From the IMG/VR virus record IMGVR_UViG_3300005663_000868, positions 1-40,553 of that record: DNA of 40,553 bases; one strand, given 5' to 3'. Position numbers and translations under genes: made by a program. Below, piece by piece: positions 1-40,553 of the stretch; position 1 is the stretch's first letter, and each line of letters starts with the position of its first letter. The stretch is from a virus. The notes under the pieces were generated by a model. The model was not told where the DNA came from. It saw nothing but the letters and a program-made list of their open reading frames with translations, and ran no database searches.

Positions 1-362
1 GTGGCAGCTTCCTTCTCTCCTGGGATACGTGGCGGCATGCTGCCCACCGCTTGACACTTCCAACAGTATACCGACGCAGCCTGTCTCTCACCCTCGGATA
101 CTAAGTCCTCGAACATCAGCCCGCCTGTCCAGGTCAGGATTGTGTTGTCGTCTATATCATTAAGCAGGCCATCCGGCGCATCCATCTTCCCATTCTCGAT
201 CTGCAACCTAGTCCAAGATTTTCTCAGGCACATGAAGAGATCGGATGCATGCGTAGCATTGCGGGGGCCGGACGAGCCATAGCGATCCCTTACGCGGTCG
301 TTGAGGTATGCTGTGTACTCAGTATCTAACTCAATGGTGTAGTCGTCATCTGTCCAAGCCAT
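1..362 (-). CDS. Cas4/RecB-like PD-(D/E)XK nuclease, N-terminal part (runs off the window)
   Basis: The frame opens at an ATG at 362 and is still open at position 1, so about 120 N-terminal residues are present and the C-terminus is missing. Near residue 40 there is an ASDLFMCLRKSW segment, which resembles the S-x-L-x3-C-x-R start of Cas4-like exonucleases, where the Cys is the first iron-sulfur ligand. About 40 residues later comes TWTGGLMFEDLV, in the place of the RecB-type Gly/His motif but without a clear His. A CWKC pair follows. The catalytic D-ExK core would lie outside the window. The place beside a DinG-type helicase fits a 5' end-resection role in phage recombination. The start overlaps the preceding small gene by 17 bases. 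That it is a gene is likely; the nuclease family is inferred from a partial motif. Confidence 0.6.
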   Translation of the reverse strand, partial: MAWTDDDYTIELDTEYTAYLNDRVRDRYGSSGPRNATHASDLFMCLRKSWTRLQIENGKMDAPDGLLNDIDDNTILTWTGGLMFEDLVSEGERQAASVYCWKCQAVGSMPPRIPGEKEAA

Positions 363-453
363 CGTACTCCTTTTGATGGGTCTTACAGAGCTTGCCAAAT
401 CCTAGTACAATATTATGGCAGCCATATAGCGCACAGTAATAATATGTCTTCAT
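346..453 (-). CDS. 35-residue Cys/His protein, putative zinc finger
   Basis: A short gene with a strong ribosome site (GGGAGGAAGC directly before the ATG at 453). The product has Cys at residues 7, 11 and 23 and His at 12 and 26, ending LCKTHQKEY, which looks like a C-x4-CH ... C-x2-H zinc knuckle. Its 3' end overlaps the start of the nuclease gene, so the two are probably translationally coupled. No function can be assigned. It is one of many small Cys-rich proteins in this window. Confidence 0.6.
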   Translation of the reverse strand: MKTYYYCALYGCHNIVLGFGKLCKTHQKEYDGLDR

Positions 454-518
454 GCTTCCTCCCTAGAATCCTACGGTCGTAACAGAGGGGCCGTGATCAC
501 ACCGACCCCCCATCCCCG

Positions 519-731
519 TTAACCTACTTTCTGATAGGCTACAACCATAACTTTGTTAAGGCGGATCAAATATTGTTCCCTTACCTTAACTGTCGGATCA
601 TCCTTATACTTCTCTTGCATCTCTTCAAAAGTATCAGAATGTTCGTCCACGATATGCTCCTCAATGATGTTATGGCTATTCTTCCAGAAGTAGATTGAGA
701 AAACGAATCTTCCGGGCAGTCTTACCAACAT
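519..731 (-). CDS. Hypothetical protein, 70 aa
   Basis: A 70-residue product with a hydrophobic, aromatic N-terminal third (FVFSIYFW), an acidic middle and a basic end. It starts four bases after the preceding stop, with only a weak ribosome site, so it probably depends on readthrough from the upstream gene. I do not recognise it. The downstream gap (454-518) holds only the ribosome site of the next gene. Confidence 0.55.
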   Translation of the reverse strand: MLVRLPGRFVFSIYFWKNSHNIIEEHIVDEHSDTFEEMQEKYKDDPTVKVREQYLIRLNKVMVVAYQKVG

Positions 732-735
732 CCTA

Positions 736-1578
736 CTATGCTATTCCCATGACGCCGCTCTTGGCGTCAATTGTGATCGCCCCCTGTCCTTGAAGCTCCT
801 TCAGCAACTCCTGTGTAGCAATACCATTCAGGACCACAGGAAGGCGGACGTTCTGTGGAAGAGCTGCGATAATCCCTGCTACGTCATCAACCTTCTGCCC
901 AGCCAAGAGGTTAGGCAGTAGGTCAATAGCAGTCTGTTCGTCCAACAGCGTTACCGCTCCCTCACTTGAGGGAGGTACGCCCTCTGTACTACCGTCTGCG
1001 GGTACGTCCTCCTGCCTTGCCCGTGCCTGGAAGACTACCTTCTCCCCATCGAACGCGAACTCTGGTGGGAGTACACTTACGGGCTCAAGCACTCTACTTA
1101 TAGTAATCGTACCAACTGCTAGTTTTTGGTAGTAGTCAAACATCGCCTTCTTGCCTACTAATACAGAAGTCGGTTGAACAGTACCAAACACGTTTTTGTA
1201 CGCATTTGTTACACGCCATTCTTTCGGATAACGACTAGATATAGGAACAAGCCCACCACGTCCATCATTGACGTGGACATTAAACTTCTTCATATCAATT
1301 GCGTCGAAAGGACCTGACCCATAGAGAACATCTGTTTGCGCTCCGTCCAACTCGTGGCGAATTGCATCTAACCGCTTAACTTGGACATTCCACTGCGGCA
1401 AATCTTCGGTAATCTCTGGGCGGTACAAACTTTCCTTTCGATACCGCTCGTCTGCTAAACGAAATTCGCTTATGATAATTTCCCCTGGAAAAGTCTCTTT
1501 CGGGTCTTCCCAGGTTGCGGGGTCAATACTGATCCCCGGAAACGACGTGTCCAATCCTACTGGGTCTTGTTCTGGCAA
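736..1578 (-). CDS. Hypothetical protein of the recombination region, 280 aa
   Basis: The start is a TTG at 1578 with a good GGAGG site nine bases upstream. The N-terminal two thirds look like a beta-rich globular domain (for example QWNVQVKRLD near residue 62 and the segment at about 145-190). A Pro/Ser/Gly linker at about 195-207 leads to a small helical C-terminal domain rich in Leu and Ala. It lies between a Cas4-like nuclease and a helicase, where phages often carry single-strand binding or annealing proteins. I see no diagnostic motif, so that role is only a guess from position. Confidence 0.6.
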   Translation of the reverse strand: MPEQDPVGLDTSFPGISIDPATWEDPKETFPGEIIISEFRLADERYRKESLYRPEITEDLPQWNVQVKRLDAIRHELDGAQTDVLYGSGPFDAIDMKKFNVHVNDGRGGLVPISSRYPKEWRVTNAYKNVFGTVQPTSVLVGKKAMFDYYQKLAVGTITISRVLEPVSVLPPEFAFDGEKVVFQARARQEDVPADGSTEGVPPSSEGAVTLLDEQTAIDLLPNLLAGQKVDDVAGIIAALPQNVRLPVVLNGIATQELLKELQGQGAITIDAKSGVMGIA

Positions 1579-1626
1579 TTTAGTTTACCTCCATTAAGAT
1601 ATCTGGTTGATGTATGCAATTGTAGT

Positions 1627-1971
1627 CTATTGCTTAGAACCTCCTCCTTTCTTCTTGGTATTCTCCTCTGCTACTTGGTCTAATATCATTTTCGCAATCT
1701 CATGCAGCCAAAACTGTCGCTGCACATAGCTACTCTGTACTTCAATTGGGGGCAATGGCACCACAACACCCTTCGTGGGCGTCAAGGTAGACTTTCGCTC
1801 GTATGAAATACTGAGACCTAGTTGCGAACCGGTCTTTACAGGTCGAACAGTAAGAACTGAAACAACGTTCGTCATGGCCAGTACATCAGCCAGATCAGAC
1901 TTTAATAAGTCCGGCAAGAAGTCTAGAAAGGCAGACTCCTTCAACAGGGGCTTCTTATTAAATAGCCACAT
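1627..1971 (-). CDS. Hypothetical protein, 114 aa
   Basis: The start is the ATG at 1971 (MWLFNKK), one base after the helicase stop. The ribosome site AAGGAGAGAGG lies inside the end of the helicase gene. A longer in-frame start exists upstream but would overlap the helicase by almost 90 bases. The product has a hydrophobic N-terminal part, a beta-rich centre and a KKKGGGSKQ basic tail. Not recognised. The arrangement implies coupled translation with the helicase. Confidence 0.6.
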   Translation of the reverse strand: MWLFNKKPLLKESAFLDFLPDLLKSDLADVLAMTNVVSVLTVRPVKTGSQLGLSISYERKSTLTPTKGVVVPLPPIEVQSSYVQRQFWLHEIAKMILDQVAEENTKKKGGGSKQ

Positions 1972-1972
1972 T

Positions 1973-3637
1973 TTATCCTCTCTCCTTAAACCATTTGAAC
2001 ACTTCCCTGAAGTGCGTAGGTACATAGCCTCTCTGATACAAGGCATGAAAATTCCCATCTAGTATAAACGTCACCCCCTTATCATCCGGTGCCCTCACTG
2101 CCCGACCGCACGCTTGTATCACGGTGTTCAGCGCATCAGCATCATAGCTCTGCCGTCCGAACGGTACACCCGCTACGTGATAGTCCTTCCTTGCACGTAC
2201 TACGGGATCGGACAGGTCTGCATAGGGAACCTTGGCTATTACTTGGAAGCCTATCTCATAGGGGATGTCTACTCCTGTTGCGAGAGACGGGGAGAGAACG
2301 ATCATGGGCCGTCGATCAGTCTGTAAGATTTCGATCATGGTCTCCTTCCGTGCTGATCCCCCTTCTTGCGTCTGCATGATGTAGCGGATGAAAGGCTTAT
2401 CGGCATTTATCTCTTTCTCAAGCAACCTTACAAAGAGTTCTCTCGTTATACGGAACGATCCCGTATGTATGATCCCCTTCTTCCTCTGCAACCCGTCCTG
2501 CTCAGCAAGCCATGAGATGGCAGCCGCTAGGTGATCCCACCCCTCACTGTCCGTCTTCCTATTTACCTTCTCCACCGGCCAGTAAAAGACAGGACGGTTC
2601 TCTTTGGGAAAGTATGAGGGGACTTCTATGTGTACCCACTCATCATCCGGTAGCGCAAGTTTCCTTGCAAGAATCTTCGGGTCCCCTAGCGTAGCCGACA
2701 TGATGAGGGCCTGCTTGAAGGCGAAGAACAGGGTCTTCTGTGCTACAGCCCAGCCCCATACAGGCCGGATACGTATGAAATATTTATCCTCTATCACTAC
2801 CCAATCATCAGTGTCCGGCATATTGTTAAGCATGTTCACAGTATCCATGAAGGACTGGGCCGAACGGTAATCCTTCAGCACTGTACTAGAGGGAGAATGG
2901 TCACACTCCTTACAATGCACTGATGCGTGATCACATAACGCCTTCCCGCTTCGGGTCTGTAACCACCCTACTACCCGCATCCGTACATCCTTAGCCCATG
3001 TAACAAAGTCCTGTACGCTAGCATTATATCTGGGGGCATCGAACGTCTTCGCTGTCTGCCTATTCAGTGTCACAGTCACGGCGTCAATGATCGCCTGCTC
3101 AGCCAGGTCCCCCTCATCACATACGAGTAGGTCACGACGGAAGGGATTACGTGTCATCTTCCTAATCCCCTTCGCCCTTACTATCCTTGTAGCATACGCA
3201 TAGTTTAGTACAGCTTGTGGACTATCCGCTGCTGCATACAAGGCACGATAGTAGGAGCAGCCATCCGGCGCGGGGGCTATGTACTCGCAGTCTGCGCCCT
3301 GAGCACACGGAGCGTTCTCTGCTGTGGCATTGATAGCCTTTAGCTGGTCCAGCTCACACATATGGTTACTCCGCCCTGTAACTACCTTCGCCCAGTCCAT
3401 AGTCTTAAGGCACTGCTCCTGAAGCTGCTTTGTGTGTACAGTGTATACGGATTCCACACCCAGTAACCTCTGTACTGCGGAGGCGACAAGGGTCTTACCC
3501 GATCCTGTAGGCGCAGTGAGGAGCACATACTTGTACTCCTGAAAGGCAGTAAGGATCGCTTCTACTGTATCCCTCTGTCCTGGACGCCAGGCATCAAAAG
3601 GAAGACCGAGATCGCGTGGTGTTTCTGGTGTTTGCAT
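1973..3637 (-). CDS. DinG/XPD-family superfamily 2 DNA helicase with Fe-S cysteines
   Basis: Residues 41-49 are a Walker A motif (TAPTGSGKT) and 508-515 are motif VI (QACGRAVR), as in XPD/DinG helicases. Four cysteines at 94, 111, 117 and 127 lie between motifs Ia and II, exactly where this family carries its 4Fe-4S cluster. Motif II reads CDEGD (173-177) in place of DEAH. The length of 554 is shorter than bacterial DinG but usual for phage versions. The family unwinds DNA 5' to 3'; here it probably serves replication or recombination together with the adjacent Cas4-like nuclease. Its ATG shares one base with the stop of the previous gene (TAATG). Confidence 0.9.
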   Translation of the reverse strand: MQTPETPRDLGLPFDAWRPGQRDTVEAILTAFQEYKYVLLTAPTGSGKTLVASAVQRLLGVESVYTVHTKQLQEQCLKTMDWAKVVTGRSNHMCELDQLKAINATAENAPCAQGADCEYIAPAPDGCSYYRALYAAADSPQAVLNYAYATRIVRAKGIRKMTRNPFRRDLLVCDEGDLAEQAIIDAVTVTLNRQTAKTFDAPRYNASVQDFVTWAKDVRMRVVGWLQTRSGKALCDHASVHCKECDHSPSSTVLKDYRSAQSFMDTVNMLNNMPDTDDWVVIEDKYFIRIRPVWGWAVAQKTLFFAFKQALIMSATLGDPKILARKLALPDDEWVHIEVPSYFPKENRPVFYWPVEKVNRKTDSEGWDHLAAAISWLAEQDGLQRKKGIIHTGSFRITRELFVRLLEKEINADKPFIRYIMQTQEGGSARKETMIEILQTDRRPMIVLSPSLATGVDIPYEIGFQVIAKVPYADLSDPVVRARKDYHVAGVPFGRQSYDADALNTVIQACGRAVRAPDDKGVTFILDGNFHALYQRGYVPTHFREVFKWFKERG

Positions 3638-3894
3638 TACTTCGTAGTCAACTGCTTACCAACAATAGCACTACCCGCTTCGAGAAGTCCTAAGGTCTGC
3701 ACAATCCCCCCCTGCCCAGCCATCGCTAGAAGAATCTGCCCAGCATCGGTGATTGCGATAGCGATTACTGCCGTTGCCCGTGCTGTGGTTGCCTGTCCAC
3801 TGAATTCTCGCAACGCTTTGGTAACAGGTGTATCAAGGGGGATCGCCTGCTTCTTCAACGTATCAAGATTGGGAACGTTCTCATCGTCAGTCAT
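3637..3894 (-). CDS. Hypothetical protein, 85 aa
   Basis: A small protein with a polar, acidic N-terminus and an Ala/Ile/Gly-rich stretch (about residues 38-75) that could be an amphipathic or membrane-associated helix pair. It overlaps the previous gene by eight bases and the helicase by one base, so it is firmly part of the operon. Not recognised. Confidence 0.6.
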   Translation of the reverse strand: MTDDENVPNLDTLKKQAIPLDTPVTKALREFSGQATTARATAVIAIAITDAGQILLAMAGQGGIVQTLGLLEAGSAIVGKQLTTK

Positions 3895-4111
3895 TTAACC
3901 AATCCTTTGCCACTTGTATGCGACGATACTTTCGATCTAAAGTATTAATAAGGCGGTTATACCGTGACCACAGTTCTTGTACCTCCAACAGTGCTATCGA
4001 GTCCTTGTCCCTAACTGAAGCTAACAACGGTTTCCGAACATTACTATCGCGCTCAGCTCGCCAAGTGCGTAGTTCCTCAGGCGTCACGTCTACATCTAGA
4101 CTAGTATCCAC
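3887..4111 (-). CDS. Hypothetical helical protein, 74 aa
   Basis: Starts at a GTG (4111) with a strong GGAGG site upstream. The product is highly charged and predicted helical throughout (alternating Arg/Glu/Leu; for example residues 12-70), suggesting a short coiled coil. Ends overlapping the next gene by eight bases. Not recognised. Confidence 0.6.
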   Translation of the reverse strand: MDTSLDVDVTPEELRTWRAERDSNVRKPLLASVRDKDSIALLEVQELWSRYNRLINTLDRKYRRIQVAKDWLND

Positions 4112-4139
4112 ACTACCTACCTCCTACTCTAACCCTACC

Positions 4140-4451
4140 CTACTTCTCTTGGTCTGTCAAGTCTGTCAGCAACTCCTGGACAGCTAGCAGGACGACATCT
4201 ACGTCTTTCAGGTGTACGCGCTGGGCCTGTGCGTAGAGTCGGTTGTTCTCAGGTGTTGCTAGGCCGTGCTTAATATAGTCAGCAGCGTGGTGGTGCATGT
4301 TCCTGAGAGCCACTAACTCCCGCAACACCTGGGGCCAAAGACTGCCTAACTTGTCGCCAAGAACGCTGCAACCCTCATATCGGAGGGGGCTCAGCACCCC
4401 GTCTAGTGTCGCCACCACTGCCAGAAGTGTCTTAGTGTCTAATTCTCTCAT
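4140..4451 (-). CDS. Hypothetical helical protein, 103 aa
   Basis: I place the start at the ATG at 4451 because it overlaps the preceding stop as ATGA; a start 48 bases upstream would extend into the neighbour. The product is largely helical, with an HHH cluster near residue 55 (RNMHHHAADYI) and a C-terminal Asp/Glu-rich Leu helix. Not recognised. Confidence 0.6.
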   Translation of the reverse strand: MRELDTKTLLAVVATLDGVLSPLRYEGCSVLGDKLGSLWPQVLRELVALRNMHHHAADYIKHGLATPENNRLYAQAQRVHLKDVDVVLLAVQELLTDLTDQEK

Positions 4452-5098
4452 GTGCCTATATCCCTGCCTTTCCTCAATGACTCCCACGCATCCATCCACT
4501 TCTGCGCCATGATTGCATGTGGCGGATAGGGAGATGCGGGATCGTTATAGTTCGGGCTACCAGCTAACAGGCGTATCAGTGACCAGAAGGCAGACACATG
4601 CGCTGCCGATACCAGTACCCTCTTCTCCGCCTGAGTAGGCAGCTCATCAAGATACTCTGTAACACCTTTGAGGATATTAGATGCCGAATCAATATCCCCC
4701 ACGTCCTCGATGTTATTGATCACATCCCCCCATGTGCGGAACATCGACTCATACTCTTCCCGCTTGAGGTTACGCCTGTGTATCGCATCCATCTGCGACT
4801 CCCGCTTGAACCGATCAAATGGCCTAGAGGGGTTCGCGCTTATATAAGATACGATCAGGTGCTCTATCGCAAACCGTATCGCCCACTCCTCATCACGGTA
4901 GAACTGTTCCCGTACCATGCGATTCCACCCGCTGAGCGCCTCGTCTGTAAGGTGTGGCATCTCGATCCGTGACCGCTTGTGGTCCCGACGCTGATACTCC
5001 GGCATCCCAGATAGGGGTGGGCAATCCCACTGATTAGGATCACGGAACGGTATGAGGAATGCGGGGGGTACAGTGATGTCTTTGTCCTTCTCCTCCAC
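4448..5098 (-). CDS. Hypothetical protein, 216 aa
   Basis: A Pro-rich N-terminus (residues 1-50) is followed by a mostly helical, charged body. There is no signal peptide, membrane segment or catalytic motif that I can name. The stop overlaps the next start as ATGA, and the start is directly adjacent to the preceding stop. Function unknown. Confidence 0.65.
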   Translation of the reverse strand: MEEKDKDITVPPAFLIPFRDPNQWDCPPLSGMPEYQRRDHKRSRIEMPHLTDEALSGWNRMVREQFYRDEEWAIRFAIEHLIVSYISANPSRPFDRFKRESQMDAIHRRNLKREEYESMFRTWGDVINNIEDVGDIDSASNILKGVTEYLDELPTQAEKRVLVSAAHVSAFWSLIRLLAGSPNYNDPASPYPPHAIMAQKWMDAWESLRKGRDIGT

Positions 5099-5290
5099 CT
5101 ATCCCCCTAACAGCCTAACCATTAGCCAGAAACTTATCCCCGCAAACGTACCAGAGATACATCCTGCAATCACCCGCTCTGCTACGTCCTTCCAGTTTAT
5201 GTGTCCCCGCCAGCGGAACGGCCCTACGTAGTGCGCCTTCATATGGTCAGCTAAGTAGTCCCAGTAATCCTCTATTGTTGGTTCAACCAC
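5099..5290 (-). CDS. Small membrane protein, 63 aa
   Basis: A hydrophilic, aromatic N-terminal half (MVEPTIEDYWDYLADHMKAH) is followed by one clear membrane segment at about residues 38-60 (rich in Ile, Gly, Phe, Leu). With the charged part first, it is probably a type II anchored protein. It could act in the inner membrane as a holin-like or superinfection factor, but nothing specific supports either. It overlaps the preceding gene by eight bases. Confidence 0.6.
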   Translation of the reverse strand: MVEPTIEDYWDYLADHMKAHYVGPFRWRGHINWKDVAERVIAGCISGTFAGISFWLMVRLLGG

Positions 5291-5411
5291 CTACGCACCC
5301 TCCACATCCACAGTCCTTCCCATGCAGCGGCTTCAGTCCTGCCCAGAATGCTGCCAGCTCTACACACTTTATACACACACAATCTATGTCATGTGTTGGA
5401 CCTACGGGCAT
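5283..5411 (-). CDS. Cys-rich mini-protein, 42 aa
   Basis: The start is the ATG at 5411, one base after the upstream stop; a longer frame to 5522 exists but lies within the upstream gene. The product has seven cysteines/histidines in two clusters, DCVCIKC (residues 10-16) and DCGCGGC (33-39), consistent with binding one or two metal ions. Function unknown. Confidence 0.55.
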   Translation of the reverse strand: MPVGPTHDIDCVCIKCVELAAFWAGLKPLHGKDCGCGGCVGG

Positions 5412-5412
5412 T

Positions 5413-5907
5413 CTAACCTTTCTGTCGGGCAGCGCGTCGTCCTCTAGCGTTTCTGGTTTTCTTCTTCGTATCTTCGCTCGGCCTCTTACCTTTAGCCCTG
5501 TCTTCCGCCGCACGGTTGACATCTAGCCCGGCCTCCTTTACTTCCTTCCGCCCCTCTTCATAGAGGTAGGGGCGTGTGTTCTTGTTATACTCATGTGATT
5601 CCTTAGCAATGTCATCCCATACCTCAACTGCTTCATCGGTCTTCAGTCCTGCCGTGGACTTAGGATCGGGCGGGTTGGGGACATAGACCGTCTTCGTGAA
5701 CCCATCACCCTTGAAGGATACATACTGGTCACGGTAGACAGGTACACGCTTAGCTGGAAGGCCACAACAATGTAAGGTTACAGGGTAGTCGTCTCCCTCA
5801 AAGTCTGGGATACCACATACCGCTTGACAGGGTATAGTATCATCTTCGTACGAACCGACTGCTTCAAACATGTGCTCCTCAGAGCACTTGTAGTCATATC
5901 GAGGCAA
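5413..5907 (-). CDS. FmdB-like zinc ribbon protein
   Basis: I choose the TTG at 5907, which has an exceptional GGAGGGGGG site six bases upstream and gives the family-typical start (M)PRYDYKC. An ATG at 5997 would add 30 residues of antisense-looking sequence inside the HNH gene. The zinc ribbon spans about residues 2-55, with metal ligands C8, H12, C27, C31, C47 and C48, so the classic CxxC pairs are modified. The rest is a basic, charged tail ending in an Arg/Lys-rich stretch. FmdB-type ribbons are common small phage proteins of unclear role. The start overlaps the HNH gene by 14 bases. A second copy of the family's N-terminus lies at 6324-6386. Confidence 0.7.
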   Translation of the reverse strand: MPRYDYKCSEEHMFEAVGSYEDDTIPCQAVCGIPDFEGDDYPVTLHCCGLPAKRVPVYRDQYVSFKGDGFTKTVYVPNPPDPKSTAGLKTDEAVEVWDDIAKESHEYNKNTRPYLYEEGRKEVKEAGLDVNRAAEDRAKGKRPSEDTKKKTRNARGRRAARQKG

Positions 5908-6331
5908 GAGCTGCCCCCCTCCGCTCACGCTGACGAAGCGTTCTACATCGTTGGCAGTAGCGACGCCTACTAGTAAATCTGTCAAACGCGTGCCCACGCT
6001 GACACAGATCAGATGGGTACTTAATAAACCAATTGGAGGTACGGCCCTTACGTGCTGCGTCTTGCATGTTATCTTGATTAGTCCCTAGAAAGAGATGGCC
6101 TGGATTTGCACAGGGCGGATTGTCGCAATGGTGTAGCACAAAGAGCCCATCAGGGATCGATCCCACCAATAAACGATAGGCTAATCGGTGTGTATACTCA
6201 AGGTGCTTATTAACAGACATCTGCCCATAGCCCTTTCCACTACAGGCACGCACCCACGGCCAGCAATCGTTGGGATGGCCAATTTGGATACCATCAAAAA
6301 ATCTATCCACTACTGAACTTGCCCTAGACAT
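5894..6331 (-). CDS. HNH homing-type endonuclease
   Basis: Start chosen at the ATG at 6331 (MSRASSVVDRFF) with GAGG upstream. Residues 23-48 carry the CWPW ... GYGQM segment, and residues 48-97 the HNH core: HRLAYRL, then VLHHCDNPPCANPGHL (catalytic His pair 67-68, Cys 69 and 74, His 79) and GTNQDNMQDAARKGR. A C-terminal CQRGH ... RYCQRC may bind a second zinc. This pattern is typical of free-standing phage homing endonucleases. It is placed precisely between an 18-codon FmdB-like start and a full FmdB-like gene, so it looks like a selfish insertion. Confidence 0.9.
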   Translation of the reverse strand: MSRASSVVDRFFDGIQIGHPNDCWPWVRACSGKGYGQMSVNKHLEYTHRLAYRLLVGSIPDGLFVLHHCDNPPCANPGHLFLGTNQDNMQDAARKGRTSNWFIKYPSDLCQRGHAFDRFTSRRRYCQRCRTLRQRERRGAALASI

Positions 6332-6386
6332 ACTGTGCCTCGAAGGTGTGGCCTTCATCACATGTAAAATCATAACGGGGCATCAT
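6324..6386 (-). pseudogene. Stub of an FmdB-like zinc ribbon gene (20 codons, then stop)
   Basis: Behind an AGAGGTAC ribosome site two ATGs at 6386 and 6383 open a 20-residue reading frame, MMPRYDFTCDEGHTFEAQYV, followed by a TAG. It matches the first 17 residues of the complete FmdB-like protein encoded at 5907 (PRYDYKCSEEHMFEA) in 10 of 15 aligned positions. The HNH gene begins inside its end. It is either the remnant of the original gene start displaced by the HNH insertion or a duplicated N-terminus; it may still be translated and couple ribosomes into the HNH gene. Confidence 0.65.
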
Positions 6387-6478
6387 GTACCTCTATATAA
6401 ATAGCAGCCGAGCGTAAGCGTGTTGGACTATCGCTTAGTAATCCAATACCACACAACAGCAGTCATATCTAGGGATAA

Positions 6479-6646
6479 CTAATCTCCGTCCCACCAGGAG
6501 GGATCACGTGTAACAGCTAGCCTACTAAGTGCCGTCTTAAGCCCAGATGAAGGTGTTGATACTTGGTCCAGCATGTGGACTACAACATCAATGCGTTTTT
6601 GCATCTCTAGTAATCTACTCAACCGTACTGTAACTAGTGTTTCCAT
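6479..6646 (-). CDS. Hypothetical helical protein, 55 aa
   Basis: Starts at the ATG at 6646, which overlaps the preceding stop as TAATG and follows a GGAGGTGGGGG site. The product is helical with Leu/Val heptads in its first 35 residues and ends DPSWWDGD. Its initiation region is one of four related copies in this part of the operon. Function unknown. Confidence 0.6.
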   Translation of the reverse strand: METLVTVRLSRLLEMQKRIDVVVHMLDQVSTPSSGLKTALSRLAVTRDPSWWDGD

Positions 6647-6810
6647 TATAACCCCCACCTCCAAAGTGTATACATAACTCGCTTCCACCACGAGCTACCT
6701 TCATAAAGCCTTACCTCCCCACAAATACAGGGCGTGTAGAGGTGTGGTATATGATATCGCGTCAACTCGACGGACCAACTATGTCTGCCCAGCCCCGTCT
6801 CACACTTCAT
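6646..6810 (-). CDS. Hypothetical protein, 54 aa, with Cys cluster
   Basis: Start set at the ATG at 6810 because it sits in a copied initiation module (GGAGGTTGGGG, seven bases, ATGA) that also starts the next upstream gene. The product has C3 and a CICG motif near residue 34, with several aromatic residues. Its last residues LWRWGL are encoded by the ribosome site of the next gene. Not recognised. Confidence 0.55.
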   Translation of the reverse strand: MKCETGLGRHSWSVELTRYHIPHLYTPCICGEVRLYEGSSWWKRVMYTLWRWGL

Positions 6811-7277
6811 AATAGCCCCAACCTCCAAACTAAAATCACGCTAGGGAATGGTGCTGGACCGTCTTGTCCGCCGAACTTCAACCTCCCCTTAATAAACCGT
6901 GGCGTCAGTACGCCTTCAACATACTCGTGCCACCATTTGACATCAGTTGTAGCCTTCAGCAGGCCCACAACCAGTGCAGCATTACCGGCCTCTACCTCAT
7001 ATGCAGCCTTAGCGATCCAGTCCCCTACCCCTTTACCGTAAGGCGGATTCATAAAGACTTTCCCATCCCATACACGAGCGAGGCCGTCCATCCCAACTGA
7101 ACCATCGAAGAGTCTACCGCCCGCATCAAGGACTCGCTCAACTGTATACTGCCCTCGTGTTCCACACGGGTCTAGATCAAATCCATTGAACTCTGCCCAT
7201 AGTTCATCAAATAAATCACGAGGCGTCTCCCAGTCAGCTCCTTGTGATGGGAGTATGTACCCCCTATCCCCACTCAT
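6807..7277 (-). CDS. dam: Phage N6-adenine DNA methyltransferase
   Basis: A 156-residue protein of the phage N-6-adenine methyltransferase family (PF05869 type). The N-terminal WETP motif (residues 16-19), LDPCG (about 35-39, AdoMet site) and the catalytic NPPY (77-80) are all present. The family transfers a methyl group from S-adenosylmethionine to adenine N6 in a short target site, usually protecting phage DNA from restriction. The start (7277) overlaps the preceding stop as ATGA, and the final WRLGLL is read from the next gene's ribosome site. A second, diverged member is encoded at 19182-19628. Confidence 0.9.
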   Translation of the reverse strand: MSGDRGYILPSQGADWETPRDLFDELWAEFNGFDLDPCGTRGQYTVERVLDAGGRLFDGSVGMDGLARVWDGKVFMNPPYGKGVGDWIAKAAYEVEAGNAALVVGLLKATTDVKWWHEYVEGVLTPRFIKGRLKFGGQDGPAPFPSVILVWRLGLL

Positions 7278-7963
7278 AATAGCCCCAACCTCCATAGTTT
7301 GATGTGGTCCGCCGTCAGGTACAGGTGCGCCTTGATCCCATACCCCGCTGCCTGCACCTTACGCCAGAACCAGATGTCTTCCGTTCCTCGTAAGTGTCCT
7401 TCTTGGTCATGTTCCATATGGAACCAGGGCCTAGATACCATACCAAAAATAGGAGCCTCATCGTCTAACTTGGTCCCTGCTAGTTCCATAATATGGGTCC
7501 GGTCCTTCTGCCTTACATCAAACAAGCTACGAGGCAGCAAGGCACCTGACATCCCCGTCATATCTACATCAATGGTCCCCTGTCTCGCATACGTAACTGG
7601 AACAAACGGGTTCTCTGGTACTACAATTGTACTACCAGATTTTGTAGCATCATTATACGCCATCGGATGCGGCCTATTGCTCTCGTCCACTGCCATGCAG
7701 GGTGCAACATGGATGCTGTATGAGTCCTCCTCTGTCATGCCTAAGAGGGTTTCGATTGTCCCCGGTACAGGGATCACATCAAAGTCCACAATAAATAGAT
7801 AGTCATGTGATGTAGCAAGGAACCGTTCTGCCTGTACATTCCTCTGATGCTCTATGGTATACGGTCCCTTCACAATATCAACAGGGTACGGCTGCTCACA
7901 CATCCACTGTGCTGTCTCAGCATGGATGACTTCGCGGGTGATGCAGCTAATCAATACACTCAT
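7274..7963 (-). CDS. GT-A fold glycosyltransferase (family 2-like)
   Basis: Start at the ATG at 7963, overlapping the stop of the tiny membrane gene as ATGA. The 229-residue product has a Rossmann-like N-terminus, a metal-binding DFD at 60-62 within FIVDFDVIP, and the late motif GTEDIWFW at 193-200 with a His at 220, as in small GT-A transferases. It probably transfers a sugar from a nucleotide sugar to phage DNA, a virion protein or a host surface molecule; the acceptor cannot be read from the sequence. Being next to a DNA methyltransferase and polymerase makes DNA modification possible, but this is inference. Confidence 0.8.
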   Translation of the reverse strand: MSVLISCITREVIHAETAQWMCEQPYPVDIVKGPYTIEHQRNVQAERFLATSHDYLFIVDFDVIPVPGTIETLLGMTEEDSYSIHVAPCMAVDESNRPHPMAYNDATKSGSTIVVPENPFVPVTYARQGTIDVDMTGMSGALLPRSLFDVRQKDRTHIMELAGTKLDDEAPIFGMVSRPWFHMEHDQEGHLRGTEDIWFWRKVQAAGYGIKAHLYLTADHIKLWRLGLL

Positions 7964-8061
7964 GCGAATAGCACCCAACCTACCCATACTCCTATACTAA
8001 CACCGAAGGCATAGCTGCTCAATGCTATAACCTCAATAGCAACCAAGTATTTCAAGTCCAT
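7960..8061 (-). CDS. Tiny single-span membrane protein, 33 aa
   Basis: A GGAGGGGGCGAC site inside the end of the polymerase gene precedes the ATG at 8061; the gene overlaps the polymerase by 29 bases in another frame and its stop overlaps the glycosyltransferase start as ATGA. The product is almost entirely hydrophobic (residues 5-33). Its core LSSYAFGV-x2-G ... W-V-G closely matches LSSFTFGV-x2-G ... W-I-G in the 29-residue protein at 14098-14187, which supports both as real. Role unknown. Confidence 0.65.
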   Translation of the reverse strand: MDLKYLVAIEVIALSSYAFGVSIGVWVGWVLFA

Positions 8062-10465
8062 GTCGCCCCCTCCTATTATGCGTGCCCTGCCAGTCCTGCC
8101 CTACCCCCACATCCACCATCAATGGCACCCCCTCAAGTGGTTGATCCAGACACATTAAGCTTACCATAGCCGTCTCGTACCTGTCAAATGGTAAATTTAC
8201 TTCTGACAAAAGTTCGTCATGCACCTGAAGCAGCAGCCTCCCCCCTTCCAACTTACTCACGGCATTACAAGCCATCCTCGTTATGTCTGCCGCCGTACCC
8301 TGTAGAATGTGGTTAATTCCTGCCCGCTCCGCCGCCTCACGCATACTCTTATCCCCCGATACAAGGTCAGGCAGTATACGTGGCCGACCGAATGCAGTGT
8401 ATGATGTATTCTTCTGCTCTCTCATTCGTTGTATGGCAAAAGGAACCCACTCACGGAAGTAGTGTACATAGGTGTAGGTAAGTTCCTGTATACTACGAGT
8501 TGTCTCGCGTAAGGTAGGCGGCTCGCCTAATGATGGGTCTTGGAGGATCAGCTTCTCCAGTACCTCCTGCACCTGCTGTCCCTTACTCCCGTACAGTGCG
8601 CCGAACATAAAGTTCTTTGCCCTAGTACGCAGTACCTTATACTCCCCTTGATCCTCATATGGAACATGGAACAGCTTGTGTACATTCTGTGCATGTAAGT
8701 CGCCCTCGTATGTATCCGGGTCATTGTTGACTATTTTCATCAACAATGGATCACGTGAGGAGAAGGCGGCACACCTTAGCTCTAGACCCTGGTAGTCTGC
8801 TGCGAGCAGTATCTTCCCATCTTCAGCAACAAAATGGCCGCGCCATAAGAGGGAAACCTGCGTTAAGTTAGGGTCACGGGACGATATCCGCCCGCTTCTA
8901 ACATAGGCGTTAGTAAACGTGGTATGTATTCTACTGTCTGTTTGCGTGTCTTCTACCCATCCCTCAAGAAACTCCTTATACTTCTCCAGTCCTCTCCACC
9001 TAACGAGCAAGGAGATAGCGGGATGCTCATGCTGCATACGTAAGAGCGCAAGAGCACTGACTGACGGTTGCCCTGTCTTCTGAGATACAGCCTGGATGGA
9101 GATACCTAAGTGTCGGTGTAGCCACTCGACTAGCTGGGCAGAGGAGCCGGGCATTATAGGCTGGGGACTGTGGAATACTCCTACTCCCTTACATTCCTTA
9201 CAGTCTCTCTTCTTGTTCTTTCCATTATGGCATCCCCTACACACATACCTCCTGTCGGGACGCATGAACCCAGAGTCCAGTGCAAGGATATTGATCGCCT
9301 TGTCTAGTGCATCTAGCTTCTCTGTAGTATCCTTGAGTGCAACTTGTGCGCTCTCCCTGTCCAGCTTGATCCCTGCCAGCTCCATGTCAACAATTGTCTG
9401 CACCATGGGGAGATCAACGGAGTCATATAGCTGCTTAGCCTTGTCTGTCAACCCCTCTACTAGGTCCCGCTCCCCCTTCAGCGCCCAGTACGCATCACCA
9501 CAGCAGTACCGTGCCACATCTTCAGGCGGTACATCAAGGATCGATCCCCCACCAGTCACATCGTCATACTGGATCATCCTTATACCATAGGTGCGGAGTA
9601 TATAGTCCTTCAACCCTGCCCTCGGCTCCCCTGCTAGATAGGCAGCAAGCATCCCGTCTCCATGTAAGGGACCGGGGATTATACCATGACGGAGGAGGAC
9701 AGCACAATCGTACTTCGCATTCCATCCAACCCATGTCCTCTTCGGTAAACACTCCTTGAGCAACGCCATCCATCGAGGATCACTAGCCTCCCCGTAGAAA
9801 CACTTATCTCCAAACGCAAGCCCAATACCTACAAGGATATCCTTCGTCTCATTTGGTGTACTGCCTGTAACAACTGTTTCAGTATCAATCCCAATTGGTA
9901 TGGGCGTTAAAGGGGGACCGTCCCACCAGATAGGGACAAGAGACGACGCCACATCCTCATAATCCTTGTCTTCCCTTACTAACTTCCATGTATACGGCAG
10001 TACATCTATCCTCTCTGTACTACCAATAGTTTCTAAGTCCTTGATACTATTCAAAGATATGTTCAACACAGGTGAGAGTTCAACCAATGCCTGCGCTGCA
10101 TCCCACATCCGTTTATACTTATGTTTGTCTGTCTTCGGGGGGGTACGGACTAACACCTTTGCATCACTGCTTGACATACCTAGTTGGATCAAGTGCCACT
10201 CTAGCCATGTACTGACTCTATTCGCCGGGCCATCCTCTTGTGTAGTATCCGTAGCGTGTACGATGAGGACTTCTGGTGCTAACCTCCGCCAGTAGGGAAA
10301 GGCAGAAGGTTGGCAGATGATAGAGTCTCCTGACTTGAGAGAGCGCAGTGCTGTATCCCTCAAGCGTTGGGGTAGTAGGGTGCCAGACAGTCCTAATGCA
10401 ACAGCACGGGTCCGAGCAAGGGCTTCGGTTGGGCCGAGGGAGTGGAGGTCAATGTATGCTGTCAT
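8033..10465 (-). CDS. polA: Family A DNA polymerase with 3'-5' exonuclease and an inserted zinc finger
   Basis: The replicative polymerase. The proofreading domain has motif I DTET (194-197), motif II NAKYD (249-253) and motif III Y320-x3-D324. The polymerase domain has motif A ADYQGLELR (catalytic Asp 557), motif B R613-x3-K617-x3-F621-G-x2-YG and motif C QVHDE (Asp 750). The residue corresponding to E. coli Phe762 is Phe. Unusually, residues 409-425 carry two CxxC pairs (C409, C412, C422, C425) flanked by basic residues, inserted near the thumb. No 5' nuclease domain is present. The start overlaps the previous stop as ATGA. Confidence 0.95.
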   Translation of the reverse strand: MTAYIDLHSLGPTEALARTRAVALGLSGTLLPQRLRDTALRSLKSGDSIICQPSAFPYWRRLAPEVLIVHATDTTQEDGPANRVSTWLEWHLIQLGMSSSDAKVLVRTPPKTDKHKYKRMWDAAQALVELSPVLNISLNSIKDLETIGSTERIDVLPYTWKLVREDKDYEDVASSLVPIWWDGPPLTPIPIGIDTETVVTGSTPNETKDILVGIGLAFGDKCFYGEASDPRWMALLKECLPKRTWVGWNAKYDCAVLLRHGIIPGPLHGDGMLAAYLAGEPRAGLKDYILRTYGIRMIQYDDVTGGGSILDVPPEDVARYCCGDAYWALKGERDLVEGLTDKAKQLYDSVDLPMVQTIVDMELAGIKLDRESAQVALKDTTEKLDALDKAINILALDSGFMRPDRRYVCRGCHNGKNKKRDCKECKGVGVFHSPQPIMPGSSAQLVEWLHRHLGISIQAVSQKTGQPSVSALALLRMQHEHPAISLLVRWRGLEKYKEFLEGWVEDTQTDSRIHTTFTNAYVRSGRISSRDPNLTQVSLLWRGHFVAEDGKILLAADYQGLELRCAAFSSRDPLLMKIVNNDPDTYEGDLHAQNVHKLFHVPYEDQGEYKVLRTRAKNFMFGALYGSKGQQVQEVLEKLILQDPSLGEPPTLRETTRSIQELTYTYVHYFREWVPFAIQRMREQKNTSYTAFGRPRILPDLVSGDKSMREAAERAGINHILQGTAADITRMACNAVSKLEGGRLLLQVHDELLSEVNLPFDRYETAMVSLMCLDQPLEGVPLMVDVGVGQDWQGTHNRRGRHGLEILGCY

Positions 10466-10698
10466 GGTACAGGCGGATAATCCACTAGTTCATTAAGTTC
10501 TGTTACCCTGCCTTGCAAATGCCTAACGTCAGCTTGCGCGTTATCGCGCTCGTGTAGAGCAGCTTCAGCAAACACGACAGCCTGAACATAATTTTCTGCT
10601 CCTGTTGCCTTCACCAACCGATCTAACAGTTCTGAGTACGCCTGTATCTCTACGCGGTCTAGCTCCGTCTGCTCCTCCGCACTAGGTTCAGCAGCCAT
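10462..10698 (-). CDS. Hypothetical coiled-coil protein, 78 aa
   Basis: An acidic, Ala/Glu-rich helical protein whose residues 50-72 form a probable coiled coil (ERDNAQADVRHLQGRVTELN). It has a strong GAGGAGG site. Its stop overlaps the polymerase start as ATGA, so its translation delivers ribosomes to the polymerase gene. Function unknown. Confidence 0.6.
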   Translation of the reverse strand: MAAEPSAEEQTELDRVEIQAYSELLDRLVKATGAENYVQAVVFAEAALHERDNAQADVRHLQGRVTELNELVDYPPVP

Positions 10699-10713
10699 AG
10701 CGCCCTTCCTCCT

Positions 10714-10941
10714 CTATCGCTCCACAATCTCACACATCTGTTCAGGATCAAACAAGTCAGCCAACAGTAACACATCCCCCCGGTAGTATATCTGATCACT
10801 GAACGCTCCCGCCATCCGCTTCAGTGCAACACGATAAGACTTCGTAGGCTTACCAATAAGCGTCCAAAGCCTATCCCCCCGTACACGCACGCGCGCTTGG
10901 TATCGTGTGTTAGTACCGGCACATATACTTCCACTAGCCAT
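10714..10941 (-). CDS. Hypothetical basic protein, 75 aa
   Basis: Start set at the ATG at 10941 with GAGGAGGGAG upstream, one base after the stop of the previous small gene. A basic, beta-rich central part (TRYQARVRVRGDRLWTLIG) followed by a helical C-terminus. It could bind nucleic acid, but there is no named motif. Confidence 0.6.
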   Translation of the reverse strand: MASGSICAGTNTRYQARVRVRGDRLWTLIGKPTKSYRVALKRMAGAFSDQIYYRGDVLLLADLFDPEQMCEIVER

Positions 10942-10942
10942 C

Positions 10943-11086
10943 TTACTCTCCCTCCTCTGTGGGGCCAAAGTCCACTCGATCAACTCCCAAGCGGTGTTGC
11001 TTCGCCACGGTCAGGAAGGCGTTAAGCAAGTTCTGAAACGTCGTGTTAGGCCGTTTGACGTGAAGCGTCACCTTTAGCTCAGCCAT
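10943..11086 (-). CDS. Hypothetical protein, 47 aa
   Basis: A short gene starting at the ATG at 11086 with a GAAGGGGGCC site inside the end of the glycosylase gene, which it overlaps by 13 bases. The product begins with a beta-strand ([12 protein letters not shown]) and ends in an acidic tail. Its stop is one base before the next start. Not recognised. Confidence 0.55.
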
Positions 11087-11646
11087 GTTTGGCCCCCTTC
11101 ACTAACTAACGTAACTGCCCTTCTTAGAGAATCTAGTATACTCTGGTCCTGCATGTTCCATGTACCCCCTGTTCTTAGTGCATGTGAGGGATGCACACTG
11201 CCAACCACAATACGTCCATCCGGTAGCATCCTCTGTAATGTAGCCATGTCATATGCCCTCGATCCTGGGAAGGATAAGTTTCCTGCTATAGTACCGAAGG
11301 CCACAATTACTTTCGGGTTGACCTCTTGTATCTCGGCATCAAGCCACAGTGGAGGACAGGTAACAAGAGCGTTCGGGTGCGCGCGGAGATCGTTCCGAGG
11401 GGGGCGGCACTTCACCACGTTGGTCAAGAAGATTTCCTCTCTATCTAGCGGCACCCTTTCGAGTATTACATCCAGCCTCTTCCCCGCAGGCCCCACTAAG
11501 GGAAGTCCCTGCTTATCCTCCTCTGCACCGGGGGCTTCGGCTATCCCCATGATATCAGCGTTGGGATTCCCATGTCCTGGTACTACTTGGGTGCGAGTGC
11601 GGTGTAGCTCACATGAAGTACAGGAGAGCATATCTTCTAGTGTCAT
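11074..11646 (-). CDS. Uracil-DNA glycosylase, family 4 type, Fe-S
   Basis: The start at 11646 overlaps the preceding stop as ATGA. The 190-residue product has motif 1 EAPG (37-40) in [18 protein letters not shown] (51-56), a TNVVKCRPP segment and the late HPS motif (152-154). Cysteines 9, 12, 80 and 97 are the four ligands of the 4Fe-4S cluster of this family. It removes uracil from DNA as the first step of base excision repair. It sits just upstream of the polymerase gene, so it may guard the phage genome against cytosine deamination or host-incorporated dUMP. Confidence 0.9.
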
Positions 11647-11939
11647 GGCATCCCCCAGCCTGTTGTCGGGGTGCCTGCTGGTAGGCGGCAGCGTTCCTGC
11701 GCTAACTGTTGCATTTGGCGGTATATCTTGACGCCTCGAACAAACAGCGGCAACGCGGGCCAACTGTAGCTGTGAGGGTTTTGCAGGCGACCTGCTGATG
11801 ACCGCACTGCACGACCGGCTTGCCCGTGGTAGTAGCCTCCGAGACCTGTTACCTTGTAGCCGCCCGCGCTGTTACGGGATGGCGTCGGCCCAGGTAGGCA
11901 CTTGTAATCCTTCCTCTTCTGTTTAAGGTGATTGCTCAT
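11643..11939 (-). CDS. Hypothetical basic protein, 98 aa
   Basis: An open frame between two firm genes: ATG at 11939 with GAGGTGC upstream, inside the end of the previous gene, and stop overlapping the glycosylase start as ATGA. The product is basic and rich in Gly, Arg and Pro, with little predicted secondary structure except near [14 protein letters not shown]. Composition is unlike its neighbours, so it may be fast-evolving. The conserved gene-junction pattern is the main support. Confidence 0.5.
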
Positions 11940-12315
11940 ACTGCACCTCATCTAGCGTCCGATGCCTATCCCTCTTAGCATTCCAATAACTGCTGACCAT
12001 CTCATAGTCCCCTTCCAGTACAGTAACAAAGTCGCTCATCTTCCCCGGCCAAGGGAAGCGGATGCATACACGGAAGACTGCGAAGGTGTCCCGTATCACA
12101 GTAACGTCTATGATCTCATACTCCTCCGGCATGTTGACTACGGAAGGCAATCCTCTCTCTGTCATGACGAAATCGTAGTGCCTGCTTCTACCTAGTCCTA
12201 CCCCTGTATCGGGAAGGAATTCCAATGCTGCCTCGATGATATTCCTCGGTAGGTATACATCCTTATGATATCTCATATAGCGGGAGTCATTGAGGTGTTC
12301 TTGTTCACGCTCCAT
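11923..12315 (-). CDS. Hypothetical protein, 130 aa
   Basis: A mixed alpha/beta protein, with a strand-rich middle (YEIIDVTVIRDTFAVFRVCIRF) and several Tyr/His/Arg residues in the N-terminal third (RYMRYHKDVYLPRN). A GAGGAG site precedes the ATG. No catalytic motif that I can name; an RNase-like or toxin-like fold is possible but not supported. Confidence 0.6.
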   Translation of the reverse strand: MEREQEHLNDSRYMRYHKDVYLPRNIIEAALEFLPDTGVGLGRSRHYDFVMTERGLPSVVNMPEEYEIIDVTVIRDTFAVFRVCIRFPWPGKMSDFVTVLEGDYEMVSSYWNAKRDRHRTLDEVQYEQSP

Positions 12316-12318
12316 GCT

Positions 12319-12741
12319 CTACTCCTCAGCCGCTTCTAGTATCATCTCAAGCGTAACCGTGTAATCCATGAAAAGTGCCTTTGCCACGCTCGCTAACTTT
12401 TTTAACCCTAAGACTAAAGCGGCGTCTGCTATATGTAGAAGATAATGATCATACCGTGACATTGGAAAGGCTCGTGTAATAATCTCAGCATAGTGTAACT
12501 CAAACGTCTCCCTCTTAGGGTTGCGGACTACGCCAAGTTTCTGTGCGTACTCTGCTACACCCACTGCAAAGCGAATCCTTGCCGTAAAGAGGTACTTCAG
12601 AGCGTCGTCTAAGGCCATAGGACTACCGGGCTCACAAATATCCGGTCCTCTTAATGCACAGGCCACGTCGTAAATAGCCCTCGTGTTCCATGCCACATCC
12701 CTTACCTGAGTAGCCTTCTTCTTCCAAAATAGTAAATTCAT
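12319..12741 (-). CDS. Helical protein related to the C-terminal domain of the KOW protein
   Basis: Starts as ATGA with the previous stop and GGAGGTGAGAG upstream. Residues about 22-138 align with the C-terminal half of the protein at 16239-16871: DV-x3-AxRGPD, LK-x-LFT-x2-IR, GVA-x-Y, HYL-x-HI-x2-AA-x-VL, then a conserved T-x-E-x-IL-x2-A-x-E at the end. Here it stands alone behind a short basic N-terminus (MNLLFWKKK). The pair defines a phage-specific helical domain of unknown role. Confidence 0.65.
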   Translation of the reverse strand: MNLLFWKKKATQVRDVAWNTRAIYDVACALRGPDICEPGSPMALDDALKYLFTARIRFAVGVAEYAQKLGVVRNPKRETFELHYAEIITRAFPMSRYDHYLLHIADAALVLGLKKLASVAKALFMDYTVTLEMILEAAEE

Positions 12742-13067
12742 TTTCTCTCACCTCCAAAACAAGTACACTCATCAAGCCTATTAGCAAACTGCGTACATAA
12801 CCTAGTCATCGTCTCATCACACACCTTCCCCTGTCGCCCCCCTGTCGTACACCTCCACACATGGACATATGGTTGTGCATCTGAATACCCACCGTACTCC
12901 CATGCACATGCCCCCCCATGTATCCGCTTCGGATTATTGGGCATGAAGGGCGGAAGAGCAGGGGTAATGGGCGGTAAATAATCCGTACCTGCCTGCTGCA
13001 TTGCCTTCTCCAAATTCTTCTTATCCTCTTCGGCAGATGCCCACCAAGAGTCTGCTATTCCTGACAT
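12738..13067 (-). CDS. Hypothetical protein with C-terminal cysteines, 109 aa
   Basis: Start chosen at the ATG at 13067 with AGGAGG ten bases upstream; a GTG 24 bases earlier is an alternative. The N-terminal part is acidic and helical, the middle is Pro-rich, and the C-terminal half has six cysteines, ending ECTCFGGERK, suggesting a metal site. It overlaps the next gene as ATGA. Not recognised. Confidence 0.6.
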   Translation of the reverse strand: MSGIADSWWASAEEDKKNLEKAMQQAGTDYLPPITPALPPFMPNNPKRIHGGACAWEYGGYSDAQPYVHVWRCTTGGRQGKVCDETMTRLCTQFANRLDECTCFGGERK

Positions 13068-13123
13068 AGGTAGTGTACCTCCTGCTGTCACCTTACCTTA
13101 TGGGATATCTAGCTGTCAAGCTG

Positions 13124-13669
13124 CTAGTCTGTACACTCCACAACCATTTGTTTCTCCTGATGCTCTGGTACATAGTGTGACGCTACAGTAACTTCCCTCT
13201 CTACCAGCTTACAGTTCTCAGTGTTAGGGATGCAATCAAAGTTACAGTGGAGAGATACCCCAGCTTTAGATGCGCTAACAGTGATAGACAGCCCGCCCTT
13301 TGGGTCAAAGCTTTCTCGCGCCTTACCTTTATTCCTTACCTCCCAACCCTGTCGCGTAAGCGCCTTGCCCATCTTAGTAATCGTGCCCAGCATTCGATCC
13401 ACCATACCGGGCTGATCCACGTCACCAACCGCCTCAAGAGACAAGTGTATGTCACCCAGTTTAGACGCGTCAGTATATGAAGGCGACGTACGAAGGCTGC
13501 TCACCTGATAGGTAGTACCTAATGTGCTGGGCATAAAAGGTAGCAGGTCTATGATAATCTGCTTGCCCAACCGTCGTTGTCTAGCTCTTTGGTTGCACTC
13601 CCTCCGCTCCTCTCCTGTAAGTATATCTAACTGATCTAAGAATCCTGCATTCCTAAGTGTATTAGTCAT
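13124..13669 (-). CDS. Hypothetical protein, 181 aa, last gene after the ubiquitin-like cassette
   Basis: Starts at the ATG at 13669 with TATAGGAGGTAAC upstream. A helical, basic N-terminal third (EERRECNQRARQRRLGKQ) is followed by a beta-rich domain with four cysteines in the last third. It follows the ubiquitin-like gene by about 100 bases in the same direction. It could be a substrate or partner of that system, but nothing except position says so. Confidence 0.6.
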   Translation of the reverse strand: MTNTLRNAGFLDQLDILTGEERRECNQRARQRRLGKQIIIDLLPFMPSTLGTTYQVSSLRTSPSYTDASKLGDIHLSLEAVGDVDQPGMVDRMLGTITKMGKALTRQGWEVRNKGKARESFDPKGGLSITVSASKAGVSLHCNFDCIPNTENCKLVEREVTVASHYVPEHQEKQMVVECTD

Positions 13670-13768
13670 GTTACCTCCTATAATCCGTTCAAAGTGGAGG
13701 GAACAGAGGGAGTGATCAATCTCCCCCCATCCCCCTTCATATACATGCTGCAAGAAGGGTTGATTCCC

Positions 13769-14026
13769 TTAGGCTCCCTTAACCCCACCCGACGCAAGCC
13801 GTGTCCCAATAGCAAGGATCACGTCGCCTGCGCGCAGTTGTGCATCCGTGGTGTCCTTGCTAATGATGTGCCCATCCAGGGATAGCTCATTGTTGGTGAA
13901 GGGATTCACGCTGCCAAAGAACTTCTTCAGTGCATCCTTCACCGTTACCATCGTACCATTGATAGCATATGTCTCATGCTTGCTGGTCGTGGCAACAACT
14001 ACTATTCCATGTTCGTTACTTGCCAT
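13769..14026 (-). CDS. Ubiquitin-like beta-grasp protein with processable GG tail
   Basis: An 85-residue protein with the strand order of ThiS/MoaD/ubiquitin folds: a beta hairpin (residues 7-29, IVVVATTS ... ETYAINGTMVTV), a helix (29-38, KDALKKFFG), and a second half LSLDGHIISKDTT-x-AQLRAGDVILAI (48-73) that matches the ThiS-type pattern of a turn DG followed by L-x-x-GD-x-I. The C-terminus reads ASGG-VKGA: glycines 80-81 followed by four extra residues, as in ubiquitin precursors that need cleavage after GG. The same operon encodes a JAMM protease, an E1-like and an E2-like protein. A TATATAGGAGG site precedes the ATG. I infer that it is the tag of a protein conjugation system. Confidence 0.8.
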   Translation of the reverse strand: MASNEHGIVVVATTSKHETYAINGTMVTVKDALKKFFGSVNPFTNNELSLDGHIISKDTTDAQLRAGDVILAIGTRLASGGVKGA

Positions 14027-14059
14027 TCTTACCTCCTATATACGATGCTAGTAGATACT

Positions 14060-14075
14060 GGTCGTGATCACGACC
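14060..14075. promoter_or_regulatory. 16-bp perfect palindrome upstream of the ubiquitin-like gene
   Basis: GGTCGTGATCACGACC is its own reverse complement with no spacer. It lies 34 bases before the ubiquitin-like start, in the only non-coding gap of the cassette (14027-14097). A spacer-free palindrome is poor as an RNA hairpin but is a typical binding site for a dimeric regulator. It also contains TGATCA, and GATC could be a target of an adenine methyltransferase. Function is inferred. Confidence 0.45.
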
Positions 14076-14097
14076 CTTCGTTGCAGCCAGTAAAATG

Positions 14098-14187
14098 CTA
14101 AAGGGGTATGTGTGCGAATCCGATGCCTATCCAACAGCCGATAGTTCCACACACAACGCCAAAGGTAAAACTACTTAGGTGAAGCAT
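14098..14187 (-). CDS. Tiny membrane protein, 29 aa, within the ubiquitin-like cassette
   Basis: An AAGGAGG site formed by the end of the E1-like gene precedes the ATG at 14187. The product is hydrophobic from residue 4 onward, with LSSFTFGV and a W-I-G motif that match the 33-residue membrane protein at 7960-8061. It sits between E1-like and ubiquitin-like genes, so it may localise the system to the membrane; this is inference. Too short for homology search alone, but the paralogy and ribosome site argue for a real gene. Confidence 0.6.
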   Translation of the reverse strand: MLHLSSFTFGVVCGTIGCWIGIGFAHIPL

Positions 14188-14189
14188 GA

Positions 14190-14876
14190 TTATTGTACCT
14201 CCTTACTCTCTACTTGTGGTAGTGCCTGTACTGTAGGCACATGCCATACTCTCAACGCTGGGATCGGTATTCCCTTACACCACTGGTTGATCGTGCTTGC
14301 TATCTGCGATGCGAGGAACATTCCGACATATGCTGTGCCAGACTGCCCGCAGGGTACATCATCTACCTCATCGTCCGTTGGCAAGGCAGCAAGGTACTCC
14401 GCATATCCCTCCTTCGTCGTAACAGTAGCGAGGACCGCCAGCTCCCCCTGTATTCTCCCATCCAGGTAGAGAGGGACATTATGATCCCTCGCCCACTCTG
14501 CGTTGGCCTTCCTGCCTGACATAGAATCAACAGCGGATACGAGTGCAGTGGTAGGATGGCTACCGGGATACGGAAAGGGCGTACTCTGCCCACTCAAACG
14601 TAGGTACGGATTGGGCAGGCTTTGGTAGAGCGCCTCGACCTTACTCCGCCCAACATCGCTAGTGGTATAGGGTTGACAGCCCACATTCACGTCTTCAACT
14701 TCGTCAGGATCGAAGAAGATTAACCCGTATACTGCCCTACTCAATGCGTGTGCCGTCCACCCCCCTATCATCCCTACTCCTGCTATCGTCACCTCCATCT
14801 CTGCCATCTTCGGGTGTATGATCCCATGTTGTCGCTGGTGCATCACCTTTGTGTGTAGTATACGCTTACCGTCCAC
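14190..14876 (-). CDS. E1/ThiF-like adenylating enzyme
   Basis: GTG start at 14876 with GAGGAAGGGG upstream, overlapping the JAMM gene by 11 bases. The ATP-binding Rossmann motif is VTIAGVGMIGG (29-39); the acidic DPD (56-58) and Asn 64 follow as in ThiF/MoeB/E1 proteins. The usual Arg of the N-x2-RQ motif is replaced (NVGCQ). VDS-x2-GR (116-122) matches the family's D-x3-R segment. Cys 176 in VPCGQSGTAYVG is the candidate catalytic Cys. The family adenylates the C-terminal Gly of a ubiquitin-like protein and passes it to a thiol. About 30 N-terminal residues precede the Rossmann fold. Confidence 0.88.
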   Translation of the reverse strand: MDGKRILHTKVMHQRQHGIIHPKMAEMEVTIAGVGMIGGWTAHALSRAVYGLIFFDPDEVEDVNVGCQPYTTSDVGRSKVEALYQSLPNPYLRLSGQSTPFPYPGSHPTTALVSAVDSMSGRKANAEWARDHNVPLYLDGRIQGELAVLATVTTKEGYAEYLAALPTDDEVDDVPCGQSGTAYVGMFLASQIASTINQWCKGIPIPALRVWHVPTVQALPQVESKEVQ

Positions 14877-15501
14877 GTTCTTCCCCTTCCTCTGCTATCT
14901 TCCTAAACGATGCTAAGTCTTCCGCATTCCAAACGCCATACTCATATGGTAGAGCCTGACCACGTAACGAAGGATACGCCCCCTTAGGAGTCACAGGACT
15001 TTTATCTATCACCCTCTTCATCATCTGTTTTACCTGTGTAGCTACCCCGTGAGATGCAAATGTACCCTTAGCCTCTACATCCAGCTCAGCAAAGAGGCCC
15101 ACGGGATGCTCGACATCGATCCATCCGTAATACTCACCACGTAGGTTTGTAACTAGTCCGGCGAACCAGCCCAAGTCAGGGACGGACTCGGCTAGTAACT
15201 CCAGGGTGTCGTCATCCTGTCTGCTTGGGTGTGTAGTCATCCCGCAGTGTGAGTGCCACCATACGGGGTAGTCAGACAGGGTGTGTCCTTTTCTTGCTAT
15301 CTCGATTAGTGTAGTACGCAGATTCCCTTTCTCTATGTCTGTATATGCTCCTCCACCTTCTTGTGGCGGGATGATGATATCAGTAACAGTGATCTTCCCA
15401 TCCTCCAGATGCGCCTTACCAAAGCCGGATACTTCCAGTGTCGGCTCCGCTTTCACGGCAAGCCGAATCATTTGTGCTGCCTTCTGACGAAGGACTATCA
15501 T
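14866..15501 (-). CDS. JAB/JAMM-family metallopeptidase
   Basis: A complete JAMM zinc site is visible: Glu 23 in LEVSGFG, then H83-S-H85-x7-S93-x2-D96 in WWHSHCGMTTHPSRQDD. The family cleaves isopeptide or peptide bonds after the GG of ubiquitin-like proteins. Here the likely substrates are the GG-VKGA precursor from the same operon and its conjugates. The last 80 residues are an extra helical, charged extension. AGGAGGTAGAGGA precedes the ATG. It is placed between the E2-like gene (four bases away) and the E1-like gene (overlap), so expression is coupled. Confidence 0.9.
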   Translation of the reverse strand: MIVLRQKAAQMIRLAVKAEPTLEVSGFGKAHLEDGKITVTDIIIPPQEGGGAYTDIEKGNLRTTLIEIARKGHTLSDYPVWWHSHCGMTTHPSRQDDDTLELLAESVPDLGWFAGLVTNLRGEYYGWIDVEHPVGLFAELDVEAKGTFASHGVATQVKQMMKRVIDKSPVTPKGAYPSLRGQALPYEYGVWNAEDLASFRKIAEEGEERGR

Positions 15502-15505
15502 TCCT

Positions 15506-16246
15506 CTACCTCCTTAGTGCGCCGAACATAGCAGTACGCAACGCTGCAATAGTTGTAACTTCTCCCGTATCACTGCGTTGAATCTTACTTGTAGGGGGGC
15601 AGACTTCTAACCAAGCTGCACCTTCCTCTGCCCAATCATCCACATACAGACTAGTAGGATCATAGCCTAGTCTCCAACGAGAAGCGATACGCAAGAGAGG
15701 TAGCGGGTGGGGCACGGTGCTAAGAGCGAATATAACATCACCCACACTACCCCAACAAATACTCTCATTGTCTATATGCGGATGTGTCCCTTCTAACACT
15801 TCGCAGTCCATGTAGTCGTCCTCCCAAATAAGATGAAGCGTTAGCTCTGTTGTCATGCCCATGCTACCTTCATCTATGATCGCAACAGGAACAAATATAA
15901 CAATTAGGGCGTGAACCCCAACCTGGTTTGCTGCCACAACTTCAGGCCATCTACGTACTTCTGTAAGGGCATTCTCCCATACAAAGACTTCCTCACCCCT
16001 CTTAGGCATAAGATTCAGATGAGGAGAAGGACTATCACAGTATACGACTCGGCGTGTGTTTAGCCATGAATGGATGCGGCGGCTACGTAACGCAAACTCT
16101 TGCGGGTCCTCAATCCGACGCCCGTCAAGTACCCTCAGCCACCTTCCAGTGCCCACTAAGGATTGGACGGGGAGCACACCGTCATACTGTGAGACTGCGT
16201 ACTCTAAGATGGCACTGTACGATATTAGTGCTCTCTCTTCAGTCAT
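15506..16246 (-). CDS. E2-like (ubiquitin-conjugating fold) protein
   Basis: The decisive segment is THPHIDNESICWGSVGDV (154-171): HPH at 155-157 and Cys 164 reproduce the HPN-x(6-8)-C active-site arrangement of E2 enzymes and of prokaryotic E2-like proteins in JAB/E1 operons, including PRTRC protein B. A beta-rich region precedes it (residues about 105-150), and a helix-rich part with a conserved Trp follows (PLLRIASRWRLGYDP). The N-terminal 100 residues are an unassigned helical domain. It would take the tag from the E1-like protein onto Cys 164. Its start lies within the end of the KOW gene (eight-base overlap). The E2 call is by motif and context. Confidence 0.72.
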   Translation of the reverse strand: MTEERALISYSAILEYAVSQYDGVLPVQSLVGTGRWLRVLDGRRIEDPQEFALRSRRIHSWLNTRRVVYCDSPSPHLNLMPKRGEEVFVWENALTEVRRWPEVVAANQVGVHALIVIFVPVAIIDEGSMGMTTELTLHLIWEDDYMDCEVLEGTHPHIDNESICWGSVGDVIFALSTVPHPLPLLRIASRWRLGYDPTSLYVDDWAEEGAAWLEVCPPTSKIQRSDTGEVTTIAALRTAMFGALRR

Positions 16247-16871
16247 CGCTACACCACCCGCTCTCTGCTGCTACTCGTAAGATGGCCTCTTCAGTAACAG
16301 TACCAGCCCGGAAATCCCTTGCAAGGGTACGAAACGTTTCCATTTCTAACACCGTTGCCGCAGCAACGATGTGATTTAGATAGTGTCTATACTCCAGACT
16401 AATACTCCTACGCTCCTTGTATAGACTCTTGGCTATACTAATAGTTACTCCACTGTACCAGGCTACGCCGCTCATCTTCGTACGTATGGGGTTAGTGAAT
16501 AACTGTTTAAGATTAGTTGCGATCTCGGTCTGTTGATCCGGCCCCCGTATAGCAGCCAGCACGTCATACACCTGTATATCGCCCCAGTCTATCTTCGCCA
16601 GCTTCTCCGCAAGCGTTAGTGTAGCAGGCTCACGTACCTCATCGATTGCTTGGCTAACAGGATCACCACACGTATTGGGGGCTACGCCTTCTTGTACTAG
16701 TTCCATGTCTTCATACCAGAGCCATACTTCATGCAGCCTCTCCCCTATAAGCATCTTCAGGCTACCAGTATACTTTGCTAGCCCCCCTAACACCCCCTCT
16801 AGTCCCTTGAGTGCTCCCCTCTTCACCCTAAACGTCTTCCCTTGTAACTTCCTAGCTTCTTGTATGTCCAT
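16239..16871 (-). CDS. KOW-domain protein fused to a phage-specific helical domain
   Basis: Residues about 9-58 (GKTFRVKRGALKGLEGVLGG ... VWLWYEDMELV) form a KOW/SH3-like barrel as in NusG, Spt5 and ribosomal proteins, which binds RNA, ribosome or polymerase. After a linker, residues 95-205 match the stand-alone protein at 12319-12741. The fusion suggests a factor acting on transcription or translation machinery. Its end overlaps the E2-like gene, so it is the first gene of the coupled cassette; it may be a target or an adaptor, which is inference. Confidence 0.7.
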   Translation of the reverse strand: MDIQEARKLQGKTFRVKRGALKGLEGVLGGLAKYTGSLKMLIGERLHEVWLWYEDMELVQEGVAPNTCGDPVSQAIDEVREPATLTLAEKLAKIDWGDIQVYDVLAAIRGPDQQTEIATNLKQLFTNPIRTKMSGVAWYSGVTISIAKSLYKERRSISLEYRHYLNHIVAAATVLEMETFRTLARDFRAGTVTEEAILRVAAESGWCSDD

Positions 16872-16876
16872 TGTGC

Positions 16877-17020
16877 CTAATCTCCTTCCACCTCAGCTAA
16901 TAGCCGCTCAAACATTGTATTCCCTTGCCCATTCTTTGCCTTGCTCCTCGGCTTCCCCCCCACACAGTATGCACACCCCGGTCCACGAGTAGTGCTAGTG
17001 TTTCGTGATTGTCTTCCCAC
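16877..17020 (-). CDS. Possible small basic protein with a CAYC knuckle, 47 aa
   Basis: A frame from a GTG at 17020 to a TAG at 16877, ending six bases before the KOW gene. It contains GCAYC and a Lys/Arg-rich linker, then a helical end MFERLLAEVEGD that looks like a natural C-terminus and carries the next ribosome site. The GTG lacks a ribosome site. A competing frame from an ATG at 17040 (48 aa) runs through the same DNA, and a G7 run lies between them, so a frameshift is possible. Low confidence in the exact start. Confidence 0.35.
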   Translation of the reverse strand: MGRQSRNTSTTRGPGCAYCVGGKPRSKAKNGQGNTMFERLLAEVEGD

Positions 17021-17044
17021 TTACGTATGCGTTGTAACATTATG

Positions 17045-17263
17045 CTATGCCTCTTCCTGTACATAGTCCAACTTCGCCTGCTTCAGATCACCAAGCGTAA
17101 CGTATGAGAACACTATCTCATCTCCTCTAAAGCGCCCACGCCGTTGAACCAGCTTCAACCCTTCACCACATTCACACTGGAAGATATGCCTATCTTCAAG
17201 GTAGAAGTAGTCATCAGGATTAGCCGACGCTTCACACTGGCACACTCCGCAGTACAGATACAT
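17045..17263 (-). CDS. Zinc-ribbon protein, 72 aa
   Basis: Strong GAAGGAGG site before the ATG. Cysteines 5, 8 and 10 (YCGVCQC) and 30 and 32 (FQCECGEG) form a two-knuckle zinc ribbon; the C-terminal 35 residues are charged and helical. Such ribbons occur in transcription factors and in RING-like adaptors. It begins the gene group that includes the ubiquitin-like cassette, but an E3 role would be speculation. Confidence 0.65.
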   Translation of the reverse strand: MYLYCGVCQCEASANPDDYFYLEDRHIFQCECGEGLKLVQRRGRFRGDEIVFSYVTLGDLKQAKLDYVQEEA

Positions 17264-17284
17264 GCTTTACCTCCTTCAGTAACG

Positions 17285-17341
17285 GGGGAAGCACGGCACT
17301 GTGCTGGTGGTATAGGATGGTCAGTCGTACCGTGCTTCCCC
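17285..17341 (-). other. Perfect 12-bp stem-loop between genes
   Basis: GGGGAAGCACGG (17285-17296) is exactly complementary to CCGTGCTTCCCC (17330-17341), with a 33-base loop and two further pairs after one mismatch. On the leftward transcript it ends about 20 bases before the start of the zinc-ribbon gene. There is no U-tract, so a terminator is unlikely; RNA processing, mRNA protection or translational control are possible. Confidence 0.55.
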
Positions 17342-17366
17342 ACACGTGGAGAGTGTGAATGTCTAA

Positions 17367-17876
17367 CTACTTGTTCTTACTCCCCTTGGGCATTCCCCTA
17401 CTCTTCGTAGTAGTGAGAGGCCCTTTGCCCTGTTCCGCCCGCTGTAGCAACGCAGAGGCGTACTGGTAGGACACAGACTTGGGCCTGCCATCGCTACCGT
17501 CGAGCATGGCGAACGCTTCCCGTTCCTTCGCCTCTGTCCTATCGCCCCGCATGAACATACGCGCCTGCTTCCCGCCCGCCAGCATGTAGGTCCTGATCGC
17601 AGCGACGCTGTGTGTGGCGCACCTGTTGAGCAGCTTGACCTTGCTTTGGCGCGCGATCTGGGAACTCAGGGCTACCAGTTCAGGATCGTCCGTCTTGATC
17701 TGCGTAACGGTTTCCTCTGGTTGCCCCTGTGGCTTCGCAGCCGAGTGCGCTGTAACAGTTTCCGGTGTCTCCAGCTTGTCCAGGCGTGCATCCATTTCAT
17801 GCAGCGCGCCCATGATTGCCTGTAGAGCCTCAATTGTGGTAGGCTCCTCAGCCTGTGTTCTCTTTGTACGTGCCAT
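17367..17876 (-). CDS. Putative DNA-binding protein with AT-hook-like tail
   Basis: 169 residues. A coiled coil at about 14-37 could mediate dimerisation; a basic helical part follows (80-110). The C-terminus SRGMPKGSKNK (159-169) closely resembles the AT-hook RGRPKGSKNK, with Met in place of the central Arg. GGGAGG precedes the ATG. The first codons (MARTK) are shared with the next two upstream genes. A chromatin-like or transcription role is inferred. Confidence 0.6.
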   Translation of the reverse strand: MARTKRTQAEEPTTIEALQAIMGALHEMDARLDKLETPETVTAHSAAKPQGQPEETVTQIKTDDPELVALSSQIARQSKVKLLNRCATHSVAAIRTYMLAGGKQARMFMRGDRTEAKEREAFAMLDGSDGRPKSVSYQYASALLQRAEQGKGPLTTTKSRGMPKGSKNK

Positions 17877-17881
17877 GTTAC

Positions 17882-18043
17882 TTACCTCCCCTGACAGGGC
17901 TTTGGCCCTTCAACTAACATAACTGAAAGATAGAGCACGGTACACATGTTGGCGGCGTAGGCTTCGCGCTCCTCTGCACGGGCATCACTAGGCAGCGTCA
18001 ACGTACTGCCGCAGTTTGTACATGTTTTCTTTGTACGTACCAT
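17882..18043 (-). CDS. Small protein with an N-terminal CxxC knuckle, 53 aa
   Basis: GTAGGAGGAATC precedes the ATG at 18043. MVRTKKTCTNCG gives a zinc-knuckle pair at residues 8 and 11; further cysteines are at 34 and 50, enough for one zinc ribbon. The stop lies five bases before the next start, with the ribosome site shared. The N-terminus belongs to the M[A/V]RTK group. Function unknown. Confidence 0.6.
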   Translation of the reverse strand: MVRTKKTCTNCGSTLTLPSDARAEEREAYAANMCTVLYLSVMLVEGPKPCQGR

Positions 18044-18051
18044 GATTCCTC

Positions 18052-18227
18052 CTACGTCTGCAATTCCTCATACTCAACAGATGCCTTAAATGCTGCTGCA
18101 TCCGGCGTCCCACCAACACGATTACGGAACCGGCGGTACGCCCCAATTTCAAGATATAGACTGCCCATCTCTTCTAGCATATCAATATCGAGTGGAGAGT
18201 ACAGTCGTTTCTTAGTACGTGCCATTG
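18052..18227 (-). pseudogene. Frameshifted small gene of the MARTK group
   Basis: A GTAGGGGGAAACA site precedes an ATG at 18227, and the frame reads MARTKKRLYSPLDIDIC before a TAG after 17 codons. The coding pattern then continues in another frame from an ATG at 18180 for 42 codons (MLEEMGSLYLEIGAY ... EYEELQT), which has no ribosome site of its own. Removing one AT from the GATATATG run at the junction would fuse both parts into a 57-residue protein. A two-base slip mutation or an assembly error is the simplest reading; no standard slippery heptamer is present. Confidence 0.5.
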
Positions 18228-18304
18228 TTTCCCCCTACTAGGCACAGTAGCCTAGCTATAGCTTCTCTTGGTTTCCTACTACCGGCCTTGCAGCATTCCC
18301 TACA

Positions 18305-18421
18305 TCACCTAGCCTTTCTGACTACCGCCACCCACTGGTGATACTCGTATCCCATGCACGAGCTGTTAGCCCCATATGTAGATGCCCGAACACGGATACT
18401 ACACCGCGAACATTCTACCAT
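18305..18421 (-). CDS. Possible first gene of the leftward operon, 38-aa zinc knuckle
   Basis: ATG at 18421 to TGA at 18305. The product begins MVECSRCS, a CxxC knuckle, has a third Cys at residue 22 and ends with Arg/Lys. It lies downstream of a good leftward promoter (18494-18522). The ribosome site is weak, so the gene is uncertain. Confidence 0.35.
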   Translation of the reverse strand: MVECSRCSIRVRASTYGANSSCMGYEYHQWVAVVRKAR

Positions 18422-18493
18422 CGTATACTGAGGGACCACCTGTTGTTTGGCATCCACGGAATACTCCCTTCTATTCCTCGTTCTATTGCTTCT

Positions 18494-18522
18494 ACTCTAC
18501 TCCTTCCTCCGCCTCTTGTCAA
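18494..18522 (-). promoter_or_regulatory. Leftward sigma70-type promoter
   Basis: On the minus strand TTGACA (18517-18522) and TAGAGT (18494-18499) are separated by 17 bases. This is the best leftward promoter in the divergent region, about 270 bases before the first firm leftward start, and probably drives the whole 18-kb cluster. Confidence 0.6.
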
Positions 18523-18895
18523 TCCCCCAAATGTTTGCATATCTCTCTGACTCTAACCTTTACGTCAACGTGAGGGTTCCTCTAACCCTATTCTAATCGC
18601 GCGTACGCGTATACCATATAGATAACTGTCTGTCAAGGTTAGACGGGTGTACCCTAGTAAGTAGATAGAGATCATATACAATAGATCACTTGAATACTTG
18701 AATAGATAGAGGGATGCTAGATACATAGGATGCTAGTATGCTAGTATACTAGTACTCATACACCATCCCTCCCCTCTAGTCTATATAGTATGTAAGGAGA
18801 TACTGTACTACTATTAGTATACTACTAACAGTCTACCTATATACTATATACATAGGGATACTATACATACTATAGTATACACTCTTGTACTAGCC

Positions 18896-18922
18896 TTGAC
18901 AGTGTACGCGCGCGATTATAAT
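18896..18922 (+). promoter_or_regulatory. Possible rightward promoter
   Basis: TTGACA (18896-18901) and TATAAT (18917-18922) match consensus perfectly, but the spacer is 15 bases, shorter than ideal. GC-rich GCGCGC fills the spacer. Confidence 0.4.
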
Positions 18923-19133
18923 AGAGATACATGGTCCCTCCCCTTATGTATACATATATACTCCGGGATACTTTCTTATACCCCCAGTACCCCCCTATAT
19001 ATATATAATTGTAGGGGTGGGGGGATACTTCCATTCTTGTATACTGAAGGGGGGCGCACCTGGGTACCACGTATATGTAGCTGTATGCATAGCAAGCCAA
19101 GCATTTTTGACCATCTACTAGGAAGGTATAGTG

Positions 19134-19164
19134 GAACATACGTTCTACTCGAATATGGTATACT
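19134..19164 (+). promoter_or_regulatory. Promoter with SOS-box-like operator upstream of the second methyltransferase
   Basis: GAACATACGTTC (19134-19145) fits the Gram-positive LexA box GAAC-RNRY-GTTC. It covers the expected -35 position of an extended -10 promoter TGGTATACT (TATACT at 19159-19164). The methyltransferase ribosome site follows. Repression by a host LexA-type protein is inferred. Confidence 0.55.
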
Positions 19165-19181
19165 GTATATAGGAGGTATGT

Positions 19182-19628
19182 ATGGCAGATTTTGATAAGA
19201 ATAGATTCAAAAGTACGAACCAATCGTGGGAGACACCTGATAGTCTATTTGATCAAATAGATGCAGTGTTCCACTTCACACGTGATGTTTGTGCCTCACT
19301 CGAAAATACTAAGTGTAAAGAGTTTTGGACAGAGGAAGATTCCTGCTTAACTAAGTCTTGGGATGGGGTGAATTGGATGAATCCACCTTATGCGGACATG
19401 AAGAAGTTCGTCCAAAAGGCGTATGAAGAAAGAGTTAATGGCGTTACAGTTTGTTTGATCCCGGCACGAACCAATACAAAATGGTGGCATGACTGGTGTA
19501 TGCAAGGGGAGATATACTTCATCTGTGGAAGGCCTAAATTTAAGGGATGTGTCTATGGTTTGCCACAACCACTAGCCTTTGTAGTATTCGGTAGAGGGAA
19601 AGGGGTTATGAAGTCATTTTACCTATAA
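19182..19628 (+). CDS. dam: Second phage N6-adenine DNA methyltransferase
   Basis: A 148-residue member of the same family as the protein at 6807-7277, with SWETP (15-19), a diverged AdoMet region (TRDVCAS) and the catalytic NPPY at 67-70, followed by a conserved KWWHDW. AGGAGG precedes the ATG. The two paralogs share little outside motifs and may differ in target site or timing. This copy is first in the rightward set and is flanked by two SOS-box-like sites. Confidence 0.9.
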   Translation: MADFDKNRFKSTNQSWETPDSLFDQIDAVFHFTRDVCASLENTKCKEFWTEEDSCLTKSWDGVNWMNPPYADMKKFVQKAYEERVNGVTVCLIPARTNTKWWHDWCMQGEIYFICGRPKFKGCVYGLPQPLAFVVFGRGKGVMKSFYL

Positions 19629-19646
19629 CATGTGCTCTATCAAGAC

Positions 19647-19676
19647 GAACGTATGTTCTAGTAAGAATGGTATAAG
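19647..19676 (+). promoter_or_regulatory. Second SOS-box-like operator with extended -10
   Basis: GAACGTATGTTC (19647-19658), preceded by C, matches CGAAC-RNRY-GTTY and is the exact inverse of the site at 19134. It again covers the -35 position of an extended -10 (TGGTATAAG, hexamer 19671-19676). The same geometry twice argues against chance. Confidence 0.5.
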
Positions 19677-19722
19677 TGCTGCTATCATCGGGGCGCTCTG
19701 GAATATTACTATATATAGGGGG

Positions 19723-19751
19723 TTGTGTTCTGCTAGAAGGGGTGGTATACT
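19723..19751 (+). promoter_or_regulatory. Rightward promoter with extended -10
   Basis: TTGTGT (19723-19728), 17-base spacer, TATACT (19746-19751) preceded by TGG. It lies 25 bases before the next ATG. Confidence 0.6.
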
Positions 19752-19775
19752 GTAAGTAGAAAGGAGGGCAGTATC

Positions 19776-20168
19776 ATGTCTGCTCTAACTACGTACCCTG
19801 ACACTTCAGCTCAGGACCAATTGAGGGAATGGTTCACTAATAGGGGGTTTAGGCCAAAGCACTTGCGGTGGGAATGGAACAGTGAGGACGGGAGGGTCGT
19901 TTTCTCTACAACGAAGAATAACTATTTCGTAGTGTTTAAGGCCGCCTATCTCGGTATGGGGGCATCTTCTCGACTTGCACGTCCGGGTGAAACCTGGCTA
20001 CGAGGGAATGATCTTCCTGATGGGAAATTCTCCAAAGAAACCTTTGATAAGATGATGGACGCTGTGCTGATGTATGAACTGCGTGCGGTATCAGAGGAAC
20101 AAGCACTCCCACCGTGGGAGCTAGAAAAGCCTTTAAATATCCCTGACCCGGCGTATTTGACTTCCTAG
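19776..20168 (+). CDS. Hypothetical protein, 130 aa
   Basis: An AAGGAGGGCAGTATC site precedes the ATG. A globular, aromatic-rich protein (for example LRWEWNSEDGRVVFSTTKNNYFVVFK at about 35-60) with a helical second half ending in a Pro-rich tail. The final codons contain the -35 of the next promoter. Not recognised. Confidence 0.65.
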   Translation: MSALTTYPDTSAQDQLREWFTNRGFRPKHLRWEWNSEDGRVVFSTTKNNYFVVFKAAYLGMGASSRLARPGETWLRGNDLPDGKFSKETFDKMMDAVLMYELRAVSEEQALPPWELEKPLNIPDPAYLTS

Positions 20169-20185
20169 ATGAGAGGTAGTATACT
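20157..20185 (+). promoter_or_regulatory. Rightward promoter
   Basis: TTGACT (20157-20162, within the end of the preceding gene), 17-base spacer, TATACT (20180-20185). No firm gene follows for 400 bases, so its product may be an RNA. Confidence 0.6.
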
Positions 20186-20191
20186 GAAGGT

Positions 20192-20354
20192 AGACGGTTC
20201 TAGCACTAGCCTAAGTGTCTGCGGCGTACTACGTATGCGATATGCGGATTACCATGATGGCTGTGATGTTGGAACTGGGGGTCGGACCCGGGCACCCTTT
20301 AGATGGCTCGTGTAGGGCCAGCGTGAGAAGCCCTCAGAAATGGGGGCTTTCTCA
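20192..20354 (+). ncRNA. Candidate non-coding RNA ending in a hairpin
   Basis: Transcription from the promoter at 20157-20185 would read about 160 bases without a ribosome site. It ends in a hairpin with arms TGAGAAGCCC (20324-20333) and GGGCTTTCTCA (20344-20354, one bulged T) and a ten-base loop. There is only a weak T-tract, so termination is uncertain. A 47-codon frame from 20168 crosses it but has no ribosome site. No known RNA family is recognised. Confidence 0.3.
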
Positions 20355-20359
20355 TACCC

Positions 20360-20388
20360 TTGCTAAGTAGTGGGAAATGTGGTATACT
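20360..20388 (+). promoter_or_regulatory. Rightward promoter with extended -10
   Basis: TTGCTA (20360-20365), 17-base spacer, TATACT (20383-20388) preceded by TGG. It drives a long leader before the small Cys-rich gene at 20600. Confidence 0.6.
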
Positions 20389-20394
20389 TAGAGT

Positions 20395-20599
20395 AGACCC
20401 CTGTACTGTTGCATGGGCAGCGATGCAGCGTTCTGAGATATGACGCTCGTCGTGGGGGTGAAGGGGCGCAAGTTCACGTCAGTCGGTTCGGCCATTGGCA
20501 TGTGAGGCTGGCACTAGTGGATAGGGAGTATACATTGTGCAAGGGGCGTAAGGGGGATTCGCCCTAATCTAGAAGGACTAAAATAGGAGGTATAGGATC
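20395..20599 (+). promoter_or_regulatory. Long structured 5' leader
   Basis: About 205 bases between promoter and gene, with four successive stem-loops: TGCAT/ATGCA (20410-20427), GTGAA/TTCAC (20458-20477), GCCA/TGGC (20491-20512) and GGGCG/CGCCC (20544-20564). It holds no convincing reading frame. A riboswitch-like control element or a separate RNA is possible; no known class is recognised. Confidence 0.4.
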
Positions 20600-20758
20600 A
20601 TGTTCACAAAGAAACAGGAATGCTACGGATGTCCGACAGCTATCCACTGCATATGTAAGATACAGAGGTACTGTCCGGTCCACACCCCCTCTAGATGGGG
20701 CCAGATGCGTTTCACATGCTATGTGGGGATGCTTGCAGCGGTAGCGGGAATAACGTAA
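20600..20758 (+). CDS. Cys-rich mini-protein, 52 aa
   Basis: AGGAGGTATAGGATC precedes the ATG. Six cysteines and two histidines: CYGC (8-11), HCIC (16-19), C25, H28 and C40, then a hydrophobic end. Suggests a compact zinc-binding domain. It follows the structured leader, so its expression may be controlled by RNA. Not recognised. Confidence 0.6.
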   Translation: MFTKKQECYGCPTAIHCICKIQRYCPVHTPSRWGQMRFTCYVGMLAAVAGIT

Positions 20759-20761
20759 TAT
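20733..20761 (+). promoter_or_regulatory. Possible promoter for the 69-aa gene
   Basis: TTGCAG (20733-20738), 17-base spacer, TAATAT (20756-20761), overlapping the end of the preceding gene. Confidence 0.4.
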
Positions 20762-20794
20762 CCCGTTATACTATTATATATATAGGAGGACTAG

Positions 20795-21004
20795 ATGGGA
20801 AAATATCCGCAGGGTGACGAACTGTGCTATCATGGGCGAGACTGTGAATGCATTGTAAAGAAAACGTTAAAAGCAGAATGGCTGGAGGGGGAAATTGATC
20901 GCCTCTTGTATGAGATAGGGCCTAGAGGGGAGCGGGAGCGGGATAGGACTGAGAGGCTGCTTACACTGTTTACTCTTGCGATGAGGCTCCAGGATGGCGC
21001 ATGA
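20795..21004 (+). CDS. Hypothetical protein, 69 aa
   Basis: TATATAGGAGG precedes the ATG. An N-terminal Cys/His cluster (ELCYHGRDCECIV) is followed by a long charged helix (residues 25-68), suggesting a metal knuckle plus coiled coil. Not recognised. Confidence 0.6.
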   Translation: MGKYPQGDELCYHGRDCECIVKKTLKAEWLEGEIDRLLYEIGPRGERERDRTERLLTLFTLAMRLQDGA

Positions 21005-21041
21005 GGGGATACTATTACATATATAGGAAGGAGGATTAGGC

Positions 21042-21209
21042 ATGGTTGAGAAGAAGATGATCGTAAGACAGTCCCTCCGCACTGACGGTCCCTTTATAGT
21101 GGTACGGACCATAAATACGGTAGAAATTCGAGTAGGAGAGATGGTGGAGTGGAGGCTGTTACAGGACTTAATCTACCTCAGAGGGATTACTGTCGAGGTA
21201 GTTTCTTAG
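21042..21209 (+). CDS. Hypothetical protein, 55 aa, paralog of the 56-aa protein at 22559
   Basis: AGGAAGGAGG precedes the ATG. A beta-rich protein with the pattern VR-x-SLRTDG-x5-V-x2-T-x-NTVE and an end LLQDLIYLRGITVEVVS. The 56-residue protein at 22559-22729 shows the same SL-x-DG, TVNVLE and LLQ-x2-I-x2-GI-x-VEVV elements. A small phage family of unknown role. Confidence 0.6.
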   Translation: MVEKKMIVRQSLRTDGPFIVVRTINTVEIRVGEMVEWRLLQDLIYLRGITVEVVS

Positions 21210-21221
21210 GGCTTATTTCAT

Positions 21222-21731
21222 ATGTGGAATGAAGAAGTCCTCTGTGCTTGTGGCTGCGCTACTACCTTCACTGAAGACCTCCGTGTAGGCCGTCCGAGGG
21301 AGTACCTGAACTTCACCCACGCTAAGAAGGTAGCAATGAAGAACTACCGGAGGCGGGTGAAGGAGGGGGTACAGATAGTAGGGGACCAATGTAGGCGATA
21401 CCAGCCTAAGTCTCTCAAGATCGCTGAGAAGGTATTCGAGGATCATTGTAAGTACAACAAGATCGGGCACCGCTACTGTCCCAAGTCCCTCCCTCGTACA
21501 CAGAACCGTTGTCCTGCGGCCTTCCACAAAGACTGGACGTGTGATCAGAAGCTCTGCATTGCCTACGGGACGCTCCTAGACGATTTCCTCGAATGGAAGA
21601 TTCCTAACTATCGCCGTAGGTATACTACCTACCTGGGGTTCTGGATGAATGATTTTGACAAGGCTGATGCGGTTAATCCCTTACCTACTAGCGATCTCCA
21701 ACCTTGGGAGGAAGAGGGGGTATACGTATGA
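21222..21731 (+). CDS. Zinc-finger protein, first of a tandem pair, 169 aa
   Basis: N-terminal VLCACGCATTF ... GRPREYLNFTHA (residues 7-34): three cysteines and a His in place of the last Cys of the usual C-x-CGC-x3-F-x(8)-RPR-x-YC-S-x2-C finger. A basic region (RRRVK) and a second half with six more cysteines follow. The gene at 21728 encodes a homologous protein with the same layout. Likely DNA- or RNA-binding. The ribosome site is weak (TAGGG). Confidence 0.65.
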   Translation: MWNEEVLCACGCATTFTEDLRVGRPREYLNFTHAKKVAMKNYRRRVKEGVQIVGDQCRRYQPKSLKIAEKVFEDHCKYNKIGHRYCPKSLPRTQNRCPAAFHKDWTCDQKLCIAYGTLLDDFLEWKIPNYRRRYTTYLGFWMNDFDKADAVNPLPTSDLQPWEEEGVYV

Positions 21732-22150
21732 GCCGTCTAGTTGTGTGTGCTTGTGGCTGTGGTGCAAACTTTATAGAGGAGCCGAGAGTAGGGCGTCCAC
21801 GGGAGTACCTGAATGAAAGGCACTCACAACGGGATAAGCAACGGCGGTATCGTCTAAACAAGCGTGAGGGCGTACTTGCTGGCCTCTCCAAGACGGGCCG
21901 ATGTACTCGTCGGTATCCTAGATCACGTGAAGCCGCGCTTAAGGCGTTTAACAGACATTGTGATCATGGAACAAAGGCGGCGCTTAACTGTGTACAGGCT
22001 GATCCTGTTCAGTATCGTTGTCCGGCAGTTGTACAGAAGGACCCACAATTCTGCTTGGTTTATGCAACACTCTATGATGACTACATGGAGCTAGCATTGC
22101 CGGGCCGTTACACGCGGGAACGTACAACAGATGACGGGCTTTGGCTATAA
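21728..22150 (+). CDS. Zinc-finger protein, second of a tandem pair, 140 aa
   Basis: The start overlaps the preceding stop as ATGA. CACGCGANF-x6-VGRPREYLN-x2-H at residues 8-33 is nearly the same finger as in the upstream protein, followed by a basic stretch (RDKQRRYRLNKRE) and a shared second half (YRCPAVVQKD ... CLVYATLYDDYMEL). Clear tandem duplication, now diverged. Role unknown. Confidence 0.65.
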   Translation: MSRLVVCACGCGANFIEEPRVGRPREYLNERHSQRDKQRRYRLNKREGVLAGLSKTGRCTRRYPRSREAALKAFNRHCDHGTKAALNCVQADPVQYRCPAVVQKDPQFCLVYATLYDDYMELALPGRYTRERTTDDGLWL

Positions 22151-22167
22151 CATATACTATACGGTAG

Positions 22168-22297
22168 TGTCTACTGAAACTAAATTACGGTTATTCGATT
22201 AAGAGCTAATCTATGTAGGTAAGTTAGCAGTTAATGAGAGCAATTGTTCTGGCAATTGTTATTGTAGGGAATAACCGTAATTAACTTTAAGTAGACA
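22168..22297. repeat. 130-bp element with 29-bp inverted arms
   Basis: The arms 22168-22196 and 22269-22297 match in 26 of 29 positions when one is reverse-complemented; ends are TGTCTACT ... AGTAGACA. The 72-base centre holds a hairpin GCTAA/TTAGC and two CAATTG copies able to pair. It is AT-rich, has no T-tract terminator and encodes nothing. A MITE-like element, a replication structure or a large regulatory hairpin are all possible. Confidence 0.65.
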
Positions 22298-22329
22298 TGT
22301 GCTATAGTATATTACTAATGGGCTGCTGC

Positions 22330-22359
22330 TTGACATTCCCCCGTTCCCTGTGATACAAT
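22330..22359 (+). promoter_or_regulatory. Rightward promoter
   Basis: TTGACA (22330-22335), 18-base spacer, TACAAT (22354-22359) with an upstream TG. It lies 24 bases before the next ATG. Confidence 0.65.
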
Positions 22360-22383
22360 TATAGTGAGAGGAGTATAAGAACA

Positions 22384-22533
22384 ATGCCTACCGAAGCGCC
22401 AGTCAAGACCCCTACCAAGACTCCTACAGAAGCACCGGAGAAGACTCCTGATCCTGAGAAGTATTACAGTCCAAAACGCCTTTGCGATGACCAAAAGCGT
22501 GACGGAGGATTTCGTACGGCTCCCCAGAAGTAG
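22384..22533 (+). CDS. Pro/Thr/Lys-rich protein, 49 aa
   Basis: GAGAGGAG site ten bases before the ATG. The first 26 residues are a degenerate repeat of PTEAP and KTP units, likely disordered; the rest is basic with one Cys. Possibly a linker-like or nucleic-acid-binding peptide. Function unknown. Confidence 0.5.
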   Translation: MPTEAPVKTPTKTPTEAPEKTPDPEKYYSPKRLCDDQKRDGGFRTAPQK

Positions 22534-22558
22534 TCAACTAATACTATAGGAGGCAGAC

Positions 22559-22729
22559 ATGAACAAGCAGATCACTGTTAAGGTTCGTACATCCCTTGAT
22601 GGGAGTGTAACGTATATAGTAATTGCGACGGTTAACGTGTTGGAGACTTCTATACACAGTGAAATCTCTGAGAAGCTATTACAAACCTTTATATCTCAAG
22701 GAATTGATGTTGAGGTTGTAGAAGGCTAG
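22559..22729 (+). CDS. Hypothetical protein, 56 aa, paralog of the 55-aa protein at 21042
   Basis: TATAGGAGGCAGAC precedes the ATG. Shares TSLDG, a TVNVLE strand and the end LLQTFISQGIDVEVVEG with the protein at 21042-21209. The stop is one base before the next start, so the two are coupled. Confidence 0.6.
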   Translation: MNKQITVKVRTSLDGSVTYIVIATVNVLETSIHSEISEKLLQTFISQGIDVEVVEG

Positions 22730-22730
22730 T

Positions 22731-23543
22731 ATGCGTGTCCCATCCTGTACTCTCTGTAATATCGTAACAACTGCGGAAGCTGAACGGGATACTCCGATAC
22801 CCCCCTATATCCCCCTATACTGTCCTTCTCACTACACCTATATGTTCGTAGCTACGGGCCATGATGTGGATGATGTGGAATTTGATGCAGAGGATGAGGG
22901 GGATCGGCAGGGCATCGAAGAAGCTATCCGATTCTTCTATGATAATGGGCGTCTGGATAGCGGTAAGACGATCAGCGTTCTCCTCCGTCTGGGAACGTTC
23001 CACGCAACAGGATCAGGAGCAGGGCATGTGCGCCTCCACGTATCTTCAATATCCCCCTATAAGGAAATGCCACAAGAGCTAGCGAATGAAATCGCAGAGG
23101 AAGCAGAGGAAGTAGTCCACTATTACCACCCTGACATCTACCCTGACTTCCAGTATGATGCTCTTTGGACTATGAGGGAGATTAGTGATGAGGAAGTCGA
23201 GGAACGTGTCCAGGGGTTCCAGTATGCGATGGATAGGGAGATAGCCCGTCTTCTGGCCTTTAAGTATGATGGCTGGTCCTGGAGGTTCGATCCTGATTGG
23301 AGAGAGAGGCATCACAAGTGGGTGGAGGCATACTATGATGAGGAGATAGATAATGGTGATCTTGTATATGTATCGGAACAAAAGCACATACTCCGGTATG
23401 ATCTCGAAGACCTCCCCTTCCACCTGCAACGAGCACTAGTTACACATTGGGAACACATCTGGGAGAACTGGGCAGATCGCTATCTCCCCACACCACTACC
23501 ACGTCCTGGGGATAGTATTGTAATACGATGGGAGAAGAATTAG
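22731..23543 (+). CDS. Hypothetical acidic protein, 270 aa
   Basis: An N-terminal CTLC ... YCPSH (residues 6-34) could bind zinc. The rest is acidic and rich in Trp, Tyr and His (for example WSWRFDPDWRERHHKWVEAYYDEE). No known motif. It is followed one base later by another acidic protein, and both precede the packaging genes. Confidence 0.65.
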   Translation: MRVPSCTLCNIVTTAEAERDTPIPPYIPLYCPSHYTYMFVATGHDVDDVEFDAEDEGDRQGIEEAIRFFYDNGRLDSGKTISVLLRLGTFHATGSGAGHVRLHVSSISPYKEMPQELANEIAEEAEEVVHYYHPDIYPDFQYDALWTMREISDEEVEERVQGFQYAMDREIARLLAFKYDGWSWRFDPDWRERHHKWVEAYYDEEIDNGDLVYVSEQKHILRYDLEDLPFHLQRALVTHWEHIWENWADRYLPTPLPRPGDSIVIRWEKN

Positions 23544-23544
23544 G

Positions 23545-24048
23545 ATGGCTATATCTGACCTGATACCTGAGGATAATCCCACCTTCCGTATGATGCTTCC
23601 AATGGAAGGGGCGTGGATGATACGGAACATCATTCGGCCTGGGATTGATATTGCTTATCGTGATCCTGCGGTCAACGAGATTGACCGTATTACCCGCGCC
23701 CTTCGTATACGGGTAAACAATCTGATCCTTCGTATGATGGATGAGGAAGAAGATGCGCTAGAGATTGAGTTAGACAGTCAAGAAGCGTGGGCACTCGATT
23801 CCATTATTCCATTCGACGGTCCTGGTGGTGTGGGAACGGGAATGATCGTCAGCATCCTCCGTGGGCTATGGTATCTGGATATAGGACGGCATATTGCTGG
23901 TACGTCTGATCTCGTTGCTGATCCCCGTGCAGACTGGTCTAATACTAAACTGAAGGGCTTAGCAAAAGGCTCAGAGGGAGTGCCCGCAACACCACAGATG
24001 CACGGCTTTCCAGACGACTTTGCACCCTCTACAGAAGATATGGTATAA
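23545..24048 (+). CDS. Hypothetical protein, 167 aa
   Basis: Starts one base after the previous stop. Helical first half (for example VNEIDRITRALRIRVNNLILRMMDEEED), a Gly-rich turn (FDGPGGVGTGMIVSILRG) and a polar tail. The last codons contain the promoter at 24020. Not recognised. Confidence 0.65.
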   Translation: MAISDLIPEDNPTFRMMLPMEGAWMIRNIIRPGIDIAYRDPAVNEIDRITRALRIRVNNLILRMMDEEEDALEIELDSQEAWALDSIIPFDGPGGVGTGMIVSILRGLWYLDIGRHIAGTSDLVADPRADWSNTKLKGLAKGSEGVPATPQMHGFPDDFAPSTEDMV

Positions 24049-24049
24049 T
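24020..24049 (+). promoter_or_regulatory. Promoter before a short terminated RNA
   Basis: TTGCAC (24020-24025), 18-base spacer, TATAAT (24044-24049) with upstream TGG, an extended -10. Confidence 0.6.
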
Positions 24050-24056
24050 TAGATTA

Positions 24057-24125
24057 CCAGTCCTGGGTGTAAAGTCCGGCACTGTTAACCGTCACCTCTA
24101 CAAGCGGGGTGGCGGCTTTCTTTTG
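24057..24125 (+). ncRNA. Candidate small RNA of about 70 bases
   Basis: Bounded by the promoter at 24020-24049 and the terminator at 24089-24125, with no reading frame. A new promoter follows directly. It could be a small RNA or simply an attenuated leader that also insulates the terminase operon. Confidence 0.4.
24089..24125 (+). terminator. Rho-independent terminator
   Basis: Stem CCGTCACC (24089-24096) with GGTGGCGG (24108-24115), one G-T pair, an 11-base loop and the tail CTTTCTTTTG. It ends the accessory block before the packaging genes. Confidence 0.75.
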
Positions 24126-24133
24126 CCCCATCC

Positions 24134-24163
24134 TTGACGTTAACGTAAGGGTCATGGTATACT
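24134..24163 (+). promoter_or_regulatory. Promoter of the packaging operon with palindromic operator-like spacer
   Basis: TTGACG (24134-24139), 18-base spacer, TATACT (24158-24163) with upstream TGG. The palindrome ACGTTAACGT overlaps the -35 and spacer. The promoter at 35535 shares the CCTTGACGTTA start. Confidence 0.7.
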
Positions 24164-24205
24164 TAGTATAGTGCAGTATGAGTATGGGTGCGATGCCTGT
24201 ACTTT

Positions 24206-24240
24206 GGGGGGCCGATGACTGCCTCCTTCAAAGGTCCCCC
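24206..24240 (+). other. Leader hairpin of the packaging operon
   Basis: GGGGGGCC (24206-24213) pairs with GGTCCCCC (24233-24240), with one G-T pair and a 19-base loop that contains CCTCCTT, complementary to a ribosome site. It lies in the leader between promoter and the first gene. A translational or attenuation role is inferred. Confidence 0.45.
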
Positions 24241-24272
24241 AGCACTATTCTTATGAGATGTGAGGACAGCAG

Positions 24273-24419
24273 ATGAACAGCGATGAACAGTTTCAGAAGC
24301 TCTATGATGTCTTCGTTCGGATGTATGATATTCATGTCATAAATACTGTAGCAACTCTTCTGGCGGCGTGTGTGAGCGTGGTTGCACTTACTATTGCTAT
24401 TATTGCGGTGACAAACTAG
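24273..24419 (+). CDS. Small membrane protein, 48 aa
   Basis: GAGGACAGCAG precedes the ATG. A polar N-terminus (MNSDEQFQKLYDVF) and one membrane segment at about residues 23-46 (rich in Val, Ala, Ile). The stop is directly followed by the next ATG. It opens the packaging operon; a role is not clear. Confidence 0.6.
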   Translation: MNSDEQFQKLYDVFVRMYDIHVINTVATLLAACVSVVALTIAIIAVTN

Positions 24420-24812
24420 ATGCCAGATAAGGGAGGCGCTAGGATAAGTGATAACCGTCGTCGGCGTATACTGGATCGGACTGACGGTTATATTATCAAA
24501 CATCTGCCAGAGTATATTGGAATCCTTGAAGAACTGGCTAAAGGTGTATGGTTTGAGAAAGTAGATGGACGGTCTGATACCTCAAAGATATATAGGCAGA
24601 TACCTGATCGTCAGGCACTTGAGTTCCTGATTGAGCATGGGATTGGTAAGGTCCCCCAGAGGCATGAGCTATCAGGAGAAGAAGGTGAAGTTACGTTCAT
24701 CCCATGGGTGCCCACGCTGACACCTAAACCGAAGGAGATCGAAGGAGAAGTAGTAGATGCCGAGACATACGAAAAAGAGGAAACCGAAGGGGTAGCTAGT
24801 GGCACGTCCTAA
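24420..24812 (+). CDS. Putative small terminase subunit
   Basis: 130 residues directly upstream of TerL and overlapping it by 14 bases, the usual TerS place. A basic N-terminus (RISDNRRRRILDR), helices at about 25-45 and 60-75 (RQALEFLIEHGIGKVPQR) and an acidic tail fit a TerS-like DNA-recognition protein. No direct family motif is seen, so the call rests on position and size. Confidence 0.55.
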   Translation: MPDKGGARISDNRRRRILDRTDGYIIKHLPEYIGILEELAKGVWFEKVDGRSDTSKIYRQIPDRQALEFLIEHGIGKVPQRHELSGEEGEVTFIPWVPTLTPKPKEIEGEVVDAETYEKEETEGVASGTS

Positions 24813-26244
24813 GGCTCGTTTAAGCGCACAACAGCAGGCGATCCGTAAGGGCGCTGGCCCGTCTGCCAATCGTAAGGTCTTATATAAGACCCATGTCGGC
24901 GCACAGTCAGACTTTCTCATGAGTGAGGCAGAGGAGGTACTGTATGGTGGGGCGAAGGGCGGGGGGAAGTCCTATGCGCTGAGGGCCTATGCTGTAAATT
25001 ACTGTATGAGCTTTCCTGGGGCGCGTGTAGTCCTATTCCGCCAGTCCTACCGCCAGTTGGAAGAGACACATATTATCTCCATCCAACAGGAAGTGCCCCA
25101 GAGCGTGGCCCACTATTCCTCAGGCTCACACGATCTGATCTTTACAAATGGCTCCATCCTCCACTTGCGTTACTGTGAGAAAGATGAGGATGCCAGGGGC
25201 TACGACACGGCTGAGTTCGACGCCATGCTCTTTGACGAGCTGACTCACTTTACGGAATTCACCTACACTTACCTGACCACCCGCTGCCGCTCTACGAAAC
25301 CTTGGTGGACTGGACCCAGGATACGTGCTGGTGCTACCCCTCTAGGGCGGGGGCACGGTTGGGTAAAGGCGCGCTGGCTTGACAACTCGAACGTTAAGCC
25401 GAATGAGGTTTGGAAAGGCCCTGCTGACGAAGGGGGCATGACGCGCCAATTCATTCCCGCTATTGTTACCGATAATCCTACACTGATGAAGGCTGATCCT
25501 AAGTATGTAGAACGTCTCCGCGCGCTGACTCGTGAAGAGTATAAAGCTGCGATGGGGAACTGGGACGTGTTCATGGGACAGTTCTTTCAGCGGTGGGAGC
25601 CTACAATCCATGTAGTCCAGCCCTTCGACATTCCGGCTGACTGGGACCGCTTCATGTGTGTAGACTATGGGTTCGCTGCGCCCTACTGTGTGCTGTGGTT
25701 TGCCCGTCCGCCTGGGACGAAATCTGCATACTTCTATCGTGAACAGTATGGTGTGGGGGTAAAACTCCCTGAACAAGTCTATAGGGCACACCAGTCTGTG
25801 GTTGATTCCTCAGAGAAGATTCGAGCCATTATTCTCGACCCCTCAATGTTTGGCAAGATCAATGTTAAGGGGGATCGTGTGGAGTCCCTATCTGCTGAAT
25901 GGGAGAAACAGTTCGGCGGCACAACTAGGATTATCAAAGGAAACAATGAACGGGTTGCGGGATGGCGGAAGTTACGTGAGATGATCGACTGGACAGAGGC
26001 CCCACAAGGGGGGATTTTGGCACACCCTCACTTGTATGCCTTTAATACCTGTGTTAATCTAGTCCGAACACTGCCCCTGTTGATCTCAGACGAGCACAAC
26101 ATTGAAGATGTAGATTCTGATGGGGAAGACCACGCCGGGGATGCTGCTAGGTATGGTATACAGCACGCCTTTGCTGGGGGTGGCAGGCACGGCGTACAGC
26201 GCAGTTACAGTCTTGGCCCTAACGGTATTGTGGTGAGGAGGTAA
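24799..26244 (+). CDS. terL: Terminase large subunit
   Basis: Walker A GGAKGGGKS (50-58), Walker B with catalytic acid AMLFDE (142-147) and, in the nuclease half, the metal-binding CVDYGF (Asp about 289), LDPSMFG and a late DHAGDAARYG. Length 481 is normal. It powers DNA packaging into the prohead and cuts concatemers. It belongs to the terminase group with RNase H-fold nuclease. An in-frame MARPK start is used, overlapping the upstream gene. Confidence 0.95.
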   Translation: MARPKARLSAQQQAIRKGAGPSANRKVLYKTHVGAQSDFLMSEAEEVLYGGAKGGGKSYALRAYAVNYCMSFPGARVVLFRQSYRQLEETHIISIQQEVPQSVAHYSSGSHDLIFTNGSILHLRYCEKDEDARGYDTAEFDAMLFDELTHFTEFTYTYLTTRCRSTKPWWTGPRIRAGATPLGRGHGWVKARWLDNSNVKPNEVWKGPADEGGMTRQFIPAIVTDNPTLMKADPKYVERLRALTREEYKAAMGNWDVFMGQFFQRWEPTIHVVQPFDIPADWDRFMCVDYGFAAPYCVLWFARPPGTKSAYFYREQYGVGVKLPEQVYRAHQSVVDSSEKIRAIILDPSMFGKINVKGDRVESLSAEWEKQFGGTTRIIKGNNERVAGWRKLREMIDWTEAPQGGILAHPHLYAFNTCVNLVRTLPLLISDEHNIEDVDSDGEDHAGDAARYGIQHAFAGGGRHGVQRSYSLGPNGIVVRR

Positions 26245-26246
26245 AA

Positions 26247-28316
26247 ATGCTTGAAGACGCAGAAGAATCTGAAATCTGGAAACTAAGAGGCGAAGTAATG
26301 AAAGCCTATCGTACACGGGATAGGCTCTGGGCGGATCGTCGTAAAATACGCTATCGTCAGATGGATAACGCATTGAAGGCCCTGCCCCTAAACCCTCGCA
26401 TTAGCGATACGGCCCTCATGGTGTACCAGACTGAACTCCCTAACCAGGAAGCGCATAAGCGTACAAAGCGGCTGATTGCTAACCATCCCCGTTTTGAGGT
26501 TATCCTTCTCCGCTCTGGTCCTGAATTCCAAGCTCAGGCACAGGAACTTGAGAACGGTCTGAAGGCCCTCTATAACTGGATGAATCGCGGGAAGCCCACA
26601 TTTGACTGGAAGCTCGTTGAGCATCAGCAAGGGGATGGGCTGGGCATCGCTAAGGTGGAGTTCCTTCCCACGCATGGTATCTCCCTCAAGGATTTTGATC
26701 TAGATGATATTACGAGTGATGATGAAGAGGCGGATATTGAAGGGGCTGAAGATCGTAATAAGGCCCGTGCTAGCTTCCGTACTGAGCGGGCAAAGCGGAC
26801 AGATGGGAGTGAGGAGGCAGCGTTTAAGACGGTTACGGAAGACGCATTGAAGGCAGAACTTCCGCCTATGCGCCTGATTGCCGTAGACCCCCTTAACTGT
26901 TACTGGTGGGAGGATGATGACGGCGTAGCCCTTATGGTAGAGACAGGAGAGAAGGCGCTGAATCCACTTCTAGAAGCCTTTAGGGGTTACGGACTGAAGT
27001 TTGACTCCAGCTCCGGGAAAGTATTTATTGAGAAGGAAACGACAGAGGCAGTTGGTGCTCGGACGTATCCTCCTCCTGATTCAGATGCGGGGCCTCATGT
27101 AGGCGATGCTCTTAGTACACGGGTGTCTTATACGGAAATACGGACACGTGAGCATATTGTGATCATGATTGAGCACCCGAAGCTGAAGAGGGGCGCTCGT
27201 GGGAGGAAGGGAGATAAGGGTGTTATCTTTCATTTCGATAATCCCTTTGGCCCCTATACTACGGGATATGCTCTTGTTCCTGGTGATGTGACTACGGAGG
27301 ATAGCCCAGAGAACAAGTACCAGCCGGTTATTGAAGGTATCCTTTCTACAGCGCAGGCGTTGAACGTGCTGATGACTGCACGGCTTTCTGCTTCTCTGGA
27401 AGAGGCCCTTGCACCCCCCTATATCAAAGTATCTCCCGATCAGCCAATGCTCCCCTCAGATGAAGAGAAGACCCCTGAGGTAGGACAAGAGAACCGTGCC
27501 ATTCCCACCATCCCTGGTGAGATTAAGCGGGTAGAGACTCCCAACGCTGATCTGGATAAGGCTGAGGGCAGGCTGCTTGCGGAGACGGCTGAGTATCAGA
27601 TGCAGGAAGCGCAGGAGGGCGGTGCGCCTTCTGAAGCCTCTGGGCACAGGTTAGCAATCCAGGTTGCTCAGGCAGACATTCAAATGGTCCCCTACCAGAA
27701 TGTGCGGAAGGAGGCCCTGGCAGAGCTGATGAAGGGGATCGTCTATGCCGTTCGTAAGCATGGCCTACCGATTTTCATTCCCGCAATGCCTGATGGCGCG
27801 CGGCGTGGTAGTGAGAAGATTCGTGTTGTAGAGCCTGCGGCTATCCGGCCTGAGATGGCTGACCTTCCCTTTGACCTTATCATAACCCTTGGTGCTGAGA
27901 CGCCAGTAACGAAGTATGCGAAATGGCAGGCGCTCGCACAGCGGATGGAGCAGGGGACAGCGAGTTATCAGACTGTAGTAGAACAATCGGATACGGAAGA
28001 CCCTGATGAGGAGATTGCACGGGTATTTGAGGGTAAGTTGCTGATTGCCACAATGGAACAGCTCATACCAGCCCTGGCGGAATTGGCTCAGGCTTACGGG
28101 AAACAACAGATTCAGGTCGCACTGGGGGCTAATGAAGCGGTAGAGCAGGCACCCCCTCAACAGTTGCCTCTTGGTATTGATCCCAGTACGGGGCTGGCGC
28201 AGGGCGGGGGCGGCGGTGCTGATCTAGCACAGAGGGTTCCTGGTGTCGGGATGCCTGTAGTCCAGACAACTAATGAGGATGGTCCCCGTGTTCCAGAAGG
28301 GATAGAGGTAAGTTAG
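26247..28316 (+). CDS. Portal protein
   Basis: 689 residues directly after TerL, beginning with a long charged helix and the region IRYRQMDNALKAL ... QTELPNQEAHKRTKRLIANHP typical of podovirus-type portals, a central beta-rich wing and an Ala/Gln-rich C-terminal crown (from about residue 600). The portal forms the dodecameric DNA gate at one capsid vertex and binds TerL. The Gly-rich stretch near residue 650 and PEGIEVS end are disordered. Called by position, size and region pattern. Confidence 0.8.
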   Translation: MLEDAEESEIWKLRGEVMKAYRTRDRLWADRRKIRYRQMDNALKALPLNPRISDTALMVYQTELPNQEAHKRTKRLIANHPRFEVILLRSGPEFQAQAQELENGLKALYNWMNRGKPTFDWKLVEHQQGDGLGIAKVEFLPTHGISLKDFDLDDITSDDEEADIEGAEDRNKARASFRTERAKRTDGSEEAAFKTVTEDALKAELPPMRLIAVDPLNCYWWEDDDGVALMVETGEKALNPLLEAFRGYGLKFDSSSGKVFIEKETTEAVGARTYPPPDSDAGPHVGDALSTRVSYTEIRTREHIVIMIEHPKLKRGARGRKGDKGVIFHFDNPFGPYTTGYALVPGDVTTEDSPENKYQPVIEGILSTAQALNVLMTARLSASLEEALAPPYIKVSPDQPMLPSDEEKTPEVGQENRAIPTIPGEIKRVETPNADLDKAEGRLLAETAEYQMQEAQEGGAPSEASGHRLAIQVAQADIQMVPYQNVRKEALAELMKGIVYAVRKHGLPIFIPAMPDGARRGSEKIRVVEPAAIRPEMADLPFDLIITLGAETPVTKYAKWQALAQRMEQGTASYQTVVEQSDTEDPDEEIARVFEGKLLIATMEQLIPALAELAQAYGKQQIQVALGANEAVEQAPPQQLPLGIDPSTGLAQGGGGGADLAQRVPGVGMPVVQTTNEDGPRVPEGIEVS

Positions 28317-28321
28317 TTCTA

Positions 28322-28612
28322 ATGGCACGCCCAGATCATACACAGCTATTGAGTGCAGAATGGACAAATGAAAGATTTAATAACGTCCTTGATGGTGTAC
28401 AGCAGATTATAGATCGCCTACTGACTTCTGTATACATTGATGGATATGGCCCACTTGAGGTGCCGGTAACGCGGGCAGATATTACCAAGCTCAGCCTAGA
28501 AGCCTTCCAAAATCTCGTAGACCAACAGCCCACAATTGGGGCTAAGGCAGAGCTGCTCAATGAGGCTGAACGATTAGACATCCCTCGTCAGGTCTTGCAA
28601 GGTAGAACATAA
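28322..28612 (+). CDS. Hypothetical virion-block protein, 96 aa
   Basis: Helical, acidic protein after the portal gene, with AGAGGTAAG upstream. It could be a head completion or portal-associated protein; no motif seen. The last codons contain a promoter -35. Confidence 0.6.
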   Translation: MARPDHTQLLSAEWTNERFNNVLDGVQQIIDRLLTSVYIDGYGPLEVPVTRADITKLSLEAFQNLVDQQPTIGAKAELLNEAERLDIPRQVLQGRT

Positions 28613-28623
28613 TGTGGTACAAT
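28595..28623 (+). promoter_or_regulatory. Promoter inside the virion block
   Basis: TTGCAA (28595-28600), 17-base spacer, TACAAT (28618-28623) with upstream TGG. It precedes the virion-protein gene at 28659. Confidence 0.6.
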
Positions 28624-28658
28624 GTAGTTGAATACATAGGGGGCTATGGTGGAGTATA

Positions 28659-29318
28659 ATGCCCTTTCATCCTGATGTTGGTCAAAGTCAATTAGAAGCA
28701 TTTCGCCTGGGTGCAGCCCCGCTAGGCGGTGATGGGGGCGATGGTGGGGGTAGGGACTTCGGCACAAAAGATAATCCCATCTCACCGAATTATGATCTCC
28801 CAGGCTTTGTGCGCCTTCCCTTATATAATGAGCACTCTGGAGAGTTTGTAGGCTGGGAGACGTTACGTGATCCTACCTTTGGCACCGGAACAGGTAGCGG
28901 TGCTGCATCTCCTCAGTTCCGTCCAGGTGAACTTGCCCTTCTCCAAGCCGAGCTAGCAGAACGAGAGCGCTCCAGTCGTGTGCAGGAAGCGCAGGGAGCA
29001 CGCCGTATCACACTAGACCGTGCGCTTGGCGGGCTGAATGCTTTTAACCAATCACGTACATTGGCTGATAATCGTCGGCTGTCTGCGTTCCAGGAAGCAC
29101 GGCAACTTATGGGGCTTCTTGTCCCAAAGGGGACTACAGAATTCCCTGGCCTTGGTGCAGGAGGGGCACTTGCACAGGTGTCACAGAACTTCAACCTTCC
29201 CTTTACGCCTTCTCCTGTAGTGGAGCGTGAATTCAATCCCCAGGCACTTGCAACCCCTGCTGAGGGCAACCTTCCTTTCCAGATTGGGGCGATGCTTAGG
29301 GGGGTAGGACAGATTTAA
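28659..29318 (+). CDS. Putative internal virion protein, 219 aa
   Basis: A Gly-rich N-terminus (residues 22-33), a long helix rich in Ala, Glu and Arg (about 88-150) and Pro-rich, Gly-rich end segments. The composition and place between portal and capsid genes resemble ejected internal proteins of podoviruses. Not recognised by family. Confidence 0.55.
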   Translation: MPFHPDVGQSQLEAFRLGAAPLGGDGGDGGGRDFGTKDNPISPNYDLPGFVRLPLYNEHSGEFVGWETLRDPTFGTGTGSGAASPQFRPGELALLQAELAERERSSRVQEAQGARRITLDRALGGLNAFNQSRTLADNRRLSAFQEARQLMGLLVPKGTTEFPGLGAGGALAQVSQNFNLPFTPSPVVEREFNPQALATPAEGNLPFQIGAMLRGVGQI

Positions 29319-29320
29319 TC

Positions 29321-29839
29321 ATGCCGTTTTCTAATCCAACACCGTCACAGAGGAGACAAATTGAGGAGCGCCTACAGGCCAATAACCTATTTGGTCAGGA
29401 CCCCTTTAACATAGCAGGCGGGTTCGATATTGCAGGGTTGAACCTTGAGGCACAGCGACTTGCGCTGGAATCTGAACTGGCACGGCAGGAATTTGGCCGC
29501 AGTCTTCTACAACAGGTAATGGATGTTCAACGTGATCCGTTTAGTATTGTTCCTGCATTGCAGGGGTTCAGTGCTGCTGGTGGTGGGACGTTGGCTCCTG
29601 CACAGGACTTTGCTCAGACAGGGGGGCGGCCTGCTGATCCGATATTTGGTCAACTAGTCCAGCAGCTTCTGCAAGGTGCGGGGCAGTTTGCGCCAGGAGG
29701 ACAGGGGGCTCCTACTGCTCCATCGGAACTTCAGAAGTTGATTAGTGGGTTTGGTAAGCAACCGTCTGCAATTAACACAGGTAAGACAGTAAGCACCCAG
29801 GATATCTTCAAGAAAATTCAAGCAGGGGGAACACTGTAA
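29321..29839 (+). CDS. Putative internal virion protein, 172 aa
   Basis: Gln-, Gly- and Pro-rich, with one amphipathic helix at about 40-70 (LNLEAQRLALESELARQEFG) and a C-terminal motif VSTQDIFKKIQ shared in part with the next protein. The stop and the next ATG overlap as TAATG. Probably a flexible ejection or head component; inferred from context. Confidence 0.5.
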   Translation: MPFSNPTPSQRRQIEERLQANNLFGQDPFNIAGGFDIAGLNLEAQRLALESELARQEFGRSLLQQVMDVQRDPFSIVPALQGFSAAGGGTLAPAQDFAQTGGRPADPIFGQLVQQLLQGAGQFAPGGQGAPTAPSELQKLISGFGKQPSAINTGKTVSTQDIFKKIQAGGTL

Positions 29840-30348
29840 TGCCTCATACATCCTTTGCAGCACGTAAGAGAAGTAAGAATCCGTCTGTGAGAACTTCGTT
29901 GTTTGATCAGTCTCCGGTACAGAAAGCTGTTAGTCAGTTTGGTCAGGGGACGAATATCCAAGATATTTTCCGTGCTATCCAAACGCAGGGGGTACAACCT
30001 CAGTTACCTCCTGAGCCCTTTCCTGGTGGATTGGGAGGGCAGCCTGTAAGTATTTCCCCCAGTCCTGTTACACTAACGCCTCCTGTAATTGATGATAGCC
30101 CTACAGCACAGGCAGCGAGACTTCTTAGCGGTGCTGTTGCTGGGAACCCGTTTATTAGTCAGGAAGGACAGGGAAGACTTCAGGGTGGACAGGCCCCGCT
30201 TCTAAACCAGATCACTCCATCATTCTTTCGGCAGACGAGTCCTGTGATTCAACAGTCCCTCCTTGGGCTGTTTCAGTCGCTTGGATTACGCCCAGAGGAT
30301 GTGTCATTTATTATGCAACAGTTTACGCCGAGAGGCTTTTCTAGATAA
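29839..30348 (+). CDS. Putative internal virion protein, 169 aa
   Basis: A basic N-terminus, the motif TNIQDIFRAIQ near residue 40 that matches the end of the preceding protein, a long Pro/Gly/Gln-rich middle and a helical end. Coupled to the upstream gene. Role inferred only from place and composition. Confidence 0.5.
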   Translation: MPHTSFAARKRSKNPSVRTSLFDQSPVQKAVSQFGQGTNIQDIFRAIQTQGVQPQLPPEPFPGGLGGQPVSISPSPVTLTPPVIDDSPTAQAARLLSGAVAGNPFISQEGQGRLQGGQAPLLNQITPSFFRQTSPVIQQSLLGLFQSLGLRPEDVSFIMQQFTPRGFSR

Positions 30349-30353
30349 GGGGT

Positions 30354-30635
30354 ATGAGCATGGCGTTTCATTTTGATGTTCGGCAAGTCGGCGTCCGTTG
30401 GGGCGTGTTCGATGTCCGTGATAATTCCCCCGTAGGTAAGACATTTACTACACGTGTTGATGCACGAGCGTGGATGGACGAACTATACGCAGATGAGGGT
30501 CTTCTACAGGATATAGGCTATAGCTTGAACTCCCTGGAAAAGTGGCTAGAGGAGCATAAGAAGTCTCGCTTTAAGTTCTCCGAACAAGGTGAGAACGTTG
30601 GTGCAGGGGACTTGAATACGCCCAAGGTTAGCTAG
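30354..30635 (+). CDS. Hypothetical protein, 93 aa
   Basis: A small globular protein; FDVRQVGVRWGVFDVRDNSPVG suggests a beta-sheet resembling a short repeat domain, followed by a helical acidic part. Its TAG lies within the AGGAGG site of the large gene downstream. Not recognised. Confidence 0.6.
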   Translation: MSMAFHFDVRQVGVRWGVFDVRDNSPVGKTFTTRVDARAWMDELYADEGLLQDIGYSLNSLEKWLEEHKKSRFKFSEQGENVGAGDLNTPKVS

Positions 30636-30647
30636 GAGGCTACCAAG

Positions 30648-33600
30648 ATTCCCTTTAGATTTGGTGATACTATCTTTCGCATGGCGCGTCGGAGGCGTCC
30701 GACACAGTCCATTATACATGGGCCGGAACCACTCCCCCTGTCGCCTGTCCCTGAACCCAGGCCGATCTCTACACCTGTACGGAGCCAGCTAATACGGGCT
30801 CTAGAAGCACAGGCTCAAGCGACGCCTATGATTGAGGCTGAGAGTCAGCTAGGACAGCGATCACAGCGTCTTCAAGATGACTATCGCCTACAACTTCAGA
30901 GGGATGCTGCATTCGCTCAAGAGGCAGAACAGGCTAGAGATGAGCAAGACCGTAACCAACTAGAGCTTCTGCGTGAGGGGTTTGCTCCAGATGAAGACGA
31001 TCTGGGCGCAGATGTACGTCAGGCTGCTGCGTTCCGTGCGGGTACGCAGGACCGTCCCTATTATGAGGTATTAGAAGAAGAACGGTTAAACGAAGGCACA
31101 CGGCGTCTGAAGGCATTTGGTGATATGATGGAGAACCTATCACCTGAGCTACGTGTGGCATTAGCTCCCATGGCAGCAGCAGTGCAGAAGGAGGGACTAT
31201 CTGCGAAGGCATTTAAGGATATTGCTATTGCTGCCCGTGCGGAAGATAATAGCATTTGGCGCTTCTCAGCAGAAGATCGCGCACGGGCTAATCGCGTGAT
31301 AGCTACGCTTGGTCCGCCTATTGATCCCATTCCTGTGATTCCTGAAGGGGAACGTCCGTCTATACGTGAGCAGTTAGGACGCGAACCACGGGAGGAGCCG
31401 GAAACGGTACTAGGGGGACTTAAGGAATCTGTTAAGGCTATTCCGGGAGCAGTAAAGGATATAACTGCTATTGAACCGACAGTTAGCTTGGTTACCAATC
31501 TGGGGCAGGCCGTAGACGCCTTAGTTACTGGCGATTTTAAGGGAGCAGGAGCGGAGCTGCGTGAAGCAGGTGATGATATTGTTACCACAGGTGTTATACC
31601 AGGACTACAGCAGGAGCGTATCCTAACTGCCCTGGAAGCTGAACAGGATGTTATTACACCTATCACACGTCCTTTCCTCCGTACCACATTGACAAGTGCA
31701 GGCGTGCCCGATAATTGGGCAGAACCAATATCTAAGTATGGGGCCGAGTTCCTTGTTCCTAGCTCACTGCTTCCTGTATCTCGAATTAAGGCTGGAGTGC
31801 CGATCCTAAAACAACTGCCTGCTTTAATAAATGTCATGGCTCAGGAAGGGGCCATCAACGTTGGACAGGATATCGCGGGAAGGCGCTCACGTGGGGAAGA
31901 TGATCCCACGCTAGCAGAGAGCCTGCTTATCTTTGCCGCTGGTGGCCTCGCTCGTGGTGGACTAGAGACAATTGTGGGTCCGTTTGTTAAAAAGACAATT
32001 ACTCCGTTCATTGATAAGTTGCGAGGGAGGGGCGTGCCTGTAGATGTTCCGATCTCACAGGTGGATGATCCTCGGTTCTTTGCCGATGTAGCGGAGGAGG
32101 CTGTACCTTCTCCCGCTGTGCGTGCCGTGGAGCCTGGGGCTGCTCAAGTGGAAGGTGCAGGACTTACATTTACCCCTCGTACTCAAAGTCCAACAGACAT
32201 TACAAAGGGACAGATTATTGAGGATGCCACTGATGCTGGGGGACGACGTATAGGGGAGATTGAATATAGAATTGATCCTCGCCAACTAGAGCGTGTAGAG
32301 GTTGTCAATGTCTTTGTGGAAGAGGAGTTCCGTGGACAGGGCTTTGGTAGTGCCCTACGTAACCGTGCAATAGAAGCCGGGCAGGAGCGGGGGGCCGCAC
32401 GGGTTACAGGAGAAGCTATTAGTACTGAGGGTGGAAGGCTTGGCGGTGGAGTTAAGGGTGAAGAGTTTGATGTTGATATTCCACCAAAGGCTGTGACAGA
32501 GGCCCCCACAAAACCTGGCGACGTGGTGGATGAAGCTATCGCGCGCGGCGAAGACTCCCCGCTTACAACCTTTCAGCCTAAGCCAGAAGGCGACCTTCCT
32601 GAACGGATAGCCGCGCTTGAGGCGGGTGTAAAGCAGGCTGATGATGCGGTGGACGGTGCAGTACGAGGAACAAAGGGGGCCTTACGTAAGACAGCACAAG
32701 AACTACGTGCCAAGCTCAGAGGTGCGAATAAAGAACTGAAGGACATACAGGACTATAACCAGTTTGAGCTTCCCAAGCTGCGGGACAGGATGGCGGTCCG
32801 TCTCGACCGTGCTCAGAAAACTGCTGACATTCAGCGTGGTAAGGCAGAACGCGCAACTCCGGCCCGCCGTGATCAGGCTAGGATAGATGCACAAGCGGCA
32901 GAAGGACGGGCAAATGTTCTAGCTGATAACCCTGGGGCTGTAGATAAATTGACCGATGCGGTGCAGTCAGCACGACGTAGTGTGACGTTGGCGGAGGTGG
33001 AAGTTAGCGCAGGACGGCGTACCCAAGCTGCTGCCGCTGGACGCGCTCTTGAAAGTGCGACAGGACTACCAATTGGCGAGCAGATTGCCCGTACACGTGG
33101 GGCACTAAAGGGAAAGATACGTCCTGAAGGGCTGGAAGGCGCAGCGGTACGGCTTGATCCCGAAACGGAACAGGTATTGACTGATGCAATTAATCAGTAT
33201 TTCCGTGTTACGAAGAAACAACCGCTGAAGGCGGGGAACGCACTTGAGGCGTTGGAATCGGTGCTGACAGGTGATTACAACAAGCTCACACGGTCGAAGC
33301 TGGACCTTTTAGAAGATGCGTTAGGCTTTGACTTCCACGTTGCGCTGACAAAGGCAATGGCCGAGGCCCCGCTGAAGGTGTCGGATGAGATTCTTTGGGG
33401 CGCATTGACTGTCTGGAATCTCCCGCGTCGGTTCTTGGCAGGACTGGGCGACTGGTCCTATATGTTACGTCAGGACCTTTTCTCCGCCATCACTGAACCC
33501 GGACTATGGCTTCGGCGTGCCAGAACGTATCCTGAGGCTTTCCTTAGCGCGACGGATGCAGCGAAGACGACTGAGAGGCTGATAGATGATCCGGTCTACC

Positions 33601-35525
33601 GCCTAGCACGTGAGCAAAATGTAACCATGCCCGTTCTCAGCGAGCAAATCGCGGGTGAAGAATTAGCGTTGATGGGGACAGAGAAGGGCTGGTTTGCGCG
33701 GCAGCTACGGGATATTCCTCTACTTGGAAGAATGTTTGATGCTACCGATAGAAGTGCGTCTATTTACATTTCTACAAGTAGGGCAGAGAACTGGGAGAAT
33801 TGGCTTGTAAGAGACATCATTTCCCCAGAAACACGGATACGTTATCTAGATGCGCCAACCCGTGGTGGAAAGGCGGATGTCCTCCGTGATTTCATGGCGG
33901 AGAACGCGCAAAACGATAAGGCTGCACAGGTTCTTGGTAGTTTTGTTAATGAAACCTCTGGCCGTGGGGCGCTAGGAAAACTGGAGAAGTACCTTGGCCC
34001 CCTTAACGTGATATTCTTTGCCCCCCGCTTTGTGGCTGGACAAGTAACTCGTCTGCGGTTTGCGGCTCAGTCAGGGATACCTATGCCAGTACGTATGTTG
34101 GCTGTGAGAAAGCTGACACAGTTCTATGGCACACTAGCAGGTATTCTGGGGGTTATTAAGGCAAGCGGTATTGCAGAGGTTGAAATGGACCCGCGCTCAG
34201 TTGACTTTGCAAAGGTGAGGGTTGGTAATCAGCGGATTGATATTACGAGTGGACTCCAGCCGCTTATGCGGTATATAGCACAGATTAGTCGTGGGCAGCG
34301 AAAGCCGGAAGTGGGCGACTTGCAAGATGTAGATATTAAAGCCGCGCTTCTTAATTTTACTCGATCAAAGATGGCTCCAGGATCAGGTGTGATTTGGTCA
34401 CTTCTTGAAGGGGAGACGTTCATTGGTGAAGATATCGGTCTGGTTCAGTTGGCTACTGACCTTTTTGTTCCGATTTTTGGGCAGGACGTACAGGAGGCAT
34501 TCGCATCCGGTACGCCGATTAACCGTATGACATCATTACTAGCCTTTGTAGGTGTAGGCATTCAGACCTATGAAACACGATCTGCGGCTACCGAGCAGGT
34601 TATTGCTGACATGTTTGAGGCGGGAATGATTGACCCCTATCAGTATGACGATCTGCCACAAACGTTTGGTGAACTTCTGCCGGAAGATAGGGTAGAGTTC
34701 CAGAAGGTTGCGCCTAAGCTGTGGTCAGAGATCGAGGAGAGCGGTGCTGAACGTGCGGGTGATGTGAGTGAGGGCGGTCAGCGTGCCCTACTCGGTGATG
34801 TTGCTGATAGAGGGAGAGAAGAGCTTGACCGCACACTCCAAGGCGCAGCAGAGCGGTATCGCAGTAGCGGACAGAGTTCGGGGGAAGGTAAGCAGTTTCG
34901 GGATACAGTAGGTGATGCGATTATTGCTCGCCGTGGCTTGCAAACAGCAATTCAGGCAGAGTTTGAAACTTTAGATATTGAACAGAAGGAACGCTCTGGT
35001 CCAGTATTTGATGACTTGGATAACTACTTTGGCATCTTCGATAAGTACCCTGATGTAGCATTTGATCCTGCCCAACGTGAGGAGATGTTTGATGAGCTAG
35101 AGCGGTTCTTTGATGGTATTGGCACAGCGCGGGCAGATGCAGTGGACGCACAGCTTGGGCTGGATTCACGCACGGTGCCTGAGTATGCCCAACTACGTAA
35201 TGACAAGACTATAATCCGTGAGTCGGGCTGGTTTGATATCGGACAGGGCGTGTGGGATGAGATGCGGAGGCAGCGTCCTGATATGCGACTACCGAAGACA
35301 AGGAGAGAATATGAGGCACAAGTAAGTGATCGTGCAAACCTAAAATTCCCCAATAACCCACGAGCACGAGACGCCTTTAGAGATGGAGATCGTACCTTAA
35401 AGGTCTACAGTCGGCGTAAGGATGATGCGAATCAGCGATGGTATGCTGAACATCCCAACCTTCTAGTCATTCTTGATCGTTGGGGATATAGAGAATTCGC
35501 TGTATCGAAACCAGTACAACGATAA
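30648..35525 (+). CDS. Giant internal virion protein with embedded GNAT domain
   Basis: The frame from the ATG at 30681 gives 1614 residues. That ATG has no ribosome site, while an ATT at 30648 in the same frame has AGGAGG eight bases upstream, so I take the ATT as the likelier start (11 residues more). Residue numbers here count from the ATG. Coiled-coil stretches lie at 30-160 and 640-790. At about 519-580, VFVEEEFRGQGFGSALRNRAIE is motif A of a GNAT acetyltransferase. Residues about 885-1290 match large phage ejection or polyvalent proteins (for example LGPLNVIFFAPRFVAGQVTRL and DPRSVDFAKVRVG). Likely carried in the capsid and ejected into the host. Confidence 0.75.
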   Translation: MPFRFGDTIFRMARRRRPTQSIIHGPEPLPLSPVPEPRPISTPVRSQLIRALEAQAQATPMIEAESQLGQRSQRLQDDYRLQLQRDAAFAQEAEQARDEQDRNQLELLREGFAPDEDDLGADVRQAAAFRAGTQDRPYYEVLEEERLNEGTRRLKAFGDMMENLSPELRVALAPMAAAVQKEGLSAKAFKDIAIAARAEDNSIWRFSAEDRARANRVIATLGPPIDPIPVIPEGERPSIREQLGREPREEPETVLGGLKESVKAIPGAVKDITAIEPTVSLVTNLGQAVDALVTGDFKGAGAELREAGDDIVTTGVIPGLQQERILTALEAEQDVITPITRPFLRTTLTSAGVPDNWAEPISKYGAEFLVPSSLLPVSRIKAGVPILKQLPALINVMAQEGAINVGQDIAGRRSRGEDDPTLAESLLIFAAGGLARGGLETIVGPFVKKTITPFIDKLRGRGVPVDVPISQVDDPRFFADVAEEAVPSPAVRAVEPGAAQVEGAGLTFTPRTQSPTDITKGQIIEDATDAGGRRIGEIEYRIDPRQLERVEVVNVFVEEEFRGQGFGSALRNRAIEAGQERGAARVTGEAISTEGGRLGGGVKGEEFDVDIPPKAVTEAPTKPGDVVDEAIARGEDSPLTTFQPKPEGDLPERIAALEAGVKQADDAVDGAVRGTKGALRKTAQELRAKLRGANKELKDIQDYNQFELPKLRDRMAVRLDRAQKTADIQRGKAERATPARRDQARIDAQAAEGRANVLADNPGAVDKLTDAVQSARRSVTLAEVEVSAGRRTQAAAAGRALESATGLPIGEQIARTRGALKGKIRPEGLEGAAVRLDPETEQVLTDAINQYFRVTKKQPLKAGNALEALESVLTGDYNKLTRSKLDLLEDALGFDFHVALTKAMAEAPLKVSDEILWGALTVWNLPRRFLAGLGDWSYMLRQDLFSAITEPGLWLRRARTYPEAFLSATDAAKTTERLIDDPVYRLAREQNVTMPVLSEQIAGEELALMGTEKGWFARQLRDIPLLGRMFDATDRSASIYISTSRAENWENWLVRDIISPETRIRYLDAPTRGGKADVLRDFMAENAQNDKAAQVLGSFVNETSGRGALGKLEKYLGPLNVIFFAPRFVAGQVTRLRFAAQSGIPMPVRMLAVRKLTQFYGTLAGILGVIKASGIAEVEMDPRSVDFAKVRVGNQRIDITSGLQPLMRYIAQISRGQRKPEVGDLQDVDIKAALLNFTRSKMAPGSGVIWSLLEGETFIGEDIGLVQLATDLFVPIFGQDVQEAFASGTPINRMTSLLAFVGVGIQTYETRSAATEQVIADMFEAGMIDPYQYDDLPQTFGELLPEDRVEFQKVAPKLWSEIEESGAERAGDVSEGGQRALLGDVADRGREELDRTLQGAAERYRSSGQSSGEGKQFRDTVGDAIIARRGLQTAIQAEFETLDIEQKERSGPVFDDLDNYFGIFDKYPDVAFDPAQREEMFDELERFFDGIGTARADAVDAQLGLDSRTVPEYAQLRNDKTIIRESGWFDIGQGVWDEMRRQRPDMRLPKTRREYEAQVSDRANLKFPNNPRARDAFRDGDRTLKVYSRRKDDANQRWYAEHPNLLVILDRWGYREFAVSKPVQR

Positions 35526-35534
35526 ACCTTCACC

Positions 35535-35563
35535 TTGACGTTAGGGTTAGGGTATGATATACT
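35535..35563 (+). promoter_or_regulatory. Promoter of the scaffold-capsid operon
   Basis: TTGACG (35535-35540), 17-base spacer, TATACT (35558-35563) with upstream TGA. It lies in the 57-base gap before the scaffold gene and would allow extra transcription of capsid genes. Confidence 0.7.
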
Positions 35564-35582
35564 TATGATAGGAGACTAACTA

Positions 35583-36647
35583 ATGGCTACACAGATACAA
35601 GTAGTAGAGGAAGACACAACAGTCGTGGAAGATACCGATAACCCTCCCGTGACGGACGCTCTTCAGGAACCCGTAGATCAGGCCCCAGCCGATCCTGTTG
35701 AAGCAAAGGACTCAACGGCAGACCCCGTTGCTCCTGAGCCGACAGTTGTTGACGCTGCACCGGATGCGGATACTGAGAAAACGGCGGACACCAAGGAGGA
35801 AGAGCCTAAGGAAGCCGATGAACCGTGGGAACTAGACGATGATACTATTGAAGCGATTGCTGACTCCTATGGAGATAAACTTGCAAGCACAAAGGGTATT
35901 AAGGATATCGTCGCTAAGTCTGTCAAGGACGAAGTTGCACGGCAGGTACGGGAGTATCAGTCTGCAACAGATGGTCAGGGACAGGCAGAGCAGCTTGTCA
36001 ATCAGGGACGTGTAGCGGCGGAGAAGATGCAACAGTTTGCAACGAAAGCCGCAGGCGAACTTGCTAAGGCCGCAAATGGTGAAGAAGGAATTGATGCCAA
36101 CGTCTTTGATAAAACAGAGTTCATCGGATCACTTGAGCAGTATGGCTCGGCAACTGCGCTCTATGAGCGGCACATATTTGAATCCGCCACACAGGACGGG
36201 TTCGATCATGTCTTTGCTGACGTGCTGCCAGAACTCTCGGACGAACACCGCGAGGAGCTACAGGGGATCGTTAATACCGCGAATCGGATGCGAGGCGATC
36301 CACGACAGTCACAGCGGGCAGATGCCTACTGGATGAGAGAGCTTCTTGGGTTCGTAGCAAACCGAGCAACTGAGAACGGGCGGACGCTTGAACACCAACA
36401 GCTTACGAATCGCAGGGCAGTGAAGGGGAAGATTGCAGACTCCAATGCTGTCACCGCTGCGAAGGCGAAGATAGAGGCGAGTAAGCAGCCTCCCCGTGTG
36501 CCGAAGTCTGATCCGAAGGCAGGACCAGTTGAATTCTCCGAAGAGGGCTACCAGAGGATTAAGCAGAGCGGTGTGCCGAGTTCGGAGATTCAAGAGTATG
36601 TGAATAACTGGTCTGCTGCTCGGAGACGTTCGGCTAGTATTAAATAA
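35583..36647 (+). CDS. Scaffolding protein
   Basis: 354 residues directly upstream of the major capsid gene. The N-terminal 90 residues are very acidic and rich in Asp, Glu, Pro and Thr; the middle is a coiled coil; the basic C-terminus (RRRSASIK) is typical of the capsid-binding end of phage scaffolds. It guides prohead assembly. Called by position and composition. TAGGAGACTAACTA precedes the ATG. Confidence 0.75.
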   Translation: MATQIQVVEEDTTVVEDTDNPPVTDALQEPVDQAPADPVEAKDSTADPVAPEPTVVDAAPDADTEKTADTKEEEPKEADEPWELDDDTIEAIADSYGDKLASTKGIKDIVAKSVKDEVARQVREYQSATDGQGQAEQLVNQGRVAAEKMQQFATKAAGELAKAANGEEGIDANVFDKTEFIGSLEQYGSATALYERHIFESATQDGFDHVFADVLPELSDEHREELQGIVNTANRMRGDPRQSQRADAYWMRELLGFVANRATENGRTLEHQQLTNRRAVKGKIADSNAVTAAKAKIEASKQPPRVPKSDPKAGPVEFSEEGYQRIKQSGVPSSEIQEYVNNWSAARRRSASIK

Positions 36648-36672
36648 TATAACTAGGAAGGAGAACAACTAA

Positions 36673-37578
36673 TTGGCTATTACAGACCGTGAGATGACCA
36701 GCACCACGCACGATGACTTTCTTCCGATTGTGTGGGCTGATGACACGCGCGATGCGATCCAGTTTAATGAAGTGCTACCAAAGCTTGTAAATACGTCTTA
36801 TGAAGATGAGCTTCGTGTAGGTCGCGTGCTTCGTATTCCGTTGCGGGCGAACTATGACACGCAGACTAAGAGCGAGGGTGTTGGAAACACCATTAGCTTT
36901 CAGTCTGTACCCGGAACTGGAGCGTTTGGAAACGTACAGGATGTGACGGTGAATACGTTTGAGTATGCAGCCGCACTTCTGAACGCCGTCGTTGCTGCTC
37001 AGTCTAAGTATGATGAGCGCCAGCGAATCGCACAGGGTATTGGATATGCACTCATGCGTGGTATGGAGGTTAGCATTTCTGCCCTCTTCCAAAGCTTTAC
37101 TCAGATCGTTGGTACGCTTGGTGCCGACCCTGACGATGCTGTGCTACGGCGTGCGTGGCAGTACCTAGCGGATTCTGGTGTGTATGACAACGCTTCGTGG
37201 GTCTTTGGCCCTGCTGCTGTTTCTGCACTCTTTGGTAACAACAAGTTTACCAGCAAGGACTTTGTAGATGCGAAGTCGGTTATTGAAACTGCTACGCTTC
37301 CTCCGCTCTACAACTATCCAGCATATAGTTCTAACCTGCTTAGGGCACCGTCTACTGGACAGACTGACTGTACGCTAATGCACAAGGAAGCTATTATCCT
37401 AATCCGTCAGATCAAGCCCACGTTCCGTGAGCAGTTCCTTATTAGGAATCTTGCAGACGGAATCGTTGCCTACAACCTCTACGTGGCTGCTGAAGCTAAC
37501 TGGGTGGTTGAGACACCGGCTACAAATGCTGACCCCACTACGACGGATGCGGGCGGCGTTTTGATCCGAACCGGATAG
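36673..37578 (+). CDS. Major capsid protein
   Basis: 301 residues, starting at a TTG (36673) with AAGGAGAAC upstream; the first in-frame ATG is seven codons later. The fold elements of HK97-type capsid proteins are suggested by the N-terminal helix region, the beta-rich middle (EDELRVGRVLRIPLRA) and the long spine-like helix (YDERQRIAQGIGYALMRGMEVSISALFQ). Strong place after scaffold. It builds the icosahedral shell. The use of TTG for an abundant protein is unusual but the site is good. Confidence 0.8.
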   Translation: MAITDREMTSTTHDDFLPIVWADDTRDAIQFNEVLPKLVNTSYEDELRVGRVLRIPLRANYDTQTKSEGVGNTISFQSVPGTGAFGNVQDVTVNTFEYAAALLNAVVAAQSKYDERQRIAQGIGYALMRGMEVSISALFQSFTQIVGTLGADPDDAVLRRAWQYLADSGVYDNASWVFGPAAVSALFGNNKFTSKDFVDAKSVIETATLPPLYNYPAYSSNLLRAPSTGQTDCTLMHKEAIILIRQIKPTFREQFLIRNLADGIVAYNLYVAAEANWVVETPATNADPTTTDAGGVLIRTG

Positions 37579-37606
37579 ACAAGTAGACAAAAGAAGGAGT
37601 AAGTAT

Positions 37607-37705
37607 ATGGGACAGAAAGGTACCGAAGGTTCGACACAGAAGGCGGTTAGCCCCAATCCTTCTAAGCCGAACTCGAACAAGACCGTAGGTAAGAAAAACG
37701 CCTAG
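37607..37705 (+). CDS. Basic mini-protein, 32 aa
   Basis: AAGAAGGAGTAAGT precedes the ATG. A Lys/Ser/Asn-rich, likely disordered peptide between capsid and head genes. Possibly a minor head peptide; not recognised. Confidence 0.5.
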   Translation: MGQKGTEGSTQKAVSPNPSKPNSNKTVGKKNA

Positions 37706-37739
37706 TTGATGGGGAACGGGCGGGTTCCCCAAAGACGAT

Positions 37740-38360
37740 ATGAAGATTGAAATCAAAGCTGAACCAGAATATGGCTTGGTGAGCAAGGTAGGCTCCATTG
37801 ACCTTGAATATGGGGTTAAGGGGAGCGAGTTGGAGAGGGAGCTGAGGGCTGCACAAGAAGCATTTCTCCGTTCGATGGACCTGCGTGGGTTGGTATTGGA
37901 TAAAAGAGTGCCTCAGAACCCACGGTGGACTACAGATGGTGAAGGAAAGCTAAGTGCCACGTATGCAATAGATTGGGAGGGCGTGCGAAGGCCGAAGACG
38001 ACTACTTCTGATGGCAAAGAAGTCGAACTGCCGAATAAGAAGGAAACGAGCCTAGAAGATACACAGGGCATGGTAGAGTACCGTATCGTGGGCGTCTTCT
38101 GGGCACCGAAGCAGGCAGTAGAGATACTTAAACACCGTGAGCAGATTAAAGACGAAGAACGGGCAAAGCGGAATGGGAAGTCCTTTGGATACGGTGGGGG
38201 AGAGCTTCCGACGATCCCGAATTATCCCGGCGATGATGCTTTTGATGGACAAGAGTATTCGAGCCGAAGTATACAGAAGGGACCAATAGAAAATGGCAAC
38301 AAAGCAGACAGAGCCGACAGACGAATCGTTGATGACGACACAAGAAGGCTCTCCGGTTGA
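37740..38360 (+). CDS. Hypothetical virion-block protein, 206 aa
   Basis: Beta-rich N-terminal half, helical and basic second half (AVEILKHREQIKDEERAKRNG) and a polar tail. It overlaps the next gene by 68 bases. Possibly a head-tail or tail protein by place. Not recognised. Confidence 0.6.
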   Translation: MKIEIKAEPEYGLVSKVGSIDLEYGVKGSELERELRAAQEAFLRSMDLRGLVLDKRVPQNPRWTTDGEGKLSATYAIDWEGVRRPKTTTSDGKEVELPNKKETSLEDTQGMVEYRIVGVFWAPKQAVEILKHREQIKDEERAKRNGKSFGYGGGELPTIPNYPGDDAFDGQEYSSRSIQKGPIENGNKADRADRRIVDDDTRRLSG

Positions 38361-39267
38361 GAGAACAACAGAATGGCGGGCAATTAAACAGCGTGAGGAG
38401 ATCACTGCCGCTGTTCCTACAGAGGAACCGCCTACCACAGATAAAGCAGTAGAGGAAGCAATGGAGGCGGTCAAGGCACAGATGGATAAGCCTCCGAAGA
38501 CAAAGACTCCTGTTGCCAATGCTTCAAGCGCAGAGGCTATTGGGAAATTACAGGAGGAGCTATCCACCCTACGTGATGAGGTAACGAATCTTCGCTCTGC
38601 TAGTACAAAGACAGAAGGCGTAGTAGATTCAGGGCCGTCCGGCTACCCCTGGCAGTATTACAAGAGAAGTGATCGTAATACACCAGGCTACAACTACGGT
38701 CTTCAGGCAAATTGGATCACTACTGGACCGGGGGGCGCAACGCCTGGCGGTCAGCGTGATACTGGAGCATTTACCAAGTATATGATAAAGGGCATGAAGC
38801 CCATTATGGGATATGGGGTGTGTGATGCTCCATCTGCTTACAAGACCCCAGGCGGACAGTTTATTCCGATGCTGGAGAAGGGCGGAGCGAGGGAGTTCCC
38901 CGCTACACAGGTAATTGCCTATAAATGGCATGTGAAGCCTCCGTTGGAAGGTCTGGTGTTCCCGCAATACGAAGCCGTAAAAGGTACAGTGCGGCATTTC
39001 ATGTGTGAGGACTGTATCTTTGATATTTGGATGCTAGAAGATGACAAAGACACGGGGATGGCCTGTTTCAGGCATCTAAGGAGCGATACAGGAGATGGTA
39101 AGCATAACTATAGCCGTAGGGAAGGTACTGCGATCCTTATGGAACAGAAAGTGCCCTTCTCTGCTGGACGGTTTGCCGCTCTTGCTGAAGAGCTAAGAAG
39201 GCAGGAGATTGCAGGCGATTCGAGCGCGTTGAGAGATGCTGCGAAGAACCTTTCCGCCCTTAAATAG
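38293..39267 (+). CDS. Hypothetical virion-block protein, 324 aa
   Basis: A disordered, Thr/Glu/Pro-rich N-terminus, a coiled coil at about 78-103 (KLQEELSTLRDEVTNLRSA) and then a globular domain rich in Gly, Tyr and Trp with two close cysteines (MCEDCIFDIWML), and a helical end. The coiled coil suggests an oligomeric structural protein. Starts inside the upstream gene with AAGGGACC upstream. Not recognised. Confidence 0.6.
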   Translation: MATKQTEPTDESLMTTQEGSPVERTTEWRAIKQREEITAAVPTEEPPTTDKAVEEAMEAVKAQMDKPPKTKTPVANASSAEAIGKLQEELSTLRDEVTNLRSASTKTEGVVDSGPSGYPWQYYKRSDRNTPGYNYGLQANWITTGPGGATPGGQRDTGAFTKYMIKGMKPIMGYGVCDAPSAYKTPGGQFIPMLEKGGAREFPATQVIAYKWHVKPPLEGLVFPQYEAVKGTVRHFMCEDCIFDIWMLEDDKDTGMACFRHLRSDTGDGKHNYSRREGTAILMEQKVPFSAGRFAALAEELRRQEIAGDSSALRDAAKNLSALK

Positions 39268-39274
39268 ATAGCTA

Positions 39275-39691
39275 ATGCCTGACCTAGAGCCTTATCTTCA
39301 GAACGAAGAACTGGACGCCTTCAGCGCATCCGGCTCGGCTAACACTGCTATATCTCTACGGAGCGCCCCTGTTGGTAGAGCGGGGCAGTTGATGCTTGTG
39401 CTAGTTAGCTACTCCTCAGCGGTAAGTGTAAACGTGGACGTAACCCTGGATTCCCATCTGGGGGCAAACTTTGACGCACGTATACGGCGGATTACCCTTA
39501 GTAATCAGTCTGACGCCTTCTGGCTCCCAGATAAGGATATTCGTTTGGCACGGAAAGATCAAATCCTGATAGAAGCACCCGCTGGTGGGGCTAGTATTAC
39601 TGCTCATATCGCAGTCTACATAGACCCAGGACGTTCACGGTTTGCTGGGTTGGAGGCACTGATTGAGCCGATCCTGCGAAGGGCACGTTAA
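39275..39691 (+). CDS. Putative beta-sandwich virion protein, 138 aa
   Basis: Alternating hydrophobic strands (LMLVLVSYSSAVSVNVDVTL; SITAHIAVYI) fit a beta-sandwich decoration, baseplate or fibre domain. Its stop touches the GTG start of the next gene. Role inferred from fold pattern. Confidence 0.55.
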   Translation: MPDLEPYLQNEELDAFSASGSANTAISLRSAPVGRAGQLMLVLVSYSSAVSVNVDVTLDSHLGANFDARIRRITLSNQSDAFWLPDKDIRLARKDQILIEAPAGGASITAHIAVYIDPGRSRFAGLEALIEPILRRAR

Positions 39692-40084
39692 GTGCCTGCA
39701 TATAAGGATGGGATACGTGATGATGGTACAATTGCTATCGTCTTAGTCATCGACGGGGGCGGCTCCGTGATCAGCACGGGTATTGCAGGATGGCTCCACA
39801 TTCCTTTTGCTTGCGTTATTGAAGAGGTGACGATGTTAGCTGACCAGTCTGGGAGCATCGTTGTTGATATCTGGAAGGACGCCTACTCAGACTATCCGCC
39901 AACTAATGCCGACAGTATCACGGCCAGTGCCCCGCCGACGATCAGCACCGCGACGAAGAGTCAGGACAGTACGCTCACGGGCTGGACGACCTCGATTGCA
40001 GCAGGTGACACCCTCCACTTTAATGTGGACTCCGTAACGACGATTACCGAGCTTACGATCTCACTGAAAGCGCAGAAGACCTAA
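39692..40084 (+). CDS. Conserved tail/fibre-like phage protein, 130 aa
   Basis: GTG start at 39692. The segment IPFACVIEEVTMLADQSGS-x-VVDIWKD followed by GWTTSIAAGDTLHF (about residues 35-115) resembles a beta-structured protein that I recall as recurrent in phage tail or fibre gene clusters. It may bind a host surface or form a trimeric tip. Function inferred from resemblance. Confidence 0.6.
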   Translation: MPAYKDGIRDDGTIAIVLVIDGGGSVISTGIAGWLHIPFACVIEEVTMLADQSGSIVVDIWKDAYSDYPPTNADSITASAPPTISTATKSQDSTLTGWTTSIAAGDTLHFNVDSVTTITELTISLKAQKT

Positions 40085-40509
40085 TGGCTATCCGTTTTAT
40101 TCAGCCCGCAGATCACGTCAAGGCCCAGGGCCTCCTGGGAGGACCGCGCACGCTCGATGCCCCGGGCAATCGCGTCCACGTAGCGGAGGAGAACGGGAAG
40201 ATCGTAGGAGCTACGGTATGGGCGCAGCCGGACGATGGCGAGGCCATCCTGGGCGATGTAGTGGCTCCTATGGGACGGCGCGACCTCTACTACGGGCTGA
40301 TTAAGGCGGCGGTCACAGACGCCCTTGCTCGTGGCTTCACAAAAGGCGTTAGCACCGTGCATCGTAAGGCGCTGCTGAATCAGTTAGAGCGCGATTTCAC
40401 CCTCACAGCCAACCCGTCGGGCTGGAATCCCCTGACGCAAGCGCCTGTCGAGTGGACGATCCACGTTGACCTGGAAGACCTGCTCCTCCAGCTAGAGGCG
40501 GTGGTGTAG
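40084..40509 (+). CDS. GNAT-like acetyltransferase, 141 aa
   Basis: Starts as TAATG with the preceding stop. IRFIQPADH at the start, VHVAEENGKIVGATVWAQ (beta 2-3) and a helix-rich LYYGLIKAAVTDALARGF fit the GNAT fold, though the acetyl-CoA loop (Q/R-x-x-G-x-G/A) is poorly kept (APMGRRDLYYG). It could modify a virion or host protein, or be a structural relic. Confidence 0.55.
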   Translation: MAIRFIQPADHVKAQGLLGGPRTLDAPGNRVHVAEENGKIVGATVWAQPDDGEAILGDVVAPMGRRDLYYGLIKAAVTDALARGFTKGVSTVHRKALLNQLERDFTLTANPSGWNPLTQAPVEWTIHVDLEDLLLQLEAVV

Positions 40510-40553
40510 ATGGGCCAGCTTAGCGCCGTTGCGACGATTGACTCCTACATAAA
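40510..40553 (+). CDS. Start of a further virion-block gene (cut by the window)
   Basis: An ATG directly after the preceding TAG opens a frame (MGQLSAVATIDSYI) still open at the window end. Only 14 codons are visible, so no role can be given. Confidence 0.5.
   Translation, partial: MGQLSAVATIDSYI

Follow-up and report, generated by a model that had tools for sequence, protein, structure and literature searches.

Four genes lie in a row on the minus strand at positions 13769 to 16246 of the window, by which we mean the whole 40,553-nucleotide stretch analysed here, and a preliminary description had read them as the tag, E1-like, E2-like and JAMM parts of a ubiquitin-like (Ubl) conjugation pathway. 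All four open reading frames are found where it had placed them. In the order E2-JAB-E1-Ubl, they encode an E2-like conjugating enzyme of 246 aa (15506..16246, minus strand), a JAMM/JAB metallopeptidase of 211 aa (14866..15501, minus strand), a minimal E1/ThiF-type activating enzyme of 228 aa with a GTG start (14190..14876, minus strand) and a Ubl modifier of 85 aa (13769..14026, minus strand). The motif residues earlier assigned to the E2, the JAMM protein, the E1 and the Ubl tail are all present in the sequence. The genes had further been described as overlapping or nearly touching. This holds for the E2 and JAB genes, which are 4 nt apart, and for the JAB and E1 genes, which overlap by 11 nt, but not for the Ubl gene, which is separated from the E1 gene by 163 nt; an 'aggagg' Shine-Dalgarno-like site of its own stands in front of it. 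Another assembly of this phage agrees with it at 99.98% identity, so the cassette is not an assembly artefact. The identification of a phage-borne set of E2-like protein, JAMM peptidase, minimal E1 and beta-grasp Ubl is supported.

The record is that of a phage, with terminase, capsid and PolA genes. The terminase large subunit (24799..26244, plus strand; PHROG terminase, 3e-37) marks it as a tailed phage, and the family A DNA polymerase (PolA; 8033..10465, minus strand; PHROG DNA polymerase, 1e-69) belongs to the replication module. A uracil-DNA glycosylase (UDG; 11074..11763, minus strand; Pfam UDG, 9.7e-27) is encoded downstream of the cassette on the same strand. A tyrosine integrase was detected neither in the phage nor in its 61-kb near-copy and two siblings, consistent with the original designation as 'lytic-type', and the phage records hold no near DNA match to it.

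Fold and catalytic residues of the four proteins

The matches of E1 and JAB and the retention of the set in relatives, described below, put the cassette well clear of chance. The E1 matches Pfam ThiF above the cut-off (4e-9), and its family profile finds UBA5 as best match (4e-15), followed by MccB, ThiF, MoeB and Cap2. Its features comprise G33-V-G-M-I-G-G39, DPD56-58 (D56), N64, K79, D117, DGR139-141 and Cys176, the last being present in 85 of 85 relatives. The protein thus fits an adenylation domain with a predicted thioester-forming Cys176. Like UBA5 of the eukaryotic UBA5-UFM1 system, the best solved-structure match of the family, it is a minimal single-domain E1; the likeness seen here concerns the E1, however, and no sequence link from Ubl or E2 to UFM1 or UFC1 is apparent.

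The JAB of the window by itself matches Pfam Prok-JAB below the cut-off (8.9e-5) and displays the JAMM residues E23 and H83-x-H85-x7-S93-x2-D96. A profile of its six-member clade matches RPN11, CSN5 and JAMM1 at 3e-5 to 3e-4, and AMSH as well, with RPN11, CSN5 and AMSH being deubiquitinases, and the residues E, H, H, S and D are retained in 72-73 of 74 JAB relatives. In E1, E2 and JAB alike, conservation is highest at the catalytic residues, even though the E2s share just 11-21% overall.

For the 85-residue protein, the lack of a beta-grasp fold had been named beforehand as grounds for refutation, and the AF2 model shows this fold: a bb-a-bb-b core spanning residues 5-75 (pLDDT 71.7), followed by the flexible tail RLASGGVKGA. 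The closest folds are MTH1743, MoaD, SAMP1, SUMO and Urm1 (Z 7.5-8.4), with MoaD/ThiS among the nearest, while a Pfam scan of 15 Ubls and PDB profile searches returned chance-level matches only. The ending GG-VKGA noted at the outset is present in the sequence, yet it is unlikely to be the mature end. Gly80 followed by a variable tail is found in 73 of 74 relatives, and the mature terminus is likely Gly80, or Gly81, ahead of the short tail.

What is the fourth protein? Its motif HPHIDNESIC (codons H155 to C164; 15755..15784, minus strand) places HPH155-157 and the candidate catalytic Cys164 within HPHIDNESICWG, and the pattern H-x-H...C-x-G is kept in phage and bacterial relatives. Across 31 other E2s of 11-21% identity, H157, C164 and G166 are the only invariant columns besides M1; in the larger alignment, C164 occurs in 81 of 81 sequences and H157 in 79 of 81. 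Eukaryotic E2s carry the motif HPN-x7-C, followed by a helix, and the spacing of HPH-x6-C is one residue off this. Conceivably, the protein is another thiol enzyme, such as a cysteine ligase or scaffold, and Ubl passes from E1 directly to the target, as there are E1-only Ubl systems, for example the archaeal SAMPs. This option would be compatible with a Pfam scan of 32 E2s and PDB profile searches that gave chance-level matches only, and with an AF2 model of pLDDT 34 built on a two-sequence alignment. We nevertheless judge it improbable, given that HPH-x6-C-x-G, nearly the eukaryotic motif, is the sole invariant part of the protein and is followed by a predicted helix in that low-confidence model. 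Because of the invariant H-x-H...C-x-G motif and its strict occurrence alongside E1, JAB and Ubl, the best reading of the 246-aa protein is an E2-like enzyme with Cys164 as candidate active site, a reading founded on motif and context.

Relatives in phages and in cells

Scans for close relatives reached just two other contigs, and the wider set required a broad E1 alignment (A9). The IMG/VR search started from E1 alone and yielded 102 related phage contigs, 80 of which were kept. E2 and JAB stand beside E1 in 78 of these 80, the other two contigs ending before the cassette is complete, and all four genes are recognised by profile in 72, the small Ubl being easily missed. The order Ubl-E2-JAB-E1, on one strand and with overlapping or touching genes, is found at 68 of the 72 loci. 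Siblings at 28-58% identity keep gene set, order and catalytic residues, as do about 80 other phage contigs. The initial claim of a complete tag, E1, E2 and JAMM set next to replication genes is upheld. At 50 of 80 phage loci, a UDG gene is found no more than about 6 kb from the cassette; the 30 loci without such a link include some that are incomplete. A match in Acinetobacter phage MD-2021a was set aside as a TcdA-like protein in a host-like contig.

The cassette is also found in Steigviridae crAss-like phages (crAss001 gp79-gp76, DAC15, cr106_1, cr111_1, cr126_1, cr128_1 and others) and in the Flavobacterium psychrophilum phages FpV4 and Fpv1-3. There, too, Ubl, E2-like, JAB and E1 genes are adjacent in the replication region, adjoining primase and UDG, and the E1 cysteine and JAMM residues are invariant. 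The sets differ from the one described here in their order (Ubl-E2-JAB-E1 versus E2-JAB-E1-Ubl), in a longer and variable H-to-C spacing of the E2 motif (HSH-x(8-25)-C-x-G versus HPH-x6-C), in Ubls that often have long C-terminal domains rather than 85 aa in all, and in E1s about 25% identical to that of the window. The E1s align directly and the JABs match significantly in profile-profile comparison, whereas for the E2 and Ubl of the window no significant match to their crAss counterparts emerged. For these two, the link is therefore drawn from motif, gene order and Foldseek, which independently paired the Ubl with the proteins at the Ubl position in crAss phage cr111_1 and Flavobacterium phage Fpv3. 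Judged by its sequences, the cassette family is spread over dozens of phages, including common human-gut crAss-like phages. In the Steigviridae and F. psychrophilum phages, its members go under the names 'thiamine biosynthesis protein', 'metalloprotease domain' or 'hypothetical'; the first of these in crAss phages is a predicted E1, which corrects a database annotation error.

Might the annotation be right in spirit, such that the genes form a sulfur-carrier pathway? A ThiS/MoaD-like carrier would then be trimmed by JAB and converted to a thiocarboxylate by E1, a thiolated nucleotide, tRNA or cofactor would result, and the fourth gene would not encode an E2. The public name of the crAss homologue, the MoaD/ThiS-like fold of Ubl and the ThiF/MoeB matches of E1 would all agree with this. 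However, the ORFs scanned include no sulfurtransferase, rhodanese or biosynthetic partner, the E1 cysteine is invariant, and a fourth gene with an invariant cysteine, unnecessary for sulfur carriers, is linked in 78 of 80 loci. We hence regard a sulfur carrier as very improbable and favor conjugation.

Outside phages, the closest E1/E2/Ubl relatives are E2-E1-Ubl operons of Methylomirabilota (NC10) and Patescibacteria. They share an E1 clade with the phage (support 98/87), an E2 with HPHI..CLG and a single small Ubl, which in bacterial relatives ends exactly in ...PKIRGG. In contrast to the phage set, these are cellular MAG loci whose Ubls end in GG or KNG, mostly without a tail or with a short one, and JAB, present here, occurs in some and is absent from most NC10 loci. 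The notion that Ubl has a tail only where JAB is present was dropped: at locus L101, JAB occurs together with a GG Ubl that lacks a tail, and at L107 a tailed Ubl occurs with no JAB seen. Because the MAG Ubls end in GG or a short tail regardless of a nearby JAB, correlation does not prove that JAB trims the tail.

Among named systems, PRTRC cassettes (type 6d of Iyer et al., 2006) likewise encode E1, E2-like protein, JAB and Ubl separately on a mobile element, and PRTRC ThiF is the best plasmid match of the window E1. Tests of the defining PRTRC features failed, and this identity was rejected. Of the curated PRTRC A/B/C/ThiF models, ThiF alone was matched (24.7 bits against a cut-off of 144.75), and the ten proteins around the cassette include no match to ParB-related or PRTRC E/F genes. 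PRTRC E2s are without an upstream His and have a conserved His after the Cys (PMC1779556), unlike the E2 here, which keeps H-x-H (HPH) upstream of Cys164; the two E2s do not match significantly, and C-x-G lines up by eye. Bil (BilABCD) was rejected as well, although its operons have the same four-gene content of E1, E2, Ubl and JAB (PMC11354881). BilA has two Ubl domains, and BilD has an inactive and an active adenylation domain plus an 80-aa Cys domain (PMC11354881); the Ubl here has one domain, and the E1 a single ThiF domain. BilB carries a C-E-H-H motif with histidines after the Cys, whereas the E2 here has no Glu at +6 and no His at +8/+13 after Cys164. CBASS Cap2/Cap3 and 6A-MBL share the E1, E2 and JAB chemistries and give weak E1 and JAB profile matches, but they fuse E1 and E2 (or all three) and have no separate Ubl. 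With four separate genes, including one for Ubl, CBASS identity was rejected; no CD-NTase gene is present among the scanned neighbours. Lambdoid tail assembly proteins TAPI/TAPK, too, are a phage Ubl adjoining a JAB peptidase (Iyer et al., 2006, PMC1779556), albeit in a tail module without E1 or E2, as opposed to the four-gene set in a replication region here.

A possible conjugation cycle and its target

The genes, their linkage, the catalytic residues and the beta-grasp fold make it highly probable that the phage makes its own self-contained and reversible Ubl-conjugation pathway, the chemical steps of which we infer as follows. The JAMM peptidase would cut off the short Ubl tail behind the conserved glycine, which is G80 or possibly G81. 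The UBA5/ThiF-like minimal E1 would adenylate this glycine using ATP and hold Ubl on Cys176, from where it would be handed to Cys164 of the E2. The E2 might then join Ubl to a target amine, most likely a lysine, and the same JAMM peptidase may take it off again.

Which proteins might be tagged? Since the cassette sits among replication genes next to UDG, and does so recurrently in unrelated phage groups, replication/repair proteins or early host takeover are candidate targets. Gene position is the basis for placing them ahead of virion assembly, superinfection exclusion and counter-defence, and we put this forward tentatively, at somewhat less than even confidence. Alternatively, the phage may turn the cassette against competitors much as hosts use Bil, with Ubl being put on the virion proteins of rival phages, or on the phage's own, and assembly or infectivity thereby controlled. 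The Bil-like gene content would suit such a role, as would the E2 being the fastest-diverging cassette protein (30%, against 52-59% for its three companions), a pattern anticipated where a protein has to recognise targets that change. Yet the cassette lies with replication genes rather than in a cargo or late region, its position is conserved across lineages, unlike that of defence cargo, and the Bil-specific features are absent from E2, E1 and Ubl, so that we consider this use unlikely. A third scenario is that the cassette, above all JAMM peptidase and Ubl, disturbs conjugation by the CBASS or Bil systems of the host, either cleaving host conjugates or serving as a decoy. Such host systems exist, and their proteases belong to the same superfamily as the JAMM peptidase, but a decoy would not need the full set of E1 and E2 catalytic residues, which are invariant here; we give counter-defence little credence.

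To our knowledge, Ubl conjugation in bacteria has so far been a matter mainly of host defence (CBASS, Bil) or of plasmid cassettes, and no paper on the phage cassette was found among open-licence PMC papers. That many phages keep a complete set with intact predicted active sites in their replication module implies that bacterial viruses use Ubl chemistry themselves. One may speculate, with considerable doubt, that a large and old phage family, including the abundant gut crAss-like phages, runs its own cycle of Ubl tagging and de-tagging while infecting, directed at the replication/repair machinery and served by an E2 whose HPH-x6-C motif resembles the eukaryotic HPN-x7-C. The crAss001, DAC15 and F. 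psychrophilum phages are isolates with named laboratory hosts and thus offer ready test systems.

A four-gene cassette in a tailed phage

ORF calling placed the four genes of the proposed ubiquitin-like conjugation pathway at precisely the coordinates of the preliminary description, and every residue named there for their products was found in the sequence. On the minus strand, genes for an E2-like protein (246 aa, 15506-16246), a JAMM peptidase (JAB; 211 aa, 14866-15501), a ThiF-type E1 (228 aa, 14190-14876) and a ubiquitin-like protein (Ubl; 85 aa, 13769-14026) follow one another with a 4-nt gap, an 11-nt overlap and a 163-nt gap, respectively; the Ubl and JAB genes both have clear Shine-Dalgarno-like sites at their starts. 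A terminase (24799-26244) marks the record as a tailed phage, which also encodes a DEAD-type helicase (1973-3637), a Dam methylase (6807-7295), a family A DNA polymerase (8033-10465), a uracil-DNA glycosylase (UDG; 11074-11763) and a major head protein (36673-37578). No tyrosine integrase was found in this record, its 61-kb near-copy or two sibling phages, while control genomes were all positive.

The beta-grasp fold claimed for the 85-residue protein was borne out by a structure model and fold search. The model (mean pLDDT 71.7) runs beta-beta-alpha-beta-beta-beta, and from residue 76 onward its tail is disordered; the model's best matches are ThiS/MoaD-like MTH1743, MoaD, SAMP1, SUMO and Urm1 (Z 7.5-8.4). 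A Z near 8 is modest by itself; nearly all top matches of the predicted structure are beta-grasp proteins. Matches in a viral structure library include one protein each of phage cr111_1 and Flavobacterium phage Fpv3, which, judged by length, are the Ubl genes earlier picked from synteny. The E1 family profile matched UBA5 best (4e-15), followed by MccB, ThiF, MoeB and Cap2, and the JAB clade profile matched RPN11, CSN5, JAMM1 and AMSH. Because the E2-like protein was modelled at pLDDT 34 (alignment of 2 sequences), its E2 fold is putative only. Eukaryotic E2s carry HPN-x7-C, from which its HPH-x6-C differs by one residue and one letter.

Around the cassette, the flanking minus-strand ORFs (12319-12741 and 16239-16871) share a YDV-x2-A-x-RGPD stretch and appear paralogous. 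Three adjoining minus-strand ORFs (17367-17876, 17882-18043 and 18052-18225) begin MARTKRTQ, MVRTKKT and MARTKKR, a common basic N-terminus that resembles the histone H3 tail start ARTKQT and may reflect chance or a small gene family. In the structural region, a 1614-aa protein (30681-35525, plus strand) contains an internal GNAT acetyltransferase domain.

Linkage and conservation across phages

IMG/VR holds one contig 99.98% identical to the window phage and the siblings L002 and L023, whose cassettes share its order, E2-JAB-E1-Ubl, and its Ubl C-terminus (RLASGG[VI]KGA); identity is 54-63% for E1 and Ubl, 52-53% for JAB and only about 30% for E2. Searching with an alignment of the window E1 and those of crAss and flavobacterial phages gave 102 phage contigs, 80 of which were retained, near-duplicates and a few named phages included. 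Profiles built solely from ten annotated phages detected JAB in 76/80, E2 in 71/80 and Ubl in 67/80; adding window-clade profiles raised these to 78, 78 and 72, an increase that is partly circular, since five loci served to build those profiles, yet the phage loci L058 and L075, outside profile building, scored 5e-14 for E2. Both loci without E2, JAB and Ubl (L063, L065) are truncated by the contig end, and 68 of the 72 full sets run Ubl-E2-JAB-E1. The L058 JAB has a Cys-rich tail.

The block also occurs in named phages. Bacteroides phage crAss001 encodes Ubl (gp79), E2 (gp78), JAB (gp77) and E1 (gp76), then one gene and UDG; the same block is found in the other Steigviridae DAC15, cr106_1, cr111_1, cr126_1, cr128_1, cr85_1 and Kolpuevirus 'frurule', and in Dulem virus 41 and Flavobacterium phage FpV4, under the public labels 'thiamine biosynthesis protein', 'metalloprotease domain' and 'hypothetical'. 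With the window E1 as query, tblastn matched 73 phage records; crAss gp78 matched 74, largely the same phages.

E1 residues G33, G35, N64, Q68, K79, D117, D139, R141, E145 and C176 are kept in 85/85 relatives. JAB retains E23, H83 and H85 in 73/74 and S93 and D96 in 72/74. Aligned E2s keep C164 and G166 in 81/81, H157 in 79/81 and H155 in 74/81 (F in the other seven); besides the start, H157, C164 and G166 are the only invariant columns in a set of 32 E2s sharing 11-21% identity with the window E2. Ubl G80 is present in 73/74, the next residue being variable. Choosing relatives by similarity biases generally toward conservation, but gives no reason for that conservation to fall exactly on the catalytic columns.

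Bacterial kin and known systems

In a genome scan, the nearest non-phage E1s belong to Candidatus Methylomirabilota, Ryanbacteria, Nomurabacteria, another Patescibacterium and one Chloroflexi MAG. E2-E1-Ubl operons occur in Methylomirabilota (NC10), Patescibacteria and Chloroflexi MAGs (L101-L114) and probably represent a small cellular ubiquitin-like system. In NC10 loci, the E2 carries HPHI..CLG and the Ubl ends in PKIRGG, at times a few residues longer; KNG is the other Ubl ending in this set, and a JAB was seen in L101 and Patescibacteria. The E1 tree places the window clade with these bacterial kin (98/87) and sets it off from the crAss/flavobacterial clade (93/80); its root is unsure because the outgroup branch is very long.

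By its parts, the window cassette is a bacterial E1/E2/JAB/Ubl operon of the kind that Iyer et al. 2006 (PMC1779556) anticipated. It differs from PRTRC, CBASS and Bil in features that define each (for Bil, per PMC11354881). In the open PMC literature searched, we found no paper on complete phage-encoded cassettes and none tying crAss phages to ThiF or ubiquitin.

Proposed conjugation cycle and candidate targets

How might the cassette work? The analysis establishes the genes, their linkage, the residues and the Ubl fold, and from these we infer the following chemistry as most likely: JAMM would cut Ubl behind G80 (or G81) and so free it of its tail, E1 would adenylate Ubl and load it onto Cys176, Ubl would move to E2 Cys164 and then onto a target amine, and JAMM would reverse the conjugation. 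E2 is the fastest-evolving cassette protein, as expected of the target-choosing part. The sibling E2s (L002:5598-7019, L023:4275-5315) carry a Cys-rich C-terminal extension of two CxxC...CxC units and then two CxxC pairs, before which the window E2 ends; this is perhaps a zinc-binding E3-like module and could serve as a built-in E3. UDG lies within about 6 kb of the cassette in 50/80 loci, and primase or other replication genes adjoin it in named phages; replication and repair proteins are therefore the first candidate targets, by guilt by association only.

In most crAss-like and flavobacterial phages (e.g. crAss001 gp79 and the related locus L007:2238-2915), the conserved Lys-Ser-Gly of Ubl precedes a helical domain 100-200 residues long; the Ubls of L025, L046, L053 and cr106_1 have only 1-5 residues after it.
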